Positions 1 through 64,000 of a stretch of DNA of 64,000 nt are shown here, in pieces. The stretch lies in contig NC_045132.1 of NCBI RefSeq assembly GCF_007655135.1, forward strand, positions 13,640,001-13,704,000, written 5' to 3'. The stretch comes from Punica granatum. Lineage: Eukaryota > Streptophyta > Magnoliopsida > Myrtales > Lythraceae. The translations under genes were made by a program, and so were the position numbers. Every line of letters starts with the position of its first letter. Positions within the stretch are counted from its first letter, which is position 1. The notes beneath the pieces were generated by a model. That model had not been told where the DNA came from. It searched no databases and saw only the letters and a list, made by a program, of their open reading frames with translations.

Positions 1-2142
1 AATCGAATTCAATATCTCTCATCGAAAATCCCATAGCCTTATCAGTACCACTCAGTTCAATTCTATTCATTTACTTTTTTATTCTGTTACAAAGGAGACA
101 AAGGTCTAGTACACGAGAAATTTTGTATTAGATTTAGTTTCACCGAGTATCGAATATATCAGAATTAAATAACTAATAAAGGGGTACGGATAGTCCCACC
201 GAGTATCGAATTTATTTATTTAACTCTTCATATAAGGTAAGAGTGTTCTCTATATAGATTTAGTCCTGGTCTCGATAAAACTAGATAAAAGAAAGTCACC
301 ACAATATTAAATGCATTATATAATAAAATAACTTTATTTTTTTAATTATAAAGTTCATAGGCCTAGTAAAAGAAAATAAAAAACTAATAAAAAGCATAAA
401 AAGTTTTACTAATAAGAATTGAACACAAAAACTTTTAATTCTGGTATAAGAAATTGTGCTACTTAAAATATTAGAAATTAGCTTCCTAGCTAAACAGATT
501 TGCTAAAAGAAAGGTAATTAATTATCTTATTTATGCTAGCTACGCAACTTGCGTGTTGACGGGGTTCCAACTTGATAGGAGAATCCTCACTGTTGAATTT
601 TCTTGAATGGCAGGGATTCTCATTTTTTATGAAATTTTCATGAATTCTCAAAAACTTTTACCACAGGAATTAGTGATGAAAATAAAGGAGTGACATGTGG
701 CTAGGATGGAAACCGTACCATTTACGACAGAAGGAATATAGGGCACTTCAAATTTCGTTGAATTTAGGGTTTGTTTGAATACCAAATTAAATGATGCAGG
801 GGTGGGGCGGGCAAGGGAGGAATGGGAAAGTTGAGGGAGATAACTTATATTTGGTTTGCATTTTTTTTTTTCTGATCGGGATGTTTGTGCTTCATCTGAC
901 TAATCCCCTGGGCTTTGTTAATCCTCGACGAAGTATGGAGCGAGTAATCACGTCAAAAGCGTTCTGGTGACCACAATGAGTTTTGAATCCAAAGTCAAGT
1001 CGATATATGAGGGACGTGATGACATTGTAGTTATCAATTTCTGTCAAAATGCCTTCTGATTTTCAGTGAAATTAAAATATAACAGATTTGATCAGAAATG
1101 GTGTAATGCAGTGACGCGTATCTTTACCTAGTAATTAAGAGGTTCCAAGTTTAATACCTAGTATGACTATATATACCCATTTATTAGATATTAAAATTTT
1201 TATTTCATTATACTATCAATTGCTGGAGGGATGAAACCCCATCCTATCCCTTCCCCTTTTTGAAACGTAATTTCCAAATATGGGATTTCTTTCCCCACCC
1301 CGTCCTTCCGCATTCCTCCTGATTTCACCGTCCAAGTAAGCGTTGGTTAAAAAAGCAAAACTAAAAGTTCCAATCCCCCAAAATATTCAGATAAACTTAA
1401 AAGTTGAAAAACTCCCATTAAAAAAATGTTGCATGGAAAATATCGTACATATCACGACTTTTTCTTTTTTCAGCTGCACCGTCCAGTTTACGGAATCAAT
1501 GAGTCTCGATTAATCCAAATTCGAGTCGGATCAACTCATTAAGAAGTAAAACTCTTTCAATCGTAAATTCCCCATTCATACGACTTGAATCCGATATGTT
1601 ACTTATTGGGCAGGTACATCAAACTATCTGGACCAATCCATGTTCATTATGACTTTTTTTTTACTTAATGCTGAAAGTTTGATATTCAAATCTTGAATAA
1701 ATAAAATATTGAAAGAAAAAAATAATGAAATCTTAAAATTCAAAAAGATTTCTACTGAACAATCCAGGCATTGTGAGACCATTTATTCGGACGAAAAAGA
1801 ATGCATTCGAACGAATTAAACCATATCCCATGTTTATCTTGTGTATGGGAATAAAGTTTCTTGGTTCCCGGGTTTTCTTCTTCTTTTCCTATCTATCTCC
1901 CTTTAGATAAAAAAAAGTCTGATTACCTCTTTTATTTATTTTTAATTTTGTGATGAACAAGCTCTGTTTTTCTTCTTTTGATCAGCTTTTATGGAAACAT
2001 AAACTTCTCTTCTCCGCATTTCATTGGATTCTGATTCTGATTGGTAAGTTTGACTACAATAAACCATATTTTTGATGAGACGAATTAATGAGCAATGCAG
2101 TAGGAATACTGTGGTTAATTAATTAAACTATGTTCCTTTTTT
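1..2142. other. AT-rich intergenic DNA without a recognisable gene
   Basis: No reading frame of note and no recognised domain. The stretch holds one copy of a dispersed repeat (85-245) and otherwise A/T homopolymer-rich sequence. Nothing else in it could be identified. Confidence 0.6.
85..245. repeat. Dispersed repeat, copy 1
   Basis: The block has the motif order 'aaaggagacaaaggtctagt', then 'aaataactaataaa', then 'cgagtatcgaa', then 'ttcatataaggtaa'. The same order recurs at 2143-2315, so this is a dispersed repeat. No terminal structure or coding capacity was seen, and the family is unassigned. Confidence 0.45.
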
Positions 2143-2315
2143 ATTAGATTATAAAGGAGGCACGAGGCCTAGTACAATACAATTAAATCCTAAATAACTA
2201 ATATAAGAGTACGGGTAGTTCCACCAAGTGTCGAACTTGCGACCTGTATGTCAACAGGTTAGAGCGTGTGCCACTGTACTACATCCTCTTATGATTCATA
2301 TAAGAGGTAATGTGA
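2143..2315. repeat. Dispersed repeat, copy 2
   Basis: Shares its motif order with 85-245 (AAAGGAGGCACGAGGCCTAGT, AAATAACTAATATAAG, CAAGTGTCGAA, TTCATATAAGAGGTAAT). This copy also has a block with 'caacaggttagagcgtgtgc' that recalls the anticodon and variable part of a tRNA. It may therefore be a degenerate tRNA-derived SINE, but no clean A and B boxes were found. Confidence 0.45.
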
Positions 2316-3530
2316 CTAGTATTCGGTCAATTTTCCATTTTCATCATTTGGCATAGGAGAAGTCGATTCCTCATATTGTATGTTTGGTATCCAGTTTGGG
2401 CATAATGCTCTAGACCAAGGCCGTTCAAGTCGCTCTTTTGATGTTTGAATAAAAAGTTAATTCATTAACATGGAGAATATGTGCATTTGTATTTTGATGT
2501 TGATATGGCTTGCTTTTTGTGTATATGTACAATAATCTTTCATCAATACAATCAATATATTTCATCTTATTAAAATTTTACATAGTATCATGGCACCGTT
2601 TCTAAGAACATCTTGAGTGAACCATAAAGCACAGGAAACATGGCCACGTCAAAACAAGCTAATACCCTGTTAGGTTTTTACCCTCTATTTTCCGGACAAT
2701 CCGACCCTTTTATGACATCTTGCCAACTCAACGTTATCATTACCCAACCTAGTACCCTGTGATATGAAATGCCTTACGTGGTAGGGACCAGTTAGGATCC
2801 ATCTACGGTACCGTGAATGTGATTAGGCTGAATAAAGGAAAGTCCATATAGCAGTGTGCTGAGTAAATACTCGAAATTGAAGGGTCTCCGAAATTAGTTA
2901 GAGAATTTCCTCCACATCCTAGAGCTGCACACATGAGAATCCTATAAAAGAATGTGTTTACACTCATTTTTCGCACTTCGCGGTAAATGTGGACTTTGAC
3001 ATGTAATGGATTTATGGAGCCCACAATTGAACTGGTTCAATGGATAGATGGCAAGGCCCATGTAATGTTGAACCTATAAGCTCGCAGCACAACCCGATTT
3101 GGTCCGTTGAACATGCGAATATGGCAGCTGGAGGAGATGGTATTATTTCCACACTAAGAAAATTTGGACAATTCCAATTTCCAAAAGTCGCAATTGCTTG
3201 GGATATTACTTGGCTATTAAGTAAATGGAAATGTATGGAAACAAATAATGGAAGAATCTCCAAGGAGGTGGACGTCCACGCATTGGAGGAAAGGAAATTA
3301 GAAGATTGCACATGCAATGAGAAGAAATATGGCAACTTCTAGAAGTATGGTTCGGCCATGGATGGATTACCAATTTATTTAGATTTATTTCTCTTCTATT
3401 TGGTCCTAGTTAGGCTATTAATATTCTTTAAATAAGTGGACATTATTTCCACATAGTCATAGGGTTAACTATTTACTGAGTTTAGTAGTTTGTTTTCCGG
3501 TTTTATTGTCTTGGGCTATTAATAATGGTC
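2316..3530. other. Intergenic DNA, possible old retroelement debris
   Basis: No intact gene. At 2585-2605 the sequence GTATCATGGC, followed by 'cgtttctaagaacatc', resembles a mutated primer-binding site and leader of a Copia-type element (canonical TGGTATCAGAGC). An ATG-GCC start lies shortly after, at about 2641. Frames beyond it are broken and no Copia domain is recognisable. The 100-codon open frame at 3040-3342 has no family resemblance that I can name. Confidence 0.3.
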
Positions 3531-3536
3531 CACACA

Positions 3537-4143
3537 GAAACTAAATTTATTCCATTCATTTTATGAACTTCTAATGAAGTCAATTCTCTTAACCAACGTG
3601 AGTTGGTTCAAGTGATTTGTGCTTGTTATGCTTTAATAAAGTTTCGGATTCGAGTCATTGTTAATACAAAAATTCACACTATGAGAGCTTTATACCTTAG
3701 TGGTCTGACTCGGCTTGACTGGATTAGTCGAAGTCCAATTGAGCTTCCGGATACAAGGTTAACACCGAAAAAAAAAAGAAACCACTTTTCATAACATTAT
3801 TTTTATTTCGAAGTGCAATAAATATTGATACAAAACATATAATGGTTATTGAATATTTCAAAAATCCTTACAATTACAATTAACTTTGTAAGTAATTACT
3901 TGTTGAAAAGATTTTAAAAAGTATTTCAACATCCTTTTGTAACTAAATAATCCAATTGCAATTTCAAGAGTATGATTAAGCATTTGTAGAATTGAAAAAT
4001 GAAAAAAGAAACTAATTCTAATTAATCGAATTTGAAAAGATATATATATATATATTTCTAAATCGTATGAATTATTAGAGTAATTTACTTGTATGATTTT
4101 TTTTCTAAGGTCATTGCGATTTCAATAATGTAAGTAAAATTAC
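3537..4143. repeat. AT-rich repeat unit left of gypsy element 1
   Basis: From about 3780 this segment matches 9945-10316 nearly base for base with scattered changes. Shared blocks include 'aaatttattccattc', 'taatggttattgaatatt', 'aaaaagtatttcaacat' and 'gaatttgaaaagatatat'. A weaker third copy follows at about 10440-10640. Gypsy element 1 inserted at the end of this unit, at ATTAC (4139-4143). The unit is interrupted by a SINE-like insertion at 3593-3783 that the 9908-10316 unit lacks. Confidence 0.6.
3593..3783 (+). mobile_element. SINE-like insertion, copy 1
   Basis: About 190 bases with a tRNA-like head (GAGTTGGTTCAAGTG as a loose A box, GGATTCGAGTC as a B box) and an A-rich 3' end after 'acaccgaaaaaaaaaa'. 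It is absent from the paralogous repeat unit at 9908-10316, which supports insertion. A related copy is at 24875-25058, sharing 'gagagcttta', 'attagtcg' and 'acaccgaaaaa'. No clear target duplication could be read. Confidence 0.45.
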
Positions 4144-4952
4144 TGATGCGATTTCCGCCAAGAATGACGAGATCCGATAACTAAAGGAACCCAAGATCGT
4201 TCCACGATCAGATTTGATTGACGAACCCTCAACCCGTTGTTTACAACATAAACAAGAACCTTGGTATAACTGACTTCAACCCGTTGTTTATTGCGAAGCA
4301 AGAACCTCGGTATATAGGAAGACGCCACAAACGGTGATGGAAAACCGTTTGACAAGTCGATGAAGACGCCACAAAAAGTGGTGGAAAACCGTTTGATAAG
4401 TCGATGATGAACGCCACGGAAACTTCCGATAAGTTCGAATTAGTTCTTCAAGAACCAAAGAGAATACTCTAACAATTTTCTGAATGTTCATTTTTATTAA
4501 AAATTGACAAAGATGAATATATATAGACATAAACCATACCTAATCTGGTCATATCTCTTCCTATAGATAAGGAAAATAAAACCTAAAATATCGATAGAGA
4601 TATGACATAATCTATAAAGATATAAAATCTAAATATCTCGAGAATATCTCCATGAGATTTAAACTTTAAACAAATCTGATAATATCTTCTCTTGATATCA
4701 AATATTCTAGAAGCTTCCTCAAACACTTGCTGAATTTAGCCTTGCCTGGAATCTTCTATAACTTGAATCATGTTGATGGATATTTGTTGATCACGTGGTT
4801 CATGTCCAATGGGCCTCCACGAATTTGCTTGAGCCCAAACCTATTTAATCAGGCCATTGAGTTCATTTTGAAAATTCTTTGCTCGTTCTCGCGTAATCGG
4901 TCCAATTGGAACCTAAACTGGATCCCTTGAAGTCGTGCTACGATTTGCATCA
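4144..4952 (-). repeat. 3' LTR of gypsy element 1
   Basis: Pairs with 8913-9722 over its full length. On the minus strand a TATA-like stretch lies at about 4513-4523 and an AATAAA signal just downstream at 4494-4499. Two short internal tandem duplications are visible. One contains AACCCGTTGTTTA, repeated about 56 bases apart near 4220-4310. The other contains 'gaagacgccacaaa', repeated 42 bases apart near 4320-4405. The pol reading frame runs about 40 bases into this LTR before stopping at 4913-4915. Confidence 0.93.
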
Positions 4953-6586
4953 TTCCCCTTCTCTTGAAAAGGATTTGTCCTCAAATCATCACCTACATCA
5001 AAAGGAAGCAAATCAGCAACATTAAAAGTAGCACTTACATTGTACTCACCAAGTAAGTCTAGTTTGTAAGCGTTGTCATTGATGCGCTCTAGGAATTGAG
5101 AAGGACCATCCCCTCTTGGAAGCAATTTGGAACGTTTTTGCGCCGGAAATCTCTCTTTCCTCATATGCAACCAAACCCAATCTCCGGGTTCAAAAATCAT
5201 CTTATGACGCCCCTTGTTGGTGTGTTTTGCATATTGCTCCTTATCATAAGTTGGATAGTTTAGGACTGCCCCGCTTAGTTTTTCACTGAAGTAAGCAATT
5301 GGTCGTCTTTCCTGTGTGAGAATTGCACCTATACCAATACCTGAAACATCACATTCAATCTCAAAAGTTTTAGAAAAGTTAGGTAAAGATAATAAAGGAG
5401 CATTAGTCAATTTCTCTTTGATTAACTGAAACGCCTTTTCTTGTTCTTCTCCCTATCTAAATCCAACGTTCTTCTTGATCACTTCAGTAAGTGGTGCTGC
5501 TATGCTACTAAAGTCCTTCACGAGCCGCCAGTAGAAACTAGCAAGTCCATGAAAACTACGAACATTATTTACACTTGTGGGACCGTACCACTCTTGGATT
5601 GCACGTACCTTCTCTTCATCAACATGTATACCTTGTGCACTAACAACAAATCCCAAAAATACAAGCTTATCGGTGCAAAAAGCACACTTCTTCAAATTAG
5701 CAAATAACTTTTCCTTCATAAGCACATCTAAAACAGATTTCAAATGTACTTTATGATCATCTAAGTTTTTGCTGTAAACGAGTATATCATCAAAGTAGAC
5801 AACATCAATTCTACCTATAAATGCACGCAAAACATGATTCATAAGTTTCATAAAAGTGCTCGGAGCATTAGTCAAACAAAAAGGCATAACTAACCATTCA
5901 TACAAACCATATTTTGTTTTAAAGGCAGTTTTCCATTCAGCTCCTTCTTTCATTCTAATTTGATGATAAGCATTCTTTAAATCAATTTTAGAAAATACAC
6001 AAAAACCATGCAGCTCATCTAACATATCATCTAAGCGAGGAATAGGATGGCGATACTTTACCGTTATGTTGTTGATTGTTCGGCAATCAACGCACATTCT
6101 CCACGTCCCATCCTTCTTAGGTACAAGTATTACTGGAACAGCGCATGGGCTCAAACTCTCCCTCACGTACCCTTTCTCTAACAACTTACTTACCTGCCGT
6201 TGAAGCTCCTTTGTCTCCTCAGGATTGCTCCTATAGGTTGGTCGGTTTGGAATTGTCGCACCGAGAACAAAATCAATTTGATGTTCAATCCCTCGTATTA
6301 GAGGTAACCCATGTGGTGTTTCCTCGGGAAATACATCCTCATACTCCTGCAAAAGAGAAACAACCGAACTAGGCAGAGCGAGATTAGGTTCGTTAGTATT
6401 GAAAAATGCCTCTTTGTACAAAAGTACAATCATCGGCTGATTTGAAAATATTGCTTGCCTAATTTCTCCCATTTTTGCATAAAAATTCTTTTGTTTTATC
6501 TCTAATTTTCTCTCAATGGCCGAATTTTGATTTTCTTTTTCTCTCTCATTTTTCTTGGCTTCTCTATGATTTTCACTTTTTTTCTT
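4913..6586 (-). pseudogene. Gypsy element 1 pol remnant: RT, partial RNase H, integrase C-terminus
   Basis: The frame continues that of gag-protease after a TAG at 6587-6589. Reverse transcriptase motifs are clear in the 339-codon part (6472-5453): FSKIDLKNAYH near residue 164, MPFCLTNAPS near 197-206 (family usually MPFGLTNAPS), and the catalytic YFDDIL at about 226-231. A TAG at 5453-5455 stands where the family has Trp. After it come the RNase H start (ECDVSGIGIGAILTQ, with YFSEKL and YDKEQYA). Without a break in frame follows an integrase C-terminal segment (FEPGDWVW, RKERFP, NAYKLDL). The rest of RNase H, the zinc-binding domain and the D,D35E core are missing. The junction is near 5228-5240. 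No chromodomain is visible. Not functional. Confidence 0.9.
4953..4965 (-). other. Polypurine tract of gypsy element 1
   Basis: On the minus strand the purine run AAGAGAAGGGGAA directly abuts the 3' LTR, where plus-strand DNA synthesis of an LTR element is primed. Confidence 0.8.
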
Positions 6587-8290
6587 CTATTCACTCTCTT
6601 TCTTTTGATCACTCTCTTTTTGCAATCTCACTTTATCCTCATATACTTGCTGCGGTGTCAATGGTACAAGAGTGATAGATCGTTGATTAAGTACAAAGGA
6701 GTATTTGTTCGTAAAGCCATCATGCTTCACATGCCTATCAAATTGCCATGGACGCCCTAGCAACAAGTGTCCTGCTTGCATCGGTACTACATCACACAGC
6801 ACTTCATCTTCGTATTTACCGATTCGAAATGCAACTAACACCTGCTTGTTCACCCTTATCTCACCACTATCATTTAACCATTGCAACTTGTACGGCCTAG
6901 GGTGCTTCAACATGGACAGTCCCAATTTTTCCACCATGGTTGTGCTTGCGACATTAGTACAACTACCACCATCAATAATCACACTACATACCTTGTCTTT
7001 AATGTAACACCTAGTGTGAAAGATGTTCTCCCGCTGCACTTCTTCAACTCCCTTTGTTTGCAAGCTCAATGTTCTCCTTGCCACCAATGTCAAAGCATCA
7101 GGGGCTAAATATTCCTCTTCGGAAACGTCCTCCAATGGGGGCATATCATCGGTGTCGGAATCTTCATTATCGGTCACAATTTCACCATTGTCTCGTATCA
7201 CCATGACCCGTTTGTTTGGACATTGACTTGCTATGTGTCCCCTGCCTTGGCATTTAATACACTTAATGTCACGATTCCTGGAGGTAGAAGCGTCGGTTTT
7301 ACCTTGATGAACGTTGCTGGTTACTTCTTGTTTTTGCTCGGTTTTCAACTTCGACGTGGATTGCTTCTCATCTTTCTTCCACTGATTCAGTTTCCAAGTG
7401 GATGTGCTTGGACTTTGGCTTGCACGTGTATTGCCTCTCCTCTTGAATTGGTTTTCAATCTTGATGACCATGTGCATCATATCCTCAAACTCCACATAAT
7501 GTTGTAATTTCACGGCATTTTGAATTTCTCGGTTCAATCCAGCCAAAAATCTTGCTATAGTAGCCTCCCGATTCTCCTCTACGTTAGCTCTAATCATGGC
7601 CACTTCCATCTCCTTAAAATATTCCTCTACACTCCGGTTACCTTGCCTAAGGCTTTGCAACTTATTATACAAATCTCGGTAGTAATAACTAAGAACAAAT
7701 CGCTTCCTCATCACCCTTTTCATTTCCTCCCACGTATCTATAGGTAGCTCCCTATTTCTTCGCCTATTTATCACCAATTGATCCCACCAAACAATTGCAT
7801 AATCCGAGAATTCAATGGCTGCCAATTTGATTTTCCTAAGCTCGGAATTACTGTAACAATCAAATACAAACTCCACATTTTTCTCCCGCTCAAGGTATGC
7901 TTCGGGATCACTTTTTCCTTGGAGTGATGGGATTTTCATCTTAATACTACCCAGGTTATTGTCTTCCCGATTCTTATCTTCTCTAAACTGCCCTACACGT
8001 CTCTTATTACTGACAACTGAATCTCGATTATCTTTTTCATCAAAACCAACCCCATAATTATCTTCATCTTCAACCCTCACTTCCCTCGGTTGAACTCTTT
8101 CCCCCTACACACATTAGGAGCGTTTCGTGTCTGCTCCACACGTGCGTTCTCCATCTGATCTATCCGTTCATGAACCTGCTCCAACTCCAACCTCATCACA
8201 CGTCTCACTCATCATGGCCTCCATAAGTACTTTCGAATCAACCAATTCCGTAACACCTTCGGGAATACTCTTAGCACTGTTGTGAGACAT
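6587..8290 (-). pseudogene. Gypsy element 1 gag-protease
   Basis: The likely gag ATG is at 8290-8288, but the frame is lost twice before about 8100, so the N-terminus is frameshifted. From about 8080 a 497-codon frame is open. It carries the capsid-like segment (DYAIVWWDQL, VEEYFKEMEV, near residues 93-160), a CCHC zinc knuckle CIKCQGRGHIASQC at about 274-287, and an aspartic-protease-like region with IIDGGSCTN at about 368-376. It stops at a TAG (6587-6589), with the RT frame continuing in phase beyond, so gag-pol was one polyprotein. Gag packages element RNA and the protease processes the polyprotein. The many plus-strand open frames over this segment are shadows. Confidence 0.9.
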
Positions 8291-8898
8291 GATTGCTGCA
8301 AAATAAAGTTAGAAAAAATGGACCTCACAATTCTCTCCCTTACGTGTTTGCACTCAAGAATGTGAATCACTCTACACTCGTGTTTTCACTCAAACAAACG
8401 TGGCTTTTAACCCTCTAATGTTCTCACCACTCCTGCATTTTTCCACTCGATAATTCTCTTTCAGATCTCTTGAAACTAAATGAACAATTCTCCAAAATTT
8501 CCAACAGAAATTCACCAATAACTTACCAAGGAAAATTAATGGTCGAAGGCAATTTAAGAAAAAAAGGAAACAAAAGAGAAGGCAACTACTATGAAGGATT
8601 AAATAAACTAGAATGTTATGGGAACATAATCAATATAGATCACAAAGAAAGAGAAATAACAACTTTAGAATGGTCTGATGTAATAGTAGCCTCCCGATCC
8701 TCCTCTACATTAGCTCAATGATGCAAAGAATTTGGATCAAATTCACTACAACAACTTCTTTATTTTCTTTCGTTCTTTCGTTTTTTCTTCAGCTCTTTTT
8801 TTTTTGCTGCTAATAATCCACAAAGAACAAACTCGATGAAGCGAAACTCAGCAAATTGAAACAAAAAAGGATAGGATAAACCTGATTTGGAGCCTGAT

Positions 8899-8910
8899 GC
8901 TCTGATACCA
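8899..8910 (-). other. Primer-binding site of gypsy element 1
   Basis: On the minus strand TGGTATCAGAGC lies two bases inside the 5' LTR. It is a perfect 12-base complement to the 3' end of plant initiator-Met tRNA, which primes minus-strand synthesis in most plant gypsy elements. Confidence 0.93.
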
Positions 8911-8912
8911 AA

Positions 8913-9722
8913 TGATGCGATTCCCGCCAAGAATGACGAGACTTGACAACTAAATGAACCCAATATCTTTCCACGATCAGATTTGATTGACGAACCCTCA
9001 ACCCGTTGTTTACAACATAAACAAGAACCTTTGTATAACTGACCTCAACCCGTTATTTATTATGAAACAAGAACCTCGGTATATAGGAAGACGCTACAAA
9101 CGGTGATGGAAAGCCATTTGATAAGTCGATGAAGACGCCACAAACGGTGGTGGAAAGCCGTTTGATAAATCGATAATGAACGCCACGGAAACTTCCGATA
9201 AGTTCGAATTAGTTCTTCAAGAACCAAAATGAATACTCTCACAATTTTCTGAATGTTCATTTTTATTAAAAATTGACAAAGATGAATATATATGGACATA
9301 AACTATACCTAATCTGGCCATATCTCCTCCTATAGATAAGGAAAATAAAACCTAAAATATTGATAGAGATATGACATAATCTATAAAGATATAAAATCTA
9401 AATATCCCGAGAATATCTCCATGAGATTTAAATTTTAAACAAATATGATGATATCTTCTCTTGATCATCAAATATTCTAGAAGCTTTCTCAAACACTTGC
9501 TGAATTTAGCCTTGCCTGGAATCTTCTATAACTTGAATCATGTTGATGGATATTTGTTGATCACATGGTTCATGTCCAATGGGCCTCCACAAATTTGCTC
9601 GAGTCCAAACTTATTTAATCAGTCCGTTGAGTTCATTTTGAAAATTCTTTGCTCGTGCTCGCGTAATCGGTCCAATTGGAACCTGAACTGGATCCCTTGA
9701 AGTCGTGCTACGATTTGCATCA
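8913..9722 (-). repeat. 5' LTR of gypsy element 1
   Basis: Full-length partner of 4144-4952 with the same TGATGC/GCATCA ends and the same internal duplications. It is followed by the target duplication ATTAC at 9723-9727. Confidence 0.93.
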
Positions 9723-10740
9723 ATTACTTGCGTGGAAATTTTTGAAAAAATATTTCAATATCCTTTTTAAACCGAAAAATTGAATTTGATTTCAAGAATA
9801 TGTTTAAGCTCGTGGAATTGAAAATTAGAAACAAAAATAAATCACTCGTTGCTCAATGAAAAGTAAATCGCTCATAGAATTTAAATGTTTCAAATTTAAG
9901 TAAATTTAATAAACATAGACACTAAATTTATTCCATTCGTTTTATGAACTCCTAAAGTAATCAATTCTTTTTAGCATCATTTTTTTTATTTCTAAATGTA
10001 ATTAATATTAATATAGAACATGTAATGGTTATTGAATATTACAAAACTCCTTACAATTTTAATTTTGTAAATACTTACTTGCATGAAAAATTTTCAAAAA
10101 GTATTTCAACATTGTTTTTGAACTAAATAATCCAATTACAATTTCAATAGTATAATTAAGCATTTGCAGAAACGGAAAATGAAAAAAGAAACCAATTCTA
10201 ATTGATCGAATTTGAAAAGATATATTTATTTCTAAAGTGTATGAACTCTTAGATTAATTTACTTGTATTATTTTTTTCTAAGGTTCTTGCGATTTTAATA
10301 ATGTAAATAAAATTACTTGCGTGAAAATTTTTGAAAAATATTTCAATATCCTTTTTAAGTTGAAAAATTAAATTTGATTTCAAGAATATTTCAATACCCT
10401 TTTCGAAATATATTTCAATATCCTTTTTAATAAATAAATTCATAAGCATCACTTTTAATTTCTAAGTGGATTTAATATTAATATAAAACTTTTAATAGCC
10501 TTTAAATATTTCAATTATGGTTTCAAGAATGTAATCAAGCATTTGTAACATTAGAAATTGGAAAAAGAAAATAATTTGATTAATTATATTTGAAAAGATT
10601 ATATTTATTCCTAAATTATACAAATTCTTGAATCAATTTATTTGTATTATATTTTTTAATATTGAGTTTATTTGATGTTGGATGAATTGTTTTTTAGATA
10701 TTCTCGTCACTGTGCATTTTGCACGGGGTAAGAGCTAGTA
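9723..10740. repeat. AT-rich repeat array right of gypsy element 1
   Basis: Continues the interrupted repeat: 'attacttgcgtg' follows the LTR at 9723 and recurs at 10312. The segment 9945-10316 is a second copy of 3780-4143, and 10440-10640 is a weaker third. The array ends near 10712-10738 with GTGCATTTTGCAC, then 'ggggtaagag' and CTAG before T. That resembles a Helitron 3' end, but the stem is only five base pairs, so a Helitron assignment is tentative. Confidence 0.5.
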
Positions 10741-11447
10741 ATAAATGAAAAACATAAAAATAAAAAACAAAAAACAAAAAACAAAAAAACTCTCCCCCTC
10801 TCTCTCAACGAAGAAACTATCATTTCTCTCTCTAATAAAATTTCACTCCTCCCTTAAATTTATAAAGGAAATATAACGGTCATGTATCCCAGCATTTACA
10901 TGTTATTTTAGTTTATCTCAACATTGCTTTTTTTTTTCTGAGGTATTCTAACATTAATGATTTGGTGTCAAATATATTCCGCTGCAACATTTCGTCAATT
11001 TTTATAGAAATATTGACATGGCGCGTTAATTGCTTAACGACATTGACATGGAAAGTGTGTGGGTCTCAATACAAGGAAAAAATAACACTAGGTACTCAAC
11101 CTTTAATATTTTCTCAATTTTCTCCCAATTTTTTTTATTTTTTTCTCAATTTTACCTCAATCTTTTCATAATTTCTCAAATTTATCCTAACGGGTTAGGA
11201 TGATATTGAGAAAATAGTAAAAGATTGTGATAAAACTGAAATACTATCAAAATATAAGGATAAAATTAAGCATAAAAAATTATGATAAAATTGAGAAACA
11301 ATAAAAAGATTGGATGCATGGTATGATTTTTCCCTTATATCGGGACTCACACGCTCTTCATGTCAATTCCGTCAGATAATTAACTTGTCGTATTAGTATT
11401 TCAGTAAAAAATGGATAGAAATTTTATGATGAGATATATTTGATATT
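10741..11447. other. AT-rich intergenic DNA
   Basis: Begins with A-rich simple sequence (about 10745-10790). No gene or recognised element was found. It forms the distal upstream flank of the MEMO1-like gene. Confidence 0.5.
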
Positions 11448-11691
11448 GGTCCCGTTTAGATTCACAGTGCATTGATTTTAACTTTAACTTTAACTTTAAC
11501 TCAATACACTACATAACAAAAATACACATTTCCCAATTCAAAAATTTTAGCTTTAATTTTAACTCAACACACTACACAACAAAAACACACGTTTCCCAAG
11601 TCAAATTTATAATCACATCTTATTTGTCATTTTTCACAATCAAAATCAAAATCAAAATCAAAATAATTTTAACTCTCAATTCAAACGGTCC
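11448..11691. mobile_element. MITE family A, copy 1 (about 240 bases)
   Basis: Nearly identical in layout to 59970-60207. It starts with CGTTTAGATT and then three ACTTTA-type repeats. Two 'caacacactacacaacaaaa'-type blocks follow, then 'aatttataatcacatct', several ATCAAA repeats, and the end AATTCAAACGG. The two ends are roughly inverse (CCGTTT.GATT against AAT.CAAACGG). It has no coding capacity. It lies about 560 bases upstream of the MEMO1-like start codon. Confidence 0.65.
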
Positions 11692-12256
11692 TAACACCTT
11701 CATCAAAAAAAAAGAAAAAAGAAAAAAAGACGACAATATGAGATACATAGTGTAATTTTTCCATTTATAAATTCCTGACAGCATTCAATCCGTTGATCTC
11801 TCTCTTCCTGCCTCTTCACTCTCTCTTCCCGTTCTATCCGTCTTCCCTAGTTCTCTCTCACACTTGCCTTATTATCTTTGGGCTTGGCGTTCGCTATCCT
11901 TCACGACAGCTGAGGGTTTAGCTTCGACGAGAAAAAAGTTAACACACCAGTCATCAGGGACCGAGCTCCCAAGGTATGCCTCTCTCGCAAATCTGGTTGC
12001 TTTTTTCTTTTATGATCCAATGCAATTCAATTTTTTGATGCCTTCCCATAATGGGTTTTCCGTTCATGGCTTCAATTTGTAGAATTTGATTCGCGGCTCT
12101 TGTGAAAACAATTTCCACTTTGGAATCAGAATCGCATAAACAGTGCCTTGCTTGAACTTCCGGAAACCCCAGAGAAGAAGGACAAAGCAACATTAAGCTC
12201 AATTTCCTTCCAAATTAGGGTTTCCATTCTGATCCCCTGTTTGCAATCACTTTTTC

Positions 12257-15200
12257 ATGGAGAAAATCAGAAGAGCTTCGCATGCAGGATCATGGTACAC
12301 CGACAATCGTGAGTCCCCCGCCTACCAGCTTATCTCAAATCCTGGAGCTTTGACTTCGATTTCTGGGTTATCTCTTTCTTCACGGGAGACGTTGATAAAC
12401 CGCTGAAATGAAAAATTCGGAAGTGATCGATACTGATAATCGCTGTACCATCCAGTAATTCGTATAGCTGCAGCCAGAAGCACATACAACGGTTGTGTTT
12501 TTGGTATACGCCCACGAGAAAAGATTGCTTTTTTGGCTGTAAGAAGGATATTAAGCTTAGATGACTCGAGGGGGTTCCAGTTGAATTTTACAGTCGCATG
12601 GGATTTTCGAGCATTAGGGGAAGATAAGAAAAAAAAACCTATTTGGGTTGTTTGTTTGCTGACTTGATTGTAGCGGAAGTGTTTTTCTTTAGGTGAGAGT
12701 TGAGAAATCTGAAAGGGCTTCCGCAATGAGTAATGATTGAAGCTTTGACCATGCAGTGACTCATCGGGTTGCAGCTGGCTGTACTGATTATAAGTAGTGT
12801 CAAATGGGAAAACTTATTATTCGTGGTGTGAAAGCATCGTCGAATAAATTCCCGTGAGAGCCAGTTTCCCTTTCTGTCATTTGATGTGAAGTTGGTTCTT
12901 TCTTTATGTCTTCATTAAGTACTCAAGGAGTAATTGTTTGACAGTTGAAGGGAGCATTCTGCATTTTAAGATTTGTAATTGTGTAGATAAATGCGAACGT
13001 TTATATGTTATCTTTGGTGCTGTCTAAGGAGCACGTTTGGCTCCAACTCCAATCAGCATATAATTTTGAATTTGCCACAAATTAAGATCCTTCAACAAGA
13101 TAAAAAGATTAGGTAAATGAAGATAATTAATGGGAAATGGATTCTTCACAAAGTGATCCCAGTGCATTTCTTTATCTTATGTTCTCAGCTAAGAAGCTAA
13201 GAGAAGAGCTTGATGGGTGGCTCCGAGCTTGCGGCCTTGAAAAGTCTCCAGATGTGAGAGGCGTCATTGCACCGTTAGTAAAATTACATTTTGCCATTTT
13301 TTCACTGATTGTTTCAGTGTTTTGCATTGTACTAATTGTCTTGGTGAAACTGTATCACAGGCATGCTGGTTATTCCTATTCTGGGAGGGCAGCAGCATAT
13401 GCATTTGGAAACATTGACCCGACAAATATGTATCTTCTTCATGCCTATAATCCAGTTTCTCCTTTTAACTGATAAACGAGCATACCGTATTACCAACTGG
13501 TACTGCCTAAAGAAATAAAAAGTTAAGAAGAACAAGAGTTTATCTAATTTGCGAAATGCCCATGTTGCCGTTCTTCTTTTTAAGCAGTTGAATAGCTTTT
13601 TGTCGCTGATATGTTGCAATATAACTGTTTTCAGATCCAGGATATTTCTTCTTGGGCCTTCTCATCATTATTACACACCTAAATGTGCTCTTTCAACAGC
13701 CACAGTGTACAAGACTCCTGTAGGGGACCTGCCTATTGATTTGGAAGGTATCATAAATGATATTGTTATTGTTCTGCGGAAAAGTTTTAGTTTATGATCT
13801 AAATGTATGTTCTGTTATATGGCCAAGAAGAGACATTTTTTTAATAAATAATGTGATGTTAATACTATACATTTACTATGATCATGCTGTCTATATATAG
13901 CAGATCCATCTATGAGAATATGCATATTTGTAAATTTACTATACACAACACACACACATATTTAACTTGTATAATTGTTCATGGATATCTATATTGCATA
14001 TTCCTTCTAATGTTGTTTAATGATTAGCCATGCCATGGAGAGTCAAATTCATTTGCTTGACTTATGTTACTCTGTCTGTCAGTTATTGAGGAGTTAAAGG
14101 CAACCGGGAAATTTGAATTAATGGATCTTCTAGTAGATGAGGCTGAGCACAGCATGGAAATGCATTTGCCTTATCTTGCTAAAATTTTTGAGGGGTATGA
14201 TGCTTTGGTTTATTTAACAGACATTTGCTTTTGGTCTCTTTTTCAAGGATACTAGCCATAGTGATCAGAGGTTCTTAATGTATAGCATTAATGATTGTGC
14301 AGGCATCTCGTAAAAGTTGTGCCCATCTTAGTTGGTGCTGTTAACCCCGATAACGAGGCCATGTATGGTCGGTTGCTGGCCAAATATGTTGATGACCCGC
14401 ATAATTTCTTCTCTGTTTCCTCTGACTTTTGCCACTGGGGATCTCGGTATGTCTTATAAAAAAATAAACAACTTCTAACTCACCAGTTGAAAGTTTCTTT
14501 TAGTGTACTAAAAAGTTATTACCCTTGATTGTTGATATGGTGTACTCTTGCAAATGGCTACTCATAAGTCTGGACAGTCTCTGATAAAGAACCATTACTA
14601 CTCGATAGAGTGATCAATATTTATTGCATAAAAATGTTCAGCTGCGGAAATTAAGATCCAAGTGAACTACCAATTCACCTCTATGCATTTTCTGCCATGT
14701 TCAAGATTGAGGAATGATTGCAGAGAAAGTTCTTACAACTTCCATAGTAACAAATTTCCTAGAAACAAACAAAATCCAATATCCTGTCTACCTACCAGAT
14801 ACTCTGGTTTCTTCTTTCGTCTTCGGTGTTGCTAAAACAAGAGCCATGCTACATCTTCCAATTCAATATCCTGTGAGTGTGGTTCCAGGTTTAATTACCA
14901 GCACTACGACGAGAAACATGGAGCCATACACAAATCCATTGAGGCATTGGACAAGATGGGCATGGATATTATAGAAACTGGGGATCCTGATGCTTTCAAG
15001 CAGTACTTGATGGAGTATGATAATACGATTTGTGGAAGGCATCCAATCAGTGTATTTCTTCATGTAAGACCTCAGTTTAATAATAGTTTGCTTTCAAGCT
15101 CTCTCTCTCTCTCTCTCTCATGTTTTATTGTCGTTTGGGTTAATGAGGGACCCGTCAGGGAGGTAATTGGTCCCTTTGAGGAGCTACGTGGTTCATACAT

Positions 15201-15818
15201 TGCTTTTAAAGCTTTTGCTACGTTGGTGAAGGAAATGCTTTCTCATAATTCACTTTTAATCTTAATACATTTCTTTGTGTGCTTCTTTGGAATAATTTGG
15301 ATGGGGAGAATAATATCAACATCTGTGAACAATTAAAGCAGTAAGCATGATGATGGACGATATCTAATGATCTTACTCTGCAGTGAAAGCCAAGAAATCC
15401 GTGGTGCTGATATGCTGTGGCTATTACTGTTAAAATAAATCAATAAGTTCTGAGCACTCTCATTTTCAGTTCCAGGCTTCATTTGGAAGCGTAATAGTCT
15501 CTTTGTGTGAACCATGATGGCAGCTTTGGTAGTTTTATTCATGCTTAGGTGGACGGTGCTTTCCAGTTTAATGATGCAAAAACTTTCTGGATTTTCTATG
15601 GAGAATGTTGCTTTTGTTTCTGGTATTTGAAGTACAACTTCCATTTTTGGATTTGTGGATTTTCTTAAAACAGTGTGCTTCTGTGGTATCAGATGTCGAG
15701 GAACTGTTCGACCAAGATAAAGATAAAGTTCCTTCGATACGAGCAGTCGAGTCAGTGCAAGAGCATGAGAGACAGCAGTGTAAGCTATGCATCTGCGGCA
15801 GCAAAGTTGGATACATGA
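12257..15818 (+). CDS. MEMO1: MEMO1-like protein (Memo family), eight exons
   Basis: Coding exons: 12257-12308, 13189-13273, 13361-13429, 13635-13747, 14083-14194, 14303-14446, 14889-15063 and 15693-15818. All introns are GT-AG. The exons join in frame to 291 residues, which I recall as the length of the Arabidopsis homologue. The protein starts MEKIRRASHAGSWYTDN. The Memo metal-site positions are kept: His47 in IAPHAGYSYSG, His79 in LLGPSHHYY, Asp185 and His188 in SSDFCHWGSR, and Cys240 in NTICGRHPI. The family shares the fold of class III non-haem dioxygenases. Human MEMO1 binds copper or iron and acts in cell motility and redox balance; the plant role is poorly known. The long last intron contains a CT microsatellite (about 15101-15120). 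A 5' leader probably starts near 11780-11860, possibly with an intron after GTATGC at 11974. No defect was seen. Confidence 0.95.
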
Positions 15819-16940
15819 AGCTGTAAGAATACTGTTGTTTGATATTTCATAACTCAATAAGTTATGCTTTATTTGAATTGGAAAAATGTGAAAATGGATA
15901 CTGACATTTGAAGGGCCCCTTCCAGACGAAGGGTTTTCTGTCCAAAGATCTAATCAAAATAACTTGACATGTTCAGCCCAACCAATTTGTTCTCATCTTT
16001 CCGTTTTGCAGGCTGGTTTGTTTTGCTTTCTGTCTATTATCTTTCAAGTCATGATTGATACGGGGAAATAGAAAGCAATTCAAAACGGTATTGTTTCATA
16101 TGGATCTACGTTTCTAGAATGTTGGCATGCTTCCATACCTAGCGTGATGTATGTTTGGGTAGAAGTGTATGAACAGATCACTGGCCATAGGTGTTGATTG
16201 AGTTGACTGCGTCTAATGTCCCTCGCTGTCATTGGAGACACGGAATTTGCTTTGGAAGTAAAGAAAAGAAAAATCTACTTGGTATGTAGTTGATTAAAAT
16301 CCGTTGTACTCTAGAAGTTTGATATGTGCAGTTCATTGGGTTAGTAATATTCATTAGAAATATCCACGCCCAAGAGGGTAATACAGTTGCACATCCTTAG
16401 CAGTTCTACAAGGTTTGTGTGGATTGATAACAAATTATGCATTCATGTACTTAACAAATAGAATGATGCAATGTGAGATAAGGATTTTTAAGCAGTCGTG
16501 GTATCCGTAGTTCTTACCACTAGCTTTTAATAATATGGCTGTGATCTGCACTACAAGCTTTTAATAATATGGCTGTGATCTGTGGTTACGTGCGGCTATC
16601 TCCACTATAGAAAAGAAAAAAGGAAAGTGAGAAGAGTGAACCAACTAATTGAACCTTTCAATTATATATATATTTCGTATGTGTTATGTATGAAGTAGTA
16701 ACATTTTTTTTTGAAGGAGAGGAGACAAAGTATGAGCAAAACAAATGAAAAAGAACAGCTCTTTTTTTGGCACAAAAATGTTGCGGAGACCTTTTTATTT
16801 TGGAGCAGTTGAGCCAAAGCCAATAGGATGAATTAAAAGGGTTCCTCATTATGAACTAATGAAACGTAAGCAAAGGTATTTCTGGTCCTTTATAAAGAAG
16901 ATAGATCGTAGATATTTTGTAAACTTTTCTTTTCATTTAT
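15819..16940. other. 3' flank of the MEMO1-like gene
   Basis: The 3' untranslated region presumably occupies the first few hundred bases. Near 16525-16590 a roughly 38-base segment ('cttttaataatatggctgtg' with flanks) is present twice in tandem. No gene was recognised. Confidence 0.5.
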
Positions 16941-17174
16941 ATCTAATCTATTTCTGGCTCGGCTAAGTGGGGCAAGTCTTTGTGAAGTAACTCCGATGAG
17001 AAGAAAAAAGAAGGCGTTAAGAGACCCTCCTAGTCCAACCCTAGACACTCTAAGATCCTTTTTCAAATTTGCTCTCATTTCGAGTCAAGAGATAGATAAA
17101 TAGACACATCCCATTGCACTGATCGGGGGCATTCGTAGTGACTGAGGGGGTCGAAGACCAAGAAGTGAGTTTTG

Positions 17175-17330
17175 CTTAGCCCTGTTCATCTTCGGCGCAA
17201 GAGCTCTCGATTAGTGAATTATTACGCACTCTTTCAAGGGTAGTTGCTTCTAGGCATACCTCCTGGCTGTCTCTGCACCCTTACCTCCTTTATCACTGAG
17301 CGGTCATTTAGGGACCTTAACTGGTGATCT
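17175..17330 (-). pseudogene. Plastid-type 23S rRNA fragment
   Basis: On the minus strand the segment reads as an internal part of 23S rRNA. Recognisable blocks are CCTAAATGACCGCTCAGTG, 'gcagagacagccaggaggt', 'cttgaaagagtgcgtaata' and 'cttgcgccgaagatgaac', in rRNA order. It differs at several sites from the plastid sequence as I remember it, consistent with an old nuclear copy. It is about 156 bases, so not a functional rRNA. Confidence 0.8.
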
Positions 17331-17631
17331 AGACAGTTTTTATTTACTTTACTTATGTTTTTATTATTTTTCCCTCTTTTTTAGTTCTTTTTTTATTTCC
17401 TTTCATCATTACTTAAGTCCCATAGGTTTGATCCTGTAGAATCTGGGATTCCTGTGCCCCATGTTACTAGGGTCAGAGCGTAAGCTAGTGATGCTTTCGG
17501 CTACTGGGTTCTCACCATCTAGGGTGCAGCATTCCACTGCATCGCCTAGCAATATGACGCTTGTATTACCCTCCCACAACCCCGTTTTCATGGTTTATGT
17601 TGCTCCCATTTTGCTCGCCGCTACTACGATG

Positions 17632-17734
17632 CGACAATTACTTAAGTACATTCGTATCGGCGGAAAGGCAAAAGGGTCGACGGGTCAGGTTTTACTACAA
17701 TTACTAGAAATGCGTTTGGATAACATCCTTTTTC
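17632..17734 (+). pseudogene. rps4: Plastid rps4 fragment
   Basis: Encodes RQLLKYIRI, then [20 protein letters not shown] and NILF, the characteristic middle of plastid ribosomal protein S4 next to its RNA-binding S4 domain. The match starts abruptly after 'ctactacgatg' and ends abruptly at 'cctttttc'. Only about a sixth of the gene is present, and it is not expressed as rps4. Confidence 0.88.
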
Positions 17735-17760
17735 ATCCAGACAATTATTATTGGCAATGA

Positions 17761-19498
17761 GTTGGTTAGACACTCCATGTAGAAATAAGATTTTGTTTTT
17801 CCTTAATGTCTACATGTAATTCTTCGACATCTTGACGAGTTATCCTGAGTTGTGTTTGGTCAAGCGGATATAAGGGTGGTTATGATTTCTCAAATCGTCA
17901 TTCGATGTTTAGTGATAGTTGAGATAGAATATTGGGGAAGATTTGACAGAAATTACTTATTAAACAACAAATCCTACTTAAAAGGTGGTTGGAGGCGGAT
18001 TAGGATATAATTTTGGCCAAATGACAAACATACCTGCTCCATAGGATTTGATTTACAGCTTTTCCATTAAAATGGGATAGCATTTGATAGGGGCAATGGG
18101 AGAGCATAGGGAAATCTTCCTGCTGTGGTAGCTCAACATCGACCATCTACCCTGGTTGAGGCCATCACCCAGTGGCCCCTCGCAGCTGGTCCTCTCATCA
18201 ATCTCTTTTCTTATATAATATTATGAGTTTTCAAAATTTTTAGATTTCTTAAAAAATCAAAAGCTCAAGATGAGGACAGATTGGAATCTCGATCCCATCC
18301 CATCATATCCCATTGGAATATCTTGTCCCGTCTCGGTAACCAATCATACCCTGATGTGCACGATCAACCCGATCTTCGATTGCTGGCCTAAGTGCTCGTA
18401 TGAGAGTCTTTTATTGCGGGCCTAAGTACTCGTTTGGGAGTGCGTTGGACAGCCCGAGACTGCGTTTATGAACAAGCTGCTTATTATTTAAACCATCGTT
18501 TAGGAATGCGTTTACAATTTGCTTTTTCCATCGCAGAGCAACCACAACCTGGAATTTGAAAAGCATGAAGATTGCTTTGCTAATTTGCTTCAGCCAACCG
18601 CAAATCTATTTATGATGATGTCTCAAACTTTATCCCATTTGCTTTATAAATTCAAATTTCCTCAATTTATTCTCATTAACCTTATTTTTTTACTTTTAAT
18701 CTGACTAATTATTTTAGAATTATTGTTACTCAAAATTATACGTAGTATTTTGTTAGAACTTAGAAAAAGGAAAAAGATTGCATTAGATGAAGGAAAGTTG
18801 AAGGGTAAATGTGTAACATTTTGAACTTTTTTAAGATCATTCGCTGCCAACTCCTCTCAAATTTTTTTCATCCTTTCTCTTCGTTCCCATCCATTCTGTC
18901 TTCTTTTTTATCTTCTCACGGCACCAACTAATATGCCATAATTTTTCAACAAATATGTTTTTATAATTTCAAAAATTATGATGTAGACAAAGGTGATATG
19001 TATAGCATTATATAATAAAATAATATCTTTTAAATCTTTTAAAAAAAAATTACAACGGGTGAAGCATGTAAAAATGTATGTGGCTTACTGTTTTTTTTTT
19101 TTCATTTCAAATCTATCCCGAATTTTTATTTATGACTTGAAAAGCATAAGGTTTCATTTTGATTTGAAATCTATCCCGCTATTGATTAACTGTTTATTTT
19201 ATTTTATTTTTACTTACGAGGCAGTCTCTCTTGAAAATAAAATAAACAACAAATAAAAGAAATCGAAGAACTGGAAAGAGGAGAGAGGCGGTGGCGGATG
19301 GCTATCATCCGCCACCAGTGTCCGGCAACATGCTTAGAGTAGTGGTTGCCGGCGGCAAGGTTCTCAACCAACAAATCGAGATGCAGTAGCGTGGTGAGGG
19401 AAGACTCAAGAAAAGAGAGAAACATAGGAATTAACGTAAGCAAGTGGAATAGAAACTGAGTCAATGAAAACCGGAGAACCACTAAAACAATAGGAAAG
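17761..19498. other. Intergenic DNA left of gypsy element 2
   Basis: No gene recognised. It contains moderately GC-rich unassigned repeat-like sequence (about 18090-18480) and AT-rich stretches. It ends with GAAAG at 19494-19498, the left target duplication of gypsy element 2. Confidence 0.5.
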
Positions 19499-19951
19499 TG
19501 ACGCAGCGTACACATGAGTAACTATCACAGATCCATTGATTTCGCAGAATATCGGAACTGCGACCTTCAATCTCGTATTGATTTTTCAAATTCCTAGGAA
19601 ACTGATATCAAACTCGAATCAAATCGGAGAATGGACAAAGAGCACAAAAGCTCCAATTTTTATTAATTGATCAAAAGACAAAATGTCTTAACTCTAGGGT
19701 TTTACATTGCTTAAGTAGAATTAAAAACGCATAAATTACACGAAAGACATAAAATTTTCCTAAAATTGCCAAAACGCCCAAATAACATAAAAATGATCGT
19801 TTGAGGCCATAAACGATGGAATTCGGTCTAAATCTCGTATGTTCATGACCAAAAGCAGTAAGTTGTGCTCCGGAGACCGTTTCCCTCGAAACGGGATCGC
19901 CGAAACCTGTTTTTCTCAAGGTACCGATTTGCCACGTCTTCTGCCGTATCA
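19499..19951 (-). repeat. 3' LTR of gypsy element 2
   Basis: Matches 24353-24758 throughout except for a 47-base segment present only here. The pol reading frame appears to run into this LTR as far as about 19843. Confidence 0.92.
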
Positions 19952-22900
19952 TTCTCCCATAGGTGGAGAGAATTCGCCCTCGAATCGTCATCGTCCGAGC
20001 TATCACCTGCATAAGGAATCAGGTGCTTCACATTAAACGCATCGACAGTACGAATGTGGCTGGGAAGCTTAAGCCGATAGACGTTCTAGCTAATCTTCTC
20101 AACGACCTCCACATGACCAATCTTTCTGGCAGGAAGCTTGTGGTAGTCACCAGCAGAAAAACGATCCTTTGTAAGGACAGTCCAGACAAAATCGCCAACT
20201 TCAAACTCCACGTGCCTTCTCCTTCTATTAGCAGCGGTCTTGTACTCCCGGGCAGCCTTCTCCAAATTGTTCTGCGCGCTTCATGAATCTCTTGCAGCCC
20301 GTGAATGAAGTCAGCTGCCTTTCCATGGACTCTGGTTTTATCCGGCATGGGTAATAGATCAAGAGGATCTCTGGGAGTAACGGAGTAAACCACCTGGAAA
20401 GGATTGAAACCGGTGCTGCGATTAACAGTGTGATTGTGCGCAAACTCTGTCTGGCTCAACTTTTGGTCCTAGCTCTTCACGTGCTCCCCTACTAGACCCC
20501 TCAATAGATTACCCAAGGACCTGTTAACCACCTCTGTCTGTCTGTTTGTCTGCAGGTGATAAGCCGTACTGAAATTCAGTTGGGTGTTTACCATCTTCCA
20601 TAGGCTCCACCAGAAATGGCTCCGAAAAGGGGTGTCCCTGTGAGACACAATAGAGACGGGTAAACCATGCAAACGGTAAACCTCCCGAAAATAAAACTAA
20701 GCGACCCGCACGACATCAGTGGTCTTTTTACACGGAATAAAGAGTGCCATCTTGAAAAACCTTTCAACGACCACATATATAGAATCATTGCCTCGCTAGG
20801 TACGGGGCAAGTCGAGGACAAAATCCATACTGATATCCACCCATAGCTGCGAGGGAATCGGCCGGGGCATGTACAACCCCGCATTAGTTACAGTGCCCTT
20901 GGACACTTGACAAACCTTACAGCACTACATATACTTCTCCACCTCTTTACGAATTGTAGGCCAGAAATAGGATGTCTGGACCAGATGCAAGGTCCTGTCT
21001 CTCCCCAAATGATCCTCGCTGTGTAGCTGCTGAATAATGTGGGTCCTCAAACTACATTTAGGGATACAAAGCTGATTACCCTTGAAAAGAAAACCATCTT
21101 GCAACACATACTCCATTCTCTCTCCAACCCGAACTCTAGCAAGTGCCACAGAAAAATAAGGGTCGACTTTAACCAACTCAGCAAAAGAACTAAAACCAAG
21201 TACCTCAACTGTCATCCTGCTCAGAACGCTAAGCCTCCGACTAAGAACATCAGCAGCACGATTAGTGACTCCGCTCTTGTGCTTCATCACGAAAGTGAAA
21301 CGTTCCAGGTAAGCCACCCACGATGCATGACAGGCTAACACCTTATCCTGACTATGGAGGTGTTTCAGGGCCTCATGATCGGTATACAAAATGAACTACT
21401 TGTGGAAAAGATAATGTCGCCAGTGCTTCACCACCTGCACTACAGCATAAAACTCCACGTCGCAAGTGTTGTACCTCACATTCGCTTCTGTTAGCTTCTC
21501 GCTGAAAAAAGCAATTGGCCTGCTGTTATGGCTTAAGACTGCTCCAATTCCCACCTTCAATACATCAAAATGCAGCTCAAAGGGTTGTTGAAAATCAGGT
21601 AGGACAAGGATCGAGGCGGTCGTCAAACGCTCCTTGATCTTCTAGAATGTCGCTTATGCCCCCTCAATCCACTCGAATATGCCGCCCTTCATGCAGTCAG
21701 TTAAGAGAGCCATAATACTGCTGAAGTGGGGAATATACCGCCTAGAGAAGGAAGCTAAACCATGGAAGCTCCTAACTTCGATAATATTTGCAGGTCTAGG
21801 CCACTGTCTGACTGCCTCGACCTTGGGCAAGTCAATCCTCAAACCATCAACAGAAACAATATAACCAAGGAAAAGAACTTTCGACCTCATAAAAACACAC
21901 TTTTTCAATGCAGCATAGAGTTTCTCGTGTCGAAGGACATAAAGTACTTCGCGCAAGTGGATCAGATGTTGCTCGGGGTCGGCGCTGTAGATCAAGATGT
22001 CATCAAAATACACAACCACGCACTTGCCAATGAAAGGTCGCAGAACCCAATTCATCACTCTCATGAACGTACTTAGCACATTTGACAACCCAAACAGCAT
22101 TACCAGCTACTCATATAACCCTTCTATGGTCTTGAACGCGGTCTTCCACTCATCACTAACCCGAATCCGAATATGGTAATATCCGCTCTTCAAGTCCAGC
22201 TTAGTAAAAATCTTGCCACCACTTAGCTGGTCAAGTAGATCATTCAAATGAGGAATGTGAAAACAATACTTGACCGTTATCTTTTTGATGGGTCGGCTGT
22301 CTAAACACACACACCGGGATCCATTTTTTTTTGGTACTAGAAGTGTTGGAACGACACAAGGGCTCATACTCTCTCGAATGAACCCCTTCGATACTAGCTC
22401 ATCCATCTGTCTTCTCAACTCTTCATGCTCAGCCAGGCTTATCTTGTAGTGTGGCTTACTCTGAAGGGATGCACCAGGCTGAAGGTTTATATGGTGTTGG
22501 ATGTCCCGCAAAGGTGGTAGTCCGTTTGGCAGCTCTTTAAGAAAGACATCCTAAAATTCTTTCAAAATTGGCAAGGACTCGATAAGTGCAGTGTCCTCCT
22601 CCACAACCTCCTTGCCCACGAGAGCAAACATATACTCCGTATCATGCAACTCTTCCCGAAACTGAGCAAGGGACAACAGGTTGGTTCCGGTAATTGGATC
22701 CGCAGGTCGGGGCTCGATGGCGTCCCTATCCCTGTTCGGTACTAGTACAATCTTCAACCCCTTATATGTGAAGTTATATTTGTTAGTCCTCCCGTCATGG
22801 CTCACTCTCCTATTAAACTGCTAGGCCCTCCCCAACAACAAATGACACGCATCCATAATAACAACATCACACCAAACAGAATCCTTATATCAAGAGCTAA

Positions 22901-23255
22901 TAAAGAACGTAACCAGAACACACTTCGACACACTTACTTCACCTCCTTTCTTCAGCCACACCAGCTTATACGGTTTGGGATGTTGTTCAGTACGTAGACC
23001 CAACTTTTGCACGACTTTAGCACACACAATATTCTCGCAGCTGGCTGAGTCTATCATGAAACAACATACCTTATTCCTGATGGTGTAGGTGGACTAGAAG
23101 ATGTTGTTACGCAGCCAGTCTTCATCCGCAGCTCTCGGGGTCATACAAGACCTCCTTACCAATAGATTGGGCACCCCATCTCCTATCACAATCTCTTCTT
23201 CCTCGTCAAATTCGGGATCTCCATCGCCTCCCGCTATAAAAGTTGTTTCATTGGA
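19843..23255 (-). pseudogene. Gypsy element 2 pol: protease, RT, RNase H, integrase
   Basis: Read on the minus strand from 23255 down. The protease region has MIDSASCEN (family usually has DSGS), near 23055. RT shows [12 protein letters not shown] and [11 protein letters not shown] (about 22010). RNase H has HFDVLKVGIGAVLS and TDHEALKHL. The integrase zinc finger keeps HSEDHLGRDRTLH, with its second half damaged (CCKVCQ). The D,D35E core is recognisable in [22 protein letters not shown] and RQTEVVNRSLGN. A C-terminal region extends to about 20028 and on toward the LTR. Stops occur, for example, where the family has Trp after LYE or Gln after PRT. Not functional. Confidence 0.9.
19952..19962 (-). 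other. Polypurine tract of gypsy element 2
   Basis: On the minus strand CTATGGGAGAA directly precedes the 3' LTR, the expected place of the plus-strand primer. It is short and less pure than that of element 1. Confidence 0.6.
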
Positions 23256-24316
23256 CTAATCCTCTTCGATAAACATCGCCCTCTTTTCCCCTTTTCTGCA
23301 CTCAGACTGCCTATGTCCAAGTTCTCCATACTTGAAGCACTTTGCTTCGCTACTGCTTGGCCCAATGTTTGTAGGTTTCAACGGACGCACAAGAACAGTA
23401 CTACCACCACTAGCTCGGATGACCCCACCAGTTCTTGCAACGGCGACGCCTCCACTGGTCACCCTGTTGCCTGCTCGCTTCAGCTGCCTCTCGACAATCA
23501 AGGCCCTATGATGAGCAAAAGACATGCTAACAGGGTCGAACAAATTGATCGTGTCCTGTAGCTGCACTCTCAGTCCGCTAATATATCTTGCCACCAGCTG
23601 ATCCTCGGTCTCCTTAAGCTTGTTACGAGTAATCAATTGGTAAAACTCGCCGGTGTATTCGTCCACCGACCTACTGCCCTGCCTCAAGTTCTGCAAGCGT
23701 TGGTACATGATCTGTTGAAAGTTATAAGACAGAAAGGCAGACCTCAAATTTTTCTTCATCTTCTCCCACGACATTATATTAGATTTTCCCATTGTGCTAC
23801 AGGTAAGCTTCACCTGCGGCCACCAAGCCGTCACCCTACCACGCAGTCGAGTCGCCACGAGTTGTACTTGCTTATCATCAGGAAACCCCTTGAACTCCAG
23901 GACCTCTTCCTCCGTCGCTAGCCAATCTAGAAACTTCTCCGGCCGCAAGCCCTCTTGGAATTCAAAGTATCGGTCCTCAGGCCCATCTCCCATCGCCTCT
24001 GGTATACTTCAACGGTCGGCAACTGACCTCTCCTACAATTCCCCCTATCATACTCAGTCTCGTTCCCTTCAGAATAGGAATCATCCTCATCATCTTCCAA
24101 GTCTGCAGTTAGATTAGGGACTCGGCCACGCCTCGGGTCGACCTCCTGCCGAGCCTCCATCAGCGCTCCCATCCTTTTAGGTAAGCGATCCACAACCACG
24201 TCCAGCCTACGCTCCAACACCACCCCTAGTCGGGTATCCATGATATGCTCGATCCTCCGATCGAACTCTTCCTCCTCTGCAGCACGACGTTGATTAACTG
24301 CTCTTTAGGGCGGCAT
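23256..24316 (-). pseudogene. Gypsy element 2 gag
   Basis: The expected start ATG is at 24316-24314, but codon 4 is TAA. The frame then stays open to about 23927 with an acidic N-terminal region. It shifts frame near 23990 and continues in another frame to 23256. That part has the capsid-like segment (FLDWLATEEEVLEF, VTAWWPQVKL, SVDEYTGEFYQL) and a CCHC-type knuckle CFKYGELGHRQSEC, in which the second Cys has become Tyr. Gag organisation resembles that of element 1, so both elements may belong to related lineages. Confidence 0.88.
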
Positions 24317-24338
24317 CGTTGATCCAAGAATGAACGCA

Positions 24339-24350
24339 GCTTCGATACCA
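24339..24350 (-). other. Primer-binding site of gypsy element 2 (variant)
   Basis: On the minus strand TGGTATCGAAGC lies two bases inside the 5' LTR. It matches the initiator-Met complement TGGTATCAGAGC at ten of twelve positions. The two mismatches are adjacent, so it is either a decayed site or a different tRNA primer. Confidence 0.7.
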
Positions 24351-24352
24351 AC

Positions 24353-24758
24353 TGACACAACGTACACGCGAGTAATTGTCATAGATCCGTTGATTCCGCA
24401 GAATACCAGAACTACGATCTTCAATCTCTTACTGATTCTTCGAATTCCTAGGAAACCGACATTAAACTCGAATCAAATCCGAGAATGGGCAAAGAGCACA
24501 AAAGCTCCAATTTTTATTAATTGATCAAAAGACAAAACATCTTAACCCTAGGGTCTTATAGTGCTTAAATAGAATTAAAAACGCTTAAATTACATAAAAA
24601 TGATCGTTTGAGACCCTAAACGATGGAATTCGGTCTAAATCTTGTCTTTTCACAACCAAAGGCGGTTAGTTGTGTTCCGGAGACCGTTTCCCTCAAAACA
24701 GGGTTGTCAAAACCTGTTTTTCTCAAGGTCCCAATTTGCCACGTCTTCTGCCGTATTA
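24353..24758 (-). repeat. 5' LTR of gypsy element 2
   Basis: Partner of 19499-19951, followed by the target duplication GAAAG at 24759-24763. It lacks 47 bases found in the other LTR. Confidence 0.92.
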
Positions 24759-24763
24759 GAAAG

Positions 24764-27464
24764 ACTGTCTTCTTCATCTAGGTATGGATTCTAAATGGAT
24801 TTCATGAGTTGTATTTGGAATTTAGAGAGAAAAAGCTTGTATTATTGGACATTGCAGATTTCTGATTGCCAAGCATGAATTGGTCCAAGCCGATCAGCGC
24901 TTGTTACCCTTAAAACAAAATCTTGTGTTTGAATGTTGTGAGTGAAGAAAAACCTTAACTAGGAGAGCTTTAACCCCCTTTAATAGGCCGATGCGGTTCG
25001 AGTTGAATTAGTCGGGGTCCATTGGGCTTTTGAATATCAGGGTATACACCGAAAAACTCGCAAATCTGATTGTATGGTTCTAGGTTCAATCTTTGATATG
25101 GATTAGTATACAATGGTTTTGGTTAGACTAATCGAAAGAGAGGAGGAATTGACAAAATCTCATATAATATAATTAAACTCGTTACATAATTGCAGTTCAC
25201 AGTTACATCCTTTCTAGAACTTGGTGACAAGAGGCTGTAAAATATCTAGGTAGATCTCAATTATCAATTGTACTTCATACTATGATGAAATAATAGCAGA
25301 GGAATCGAGTCCCCTGTATAGCAGCAACACGAGAACCATGCATATGGTTAAGTTTAGTCTAGACTCGATCGCAATACCATCGAGTTATTTATTTCAAATT
25401 CTTCAATTCCAGAAAATTGATTTGACTAAGTTACAAAAGGAAGAATGGCAAGAATTGTTCAGCCAAAATGGCCAAATGACGAAAACATATTTCCATAGCT
25501 TCGGCTATTACTTAATGTGCCTTGTAAGTCTGCCAATACAAAATGAAAAAAATCTGCACAAAGAATACAATGCGTAGGTCCCCTCTTTTCAAATTATTAT
25601 GCATTCTTTTATATTAAACCAACGCAGTTTCTATTGCCAAAATGAGTAACCCGTAATGATCATATCCAGAAAAAAATAATAATAATCCGTGATGATAACT
25701 CTTCAATTTGTTTTTGATGAGTACCTTGGTATTCGGAAGTCCAAAAGGCCTCGATTAATTCAATTCAAACCAACTCGAACTCGAAATTTTATTTAAAGTA
25801 AATAAATACTGAACCGCTTAAAGCCAACCATCGTTGGTTAATTTTTTAATATTTTGATATGCTCATGCCAATAACTATGACTTTATGTATAAATAAGTCC
25901 TGCCCAACAAAAAAAGGAAAGAAAAAAAGTAACTCTTCATATGTTAAAAAAGAAAAAATGGGGAAAAAAAAGAACGTCAACTATTCACCCCATGTTGAGA
26001 AGTTGCTCATTTATAAAGACTGACCCCTCATTTTTGCATGTGCATTAGTAACACAAAAAATTTGAAAAAAGGAAACCAGTTTCACCGTAGCTTCAAAAGA
26101 TTAATTTTTCAAATAATTTCAAAAACTTAATTTCGGGGTTTTAGAAATTTAGTACTTCACATTTCATTATCTCTTCCCTTGCTCTAAAATGTGTGACGTA
26201 AAAGTAATAAAATCCATACATCACACAAGTCATTGTCAATATTTTTTCATTTTTCAAATCGTCTTCTCTTTTTATTTTTCTTTATTTTTTCTCCATTAGA
26301 ATATGTGCGTAGAGTGCGTTAGAATATTTTCTTATTTACTGACTTACAAGGTCGGGGTACTTATCCTCGAGCAACCTTGTAGCTCGTGGGACCAAGCCAT
26401 TGTCGTTGAATGCTTCATCACCTCAGGGAGTCTGTTTATGAAGAAAGAAGTGAAAAAGCCTATGTAATTGCCAGATCATCCAACGTACCAAAACAAAACA
26501 AAACAAGTAGCAGAATAATATAAGAACCTTCAAAGCATCAAGAACTTTGGGGAAAAGTATGACACTATTGATACCAACATCTCGAGCTTTTCTAACTTGC
26601 ATTTCTAAATCATCTCTTTAGGAGGCTATTATCTAGCTTTGCACTTCTTATGGCATCCCGCTTTCTACATGGTCTGGAAAATGGTCTAAGGGGCAAACTC
26701 CTGTCTATAGCATAAAACTGGGATCAAACTGAGCATCACTACACCCATTTATGTCAAGTAACAGAAATTTCACGTTTCAACCCAATCCCTTCCATAAGTG
26801 CCTCACCACAAGATTGCCAAAATCAACTAAAGAAAAAGGCAATGGCATGGTGAATGTACTCTTGCTCTCTCTATAAACCACCCAAAATGAAATCGACTAA
26901 CTGGGTTGATAATCTTGTTTTCAGTCCCTCAACAAATAAAATTCGATTTTCTTTAGGGAGAAGATAGGGCTAAATAACCTCCTCATTTAGTCCATGCCTC
27001 CTGGTTTATATATATATATATAGGGCTGGAGGGTTTAATTTGTTGCGCTACTATCACCTCACATAAAAGAGACCTAAGGATAAACGGTCACATAACTTCC
27101 AACGAGTCATCTTTTTTTGTTAATTTAGAACATAGAAATAGTCATTCAAGCACACTTAGCCTGAGGTTTCTCTGTTCAACCACTCGTAGGCGCTGCTCAA
27201 GCTTCCTTTTTTGCTGAAGTGCTGCTCAAGCTTTCAAGTTCTTTGGGGGTAGTGGGCATGGCATTTTTAGATAGTTACTTACTCATTCTGTCTTTCTTCA
27301 AGTTGAGTGTGTCCTACATGTCATTCAATGATATATCGCTTCACTCTTCTCTTTCTCTGGATCATGTCTCAATCGAATGAATAAACAGTCATGCACAAAA
27401 TAGTAAAGCAGTATTGCCTGTTTCCCGTACTAGATTTCATTTTTTGGATTTTTAGTATTATCTA
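24764..27464. other. Intergenic DNA between gypsy 2 and the hAT cluster
   Basis: No supported gene. It contains a SINE-like copy (24875-25058), AT-rich sequence around 25600-26300, and a short TA run near 27005-27020. The open frame at 25338-25577 has no recognisable feature. I looked here for the missing left end of the hAT element (TAGGG...) and found no convincing one. Confidence 0.5.
24875..25058 (+). mobile_element. SINE-like sequence, copy 2
   Basis: Shares its 3' half with 3593-3783 ('gagagcttta', 'ggttcgagttgaattagtcg', 'ttgggcttttgaatatcagg', 'acaccgaaaaa'). The tRNA-like head is more eroded than in copy 1. Confidence 0.4.
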
Positions 27465-28411
27465 TAATAAGAGTAAATGCGATGAAAGAGCACAACATTG
27501 TTGATGAAAGAATTCACCTTTGGCTAGGAGTGCATCCTTCATATTTAAATGCGATCTCAACAAGCCCACGAAAGTGTCATTTGCGGATGCATTATCCAAA
27601 GTAATAGAAAAAAAAAATTCCCTCAATACCCTACTCAGCCAACAAAGAGATATTTTGTTGCTCAATGCCACACCAATATGTGGAGGTGGTATCGGGGAGA
27701 AATTCAGGATCATCTTTTGCAAAATGCGCAATCGAAGAGAGATACCTATCAGTAGCAGTCAAGATCCGCAAATCATATGTCAAACAAATCCTACCACTAG
27801 CTTCCTCAAGCAAGCACTTAACTTGTGACTTCTCTTTTTTATAAGCCTTCAACACGTCAGCCCTTGCAGTGTTTAGAGATATAACGGGTACACGCAAATA
27901 TGAGAATGTTGTTCTAATTCCAGCATATTTCACAAAAATAAGAGGCAGATCATGCATAATAATGGTATCAATCAACAACTCATGAAAGCGTTCTGGATCG
28001 GATCAATTGTAGCATTTCTCAAAGAAATATCAGGGTTCATGACCAGCTGACCAACATCTCGTGTATCCTTACAAATGCATTTTTCACTATACATTTTCAT
28101 ATTTCATGTCCCATAATGACTATCACAAATAAAAAGTGAGCCACACTTCTTGTACTTATAACGGGTCTTACCATCAATGATCTTTTCTATCAACCATTCT
28201 TGGAAGTGTCACACAGGTGAGGTCAACCTTCTTTTTCGCTTGCCTTTTGATGTCTTGCGTAAATTCCTGTTGCAGTGCCTTTAATCTCGTCTCTATCGAG
28301 CTCCACTACATCATCATCTTCGTTTATCATGGCCATGGGTTTTTCTTTCCTAAAGGATTCCAATTTCACCTCTAAATTATTTTTTGAACTAATTATCCCT
28401 AAATAAAACAA
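27465..28411 (-). pseudogene. RICESLEEPER/DAYSLEEPER-type hAT transposase fragment
   Basis: Three open segments in different frames together align with the N-terminal half of plant zinc-finger BED hAT transposases. The acidic N-terminus is at 28411-28223. A BED zinc-finger piece reads WLIEKIIDGKTRYKYKKCG with SLFICDSHYG (about 28195-28110). The catalytic-domain start has AGIRTTFSYL, NTARADVLKAYKKEKSQVK and GRICLTYDL, then PPPHIGVALS and LDNASANDTF. Frame changes occur between 28223 and 27978 and again near 27730. It ends at 27465 before the C-terminal dimerisation region. Transposases of this type cut hAT elements with 8-base target duplications. Not functional. Confidence 0.85.
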
Positions 28412-28929
28412 AGAATGAGAAACATATATCAGCTACTAAAGTTTTACTAGTAAAGCTCATGCAAGCTTAGGAGAACAAAAGCAATGGAAGAGTTTAGTTT
28501 ATTTCCTAAAGCAATTGAAGTTTATGGAAGAGCAGTGAATTGATAAACTCAACCCTTATTTGATCTTTGCAACTCCTTCGAGCCCTCGTCACTTTCTTCT
28601 CCGTAATTCATAACCGAGGGCTTCAAATCGGTTAGGGCCAACAGCTCGATCAATCCCCAATGTCCCACAGGTTCATAGGTTTCATGTTTCAGCTTCCTCT
28701 GATCCTCTAAGCTAGTGAGCTGCTACATAGGACACTGCAAATCGGACATAGGGTTAGGGCTGTGCAAATCGGACTCCAATTGGACAATCTATAGTCAAGA
28801 GAGACTCGAGAGACTCACCAATTCGCTAGCGGAGACTCCGTGGAGAGCTGGCGGAGCGAGACAAGGGCAGGAGCCGAACTCGAACTCGACGAGTTCTAAG
28901 TTTCAGCCTTTAGTTCAGAGGGTCCCCCC

Positions 28930-28954
28930 GGGGGGGGGGGGGGGGGGGGGGGGG
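28930..28954. repeat. G homopolymer of 25 bases
   Basis: Twenty-five consecutive G preceded by six C (28924-28929). It is the only such run in the window. Twenty-one bases further on, CTCTTCCGATC (28976-28986) equals the last bases of a common Illumina adapter. The run may be real, or a sequencing or assembly artefact. Confidence 0.95.
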
Positions 28955-29544
28955 CACGACATTCAGCGTTAGTGACTCTTCCGATCAGGGTTGCGTTGGC
29001 ATCACACAAAGAGACTCAATCGGGTTAGGGCTCAGTTGACAATCGAGAACTCAATCCAGCTTCAATTGACAGAGAGTAGAGAGAGAGACTCACCTGGGAT
29101 CACGGCGTCACATCGAGGTAGGATCACTGTGGAGCTTGGAGAGGTTGAGGGCTGAGGTGGGATCAATTGGGTTATGGTCATCTCTGAGAGTGAGTTCTCT
29201 CTGTAGAAGAAAGAAAGAAAGAGAAAACTGAGAATAGAACACAGAGGTGGCCGCGGAAGGAAATTAGCTATTAGGGTTAGTAAGGTCATTTTTGTAATGT
29301 TAGTTATAAATGGATTAACGGGTTACACGATTATAACAACACGATTAAACACGTCTAAATAAACTGATTTAATCGTATATAATCGGATTACACGAGTTCA
29401 ATTCAGCATGACACGCTTATTAACTGTGTCTAAACGGGTTGAACTCGTTTAGACCTAATATAAAAAATGTCAAATCCGAATCCGTTTAACACTGTGTCGT
29501 ATCCATAACGTATTAACATGTCATGTTAGGAATTGACAGACCTA

Positions 29545-30739
29545 AGTAGAATGAGACACACGCAATAGAGTAAGGAAGCATTATGCGAATGATAATGTTT
29601 GGTTAAGGTGTTTACCTCTGTTCTTGCCATACACGGTGCCATTGGGATCAATTATTCATACTTTACGTCTAGATAGCATCTACATGAGAATATTAATAAA
29701 TAATAAATGTTAATAGATAAGTTATTCATGATGTGACCAGCCAAAATATCGTAATAAATACTACCAAAAAAAAATCGTACTTAAAGAGTTTCCCTCTGTT
29801 TCTTCTTTCTGCTTAACTTGCATTTAAATCAGAAAGAATTTAAAAAAAAAGAAAAAGAAAAAAAAAGAGAGAGACAGAACAAAAGTAGGGAAACTTCCTT
29901 CTTAATCAAGATACTTCATTAAGGCAACAAGGATATTTTATCCAAAAAAAAGAAAGATATACACGTATCTACCGCACTTAGTAATAAACAGATGTACCCC
30001 GCTTCAATACATCTATAACTCTTTCTTCTTCTTTTTTCCTTTTCCCATTGAGTAATAATATATGTACGAGGTTATCTCATTCTACCAATAAGAATCCACA
30101 TTTTATTTTATATTTTCCCTTTTGAAGTGTGGTGACGTTAAGATACATAGTAATGTACCATTTCTTTGCATACCTATTCTTATTATATTATACCAATTCA
30201 ATAATTTTTCAGTTCGTTCAGAATAGGCATAGGTTAAACGAACAAGAGGAAAAGCTTATTCATCTTGCAGGTCCTTCAATATTACATTAAAAGGACAAAC
30301 AAGTTCATACACAATGCTTGAATTTCTCTACAGGTCAGTATTCCTTTTTAAGTACAAAAAAAAAATTATGTTCATTCATTCTATCAACAGATATCTTTAC
30401 AAAAAAAATTTCTCTTCTAATTGCAATGAAAAGTGGGCATAATATATAGTCTACCATATTCATGTATGACCATCATCTCATGTGTGCTAACAATAAGCAA
30501 GGGAAAACGGGCCAGGCCCACGTAAGTATTTTGGGCCTTGGGGTTTTGTTGTATTTTCATTGGGTCAGCTCGACCTACTTCAGGTTTTAAATTAATTAAA
30601 CAATGGGCCGTGGGCTTAAAGCAGCATTTCATGCCTTGAAGAAGATTGGCCTTGGAATTGCCTACTGAAGACTCTTCCCATCCCATGTTCTTTCTTTCTT
30701 TCTTTGTTTTTTTTTTTTGTTTTTTCCGCCTGAAAAGTG
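29545..30739. other. AT-rich DNA between the two hAT copies
   Basis: No gene recognised. It contains A/T- and purine-rich simple sequence (29770-29900). The minus-strand open frame at 30417-30686 lies in unremarkable sequence. It ends with the left target duplication of the next element. Confidence 0.5.
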
Positions 30740-30747
30740 ACTCCTCC

Positions 30748-31791
30748 TAGGGCTGACAATATTTCACACGACACGATAACACGACAAGGATATGACACGG
30801 AGTTAAACGGGTTTGGGTTGGACATTTTTGATAATCGGTCTAAATGGGTCCAACCCGTTTAAACACGGTTAATAAGCGTGTCTTACCGGGTTGAACCCGT
30901 GTAACCCGATTATACACGATTAAACCTGTTTATTTAGACATGTTTAATCGTGTTACTATAAACTTGTAACCCGTTAACCCATTTATGTATTTGGATTTAT
31001 CAAAATATCCTTATGTAATCCTAACTTCCTAAGTCCATAACCTAATTTACTTTCCTTTCTTTTACCCAATTCAACACAGCACAACCGCACTTCCACTTCT
31101 ACTTCTACTTCTCTACTACCCTCCCTAAGATCTCATATACGATTTGATTTCCTTCTTCTCATCCATCAATGGCGAGGTTCTGCTTCTTCGCTCCCATTGC
31201 TCTCCTCTCCGTGTACCTCGCATTGTCTACAGATCCACCTCAGATCTCGCCCTCCCCTGCTCCCAAGCTCACCGCCGACTCCACTCCCACCATCTCCCCT
31301 TCGAAGCCCACCGCTTCGCTGGCTCCCGCTCTAGCCAATGCGCCTCATGGCTCGATCTCATTCTCGCCGTCGCTGCTTCCCTCGGATGCGGCTCCCGCCT
31401 CTTCCCCGTCCACGTCCCCCTCCCCTCCATCTCAATCTCCATGTTAACGTGTAAACATGTCATGTTAACGTGTTCGGGTAAACGAGTTAATTGGATAAAC
31501 ATGTTGTGTTAATATATCCGGGTAACGGAGTTGATCGGATAAACAAGTTGTGTTAACGTGTCCGTATAACGTTTATAATCGTGTCGTGTATATGTGTACC
31601 TATTATGACACGTTTCGATAAACGAGTTTAAACATGTCTAAACGGGTTGACACGGATATAAACGTGTTGTATGGGTTTTTAAAACCTGACCCGTTTAATA
31701 ATCGTGTCGTGTACGGGTTATGACTTCAATGACACAAACCCGTTTAGACACGATACGTATAAACACGACACGATACGAATTGCCACCCCTA
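30748..31791 (+). mobile_element. Non-autonomous hAT element carrying a host gene fragment
   Basis: The 1044-base element is flanked by a perfect 8-base duplication ACTCCTCC (30740-30747 and 31792-31799). Its ends are imperfect inverted repeats: TAGGGCTGACAAT on the left, and the inverse complement of the right end reads TAGGGGTGGCAATT. Both fit hAT elements. Subterminal parts are rich in short palindromic motifs such as CCCGTTTA and CACGA. The middle (about 31080-31447) is strikingly GC- and C-rich, unlike the element ends, and encodes a secreted Pro/Ser/Ala-rich protein start. No transposase. Its left 270 bases match the transposase-bearing remnant ending at 29544, which identifies the likely source family. 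Confidence 0.92.
31169..31447 (+). pseudogene. Captured arabinogalactan-protein-like gene fragment
   Basis: Ninety-two codons from an ATG in good context (CATCAATGGCG). The first 20 residues (MARFCFFAPIALLSVYLALS) are a typical signal peptide. The rest is Pro/Ser/Ala/Thr-rich with SP, AP and TP dipeptides (SPSPAPKL, ISPSKP, ASSPSTSPSPP), as in classical arabinogalactan proteins of the cell surface. No GPI-anchor signal follows: the stop TAA is formed where host-like sequence meets element sequence (TGTTAACGTG). The upstream C-rich, ACTTCT-repeat leader may be captured 5' UTR. It is probably a truncated copy. Whether it is transcribed cannot be told. Confidence 0.7.
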
Positions 31792-31799
31792 ACTCCTCC

Positions 31800-32232
31800 C
31801 ACATTAATGTTTGTGGTTGGATCGGCAAAGATAAACTATATATCTTTGCTTTGAACTCATTAAAAAAAAATTGTATGGTTGGTTTGAAATTGTTACAAAT
31901 TTACTACTACAAATTAACCCAAGTAAGACCGTTAGGTCGGAAAAAAGATAAATTATGTATCTTTGCTTTGAATTCATTAACAAAAAAAAAAGTATCTTTG
32001 TTTTGAAATTGTTACAGACTTACTACTAAAAATTAACCCGAGCAAGACCATTAGCTAGCACTGACAAAAAATTGAGCCTGGCCTTCTTAATTTTGATCTA
32101 ATTTGCTAGGGAGTGAACATTAAATAAGAAATTAACATAAGCAATTGACGTTACTTCTAAATGAAAATATTTTTTTTTATGTAAAACTCACATATTTTAC
32201 AATTTTACAGTAATATACATAAATTAATACAT
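31800..32232. other. AT-rich DNA with a short direct duplication
   Basis: A segment with 'tatctttgctttgaa', 'ttgaaattgttaca' and 'attaaccc' at about 31823-31925 recurs at about 31945-32045. This may be the body of the Helitron-like element whose 3' end follows. Confidence 0.45.
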
Positions 32233-32262
32233 AACCCGTGCATGCACGGGTTAGCCGCCTAG
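32233..32262 (+). mobile_element. Helitron-like 3' terminus
   Basis: A perfect 20-base palindrome (AACCCGTGCATGCACGGGTT, 32233-32252) is followed six bases later by CTAG (32259-32262) and then T. A GC hairpin shortly before a CTAG/CTRR end, inserted next to T, is the classical 3' structure of plant Helitrons. The 5' TC end was not located. Confidence 0.6.
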
Positions 32263-32377
32263 TGTATAAAGTATATGTAAAAGAGAAAAGCAATCCATCC
32301 ACCGCTATTAGCGTTCAAAAACTGCTCCTTCACTCCCAGCCACGCTATGGCTGCCTCCGATGTGTTCACCTGTGGGC

Positions 32378-33102
32378 ACCTCGTTTTGGCCCAGGTTTTG
32401 GTCAAGAATCAGAAGAGACCCCAAGCATATCATCAGTCAAAGTGCGAAATTAAACAGAAAGACTTGCTGGAAGAACAACTTCTAGAAGACAGTGTTCGAG
32501 AAATACGAGATAAAAATCCTCGAGTAGTATCCTTAAGCAATTCTTTATTTTTGGTGTCATTTCTAAAATACTACAGTATGGTCGATAATATTTTTCTCAG
32601 GGTTTGTACGTAAGAAAAATAATTTCCAAAATAACGTGTAACTCCAAGAGATTTTTATTTTGAAACCCCACCATCTGTATTTTTCATCAAAAAATGGAAC
32701 TTTTAACTATTTTAATTGATAAAAACTCAAACTCTTTGATTACCTCATTTTGGCCCAGATTTAGTCAACAATCACAAGAGACCCCAAGCATATCATCAGT
32801 TGAAGCGTGGAACTAAACATGAAGACTTGCAGGAAGAACAACTTCGAGAAGACGCTCTTCGAGAACTACAAGATAAGTCCTCGAGTACTATCCTTAAGCA
32901 ATTCTTTATATATTGGTGTCATTTCTAGGGTACTATGGTTTGGTCGATAATATTTTTCTCAGGATTTACACGTATGAAAAACAATTTTCCCAAATAACGC
33001 GTAACTCCTGGAGATTTTTATTTTGAAATCCCACCATCTGTAATTTTATAAAAAAATGGAACCGCAATTATTTTGACTGATAAAAACTCGAACTCTTTGA
33101 TT
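32378..33102 (+). repeat. Tandem duplication, two units of about 362 bases
   Basis: Units 32378-32741 and 32742-33102 share long blocks ('agaccccaagcatatcatca', 'tccttaagcaattcttta', 'tggtcgataatatttttctc', 'agatttttattttgaaa'). A third unit seems to begin at 33103 (ACCTCGTTTT) but diverges at once. Unit 1 begins in a frame opened by ATG at 32347. Neither unit keeps a frame and the encoded sequence is not recognisable. Confidence 0.75.
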
Positions 33103-34893
33103 ACCTCGTTTTATCTGATAGAATAAGGGTTTGAGAATGAGAAATCAATATTTTCTAGTCGTGAAAAAATTTCAGGTCATGCTATTTCTAGTTAAACAAC
33201 TATTTTCCGATCAGAAAATATTTTTGGATAAATTTTCTCCACTAAGATGTGCTTAAAATCTTTAAAAAGGGTAAGAATGAAGTTTTTGCAAAGATTAGAG
33301 ACTAAAGCGCGATTAATTCAGACCGAACTAGTTTAGTTTTAACTAGTTAAACTCAGTTCCATCATTTTGAAAGTGTAGGAGGTAATGGTACCTTGTGGAT
33401 GGCATCCATGCTATCCATATGGTCGGTTGGACACCATCCACATGAGCTGACCATTCTTATCAGAACAGCCAACTGGCACGCTTCAGACCACCGAAAATTT
33501 TTTAGATTCAAAAATTACAAAACGACTCATGTCTCCATTTTCTCCATAAATCGAGGGTTATTTTCAGTATCAAGGACTTTTTGGCGGATTCATGTGCTGA
33601 AGAGCTGATGAAGTACACCAAAAAATCCTGAAAATTATATATCTTACCAGTTTCTATTTACACGGAGTAAGGAATCAATGAGTATTTGCCCGGTTTTACT
33701 AATAGAAGGTCGATTTACCCACAAGACGCTCGAACAAGGATTAAGGCCTTTGCAGCCTCTGGTCAGTCCGGGATTCAACCTTTCTAGCTAGAGTTCAGGT
33801 TGATTTATGATTTATTCTTTCGTTTTCCTGAGTATATATGTAACTACATAGTGAAGTCCCGAACTTTCCTTTACTTTCCTTTAATTTTTTAGTTAAATAG
33901 ATGCTTAATAATGGAATAATAATTATGGAACTTATCTATGATGCTTCCTCATGAATCTCTTGATGTCGGGAACCCCGACAAAGGAAAAAAGGATCGAAGT
34001 ATTCATGATATGTTCTTTTATTTTCGTGAAGTTACTTGCATTTATATTGGATGAAAGTCGAATGATGATGAATGTTGGTGAATGTTGATGGCCAAGTGGT
34101 TAGATTATGTTTCCATGAGCTCAGCTCAATTAGGGTTACACTTGCTAGGTTTAGTCAAATTAGGTTAGTTAGCTCTCGCGTCATAAGGGAGCTGAATTGA
34201 TTAGGTTGATAATTTGGCTTAAGGTTGATTAATTCGCTAGGCAAAGTCTTGGGTCTCTATGCACGTGAATATGGCCGAATGGATTAATTAATTATTGAGT
34301 GGCTCAAAATTGATGAATTTGCCAAGATTAGCTCTCGGCTCAATAGGGGTTGAGTATGATTGGTTGACAAATCACAAATGAGCAAAAGGATTAAAATTGC
34401 TTAATTGGTCACCATAGCTCAAAATTGATTAAAACTGAGCTCAATTTGTTAGAAAGAAGGGAAATGGTCGAATCTATAATGATGCTCCTCTCCTTGGCCG
34501 AATTGAATTCCTGGATTCGGATGTCAATTTATAATTGGTTAATTGAAGTCCTAAATCGGTTAATCATGTGCACTTGGCACTTAATTAATGGGAAATCGGG
34601 TTTAATCCACCCACTTAGATAAGGCTTAGGTCTAATTGAAAAGGTTCATGTGACCTCGAGGGTTTAGGATCCTTAAAATCGATAAATAAATTGACAAAGT
34701 CCTTACTATTGATCTCGATAATATACTATGCTGTCACTATTATTTCGGTGTTATATTATGGGCACCTCCTCTTGACTGGAGCTACTAATCTGTGCTTCAG
34801 GGGATTCCATTATCATCCAGGCGATCATTAAGCGATCATTGCTTTCCAAATCCCTTTGATTTTTGGTCTGTTTTCTCTGTTTCTTTCTTTTTT
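33103..34893. other. Intergenic DNA, nothing recognised
   Basis: Moderately AT-rich sequence with no credible exon. Parts around 33960-34700 use repeated words (for example 'ttgattaattcg', 'aattgattaaaactgag') and look like old repeat DNA. Confidence 0.45.
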
Positions 34894-35261
34894 GAGTAAA
34901 TAGGCAATTTAGTCCCTGAATTTTCATGATTATGTCAATTTGGTCCTCGATTTATTTTTTGCATCAATTCAATCTCTAAATTTACAATTCACATCAATTT
35001 GATTCTCATTACATCATTTAGGTCCATCACTTTGCAAAACTGCATCTTTTAGGTTCCTCATTTAGGTCCAAAATGATGCAAATTTTACAAAGTAAGGGGA
35101 CCTAAATGATGCAATTTTGCAAAGTAAGGGACCTAAATGATGTAATGACGATCAAATTGATGCAATCGTGAAAAGTCAGGGACCGAATTGGCGTAAAAAA
35201 TAAGTCAGGGACCAAATTGATCCAATCGTGAAAATTCAGGAACCAAATTGCCTATTTACTC
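34894..35261. mobile_element. Mutator-like MITE with long inverted repeats
   Basis: The 368-base element begins GAGTAAATAGGCAATTTAGT and ends with the near-perfect inverse complement (AAATTGCCTATTTACTC). It folds back over almost its whole length around words such as 'gacctaaatgatgcaa'. The flanking nine bases TTCTTTTTT and TTCATTTTT match at eight of nine positions, as expected for Mutator-type insertion. It has no coding capacity. Confidence 0.75.
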
Positions 35262-35604
35262 TTCATTTTTTCTATGTTTCCAGGGAAGCATGGGCGCTTC
35301 GGTCGAATAGGACATGCATATGTTGTTAAGATTAAAGAGTTCCGAATACGATGATACTCAAGAGGGCTGCATTGACTCCCTATATTTGCTAGTTCTTTAA
35401 TGAAGACTTGTTACGTTTCTTATACTACTATCATCCATGTTGGTTTTACAGGAAATGACGTAGTTTGTCGATTTTCTTTCTTCTCTTGTGTCAACAACAT
35501 TTTGTGTACTATGCAGTCGGCCTTCTCCGGAACTTTAGCTTCGCACAGATAATTGTCCTTGAGTTGTTACCACTGATTGTACTTTCGTTGCTTCATTTAT
35601 CAAT

Positions 35605-35745
35605 GAGTAAATTGACAAATTGGTCCTCTAGAGATTAAATGTACATCAGATTTACCCCGAGAAATTTTTTACATCAGTTTAGACCTCCACCTTAAAAATG
35701 TACATCGCATCCATCCTTCCGTCCAATTACCGTCTAATCTTAACA
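35605..35745. mobile_element. Mutator-like MITE fragment
   Basis: Begins GAGTAAATTGACAAATTGGT and matches 55896-56016 closely ('tttaccccgagaaatttttt', 'catccttccgtccaa'). The second inverted arm is missing. Confidence 0.65.
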
Positions 35746-35794
35746 GACTTATCCGCTTGGCTCTGTCGTTCTTTCATCTTCTCAACTTTCCTCA

Positions 35795-35829
<35 letters not shown>

Positions 35830-36269
35830 CTCTCACTCTCTCTCTACCTCTCACTCTCCCAATCGAGGCAATCATGGAGTTGAGGAAGGGGATCAATCGC
35901 GGCAGCCTCTGCTTCGCCTCCGAGAAGCCGATCGGCACGAAAGGAGGGAACCTGATCTGGTGAATCGTCTCTGGACCTGCCGCGATGCTCGAGAGCTCCG
36001 CAATGAAGCGGGAGATTCTTCGGCCGTGCATGGCCGCAACCTCTTCCCCCGCTGAAGGGAGCGATTCCGCTGGGTGAGGTCCGTGCCGCAAGAATCCAAC
36101 TCAGCTAGCTCCGTGCCGCAAGAATCCAACTCAGTTGGCTCCTGTTAACATGAAAGAGTTCAAAAAATTTCGGGAGAAAATTCCTTCTTTGACCCTTTTT
36201 CCAGGTAATTAGTGATTGAAATTTCGAAATTGATTCTTTCTTTTCATCCTAACATAGTTTGGTTTATAG
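35746..36269. other. CT microsatellite and GC-rich DNA before a kinase pseudogene
   Basis: A CT-rich tract (about 35798-35860) is followed by ATG at 35874 and a 29-codon frame ending at TGA (about 35963), then GC-rich sequence. It resembles a plant 5' UTR and first exon, but the peptide is not recognisable. No link to the kinase fragment downstream can be shown. Confidence 0.4.
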
Positions 36270-36577
36270 GTGCCCGCAAAAAGCCAATGGTCTGGTGAAT
36301 CGTGATGGAATATGCAAAAGATGGCTCGGTAAGGCAGTTCTTGACGAAAAGGCAAAACCGATTAGTTCCACTCAAATTAGCCATTAGGCAGGCACTAGTT
36401 GTTGCGAGGGGAATGGCTTGTGTTCATGGGCTCGAGTTCATTCATCAGGACCTGAAATCCGATAACCTCTTGATTAATTTTTATCAGACTAAAGATTGCT
36501 GATTTTGGAGTTGCAAGGATTAAAGTGCAAATTGAAGGGATGACACCAGAGACTGGAACTTATCGCTGGATGGCTCC
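36270..36577 (+). pseudogene. Raf-like (HT1/STY group) protein kinase fragment
   Basis: An exon bounded by AG (36268-36269) and GT (36578-36579) encodes the middle of a Raf-like MAPKKK catalytic domain. Its motifs are [45 protein letters not shown] and [11 protein letters not shown]. Defects: a TGA where the family has Cys before IVxEY, the catalytic HRD read as HQD, and a frameshift in about 36480-36495 before ADFG. The ATP-binding lobe and the C-lobe after the APE region are absent. It is a dead fragment. Confidence 0.88.
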
Positions 36578-37780
36578 GTAAGAAGTTCTCTCTTTGGTGC
36601 TATCGAAGTTGCATTGTTTCTTTGGTTGACCATTTAGATGCATTTTGTGCAGTATAATTTATTACAACTCTTTATTGGCTTTGGGTATGATACCAAGTTT
36701 GATAATACCCTTATTTCCCATGGTTCTAACTAGTCAAATGTAACTTGAGGTGGGCAATTCAATTCAAAGCATGCTACATCTCTATCCACTGACCTTTAAG
36801 CTTACATTGACGTCATGTCCGGTGCATAGAAATGGACTCTTTTGACAATAGAATAGAGTGTAAAATTTTATTTCGAGATTCCATGTTCATATTTCTCCAC
36901 ATGAAACACAGCATCAGAGTTTGTAGCTGAAATGTCCTGCTAGTTTTTGCTACTCCATAACTTTGCTGCATGACTGTTCTACAGGAGACCTATTTCAATC
37001 TCTGAAATTCGTTAATTTACTCTTGTAGGAATGTTGGACATGTGTATTAGGCAGTTTTGTAAGTTGTAATGACAGACTTACTGTCCTTTATGTTTCAACT
37101 TTTGTGTAATGCAGTTTTGCAAACCTTTGCAGATAAGTTAATGAAGTTAATGTGTTGTTCTCTCAACTTCTCTCTGTTCTGTTCATCTGCTATATATGTA
37201 TTGTGTATACTATTAGTATTATCATTTCCAGTTTGCTTATTGTTTCATGGTTTTGATGAATGTATGACTGATTGTCAATAAGTTGTTGATATTTCAAATT
37301 GGTGGATGAGCTTCCTTGTTAGAAATGGATCAGTATTGCATGACTGTTCTATAGAAGACCTATTTCAATCTCTGGATGACCAATTCAATAGTTTACTGTT
37401 GTAGGAATGTTGGACATGTGTATTAGGCAATTTTTAAAGTTGTAATGACAGACTTACTGTCCTTTATGTTTCAGTTTCTATGTAATGCAGTTTTGTAAAC
37501 CTTGGCAGCTAAGTTAATGAAGTTAATGTGTTGTTCTCTCAACTTCTCTCTTTTCTGTTCTTCTGCTATATCTTTGATCTCCCTTTTATTGTTGTTGCTA
37601 GTTTGATTTGGTTGGAAATAGGTACATAAGTTTGTTTATATATTGATAAGAAGTTGTATTTATGTGAAGTCCAATCTAAGCTTATGTACTTACGAGATTT
37701 CTGCTGTAAACTATTATGCAATGTAAGAAAATTGATAGAAGCTCAATAACATTCTTTTCTGTTGCCACTATCTTTTCTTT
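36578..37780. repeat. Intergenic DNA with a 370-base-spaced direct duplication
   Basis: The segment 36968-37194 recurs at 37338-37571 with moderate divergence ('gaatgttggacatgtgtatt', 'gtaatgacagacttactgtc', 'gttaatgaagttaatgtg'). No exon was recognised apart from the kinase end at 36577. A partial unit of the following tandem array starts near 37731. Confidence 0.65.
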
Positions 37781-38812
37781 TGAATTGACAGAAGCTTAAC
37801 AACATTTCTTCACAACAAGATTGCTTCAACAAGACTAAGGAACCCGACAGATATATATAATATAATTATATGAATAAGATAAGAAGTTTAATATGCATTG
37901 ATGGAACTCAATAAACACATACAAAGGAGTCAATATACCATTGAAGTTCATATCAGATACATACCAGTCTTGACAAGCCTAAATAAAGAAACAAATTCTT
38001 TTCTTCTATTAACATTCATTACCACTATAAAGAAAGTCTTGAATTGATAGAAGCTCAACAACATTTCTTCACAACAAGATTGCTTCAACAAGACTAAGGA
38101 ACCTGACAGATATGTACAGTACAATTATATGAATCAGATAAGAAGTTCAGTATGCATTGATGGAACTCAATAAACGAACACATACAAAGGAAGTCAATAT
38201 ACCATTAAAGTTCATATCATATACATACTAGTTCTCACAAGCCTAAATAAAAAAAACAAATCAATTCCCTTGCTCTATCAACATTTTTTGCCACTATATA
38301 AATAGAGTCTTGAACTGACAGAAGTTCAACAACATTTCTTCACACATTTATTGCTTCAACAAAACTAAGGAACTCGACAGCTATATACAGTACAATTATA
38401 TGAATCAGATAAGAAGTTCAGTATGCATTGATGGAACCCAATAAACGAACACATACAAAGGAAGTCAATATATCATTGAAGTTCATATCAGATACATAAC
38501 AGTCCTCACAAGCCTAAACAAAGAAACAAGTCCCTTCCCTTGTTCTATCAACATTCCTTGCCACTATATAAACTAAGCCTTGAACTAACAAAGGCTAAAC
38601 AACATTTCTTCACACCTTTATTGCTTCGACAAAACTAAGGAACCCGACAGTTATATACAGTACAATTATATGAATTAGATAAGAAGTTTAGTACGCATTA
38701 ATGGAACTCAATAAACAAATGCATACAAAGGAAGTCAATATACCATTAAAGTTCATATGAGATACATACCAGTCTTCACAAGCATAATCAAAGAAACAAA
38801 TCCCTTCCCCTA
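37781..38812. repeat. Tandem array of four units of about 260-270 bases
   Basis: Units start at 37781, 38040, 38311 and 38581, each with 'caacatttcttcaca', 'cgacag.tatata', 'cattgatggaa', 'cacatacaaagga' and 'acaagcctaaa'. No reading frame is conserved. Its position just beyond the 3' side of the MULE transposase makes it a possible subterminal repeat of that element, but no matching inverse copy was found. Confidence 0.8.
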
Positions 38813-39118
38813 GATATAACAAATACCAAATCGATATAGGATTTGGATTTGGTACCTGTTATACAAAAAATACAGTACTTCCACAATCTAACAGGCATAT
38901 ATGTGTTTAACTCCCTAATATTAAGAATTTTGGCTGCCTAATATTAACACATTTAGCTCCTTCCAACTTTACAAAAAGAACCATCCAACTTTACAAAAAG
39001 AACCACAATATATACCTTATATCACTTCGAACTTTACAAAAAGAAGCAAAATATATACCTAAGATCAGGAAATTCAAATCTGGTCAAAAAATTACAAATG
39101 GCATTACCTAACATTTCT

Positions 39119-41508
39119 TCAATGTGAAGGGGGCCTTTGGTTGAGGTTGAGGTATCTAGCAAATCTTTTTGCAGTTACATGACCAACAACATGCATGGTT
39201 TCCGATGACATTGATTTCTGTCCCCTAGACACGAATTGAGTAGGTACTGATCTGCTGATTTGCTGGTTGGGGAGCACAGTCCATGGCCTTATAGGAGGGG
39301 GCCTAAATGCAGGCACTCCTCTCACAACACTTTGTCTACCGAGCATTGTCATAGTTGGTGTTACTCCAAAGCTAAACCTCCATTGTAATGTCAAATACTT
39401 AACATCAGCATACTCAAACAACCAATACATATTCAATGCTTCAAACACATTAATACGTACCACATATGAGCTTGATGCAACTTGAGATGGCACTACTGAA
39501 CTTGAAACAATCACTGATGAACTTGAAGCATTCCTCAACTGTAGAATATAAATCTTTCATGCTAATCAACCTATTTGCAAATTTACTTATAAAAAAAAAT
39601 AATACCAGTTAATATATACCTGTGCGGATGGACTTGGCCTTTCAGGTAGGAAATCTTGACCTACGAGAGGAGTCCCCTGCATTGTGACCCGTTTTATTAT
39701 TAGAAAAATAAAAGCACATCGAGTAAAGTATAATGAAAAATCTTTAAACATTTACCTGTGTTGAAGTAGTGTCATCAGATATAGCAGCTGAATTAGTTCC
39801 ACTAGGCTCCACATTGGATTTCTTAGAAAAAAAATTCCCTTTTTTCTTTGAACTTAAAGTAATTGAAGGACCTTTGCAAGTCTTAATGTTGTGGTTACTG
39901 CCTCCACATTTCCCACAAACTATAGGATCTAAGCTTCTTTTCAGCTTGTATGGATCTTTTGTTCCTCTGCTTCCTTCTTCCTTTACTTCTTGGGATGACC
40001 AGGTGGCCTCTTTAACTTTGGAGGTTGGACAGGGTTTTTACTTGTTTTTGTCCAATATTCCTCACCGACAGTCGGTTTGATGAATGAACCATACAGCTGC
40101 TCATGTGTGCTCCTTGAATACCATGGATGCACAAAATCTTCAGGCTTCAAGTTATTATAGCCAATGCAAGTAACTGCATGCATACAAGGAATCCCAATAA
40201 GGTCCAATTCCCTGCAAGAACATGTATGCATTTGTAGGTCCACGACACATTTGGAATTTAGAGGGCAGGTGACCTCAAATTAACCATATCAAGATCACTA
40301 GCCCAATGTGGAGTCCAAGCAACAACTCTATTTTTCATGATCTCCAATTTAGTTTGAATTCTAAGGCATAGTGGACCTTTGTATTTGGCCATTTACAGCT
40401 TGCTCCTTGTCATCTTTTTCATAATATACATTCTGATCCCTTCAGCCATAGTGATGATGGGCTTACTCCTAACTTTCATTATCTCAGAATTAAATTGCTC
40501 GCACATGTTATTTTTTAGGGAGTGATTCTTTGAGTATGTATCAAATGCCGACCCGGTCCATATGTCAGGTGGTAATTTGCTCAGCCAAAGCCATCCTTCA
40601 GGACTGATTGTCTTTAAGTGATCCATCCTCTATTGAAATTGCTGCTCAGTTGCTACTCTAACACAAACCCAAAATGCATCCTTCAACTCTTTACCTGGCC
40701 AATTCTTGTTGAAATTGGCCCAGATATGCCTAGCACAAAACCTATGTGGTACTCTTGGGCAAATCTCTTTTAGAGCAGCATCTAGGCCCTATAAATATAA
40801 AGTAATTGGATTAGTAATAAGCAAAGGTGAATACATAAGTAATGAATGAAATAAATTAAATTTAAACATACATTTTGCATATCAGACATGAAGCTAAAAC
40901 CATTGAGCACAAGATCCCCTAAGTCATCCACAAGATTTCTGAGAAACCATCTCCAATTTTATGTGTTTTCTACATCAACTATTGCATATGCTATTACATA
41001 AAAGGCATTATTTCCATCTTGAGCGACAGTTGACAGAAGTTGGCCCCCCAAAATACCCCTTCAGGAAGCAACCATCTAGGCCAATCAGTGGCCTGCAACA
41101 ACTCAAAAATCCAGTCTTACAAGCCTCCAAGCAATACATACATTCTCTGAAAATGTTGTGAGACTGGAGCAACATTCAGTCCTACACTCAACCTTGGGTT
41201 GCTTTTTAGAAGTTCATTATAGTAATCTCTTAGCTTAGCATATTGTTCCTTCTCTGAACCCTGACATGTCGTATGAGCAATACATAGGGCCTTGGAGATC
41301 ATAGCATCTCCCACTTTCACTCTATATGTGTGCATCAAGTAATCATAAGCTTCTTGTCCAGTCATGCTTGGTTGGAGCCTAACCCTTGGACCCCAACTCA
41401 CTCCCTTGTAGCCAACTTATTATGCAACCTTCTACAACATGTATGTTCACTCACAAAGGTTTTCACTTGATATGTGTTGGTCTTCTTGTTCAGTGAGCAC
41501 AATATAAC
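39119..41508 (-). pseudogene. MULE (MuDR-type) transposase, C-terminal three quarters
   Basis: Read on the minus strand from 41508. First comes ILCSLNKKTNTYQVKTFVSE-HTC, the end of the MuDR N-terminal domain. Next are LATRE and QPSMTGQEAYDYLM. The transposase core starts RPLIGLDGCFLKG (first catalytic Asp, about 41060). SDMQNGLDAAL carries the second, after removal of an 83-base intron at 40789-40871, with HRFCARHIWANF beyond. NNMCEQFN follows. The SWIM zinc finger is CSCRELDLIGIPCMHA (about 40220-40160). Then a zinc knuckle CGKCGGSNHNIKTC and a Ser-rich tail to 39119. An in-frame TAG (near 40632) and frameshifts near 40270 and 39985 inactivate it. The N-terminal part is absent here; a matching N-terminal part is at 57324-57904 (+). 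Confidence 0.88.
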
Positions 41509-43697
41509 CACAGTTGCTCTGATTTCATAATCCTGCTGCTTCTTCACACACACAAACGCACAACACACAACAACCTTCTTTGTAAAGGTTTTTCCCCCGG
41601 GGAAAAAAAATTTAAAGTGTTTTCGTGCTCCAAAATTACTTTCATGTTTCAAGTTTGGGGGAGGAAGTGCCTTTCCCCGTTCAGCTTTGCTTACTGAAAT
41701 ATAATCAGACCATGCCCATAACCTTGGACTTCGAATCCCACTTTTTTTGCTTCAATATGTTTTTATGATAGTTCTTCCCAGAGGGATGGCCATGCATATC
41801 CTCTGTTTTGGTTTTACATCAACTCTTCTTTAATGTATTAAATTTTGGCACGAAGTGAATAAATGGACAATGGAAATGGTTCTTCAAACAGTTTTGGGTT
41901 ATTTGTCCATCTATCATGCTATCTGCAAATTGGAAATGTCCGATATTTATTTAATTGTCTGTGCAGGCAGAGCATTCTTGGTGCACCTCTTGCTATTTCT
42001 GATGTCATGGGTAGAGGTGAGCTCCCCTCTCCATGTCGAGCTGCCATGAGTTTGTCCTGTTATTCATTATGTCTCACATTATTTCTGAAACTGCATTGTT
42101 TCCGCTTCCCCTAGCTTACAGCTACAGAAATCTACTTCTACCATGTTATGAGATTGGGAATATTATTGCCCTCACAGTTGGGTTATCTTTGCATAGTGTC
42201 CATTGATTCTTACTGTTCATGTTTCACTATTGTTCATCGTATTTTGTACTTTCCATTTTATGCTTGCCTCTCCACGTTTCGAACTACCTTTTTTTAACCA
42301 TATTGAGTCTCTGAGGTTCAAGCTTTAAACAGCATAAGCTTGGAAGTTGTCAGTGTGTAGAATAATAGATCTGAGCATGTTGGACCTGTTAGTTGCGTAA
42401 AGAAGAGTTAATACGTAAGGAATCAGATTGGGAATATTACTGCTCCATGCCTTCTATCGGACTTGACTGTTTTATCCATTCTGCATCTAAATGAGAGTGT
42501 ATACTTTTTAGAGAGGTTTTTTCCCTTAGAAAATACTTAGCTTTTTCCTTGTTGGGTTGCTGAGACATTACTGCGTTGTCAGAGTTGCTGTTTTTGAATA
42601 GGAGGCCGAATGACAGTGCATACTGCTCGTAGTATATTGCATTCGTCTACCTTTTTGTCCTTTCTGGAATGCCGTGATCAAATTTGATTAGATAGAAAAG
42701 GGAGAGAGCAACATTTCGTGTATTTTGAAATCGCACTATATGTCTGGTAAACGATAGTTATTTTTTCATCTTTTGTGGATCTTAACCCTGGAAGAGTGAG
42801 CTAGCTCCCTTTGCGCTCAAGAAGTCCTTGCTATCGAGTCGCTGAACTTCTGATACGGTTTCTATTCACTTAAGTTAGAATACATTTGCTTTCTTATCAT
42901 GTTGCTCCCCAATCCAAATGGTTAATCTCGAGAAATTATTTGATGTTGATTTTTGATCGCTTTGCAGAGTTGTGAACCATGTATAATTCTCATCCGTGCT
43001 TAGGGTACTTCTGGGTCTGCATGAAAGAAGGTTGAGTTGAGGGGCGTGATCACCTGGCTTATGGATATTTCGAGGTTCTACGAGGTGGCAGTTGTTCAAG
43101 TGGAGGGCTACCATAAGTTCGTCCACAAGGAGGCAGAAGCTGCGGCTTCAATATCAGCCACCAGGACCTGCTCCTTGACATGGCCAAGATCCACAACCAC
43201 CTTCTCGGCCGGTTTGAAGAGTCTGAGCTGGCCATCTGCGACAAGGATAGGTTACATACCATTACATTCGCAGTATATCATGATTTTTATGAGTCAAATT
43301 ACCTATCCTTACTGTCAAGTGTTGTTGCGATTGATTCAGTAGTTAAGTATCTCTATAAAGTTCATCTTCTGAATTTGTTCTGTCATCGGTATTAACCAGG
43401 ATTCAATGGAGAGATCGGAAACCAAGTGGAGGCTGCGGCATGCTATGGAGCTGAAAGAAAGAGAAGTTGGAGTCTCTGAGGACAAAAAGTGAGGGATTTG
43501 ATTAGAGCGAGGAAGGTGAGTTGAAGTTTAATGGGCTTGAAAATTTAAGACCAGCATGTATGGTATGTAAGAAAAGTTGGAGGGAGCTTATGAGCATTGT
43601 GGCTTCGCAATTGATTGGGAGAGCAACCTAGGCAATGAGACCGATAACAGGAGAATTGACCGGATGGATTGAACATCATAAACCCGAACAAGACGCA
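41509..43697 (+). other. Unrecognised exon-like remnants
   Basis: Non-MULE DNA from the breakpoint onward. Segments bounded by splice-like signals are present: 41967-42016 (encodes QSILGAPLAISDVMGR in one frame, followed by GTGAG) and about 43027-43250 (one frame has HLAYGYFEVLRGGSC, a stop, then GFNISHQDLLLDMAKIHNHL). A third, from 43400, has a Lys/Glu-rich stretch. They read like parts of one plus-strand gene, but stops interrupt them and I do not recognise the family. Best treated as a pseudogene candidate. Confidence 0.35.
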
Positions 43698-44330
43698 AGG
43701 GTGGATTTGTTTTTTTAAAAAATTTCAACTCAACTCAACTCAACTCCATTTATTTTCAATTCAACAACACAATCATTACTTTTTTTATTTTTAAATATTT
43801 TGAATCATTCAATTCAATTTTTAATATTAAATTCTATCAACTATTCATTACTTTTACACCATTCAACAACACCATCATTACTTAATCATTACTTAATCAT
43901 TACTTTCTCTCAACTATTCATTATTTTTTCACACTTTTTTTCATAATTCAACAATACAATCAGTACGTTTATTTTCGCAACAAAGTTTAACTCAACTCAA
44001 CTCAACTCCACTTATCTTCAATTCAACATCACAATCATTATTTTTTTTATTTTTTTAAATATTTTTAACCATTCAATTCAATTTTTAATATTAAATTCTC
44101 TCAACTATTCATTACTTTTTTACAATTCAACAACACAATCATTACTTAATCATTATTTTCTCTCAATTATTTATTACTTTTTCACACTTTTTTTCATAAT
44201 TCAACAATACAATCATTACAAATCAATTAAAACCAAAACTCAACTCAACTCAACTCTCAATCCAAACACACTCTAATTAAAATTAAAACTCAACTCAACT
44301 CAACTCTAAATCCAAACGCACTCTAATCTT
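43698..44330. mobile_element. MITE family B, tandem dimer
   Basis: Two adjoining copies (boundary near 43985) of the element also seen at 52294-52602, here in the opposite orientation. Each has 'caactcaactcaactc', then 'ttcaattcaacaacacaatc', then 'attcaattcaatttttaata' and 'ttcataattcaacaatacaa'. The right end is itself doubled (AATCCAAACACACTCTAAT, then AATCCAAACGCACTCTAAT), as if a second insertion or unequal exchange occurred at the end. Confidence 0.7.
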
Positions 44331-44970
44331 GCATTTGGGAAGATGCAGAGCACAACCTTCTCATGTGATACAAGCCTCATGGAGCAGCAGGAGAGGCAGG
44401 CCATCGAAAAAGATGTTACTGCTTCTTGTTACTGCTTCTTTGATCAAAGGGTCCATTTGGGATGTTCAGCAAAGTCTCGAGACTGAAATTTATGGGTGGT
44501 CGAGAAGAGAAGATGGAGAATGTTGATCTATACAATTGAAGTCTATGAACTCAAGCAAGAAAACGAGTCGAAGCTTCGGGAGAGGACAATAAGCAGGCTT
44601 TATGTAGATCTCTTACATGTTCAGAAGTGAAGAAACAGAATGTTCATCACTGATTTCTCTTTCGAATTTGAGTTAGTCATTGTTGAGATATTACCTTTGC
44701 AAATTGGTTTTGATAGATTAAGTGCATGTGCACTATATCTCAAGGACAAAGTCTAAGGGAGTTCTTTGATTGAAATAAGCTATAAATACACTAATGCAGC
44801 TTATTGATGAAAAGAATTGCCAAGTAAAAGATATAGTTAATTGGAATTATATAGCATCTAACGAGTTATTTTAGGGGTCCATTCTAATGAAATAATGGGC
44901 TGTTCTTTGGACGATTCCATTTTGGTTTCACTTTCTTTACATGCTCATTAGTTATATTGTCTTTAGATAA
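44331..44970 (+). other. Exon-like coding remnant, unrecognised
   Basis: About 44340-44630 contains broken plus-strand frames with helical, charged sequence (one reads LIYTIEVYELKQENESKLRE). They may continue the remnants at 41967-43500 after the MITE insertion. No family is named. Confidence 0.3.
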
Positions 44971-45002
44971 TGGCTCGTGCAACGCTCGTGCATCTTCACT
45001 AG
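44971..45002 (+). mobile_element. Helitron-like 3' terminus
   Basis: The imperfect hairpin GCTCGTGC-AAC-GCTCGTGC is followed by 'atcttca' and CTAG before T (44999-45002). This resembles common plant Helitron ends with a decayed stem. The 5' end was not found. Confidence 0.4.
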
Positions 45003-45434
45003 TATAAAAAAAAAAGTTGAATAGATTTAATTTTTTCATCTAAATTCATGTAGCTAGTTTTATCCTGCCAGAAACAATTCAATGTTGGTTTTTATGAGCC
45101 AATATTAGAGATAAGCTAACTATAAGTTATATGACTCTTCTATTAGTATAAATCCTTTTTTTTTCCATTATAACTCTTCTATTGATAATAATTTTGTTAG
45201 ATAATTAATATATGTTATGTTTTTGAAAGTCAAATATTAGGATGATCTACTCGATATTAATTATTTTTATTATTCTTATCTTTGTTGAAGAATTATTTTC
45301 TCTTGCCAAATTAGAAAGACATTTTTTTTGGGTGAACAAAAGAAAATTTTTTAAAATGTATACTAAAACATTAATAAAGATTTTTAGTTTTTATTTCTAA
45401 TCCAGCGCATCCTATGTGTCATCATCTAGTGTGT

Positions 45435-45480
<46 letters not shown>

Positions 45481-47375
45481 TAATTTATTAATAAGAGATT
45501 AGTTGTAATAGTTAGGAAAAAGTATATGTGAGAATTTATTATTAAATGGAAAAAAAAAAGATAAAACATATGGATATAAAAATAGATGGAAAATTTTATT
45601 ATTAAAAAATTAGTTGTAATAATGGTTATGAAAGGAAAATGCTCTTCCTTCCGATATGGAGGATGACGTAGCATGCCTACTCTCTCACAACAAAAAATTA
45701 CCCTTGATTTTGTCAATAATTACAAAATTAACATTTGTATCTATTCGCCCCAATTTTCTAAGGGTTAACTTAGAAGGAAATAGCATTACTCGTTATGAAA
45801 AAAATAAATGCGAGAATTTATTATTAAATGGACGAAAAAGACCAAAAAAAAGTAATAATTATGTTGTTAAATTGAAGAAAAAGTAAAGTGTAGTGGGATT
45901 TGTATCCACAACTATACGGCAACTTGAAAATCCCAAAGGTTTTCATTCAACTATTTGAGCATGAGACCATTAGGCAAGCCCACCATAACTTTGCTTTCAT
46001 GTATACTAGAAAAAAAGTTCGTGCGCGCAGTCGTGAGAGTAATGTTATATAAATTTCAAAATTATTATAATTTTGTTAAATTTTTTATATCTTCTTATTC
46101 ATGATATATGATATTCTCTAATTTTCAGTGTCTTGCTATATTTGAGAACTACATGATAATATTTGAAAAACAATCATGTTAAACTAATTAAATATATTTT
46201 AGAAAAAGGTATAAATTAAAAGTTAAATGATGACACAATCATATCAAGATGCAAATTTAAGGAAAAAAATATATATGGAGCATTTATATTAGTTCTTATT
46301 GTGTTCGGATAAAACTAAGGATTTGTTTGACAAAATGTTATAGTCTTCTGTCATGCTAATTTCACATTTATTTAAGTAACTTTAGTTTGTATTGAAGGCA
46401 AATTATATCCATTTTAGCAAGCTATTTTCTTAATTTAGCAAATTCAGAATCTCGTATTACATTCTGTTGATGATTATTAGAGCAGGAATCATATAAACAA
46501 TAGTTTAATAAAAAAAATTGAATAACCATGTAAAGATTATTTGGTTGAAAAAGTCCAAAAATTTAATTCCTCGAGATGTCATCTAATGCCTGAGCACCAA
46601 GTTAAGGAGAGTGTCAAACTCCAAAAATTTCCTTTTTAAAAAGTTCCTTCTTTTTTCTTCTAGCGTGAAGAAAAAGAGAGAAAGGAGTTTTAAATTTTTT
46701 TTAACAAATACTTCATGGAGGGACACATGACTAAAAGAGCTTGGAACTCTCCGTTAGCTTAATATATATAAATATATGTAAATTAAGTTATAACTCAAAA
46801 CTCTCCTTTAGATATGTGATGCATAAGTCTAACGCCTTTAAACAACAATTTTTAAATTTTGTTTGTTAATATTAGTGCTATATTATTAAAAAAAATTGCA
46901 TTAACTTATATTCATAAAATACATGTATACGTTTAAGGACATAGTCATGTTTTGAAAAAAATTTCGAGTAATTAATGAGAATATGAACATTGTTTGAAAA
47001 AAAATTCAAGTAATTAATGAGAATATAAACTTGTATTATGCGTTTGATTTAGAAAACATATATGATAAAATATTTGATAGTTCCATGTAAAAGGATTTCT
47101 TATAGAAGATTGTGAAATTTACGAAATAGAAAATAGAAAATAATCGTAATAAAATTAAGAAAAATAATACATAATTTTTTTATACATAATATATGACCCT
47201 TCAAGAAACATAAAAACAATATATTATTTTTATAAAATTCATTTTTATTGAAAAGTACTATTTCAAGCGTTTGTATTATTGAAAGTATGATAACTTTTTA
47301 AATATAAATATAGAAAGAAATAGAACATGTCCCTCTTCAAGGCTTTACGACCTACTCTATATTTTTATTATATAA
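45003..47375. other. Very AT-rich intergenic DNA
   Basis: No gene. It holds an AT dinucleotide run at 45437-45478. An inverse CTAG end at 46006-46009, preceded on the minus strand by a GC-rich stem-like stretch (CACGACTGCGCGCACGA), may be another Helitron end. Short open frames here are products of low-complexity sequence. Confidence 0.5.
45437..45478. repeat. AT microsatellite
   Basis: About 21 AT dinucleotide repeats, uninterrupted. Confidence 0.95.
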
Positions 47376-47846
47376 GGTGAATAATAAAAAAATCACAAAC
47401 TCTTTACATTTTAACAATTTACGCACAATTTTTTTCCTTAACCTAAAAATGTATAAATTTTCGATTTGAGAACAATTTTATTACTCATTAATTTTGACGG
47501 AATCGAGGCTATAGAAGGTGTCAGTGCCACCAATCGAGGGGTGAGGGCCAGAGTCGTGACTCTATCTGCCAGAACCAGGAGAATTCCCAATTCGAGGATT
47601 CTCCCAATTTCGAGAGTGAGGGCATCGATTCCGGCCACCACCCCCGATTGGGGTCGCCAGCACCCTCCCTCTGATTGGGGTAATCGACGCCCTCTATGAC
47701 CTTGATTTCGTTCAAATTAACAGAGAAAAATTGATGTTATGTTAGAATTATTATCAAATCAAAAGTTTGTGCATGATTAAGAAAAAAAAAAAGTTCGTGC
47801 TATAATGATTAAAATATAAAATTTGTGCTTTCTTGATTATTAACCC
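47376..47846. mobile_element. MITE with inverted ends and a GC-rich centre
   Basis: The left end GGTGAATAATAAAAAAATCA, and the inverse complement of the right end GGGTTAATAATCAAGAAAGC, are similar over about 45 bases. Both continue with 'cacaaa', 'ttta.attttaa' and 'gcac.aa'. The core (47500-47700) is GC-rich and contains repeated words around 'cgattgggg'. The flanks are too AT-rich to define a target duplication. It is probably a Mutator-like non-autonomous element. Confidence 0.55.
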
Positions 47847-48510
47847 TATTATAAATATGTAAACTACCATCTTAGCATTCGTTTTTCTTTTTTAATAATG
47901 AAGAAACAAAGGGGTTTGAAGGTTTAAATATTTTATTAAAAATTAACTTAGAATGACACACAGCTAAAGGAGATTTCTAAAACTTATTGATATAAATACA
48001 TAAAGAATTAGAACAGGTCCCTCTTAAAGGCCGTACAATATAATCGATATTTTATTAAGTATATCCTACCATCTTACCATTTGTTTTTCTTTTTTTAATA
48101 ATGAAGAAACAAAAGAATCTGAAGTTGTAAATATTTTATTAAAAATTACCTTACAATTATACACACACACAAAAGATTTCATCATTCTGTTTCATTTCGT
48201 TAATACCCATGACCTTTACATTAAGGTTATATCACCACTAGCAACCATGATGGAACATTGTCAAACACTCTACTCAAACTAAGAACTTTAAATCCATCAT
48301 CCATCCAAGGTGAGTGTATCAATACACCACCACCAAGTGAATCTCTTACATCTACGCCGCAACAAATATAAAGATTTCCAATCAACAAAAACCCAACACC
48401 GGTGTCACCGCCTCAAATTTCGACATTCCAATCATGATAACTGAACTATTATCTCACTAGGAAATCTTAGTTACATGACTTGCAAGAAAGGAGAAAAATA
48501 ACTGCCGGCA
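47847..48510. other. AT-rich DNA downstream of the ALF4-like gene
   Basis: Short words are repeated between 47875-47960 and 48065-48150 ('accatcttac.attcgttttt', 'aataatgaagaaacaaa', 'aaatattttattaaaaatta'), a small local duplication. The 3' UTR of the gene probably lies within 48200-48510. No other gene. Confidence 0.5.
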
Positions 48511-51500
48511 CTATTTCAGCTTTGCTTCAACCAGTTCGATGCAACGATACAAGACAACTTCCACTGGATAGAGGCCGCATACCATGTCCCCTACAAGGTG
48601 ATCGCAATCGTTCTTGTTCTCTGCCAAAATGCTAGTCACCAGAGTTCTCAGAGGCAGAAGCCACTCTTTGTATGCCTTCCGCAGGTTGGTCTCTGAAAGC
48701 ACTCTGGAGTAGTTGGTGTTTCCTGATGAATCACAGTTCAACATACAGTCCAACCAAACCAGAAAAACTACAAATTTATAGAGAAACCAATATAGAGATG
48801 CGGAGAGAAGCTGCTTGAGAATTGAAAATATTGTTATCTGTGACACAGAACGGAGATGTCTTTAGATTTCATGAAGGATGTGTTACCTCTAGACTCTGCT
48901 ATTAGTACGAATCTGTAGAGATTAAGGGCAGATGAAACCTGTCATGTTAAGCCACAAAGCAATAAGCTAATTGCTCAGCCAAACAAAAACATCAAATTCT
49001 GAATAAAGAGGGGTATTATCCAATAGTAAGATTTGTGATCATAATTGCCTCCAACGATATAAAAACTATATAACAAATTCTCATCCTTCACATATACAAA
49101 AAATAATAATAATAAAATAAAAAAAAATCTCATCTTCATTGAATTGATGCTGAAGTGGAAATTGACCGAAAACTCTCAACCTAACTAGCAAAATATAATT
49201 AAGAATTTGCAATAATTTAGTATTGCAGAATTACTATGCTTCCTGTATTCATTCATTTGGAGTCTGTAATTTCGAGCTCACCGTATAAAGGGGGACTGAA
49301 GGTGGTAGGTGGGGGAACAAAGAGGTAACCTGTTTCATTGTATAAAAACCTTTTCTACAATCAGCACTACACGCTCTGCATTGTATTTCCTAACACAAAC
49401 TGGGAAAATTTCCATGCCAGATATGGCCTCATATGTAGTGAGAATGATAATTACCGCGTCAGTCTCCTCTGGAAGAGCCGGAGGCCCACCCTTAGATGGC
49501 CTCAAAACCAACTCAACCAACTCCAGAATACTTCTCCAAAATGGACCTTTCTTAGCTCTTTGATTTGCTTCCCTTCGCATTTCTTCCCTCACACAATCTA
49601 GAAGGATTGCTGTCTGCAAACATAAACGTAACTCAACTCCAAAATAATAAGCCATAAAAGCCTATAAGACATTACTTTTCAAGCTCACTTAATGCATTTA
49701 CCATGGAGGGAGAGTTGCTATGCATAACCAGGGCTTTTAACATATCGAACCTTTGAGAAGTTGGAATGTCAGCAAGCACCTATGCAGGTTGATGCATGAC
49801 AAGAAAAGATTCATATCATAAGAAATTGGAGATAAAAAAGCATATATAATTTTCAGAGCTTTGCAGCAATGGATAATGATCTTGGAAAACTCATAATAAG
49901 GGACAACCAAGAATCTAAGAAAAATAAGCACGTGCATTAAGGGACTAGAGAAACTTTAAAGACAAAACCCCTTACTCTTTTCAATGCATCATATGCTTTC
50001 TTCCTTAATGGTGCATCAGGTGAATAGATAATAACCATTTGAATACCCTGAAATATTCACGCCATCAGAGGAAATATCAACATAGAATACAAAGAAGTGC
50101 AAAACAGCCGAAAACCATTACCTGCAAAGCTGCAAAAAGGCTAGGGAGGAAGGACAAGAAATCTGGATGTTCACCATCAGACCCTCTCAAGATATCTCCT
50201 TCTGTTATGCAAAACAAAAAGTCAATGGCATGTTCCTTTAACCTCCAAGGTAGATCAGCCGATGAGAATATGTGCTTTAACATGCCAATCGCTCGCCACC
50301 TTTTGGTCTGGTCATGTCGAAGTACGTTCTCTACCGCACCCAAGTCTTCTTTAGCAGACTGTGCAACGTCATCAGAGATATAGCCCCAAATCACTGCATT
50401 GATACGACAACAACTGTAATTTGGATACAGGCCAAAGAAATACAGACAGACTCGTGTATGTCTTGGGGAACTAAAAATTTCATCTGGAAACTAAGTTTGA
50501 TGACAATTTCTCATGCCACAAGTGCTCAACTCCGAAGTGCTTATAAAGTATATGCTATCACTCCACAATTACCACAACACATCAGTTGCTAAAATACTGT
50601 TGCCATGGCTCATTCCCTTCCAGGAAAACACCTTTCAACCACCACTAGTGAGGTCGTTCCAGACTATGATGACACACGGCACAGTAGCCCCTGCCTTTAG
50701 CTGCCCGGCCCAGGTAGGGGCTGGCTTGTCAAGATTCTATAACAAGCTGGGCCTGGGCAATGCAATTGGCAGAGCAACAAAGAGTTGTAGGAGTGAAACA
50801 ATAAGATCTATTAATAATCTTTGTAGAAACTATTTAACTGGTTTAATTCTTCATGATAATAGACAACTTAGCAGCTAGGGCAGGATTGGACGTTTATCTT
50901 GTGTCTGATTGTAGTGATTGGCTAGGTTTGGACAGGCTAAAGAAAAGAAGCCTCAAGATCCACGCATCCTAAATCCAGTACATGATCATGTCTACTTCTG
51001 AGGCTTGATTTTAGCATTTAGGTGGTAAGAAACGTGACTTCATTTTCCCATTTTCCTTTTATTGTTTGGTTTTTCTGTCTAAAGGCTTTGCAAAATGCTC
51101 TATCAACTCATAACGACAAGAGAGGCATTTCCAAAACAAAGCATAACCACAATTAAAACTACGGAAGCCAAAAAAATGCAACTACCCAGTAAAAAGTATC
51201 TGTAGATATGTACCTGAAAGAGAGGCTCCCAGCTCAACGTTCGAAAAACAAGATTGGACATCATCATCATCTTCTTCTGGTAATGTGATTAAAGTAAAAG
51301 CTTCAAGGGAGGTATGAAAAGGAAGACTGGAGTTGCTAGTGAATCTTGGATTATCATAGATACAAATGTAGAATAGCAGCTTACCTATGAAGCCAGTCAA
51401 GTTGTCCATAACTGACCCTGATAATAAGCTCACATAAGACAGTTGACAATGATGGAAGAAGCATGAGAGTTGAGACACCAGGGGAAGGCAGTTTGGGGAT

Positions 51501-54500
51501 CTATCACCAATGCTTAATGAAACAAAAGCCTGCACATCAGATGTCCATAAGGAGTTAAATATCAAGATGTTTGACAACATCATGAGAAAGAAAGAGAGGG
51601 TAGAAAGAGAGGATAGAGAGAGAGGAGGCAAAGAGTAAAGCTCCCGCTAACTCGTCAGAGCAGCAAATTCTTTCCCCCATTTGATGACAGAGGAAACACC
51701 ACGAAAAGAGCATAATAGATCGAATCTCAGTGCAAAAATCCAGCCCCTTGACTACCCCACATAAACCCATATATCAGGTTAGACTGGATTCCACAGGCAA
51801 GTGGTCTCACCAAGGGTTACACACGACATGGGTATTCTTGGGATAGGAGGTACACAACCTTCCACCAATATACGAATTGATGGTGTTTGAAAAAAGCAAT
51901 CAGGTTTCAAGTTAGAAACGAACCATAATTTGCAATATGTACAAACCAAGGAGAGCCCGCAGCTTTACACGAGACACATCCTCCTGTTGTGAAGAGCACA
52001 TTAGGATAGGGTCAACATGGCATGTTGAATAATTCTGAAGAATCACGGGAGCAGTTAAGTGCATAAAAGTGATACAGACCAACTTTTGATGAATAGTGCG
52101 TATAGAGTCAGCAATGTCTATAGCCCTGCCAAACAAATTCTCCAGATTTTCAACCTCATCATCCAACTCCAGAGAAGCTTGCTTTAAAGCTTGAAGGATC
52201 ACCGGAATGGCTACTTTTGTTTGCTCGAGTTGACGCCTTTTAATTGAAAGTAAAACTGTAAGGAAAAATGGAACATGTAATCTCAGTTATTCAGAGTGCG
52301 TTTGGATTTTGAGTTGAGTTGAGTTGAGTTTTGGTTTTAATTGGTTTGTAATGATTGTATTGTTGAATTATGAGAAAAAGTATGAAAAAGTAATAAATAA
52401 TTGAGAGAAAATAATGATTAAGTAATAATTGTGTTGTTGAATTGTGAAGAAGTAATGAATAGTTGAGAGAATTTAATATTAAAAATTGAATTGAATGGTT
52501 AAAAAAATTTAAAAAATAAAAAAAGTAATGATTGTGATGTTGAATTGAAGATAAGTGGAGTTGAGTTGAGTTAAAAAAATTTCAAAAAACAAGCACACCC
52601 TCAATGTGCAGAAGTAATCTAAAATTTGTACCAGTAAAAAAATCTCACTTCTTTTTACATAAACTTGGATGAATAAATGCTCTTGTGGATGTAATGGGAT
52701 CATATTGGTTGAAAAAAGGAAAAATTAAAAGGGTCCCTAGGAAACACTTTTATTTGAATTTCAGACCATAACGGAAGAAACTGACAAACTCCCCACAAAT
52801 TTCCAAGAAAAATGATTCTGGGGATTATGACCTCCAAAAATATAGAGTACTAAAAAAAGCATCAATCCTTCTATCGTCAAACTTCTACAGCGTTTCAGGC
52901 ACATCAAAGTCATAGGTACTACAAACACATTAGATATTCTACAAAATAAATGAATTGAATAAATTTAGTAATGGAAATGCAACAAAAAGAGCATCATGTA
53001 CAATTCATACAGAGAAGCTCTTGGGCAGATTTCCCACTGTTTAGTTGCAATTTGTGGCAGTTAAGCATCAAATCCCAATCAATTAAGTTGCAAGACAAAA
53101 GTTCTTCATTGATAGGCAGCGTCAATCTGCCCCTGATACCGGGATATAAGAAAACTACCTTTTGAGATTCCACCTAGAAGAGGGTTAAGATAGAGAGAGG
53201 CGTTGACCTTTTCACCCGATGAATTTAAAGCCTGACCCAATAGTGACAAATTATGTGTTAAGCTCAATCAATAGCCACCTTAAAAAGCAACATGATGAGT
53301 GTTGCTGATTATAAAAATCAAGATCGCACTCAAATAAAAGCACGACCAAGCACCATATTATTACTCATATATAAAATCACCAACATATTTCATAAAGCTA
53401 GATCACTGAAGAGATCTTAAATGCCACTCCTGGAAGATAATGTGATGAAAGCATCAGCATGACATGACAAATGGCTGCATAAAACAAGGAAGAAAAATCC
53501 TTTGACCCATTCAATCCCAACACTAAGAGAAAAGGGATTTTCTATTGACTTCTCACAAAATTTTAGGGCTCATACTCATAACTGCGGAAGAGAAAGTCGA
53601 TAAATTAACTTTATTGGAAAAGGCGCACATAATTGAGCAAATGGATTGTGATCCACTAGTCACACTGAATGAATATGACCAGAAAGATACCTGATGCAAG
53701 ACCAAGCAAACAAGTTGAAAGTAAATAACCGGGGGAGCTTTAACTGAAAAAATCTAGCAACAAACCTCACAAAGAATTGTGAGCATGTCCCGTGGATTGC
53801 ACGTCAACACGAGCTGTTCAACAATGCTTTCAGCAATGGTCGAAAACATTGAGGAGGCCCGGGAGAACTTGCAAACTTCTTTTGGTAAAATAAATGATAG
53901 TGCATCAATAACTTCCTGCACACAAAATCTCTAGCTTTAAACTCATTATCAAAGTGAGCCATAGCACGAATAACGTCTGTTTCCGACAAGATAGATTAAG
54001 GACCTCTTTCACTGATGGTGAGCAAATGTACGCAAGAGTGTGCATGAGCATCTCGATTGCATTATTACACACATCTTCATTCACAGAGTTGGAAGAAGTA
54101 GCAACTGACTCAGATGCAGAATCAAGAAATTCAGCAAGCTCTGACACCGATTTCTCGGATTGACTGATATCCCTGCTCTCAATGGACTGCAATGCATATA
54201 AATTTCAAGTATTAATCTTTCATCAGTTAGGACAACAAAACGAACATTGGATGACGTAGGGGTATTATTCACTTTCATGTCGTGCTTCTTTCCGGATCAG
54301 AGACCTAGGGATGAATACTACATTAATAACAGAACTTGAGAAAGGGAAACTTTTTTTTAAATAATTTGAGAGCATCTAAACTTTTTCATGCCCATACAGT
54401 GAAACTTCATCGCCGCAATTTCAGCAACTCTCCCTATTTAAACAACCCATGTAAAGCATGTGAAAATGCGGGAAGTCACGAGACAAAAAGCCTGAACCGA

Positions 54501-54874
54501 TTTCCAGAATCATTAGAACAAAACAAAACTGAACAAAGCATCGTATCTTCAGTCTTCTTCATTGTCGCCAACTTTCATATCATATGTTAATTGCGGTTAT
54601 CCTTAGACTGTGTAGCATTATTTTCTCCTACATCATACATGCATTCTCGGACTCTATAAGCCTCCTTTCACCGTGATTCAAACTTAAACAGTAACGATCA
54701 CTGAAGTTGGATTAAGCCAAGCTGTGCCTGTAACAGAAAAGATAGAGAAAATACACATGGAAGCTCCAGAAGAGAGGTAGAATTGACGGGCCTTACCTTG
54801 AGGATATTCTGGAGGCGAAGCAAAAGAGGATTTGAAGAAGAGGATGAAGGTCCCGCGTTGTCTTTAATCTCCAT
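48511..54874 (-). CDS. ALF4: ALF4 / aberrant root formation protein 4, 14 exons
   Basis: Exons on the minus strand: 54874-54797, 54186-54013, 53915-53766, 53231-53159, 52255-52080, 51983-51924, 51529-51385, 51276-51214, 50393-50122, 50047-49976, 49779-49702, 49613-49455, 48938-48887 and 48722-48511. All introns are GT-AG. The exons join in one frame to 587 residues ending at TAG. The start is ATG 54874; the open frame runs upstream only from a GTG. Typical segments are SVSELAEFLDSASESV, EVIDALSFILPKEV, NPRDMLTILCEALNSSG, ASLELDDEVENLENLF, KLRALLGLYILQ, and KEWLLPLRTLVTSILAENK with VVLYRCIELVEAKLK at the end. Arabidopsis ALF4 is needed for lateral root initiation; it binds RBX1 and restrains SCF ubiquitin ligases, as animal glomulin does. 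It is largely helical without catalytic motifs. No defect was seen. Confidence 0.92.
52294..52602. mobile_element. MITE family B, copy in an ALF4 intron
   Basis: Starts GAGTGCGTTTGGATTTTGAG and has four GAGTT repeats. Its middle is 'gattgtattgttgaatta' and 'gaattgaatggttaaaa'; it ends 'caagcacaccctc'. The same family forms the dimer at 43698-44330. It lies in the intron 52256-53158, its near edge only 38 bases from the 3' splice site. Confidence 0.75.
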
Positions 54875-55302
54875 GAACGGCGATTCGTCGCACCAAAACT
54901 TGCTAATTAGGCTACAAACGGACACGGACTATTGAGTTGAATTGAAATTCGGACGGCAGATGAAGAGGAGGAGGCGATGGTGATGGGAGAAGTGAAGAGG
55001 GAGTTCAGTTCGGTGGGTATTTTGCTCGGATCTCCGGTGGGGCTTTTGATGGGGGTGGGGGTGAGAGACCGGTGAGGGAGGAGGGCGGAGAAGGAAAGGC
55101 CGCCACCGAAGGAAGAAGGAGACGGACGGGAGCAGCAGCAAGCAAAGCAACAACTGGCGGACTGTTAGGGCTGGGGCTAATTTCTAAAGCAAAAAAGTTC
55201 GGGGCCTCTGTTTTATATTTTTTCTTTAAGATTCGGAACGGAGAAAGTTCGGATTTCAAACAAAAAGGCGCGCGAACTATAAATATAAATGCACTTTTGG
55301 CC

Positions 55303-55333
<31 letters not shown>

Positions 55334-55895
55334 TTAATTTTTTATAAACATTACTCTTTTTTTTCCTGTGTGAGCCCTATAATTCAGACCCACAATTTGG
55401 CTACGACTAATTTAATCGAACCGAGTCGGCCCACTAAACGATAAAACTCTCCCAACGTAGATTTTCTGCATTAAAAAAAACTCAAATTTAAGACCTTACT
55501 TAAGTCAAATAAGCGCCGAGTCGCTTGAACCGATCTGTATTGGTAAAATATTGTTTTGATAGATAAAGAGCATTTCAATCTTTTTCTTTCATTCGATTTA
55601 TGTATTCATTGTTTATTCTAACCAAGCAAGTACAAAAATTTTTGTTGTCGATATTTCTATTCCAACCAGACATATAAAACCTTGTGAGTATTGTAATCGT
55701 TGCCCTGCCGATTTATATCCTCCGGCTATAACTTTCATTGTCTGTTACATCGGAGGAAACCAAACGTGACGTAAAAGAGTTTTGAACATGTTTCCCATTT
55801 GATCATGGTTCCGACGAACTGGAAATACAATTTGCCTCAGCTTTGTGATTTGATAATAAGCTTCCCTTTCAAATCAATATAAATGAATTGATAAA
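54875..55895. promoter_or_regulatory. Upstream region of the ALF4-like gene
   Basis: The first 300 bases upstream of the ATG are GC- and purine-rich on the plus strand (CT-rich on the gene's strand), typical of a plant 5' UTR and core promoter. There is no unambiguous TATA box. An AT run lies at 55308-55334. The open frames on both strands here have biased composition and no homology I can name. Confidence 0.5.
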
Positions 55896-56126
55896 GAGTA
55901 AATTGACAAATTGGTCATCTAGAGATTAGATGTACATCAAATTTACCCCGAGAAATTTTTTACATTAGTTTAAACCTCCACTTTATAATTGTACATCACA
56001 TTCATCCTTCCGTCCAAGTCTGTTCAATTCCGTCCAAATGTTGGAGGGCTAAAGTGATGCAAAAAATTTATGGAGGTAAATGTGATGTATATTCAATCTT
56101 TAGAGGACCAATTCGTGAGTTTATTG
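55896..56126. mobile_element. Mutator-like MITE, foldback
   Basis: The left end GAGTAAATTGACAAATTGGT and the right end GACCAATTCGTGAGTTTATT are inverse. The inner parts also pair ('gatgtacatcaaatttaccc' against 'ggtaaatgtgatgtata'). The left half matches 35605-35745. No target duplication is clear. Confidence 0.65.
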
Positions 56127-57049
56127 AACTGTGCCTTTAAATTTTTTATTCTTTTCTACTGTTTCATCCTTTATTCTTCCTTTCCCTCACCTTGTTTTAG
56201 AAAAGTGTAGCAGAGGGCGGGAAACGAAACTCTACAAAATCGGCTCTGTGGGTTTCGAAGAAGATTGGTCCTATGTTGTTAAGCATTTTGGTTTTTGGGT
56301 TTCGAAGAAAATCGGTCATGTGTATGCAGCGTGCTACTAGCTTCGACAATCTGAAGGTAGGTAAGGGAGTTTATTACTTGCATTGCCGATTTTTTGGTCC
56401 CCTACTTGTCTCCTTGCTCTGATGTGTTGTCATTTGTAATGAATGTGGTCCCCTACTGTTCCTCTTCAATGTTGTTGTGGCCCAGATAATGATAAAGTTT
56501 CTTTTTTTTTCTTTTTTTAAAACCAACTGTGGTCCCCTACTATTCCTCGTCGATCTTTTCCTTGGTAGTGGTTTGCTGCTCTCCGTTTAAAGAAGACGAA
56601 TTAGTTTCAACAAAGGAAACTGATCACAAAGTTAAAGCAAAGAAAAAGTAAAATGATTGAATAAATTGGAATGACAATTGTTTCCTAGAAGTAGGAGTGC
56701 TTGTCGTAGCTGTAACTGTAACTTTCATCTCCTGTGTGAAAAACTGTAGCTGTAGCTATTGCCACAGATCTTTATTCATGCATAATTTGAAAGTCTGGTC
56801 CTATAACAAGGAAAGAAAAGAGTGGAGAGTGATTCTGGTTGTTGTCATTTTTCTTCATTTAGGATGGATTGGGGGATTGAAGAAATGGGGATGTTATCAT
56901 CTCATGGGAAGATTTCATTAAATGATTAGTAAGACAAGAAAATAAGGGAAATTAATTAATTAATGGATTAATTGTGGTGGCTTTAAGTTGTCTTACGAGA
57001 AGAAAATATTAGGGCCATCTCCCAATATAAGGAGATAAAAGGCCTAGCA
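56127..57049. other. Intergenic DNA, nothing recognised
   Basis: Short open frames on the plus strand (56131-56340, 56697-56921) have no recognisable feature. The phrase 'ggtcccctact' occurs three times between 56394 and 56540, so some of this is repeat DNA. Confidence 0.45.
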
Positions 57050-57190
57050 ACCCCAAGGTGTTTGGCCTAGTGGTTAATGTGCACTCAAGTTTGCATCGAG
57101 ACCCGAGTTCGAATCCCCTTGGGGCTATCGGAGCGCCTTTGGTGTAATTACCAGCTCCGTGCGCCGCCGGGAGTTCTGTTAGTATCCAAA
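57050..57190 (+). mobile_element. tRNA-derived SINE
   Basis: The A box TGGCCTAGTGG (57063-57073) and B box GTTCGAATCCC (57107-57117) are spaced as in RNA polymerase III promoters. CCCCAAGG (about 57050) pairs with CCTTGGGG (57117-57124), like an acceptor stem. The T arm does not pair, and a non-tRNA body follows ('ggagcgcctttggtgtaatt', GCGCCGCCGGGAG). It is therefore a SINE head rather than a tRNA gene. Confidence 0.7.
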
Positions 57191-57323
57191 GCGAATCTTA
57201 AACGACCATATAGATTTATGTCTTATGTTCATTCTCTTTGCTATAAAAGTATTTGAAGCTTCCATCCCTAATTCTGGTATGATGATGATCATGAATATAT
57301 TGAATCAAGTAAGCCAGGTTTAG

Positions 57324-57904
57324 ATGTATGAGGTACACCACGTAGATGGTGGAGGTTATGGATGGCAGTTTGCTACTGGAGGGAGTACATCGCATGATGC
57401 TGGTGCTAGAGGGTCTGGACTGCAAGTCGCTGGTGTTGAAGGTCTGGACTACAGGTTGCTAGTGTTGGTGGATATAGCATCGAAGAGGCTCAAATGCAAG
57501 ACAAGCCAAGAGCTAAAAGAAAAGGGAAGAACACAAAAACCAGGTTCAAGCAAAGAACAGCTGAAGAAAGAGAAAGATTGTTTGCAGAGCAAAAGAGAAT
57601 ATTTGCAGAACAAGAGATAAATGTTGAGGTGGAGGATTTAGCCATCATTGATCCTTATGACACAAATGAGCTAGAGTCTCTTAAAGGTGATGAGAATGAT
57701 GGGGAGGGTGTGCAGTTACCAGTGTTTAATTAAGCAGCTGAGTTTGAACATATTACAAAAGAGCTTGGAATGGAATTTCCAAATCTAAAAGTATTCAGGA
57801 ATGCAGTGAGGGATTATAATATTAGTAGGGGAAGGGAAGTTCGATTTAAGAAAAATGAGTCCATAAGGGTGAGGGCGAAATGCGTGGAGAAAGAGTGTAA
57901 GTGG
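57324..57904 (+). pseudogene. MULE (MuDR-type) transposase, N-terminal fragment
   Basis: Open plus-strand frames encode a Lys/Arg-rich linker and an acidic stretch (VEVEDLAIIDPYDTNELESL). After a TAA at 57731-57733 comes the conserved MuDR N-terminal domain: MEFPNLKVFRNAVRDYNISR, GREVRFKKN and RVRAKCVEKECKW. Homology stops right after TGG at 57904 and unrelated sequence follows. In MuDR proteins the CxxxxCxW segment continues directly into the piece that begins the minus-strand fragment at 41508. A few residues of the family, such as the VREYNI.xGREV.FKKN core, make the assignment secure. Confidence 0.85.
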
Positions 57905-59969
57905 TAACCCAGCGAACGTGGGGCAAGCCGACGTAGACAGCATCAGAGCATAAAAGATGCATACTAAACCATGAAGGGAGGTGTTGTGCCGGTGGCTAAA
58001 TTTATTTTGCGGTACATCAGCTAAATATTTAAGCATGGCTATCATGCACATGAGAAGGCTTGACACGAAACAGAGCTGAACCAGATTCATGGCCATCACT
58101 GATTGTCATTTCATGTGCATGTAATGTTACAGTATCCAGTTTGCTAAAAGAAAAGAAAATTAACTGGTAATATCAATCAAATGAAACAACTGTGTAAGCA
58201 TAACTTTCAAAATGAAATGCACGCCCTTAAAAAGTACCAACTATTGAGTGCAACCAAGAGATCACAGTGCAAGTTCGATTAGAACTTACAAAAAAAAAAC
58301 CTGGATTCAGATCAAGCTCGGTAAAGCCATGAACAATGAATACCTGACTACTATGAAATGTCATCCTCTTATCAACTGGTAATGAGACGCTTCATATTCT
58401 ATTCTATATGCAAAAGCAAAACAGAGAAAGGAAAAAAAGTGCGGGAAAATTAATAGACTTAACCATAGATAGAAGAAATATAAACATGGAGACATGTTTG
58501 ATACTGTGTATATGTCATTGGTGCCCCCAATTCTAGGGATACAGTCCAATTGGTATTGAAAGTGTGTTAAAATTATGAATTGTTCCTACATCCATGCTAA
58601 TAACTTAACTGTCTTAACTTTGCATCGGACTTAGAGAAGAACAGACAAAGTGATAAATAGAGGTGCTGCCAAAACAGACATAGAAGAGACTGAAGCATAA
58701 ACCCCTTTAGGGGTGGATCAGATTATCTTGCCTAATAGCTTCAGCAGCTCCGGCTTGTAAGACGAAGTAATGAAATTGACCATGAGTTCAGGCAGACAGT
58801 TGCAACATCCCTGAAACACAATTCCTGATCATTAAGTTTTAAAAGGAAAAAAAAAAGATTTTGGCAAGCCACCTCCCAGTCTTGAGCATTAAATGCATGG
58901 GAGTGAGCATCATAAAGAGACAAACCTTATCCAAGATCCCTCCAAACAGTCTTGGAGAGCTTCGAGAACCAATAACAAGAAAGGCAAATAAAGATCAAGA
59001 AAATGATGGCGAATCATCCTTCAGAAAGCTACACACATAACTCATAACTAATAAATATAGAAGAATGCTGCACAATGATGATGATGAATGGTGGTGATGG
59101 TGACCGAATGTAGGACTGAGAGATTGAGAGGAGAGAGATAACAATGAAAGACTGACATGTAGAACGGAAGAGAAATGCAAGAATGATGTCAAGTGAATAA
59201 TATTTTCCTTCATTTTTTTGGTGTGCACATAGTATTTGAAAGTTGATAAATACGCACTGGCTAATTCAGATAGAGTCGGATTGCGATCCACGGGTAAAAA
59301 AATTTCAGCATGCATTTCTCTATTCAGAATACTTAAACTTGAGATTTTACTCAAGATAAACAAACGTTAAACCACTTGAACCAACTCTTATTGGTTCTTT
59401 TTTATTTTAAATTATAAGAATACTTTTTGATTTTTCAACCACATCTTATAAATTAAGTTGTAATGACAAAATCGAATTTTCGCTTAAATAATAAATTATA
59501 TTAATATAAGTGTATAAAAGTATATTTATATGTTTTCTTGTCTTATAATAAATTTATTGAAATTTTAAATCCCTGAAAAATCACTAGATTTTGATTTATA
59601 AATCACTTTGTCATGCACCATTTCTTAATGCCTATAAAATGGCCCTGTATAACTAAATAATTTGAAACATGAATATCTATTTATAAATCTAGCAATTACA
59701 GAAATAACTAGCCTTTTAGTCTGTGCATGGCATAGGTGTCTGCATATTCCATTTACAATCAATATTTTTAAGTTATTTTTGGATTTCAATTTTTCCAAGT
59801 TTTTAGGTGATTTTGTTTTTTTATTTGAAATGTTTTTTTTTTCTTTTTTCCTAGAGCCACAATGAGAAGATATCTAGAATTACTTGAGGTTCAAATCATT
59901 AAAAAAATGCATAACTAATTAATGAAATAATTATGAAAATTCATGTTCAAATTAATAATAGAGACTTAT
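57905..59969. other. Intergenic DNA right of the MULE fragment
   Basis: No complete gene. It contains a possible terminal exon pair on the minus strand (58718-58990) and AT-rich repeat DNA from about 59400. The minus-strand open frame at 57785-58099 lacks any recognisable feature. Confidence 0.45.
58718..58990 (-). pseudogene. Possible 3'-terminal exon pair of an unknown gene
   Basis: On the minus strand a frame with GSRSSPRLFGGILDK ends at AAG before GT (58926). An AG acceptor at 58811 then opens a 31-codon exon in the same phase (GCCNCLPELMVNFITSS..., ending at TGA 58720-58718). The 115-base intron and matching phase argue for real exons. No upstream exons were found, so this is a fragment. 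I do not recognise the family. Confidence 0.3.
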
Positions 59970-60207
59970 TGTTTGGATTAAAAAACAATTGATTTTAACT
60001 TTAACTTTAACTTTAACTCAACACACTACACAACAAAAATACACATTTCCCAATTCAAAAATTTTAACTTTAACTTTAACTCAACACACTACACAACAAA
60101 AACACACATTTCCCAAGTCAAATTTATAATCACATCTCATTTGTTCTTTTCCACAATCAAAATCAAAATCAAAATCAAAGTAACTTTAACTCTGAATCCA
60201 AACGGCT
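59970..60207. mobile_element. MITE family A, copy 2
   Basis: Same layout as 11448-11691 and close in sequence throughout: ACTTTA repeats, twice 'caacacactacacaacaaaa', 'tcccaagtcaaatttataat', ATCAAA repeats. Ends GTTTGGATT and AATCCAAACGG. Confidence 0.65.
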
Positions 60208-62261
60208 CTAGAGATTTAGTCAAAGGAAATGTCCAAAAAGCTTATGTGAAAGGCTCTCATAGATCAAATGAAGGACTCCCATTCATGGGAATCTACTTTA
60301 TTAAATGTATATTTATTTTAAATTCATCGGAAAAGATTTCTGAAAAATTCAAAATTCTTTGTTGGAAATTACGAAGAATCTATATACATATAGTAAAAGA
60401 GAATTAGTACATTTGTTATGCATTAAATATTTTGGTGCAACTAATTAATCAATTTTAATTTTTTTTTCAAGAAAATGGTTCAAATAAAAGATCTTATGAC
60501 TTTTCTACAATGATAATAACAAAAAATATTTTAGATAAATTTCGTAATAAACTTTTTACTCTTTTATTATAATTGCTACAATTAAGTATATGTATATGTA
60601 TATGTATATAACATTGATAATATATTCATGAATAAATGTTGTGTACTAAATTTAAAAATTCTTATTTTTATGACTTAAAAAGGAAAAAAATCTATTTTTA
60701 TATTTTTATACAACATGAAAATCATTATTTGAGTTCCCAAAGTACGATTATATGATAACATAAGAGAATTTATTAATTTTGAAAATATTTTAACACAAAT
60801 TTGAGCAAAATGAGCACCATCAAACACCAATGCATCAGATGAGAAAATGTTAGTATACATAAGTAAAGAATAATTGGTGCATTTAATGATGTGAATTAAT
60901 AGAGATCATGAAATTGTAAATTAATTTGAACATATAGATAAATATATATAATATATAACTAATTATACAGTTTCAAACATATATAATAAAGAGTTATTAT
61001 ACGTAGAAGTTATATAGATATTATAATTAGAATGAAAATAGAATAAAATATTATAATTATTATCGGTGATCCAAATAGTACTAATTAATAATTTTTCAAA
61101 GTTTATAACTTATACAAAATTTTATTTTTTTTATCAAAATACACACTTTACTATATAAAAGTTCAAAAGTTTGTGAACCAACTTACTTAAAAATTACTAC
61201 TATATAATGAAATAGAAATTGCAAAAATAGAATAACATTTTTATTAGGATTGAAGTATTAGATATTCCTATAATTATTTTCATATACTTTTATGTTTTAT
61301 ACATATAAAAGTTAATATGATAATGAAAAACAAAAATATGAAAGATGAAAATGATAAGTTAAGATATTACTTTAAAAATATTGTTAGATTTAGTATTGCA
61401 TCACAGGGCCATTCAACAATTACATATATATTATGTACTAAGTGGAGTTCTATTCTTTATAGCAAGGAGGCCTTGAGTTGATGAACGAGAGTTGAACATT
61501 TAAGGAGAATTTATGCTCCCTTTTTTATGGATAATATGGTGGGTAGCAGTGGTGATAAATTTGCCACCCGGCTATGCAATATTCAAATTTATATATGTAA
61601 GTATACAAATTTAAGCCAATAAATCATTTAATGTTTAAAGCCCTGTGATTAAAATGCAATTTGAAGTCCTAATTACTGCTCTAGAAGTACTTTCACTATT
61701 AATCTAAAGTAACATATAGTAAAGAAAATTTAATTGAACATAAACGTAACCTATATTGAAAATATCATACATAGGGTTAAAAAGAATTTATAACAAGCCA
61801 CTAATTATATGAATTTATTACCCTGAAAAAAATATTGAATATTATGTAAGAGAAATTCCTCAAACATTTCAACAATTAAGTTGTAATCTATAATGAATAT
61901 AGAAAAGGAGAATTGGTATATTAATTAAGCATTGATTAGTTTTTAATTTATCATTATATATAAATGAAAATAAAAAATTCATTTAATATGATTACCTAAA
62001 GTTACAATTTTGATTATTCAGTCAATAAAAATGTAAAACGCAGTTGCCTAAGTAACCGAAAATTGAAATATCTAAACCACTTAAGCATGTATATAAAGGT
62101 TCAATCTTTTTAGTTTGTGTTTCATTTCATCAATTAGAAAGTAAGCCAAGTAAATTGTAACTTGGGGATAATATAAAAGGTAAAATATTAATCAATATTT
62201 GTAGCAATGAAATGGAAAGAATGTGATCAAAAGTTAAAGGAAAAAACTCACACAATTTGTA
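60208..62261. other. Very AT-rich intergenic DNA
   Basis: No gene or recognisable element. It contains 'tatgtatatgta' simple repeats near 60590-60610. Open frames are short and of low complexity. Confidence 0.5.
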
Positions 62262-62857
62262 GGGAAAATAGTACCGCACAACATGTTTTTTAAAATTTTT
62301 TCACGCTGGTAAATTCAAATTATTTCTTTATGCAGCATGATTTTTTTTAGTGCATCGCATTCCGTCCAAAATTTGACAGAATGTTGATATGGCAAAGTTT
62401 TTCGCGCAAACCGTGTACAGCTGGGCGCCACAGAGGACACTTGTGGGACCCACTTCCTTCGTCCTCCCTCTGTGTCTTTCCCTCTTCCACTGAAAATTTC
62501 ACTCTCTTGACACAAAAAATCAGTGTAAATATCCCTTATGAAGGAAACCCTAGCCCAAGCAACAATTCGCATCTGAAGGAACTTTCTGATTATTGGAGGG
62601 AGTGGATTTCTTGTGAGAAAGTTTATTTCAGGGAGGAACAAGGGAGTGGTTCCCACAAATGTCCTCCGTGGTGCCCAGCTGTGCACAGATTGCTCCAAAA
62701 ACTTTGTCACGTCAGCATTCCATCAAATTTTGGACGGAAGTCTAATGGAACGTTATGCACAATAAAAAAAAATTGTGTTGCATAAAGAACTGATTTGAAT
62801 TTATTTTGTAGCATGAAAAAATTATAAAAAAAAAATGCTATATGGTGCTGTTTTCCC
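62262..62857. mobile_element. Foldback element with inverted repeats of about 200 bases
   Basis: The 596-base element begins GGGAAAATAGTACC and ends with the inverse (GGTGCTGTTTTCCC). The arms pair over roughly 200 bases each with moderate mismatch; examples are 'tccgtccaaaatttga', GTGCACAGCTGGGC against GTACAGCTGGGC, and GAGGACA.TTGTGGGA. The centre is an unpaired spacer of under 200 bases. Overlapping open frames on both strands follow from the symmetry and are not genes. Size and arm length fit a Mutator-like non-autonomous element, but no 9-base target duplication could be read. Confidence 0.7.
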
Positions 62858-64000
62858 TAATATATTTTACTAAAACTTTACGCGAGTCATTCACTAGGAT
62901 TTCAATGGAGAAAACTACCAAATACACCCTGAAAGATTGATTGTACATCACATTGAACCTCGAATTTTTTTTTACATCTCATAAACCCTTGGCCGTTATA
63001 AAACACATGTGAGGACCCTTCCATCTGACTTCCGTCAAGAAATAGACGAAATCGTCCGACATGACATTGTTTATCGTTTGTTTCTCTCTCACTTTCATTA
63101 CTTATCATATATATATATATATATATATATATTCTATTCTCTCTCTCACTTTTCCTTTTTTTGTGTGCGTGTGTGTGAACTCTCACTCTTTCATTTGAAA
63201 CAGAAAGGTGGTGGATGTAATGGGGTCCTATTCAGATACTGCGCCCCCTGTTGAATCGAAGATAAGTGGAGTCAAAATGGAGTAATGTTAAATAAATATT
63301 CATTTTCCAAACAAGGGTCATTCCAATTGCACTTCGAATCTATGTGAAATAGGGCTTCTCGTTTTTTGTTTGGCTACGAGATCAAATGAAAAATAATCGA
63401 ATGCATTTTGAAATTTTAAAAAATAAAAATAAAGTAAGTGACGGAAACTTAGTGACACCATTAACACGATATATGGTCTCTTAGGAAAACACATACCCCT
63501 TTTAATTGTATAAATGGAGCATATTATAAAGCCATATACATATTTATATGTATTTCATAAGTAAGTTCATATGATTTAAGAAGGATAAAGATGAAAAACT
63601 TTAAAAGTTTACTGAAACTTTTGGAAATAAAAGAATTTGGTGATGGTTGAATGATAAATGGAAAGTTGGTGGACATGTGGCAATCTAATGAAGTCATACT
63701 GTAATTTTAATTTATTGTTTGTTACAGTTATCATTATATTTTATTTATTATAAATCATAAAAAAGTCAAAATAAAAAAGGCAAAATTTTGGTGGCTTGAC
63801 ACATGTCAATAATATCTAAGAGTTTTAGTTGTATTAGATATAATATAATATATAATATAATTAAAATTTCATAGTAGGCACTGCAATATCTATGGGAGCA
63901 TAAAGCAAACTCCACAAAGCCCATACGAAAAGTTGAGGAGAAATTCTTCCAAGTGAAAAGTTTGGGGGCTGAAAGTCTGAAGAAAAAAATTCTAGGAAGT
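62858..64000. other. AT-rich intergenic DNA
   Basis: No gene. The sequence at 62915-63060 ('ttgtacatcacattgaacct', then 'ttacatctcataaac', 'ttccgtcaa') is loosely related to the Mutator-like MITE family at 35605 and 55896. An AT run lies at 63108-63131. Confidence 0.5.

Follow-up and report, generated by a model that had tools for sequence, protein, structure and literature searches.

A split Mutator-like transposon points to a 16.4-kb inversion carrying ALF4 in pomegranate

We find that a Mutator-like element (MULE) in pomegranate lies in two opposite-strand parts, 55896-57904 (+) and 35605-41508 (-), which together amount to 7,913 bp. The arrangement is almost certainly that of a single 7.9-kb insertion that was later cut by a 16.4-kb inversion, with the breaks probably end-joined (Table 1). 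The element entered the locus as one insertion, its halves meet in an exact join, and the comparisons below fix both breakpoint positions and the change of orientation. A preliminary description of the window (the whole 64-kb stretch of DNA analysed, C6:13,640,001-13,704,000) had proposed that an inversion of 41509-57904 split one MULE, and had listed two coding parts, 39119-41508 and 57324-57904. The MULE extends well past these. The proposed inversion is borne out by the termini of the element, by its target-site duplication and by ten family copies that are contiguous across the join.

Table 1. Features of the split MULE and its surroundings, in window coordinates; the inverted order is known from one assembly.
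Feature	Position	Strand	Evidence or remark
5' part of split MULE	55896..57904	+	2,009 bp; blastn colinear with family copies
3' part of split MULE	35605..41508	-	5,904 bp; colinear with family copies in blastn, L026 giving the most complete match
5' terminal inverted repeat of MULE	55896..56017	+	starts GAGTAAATTGAC
3' terminal inverted repeat of MULE	35605..35726	-	91% match to 55896-56017
Target-site duplication, 5' end of MULE	55887..55895	.	ATTGATAAA
Target-site duplication, 3' end of MULE	35596..35604	.	TTTATCAAT, reverse complement of ATTGATAAA
N-terminal transposase remnant, end ...ECKW, one stop and one frameshift	57324..57904	+	three-frame translation, tblastn, PF03108 1.3e-11
Transposase gene remnant from VILCSLNKK on, stops and frameshifts	39119..41508	-	three-frame translation, tblastn, PF10551 1e-13
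Protein-kinase gene fragment within MULE	36299..36499	+	PF07714 7.9e-10
270-bp tandem repeats in MULE 3' part	37780..38809	.	Tandem Repeats Finder, 3.9 copies
Left inversion breakpoint, inside transposase gene	41508..41509	.	10/10 compared copies join 41508 to 57904
Right inversion breakpoint	57904..57905	.	family-copy comparison
Inverted segment, 16,396 bp	41509..57904	.	single inversion that would rejoin halves, termini and target-site duplication
ALF4 (aberrant root formation protein 4)	48514..54874	-	tblastn P0121, P0122 whole-length; PF08568 on P0121

The join between the two parts is exact at the protein level. We used tblastn with P0001, an annotated pomegranate relative of 592 aa, which confirmed the location and strands of the two coding fragments. 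Residues 45-197 match 57446-57904 (+) and residues 198-236 match 41508-41392 (-), with a gap of 0 and an overlap of 0 between the two matches. We extended the comparison to a set of MULE proteins consisting of the best 120 of 173. In 68 of these a match ends no more than 6 nt from a breakpoint, and in 34 this is true of both breakpoints; the residual gap between the halves is 0 residues in all 34. Thus, the codon that follows ...ECKW (57904) is the start of VILCSLNKK (41508), as had been claimed. When the joined halves were used as a blastp query, the join was spanned by 87 of the best 120 (of 173) proteins and not by 33. The two join residues are adjacent in 84 of the 87 spanning proteins, and the remaining three (P0092, P0111 and P0115) have larger gaps there. 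The MuDR DNA-binding domain (PF03108) is matched over profile positions 3-52 of 67 by the N part alone (44.4 bits) and over positions 3-67 of 67 by the joined halves (49.8 bits). The C part, read through, matches the MULE transposase domain (PF10551) at 1e-13 (51.9 bits against a cut-off of 27.6), and the SWIM zinc finger (PF04434) scores 18.5 bits against a cut-off of 19.6. No further coding piece of the MULE family was matched within the 64-kb window.

The same join is found intact in the DNA of other family members. A genome search with the N part gave 20 matches, one of which is the window copy itself. Ten of the 19 others, at 84-94% identity, were compared after fetching about 10 kb around each; the other nine, of which four match more weakly (66-73%) and five are short pieces (two within copies already used), were left out. 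In all ten compared copies the base corresponding to 57904 is directly followed by that corresponding to 41508, with nothing inserted or lost. Eight copies read GTAAGTGG followed by GTTATATT at the join; the other two, with a different base there, read ATTATATT. Because extra sequence between the halves is present in none of the ten copies, the claim of a seamless join stands.

Five near-identical copies (L028, L030, L031, L032 and L033) are 7,896-7,902 bp long, with L031 counted from 1185, and two other copies, L026 and L029, measure 8,765 bp and 7,240 bp. The five lie on C4, C7, C5, C2 and C5, respectively, and show pairwise identities of 99.5-99.9% over their whole length. Together with their perfect target-site duplications (see below), this indicates that a branch of the MULE family has been active recently in pomegranate.

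The ends of the element also testify to a single insertion. The terminal repeats, of about 122 bp, are inverted in the family copies and direct in the split copy, as is predicted if an inversion has flipped one end of an inverted pair. The same termini are found in the family copies in which both ends were located; the start at 55896 was set by these copies and the end at 35605 by the matching terminal repeat. The pair 55887-56017 and 35595-35726 returned by a repeat search corresponds to these terminal repeats. The 9-bp sequences that flank the two termini agree at 9/9 positions when one is reverse-complemented and at 4/9 as they stand. Of the 63,992 positions in the window, 4 carry this 9-mer in one orientation or the other, and both duplication sites are among them. 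As a control we examined the seven copies for which both ends could be placed (those of L027, L034 and L035 were not settled): the five near-identical copies have perfect duplications of 9-10 bp at the same termini, that of L026 is perfect at 10 bp, and L029 matches at 8/9. An earlier target-site scan, which on the 3' side covered 36500-39115 and so had the true end outside its range, gave a best score of 22 against control-pair maxima of 19 to 23. The intact join in the family copies, the direct termini and the reverse-complementary duplication together show that one insertion was later broken by the 16,396-bp inversion, and they uphold the proposal that both halves derive from one copy.

We assessed the relative ages of the halves from trees of three segments, with ten other copies each for 57370-57904 and 41508-40375 and nine for 40374-39774, where the coverage of L035 was under the limit. 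Each tree places the window copy in a pair with L026x (support 0.96, 0.88 and 0.997, respectively), with terminal branches of 0.033, 0.040 and 0.045. By raw identity, L026x is also nearest to the window copy in 57370-57904 and 40374-39774. In 41508-40375 its identity of 0.909 is behind that of seven copies (the highest being L030, at 0.929), although the tree still pairs it with the window copy. Identity to P0001 does not differ between residues 120-194 (69/74) and 195-573 (337/375; Fisher p 0.52), and is 149/167 over the whole aligned N part. The shared partner and the similar branches thus give no sign that the halves differ in age.

These results bear directly on the suggestion that the parts are two unrelated copies, truncated independently and placed by chance on opposite strands. 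Although the genome contains ten or more further members of the family, such an origin is vanishingly unlikely given that the halves abut with zero intervening bases in 10/10 comparisons and that the fragment lengths sum to that of an intact copy (7,913 versus 7,896-7,902 bp). It is further contradicted by the presence of one terminus on each fragment, the two carrying a target-site duplication common at 9/9 positions. An assembly error, in which 41509-57904 is reversed in the assembled sequence only, is also very improbable. Orientation errors in assemblies usually need repeats or gaps. The window contains no N, and hence no marked scaffold gap, and 401-bp stretches around each breakpoint have no long repeat in common (best E 1.2 or worse). 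The present order is seen in one assembly only, but this assembly, which appears to be that of 'Tunisia', is reported to have been built from PacBio reads with a contig N50 of 4.49 Mb (PMC7061868).

A more complex history, through excision and inverted re-insertion or through several overlapping inversions, could have led to the same net result. The net result alone is visible, and the second ancestral junction (41509 to 57905) was not recovered; however, a single two-break inversion accounts for every feature with no extra steps, and we regard the longer routes as scarcely probable.

One insertion followed by one inversion would have proceeded as follows. A 7.9-kb Mutator-like DNA transposon integrated about 1 kb in front of the start codon of ALF4 and duplicated 9 bp of its target site. 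Two double-strand breaks would have occurred later, one within the transposase gene and the other past the 3' side of ALF4, and the broken ends would have been rejoined with the intervening 16.4 kb reversed. As a result, the 5' 2.0 kb of the MULE forms one edge of the reversed segment, with the other 5.9 kb outside it on the opposite strand. A single inversion step is the history that we infer, probably with little or no homology used in end joining and with no base lost on the MULE side.

The sequences at the breakpoints narrow the ways in which the inversion could have formed. Recombination between inverted repeats was rejected, as no long inverted homology was found between the 401-bp stretches around the two breakpoints. 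Alternative transposition was likewise rejected, the break being about 2.0 kb inside the MULE and both termini and the target-site duplication being intact. Thus, neither repeat recombination nor transposition at the ends fits, and nothing that we found implicates the transposase or the MULE ends in the break. Breakage and rejoining by end joining is probably the cause, as the likeliest and simplest candidate. The preliminary description had pointed to GTGG at both breakpoints as compatible with short-homology joining. The motif is literally present, but it is one base out of register: the sequence exactly common to both breakpoints is 1 bp, and the GTGGT shared with a 1-nt offset is equalled by 110 of 5,000 random position pairs. 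Short-homology joining is therefore at most hinted at. We also considered whether a host gene had been cut at the right breakpoint, through a possible last exon at 58140-58029 (-). An X-padded query of 660 aa, which confined the protein search to lengths of about 363-1,155 aa, gave no match, and neither did a search of solved structures; no such gene could be named, and this claim was dropped.

The root-development gene ALF4 lies entirely inside the inverted segment, as had been described, and each of its exons is matched in the pomegranate proteins P0121, P0122 and P0124. The MULE begins 1,022 bp before the ALF4 start codon, so that the gene was flipped as a block with the 1 kb of sequence directly upstream of it. 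An effect of the inversion on ALF4 is possible. It is improbable that the inversion arose recently, still varies between pomegranate cultivars and alters ALF4 expression and root traits by swapping the upstream neighbourhood beyond about 3 kb; if it were so, the split MULE would be a ready marker.

Several other features of the window were recorded. The CRG98 annotation of ALF4 (P0124), which we take to be from 'Taishanhong', places the last exon at 47524-47700, whereas the 3' end is at 48514 in P0121 and P0122; the difference is perhaps a gene-model error. A 238-bp inverted repeat (44043-44280 and 52287-52524, 94% complementary) lies within the inverted segment and not at its breakpoints, with one arm beyond the ALF4 3' end and the other between two ALF4 exons, respectively. 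A short transposon present twice probably accounts for the arms. At 17164-17630, bacterial-type large-subunit rRNA is matched twice, which probably marks an insertion of organelle DNA in the nuclear genome.

Within the MULE, the surroundings of the protein-kinase fragment (35727-36963) have a 90% match in L026x and none inside the five near-identical copies, and in L027x and L029x the match to this region is limited to about 105 bp. The split copy and its sister L026x are thus transposase-bearing MULEs with a protein-kinase fragment. Identity as a Pack-MULE, which is defined by the absence of a transposase, was rejected because the element carries a transposase remnant as well as the kinase fragment. 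Relative to L026, the window copy has about 95 bp extra at 57056-57171, just upstream of the coding part, in which tRNA-like promoter boxes can be seen by eye. This is perhaps a short SINE remnant; a second copy was not found in the window, and ARAGORN gives no tRNA. At 57275-57278, 176 bp of L026 are absent from the window copy and the flanking matches overlap by 4 bases, which may be why the N-terminal start of P0001 is missing in the window copy.

The locus represents ordinary genome evolution, unusually well documented. The transposon serves as a ruler: from the unbroken join in its sister copies, the breakpoint and the polarity of the inversion can be fixed to the base with no need of an outgroup. 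Applied genome-wide, the same test (contiguous copies, direct terminal repeats and an inverted duplication) could reveal small inversions in one assembly. A literature search returned nothing on this locus among the matches listed, as judged by title or start of abstract. A comparison of the 'Sanbai' and 'Tunisia' pomegranates is reported to count 117 inversions (PMC11979328), and ALF4 is absent from the main text of that paper. Two recognised routes to inversions are described for plants, namely breakage followed by end joining and recombination between repeats (PMC7093584). Inversions being common in pomegranate and their routes recognised in plants, the split MULE adds a well-proved case to a known kind.

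With its MULE and MuDR domains, long terminal inverted repeats, 9-bp target-site duplication and insertion near the 5' end of a gene, the element resembles the Mutator-like elements (MuDR/MULE superfamily) of flowering plants. Unlike them, the window copy is a decayed pseudogene, bisected by a later rearrangement. In the maize inversions attributed to alternative transposition, the breaks are reportedly made by transposon ends. Those inversions are similar to ours in having a DNA transposon at a breakpoint, as described in PMC8225341, but the pomegranate break is in a coding region and the MULE ends are intact. There is also a likeness to the small end-joining inversions of plants reviewed in PMC7093584, which are of kilobase scale and have two breakpoints without long shared repeats. 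Unlike in those cases, one breakpoint here lies inside a transposon that can be used as a ruler, which resolves breakpoint and polarity to the base.
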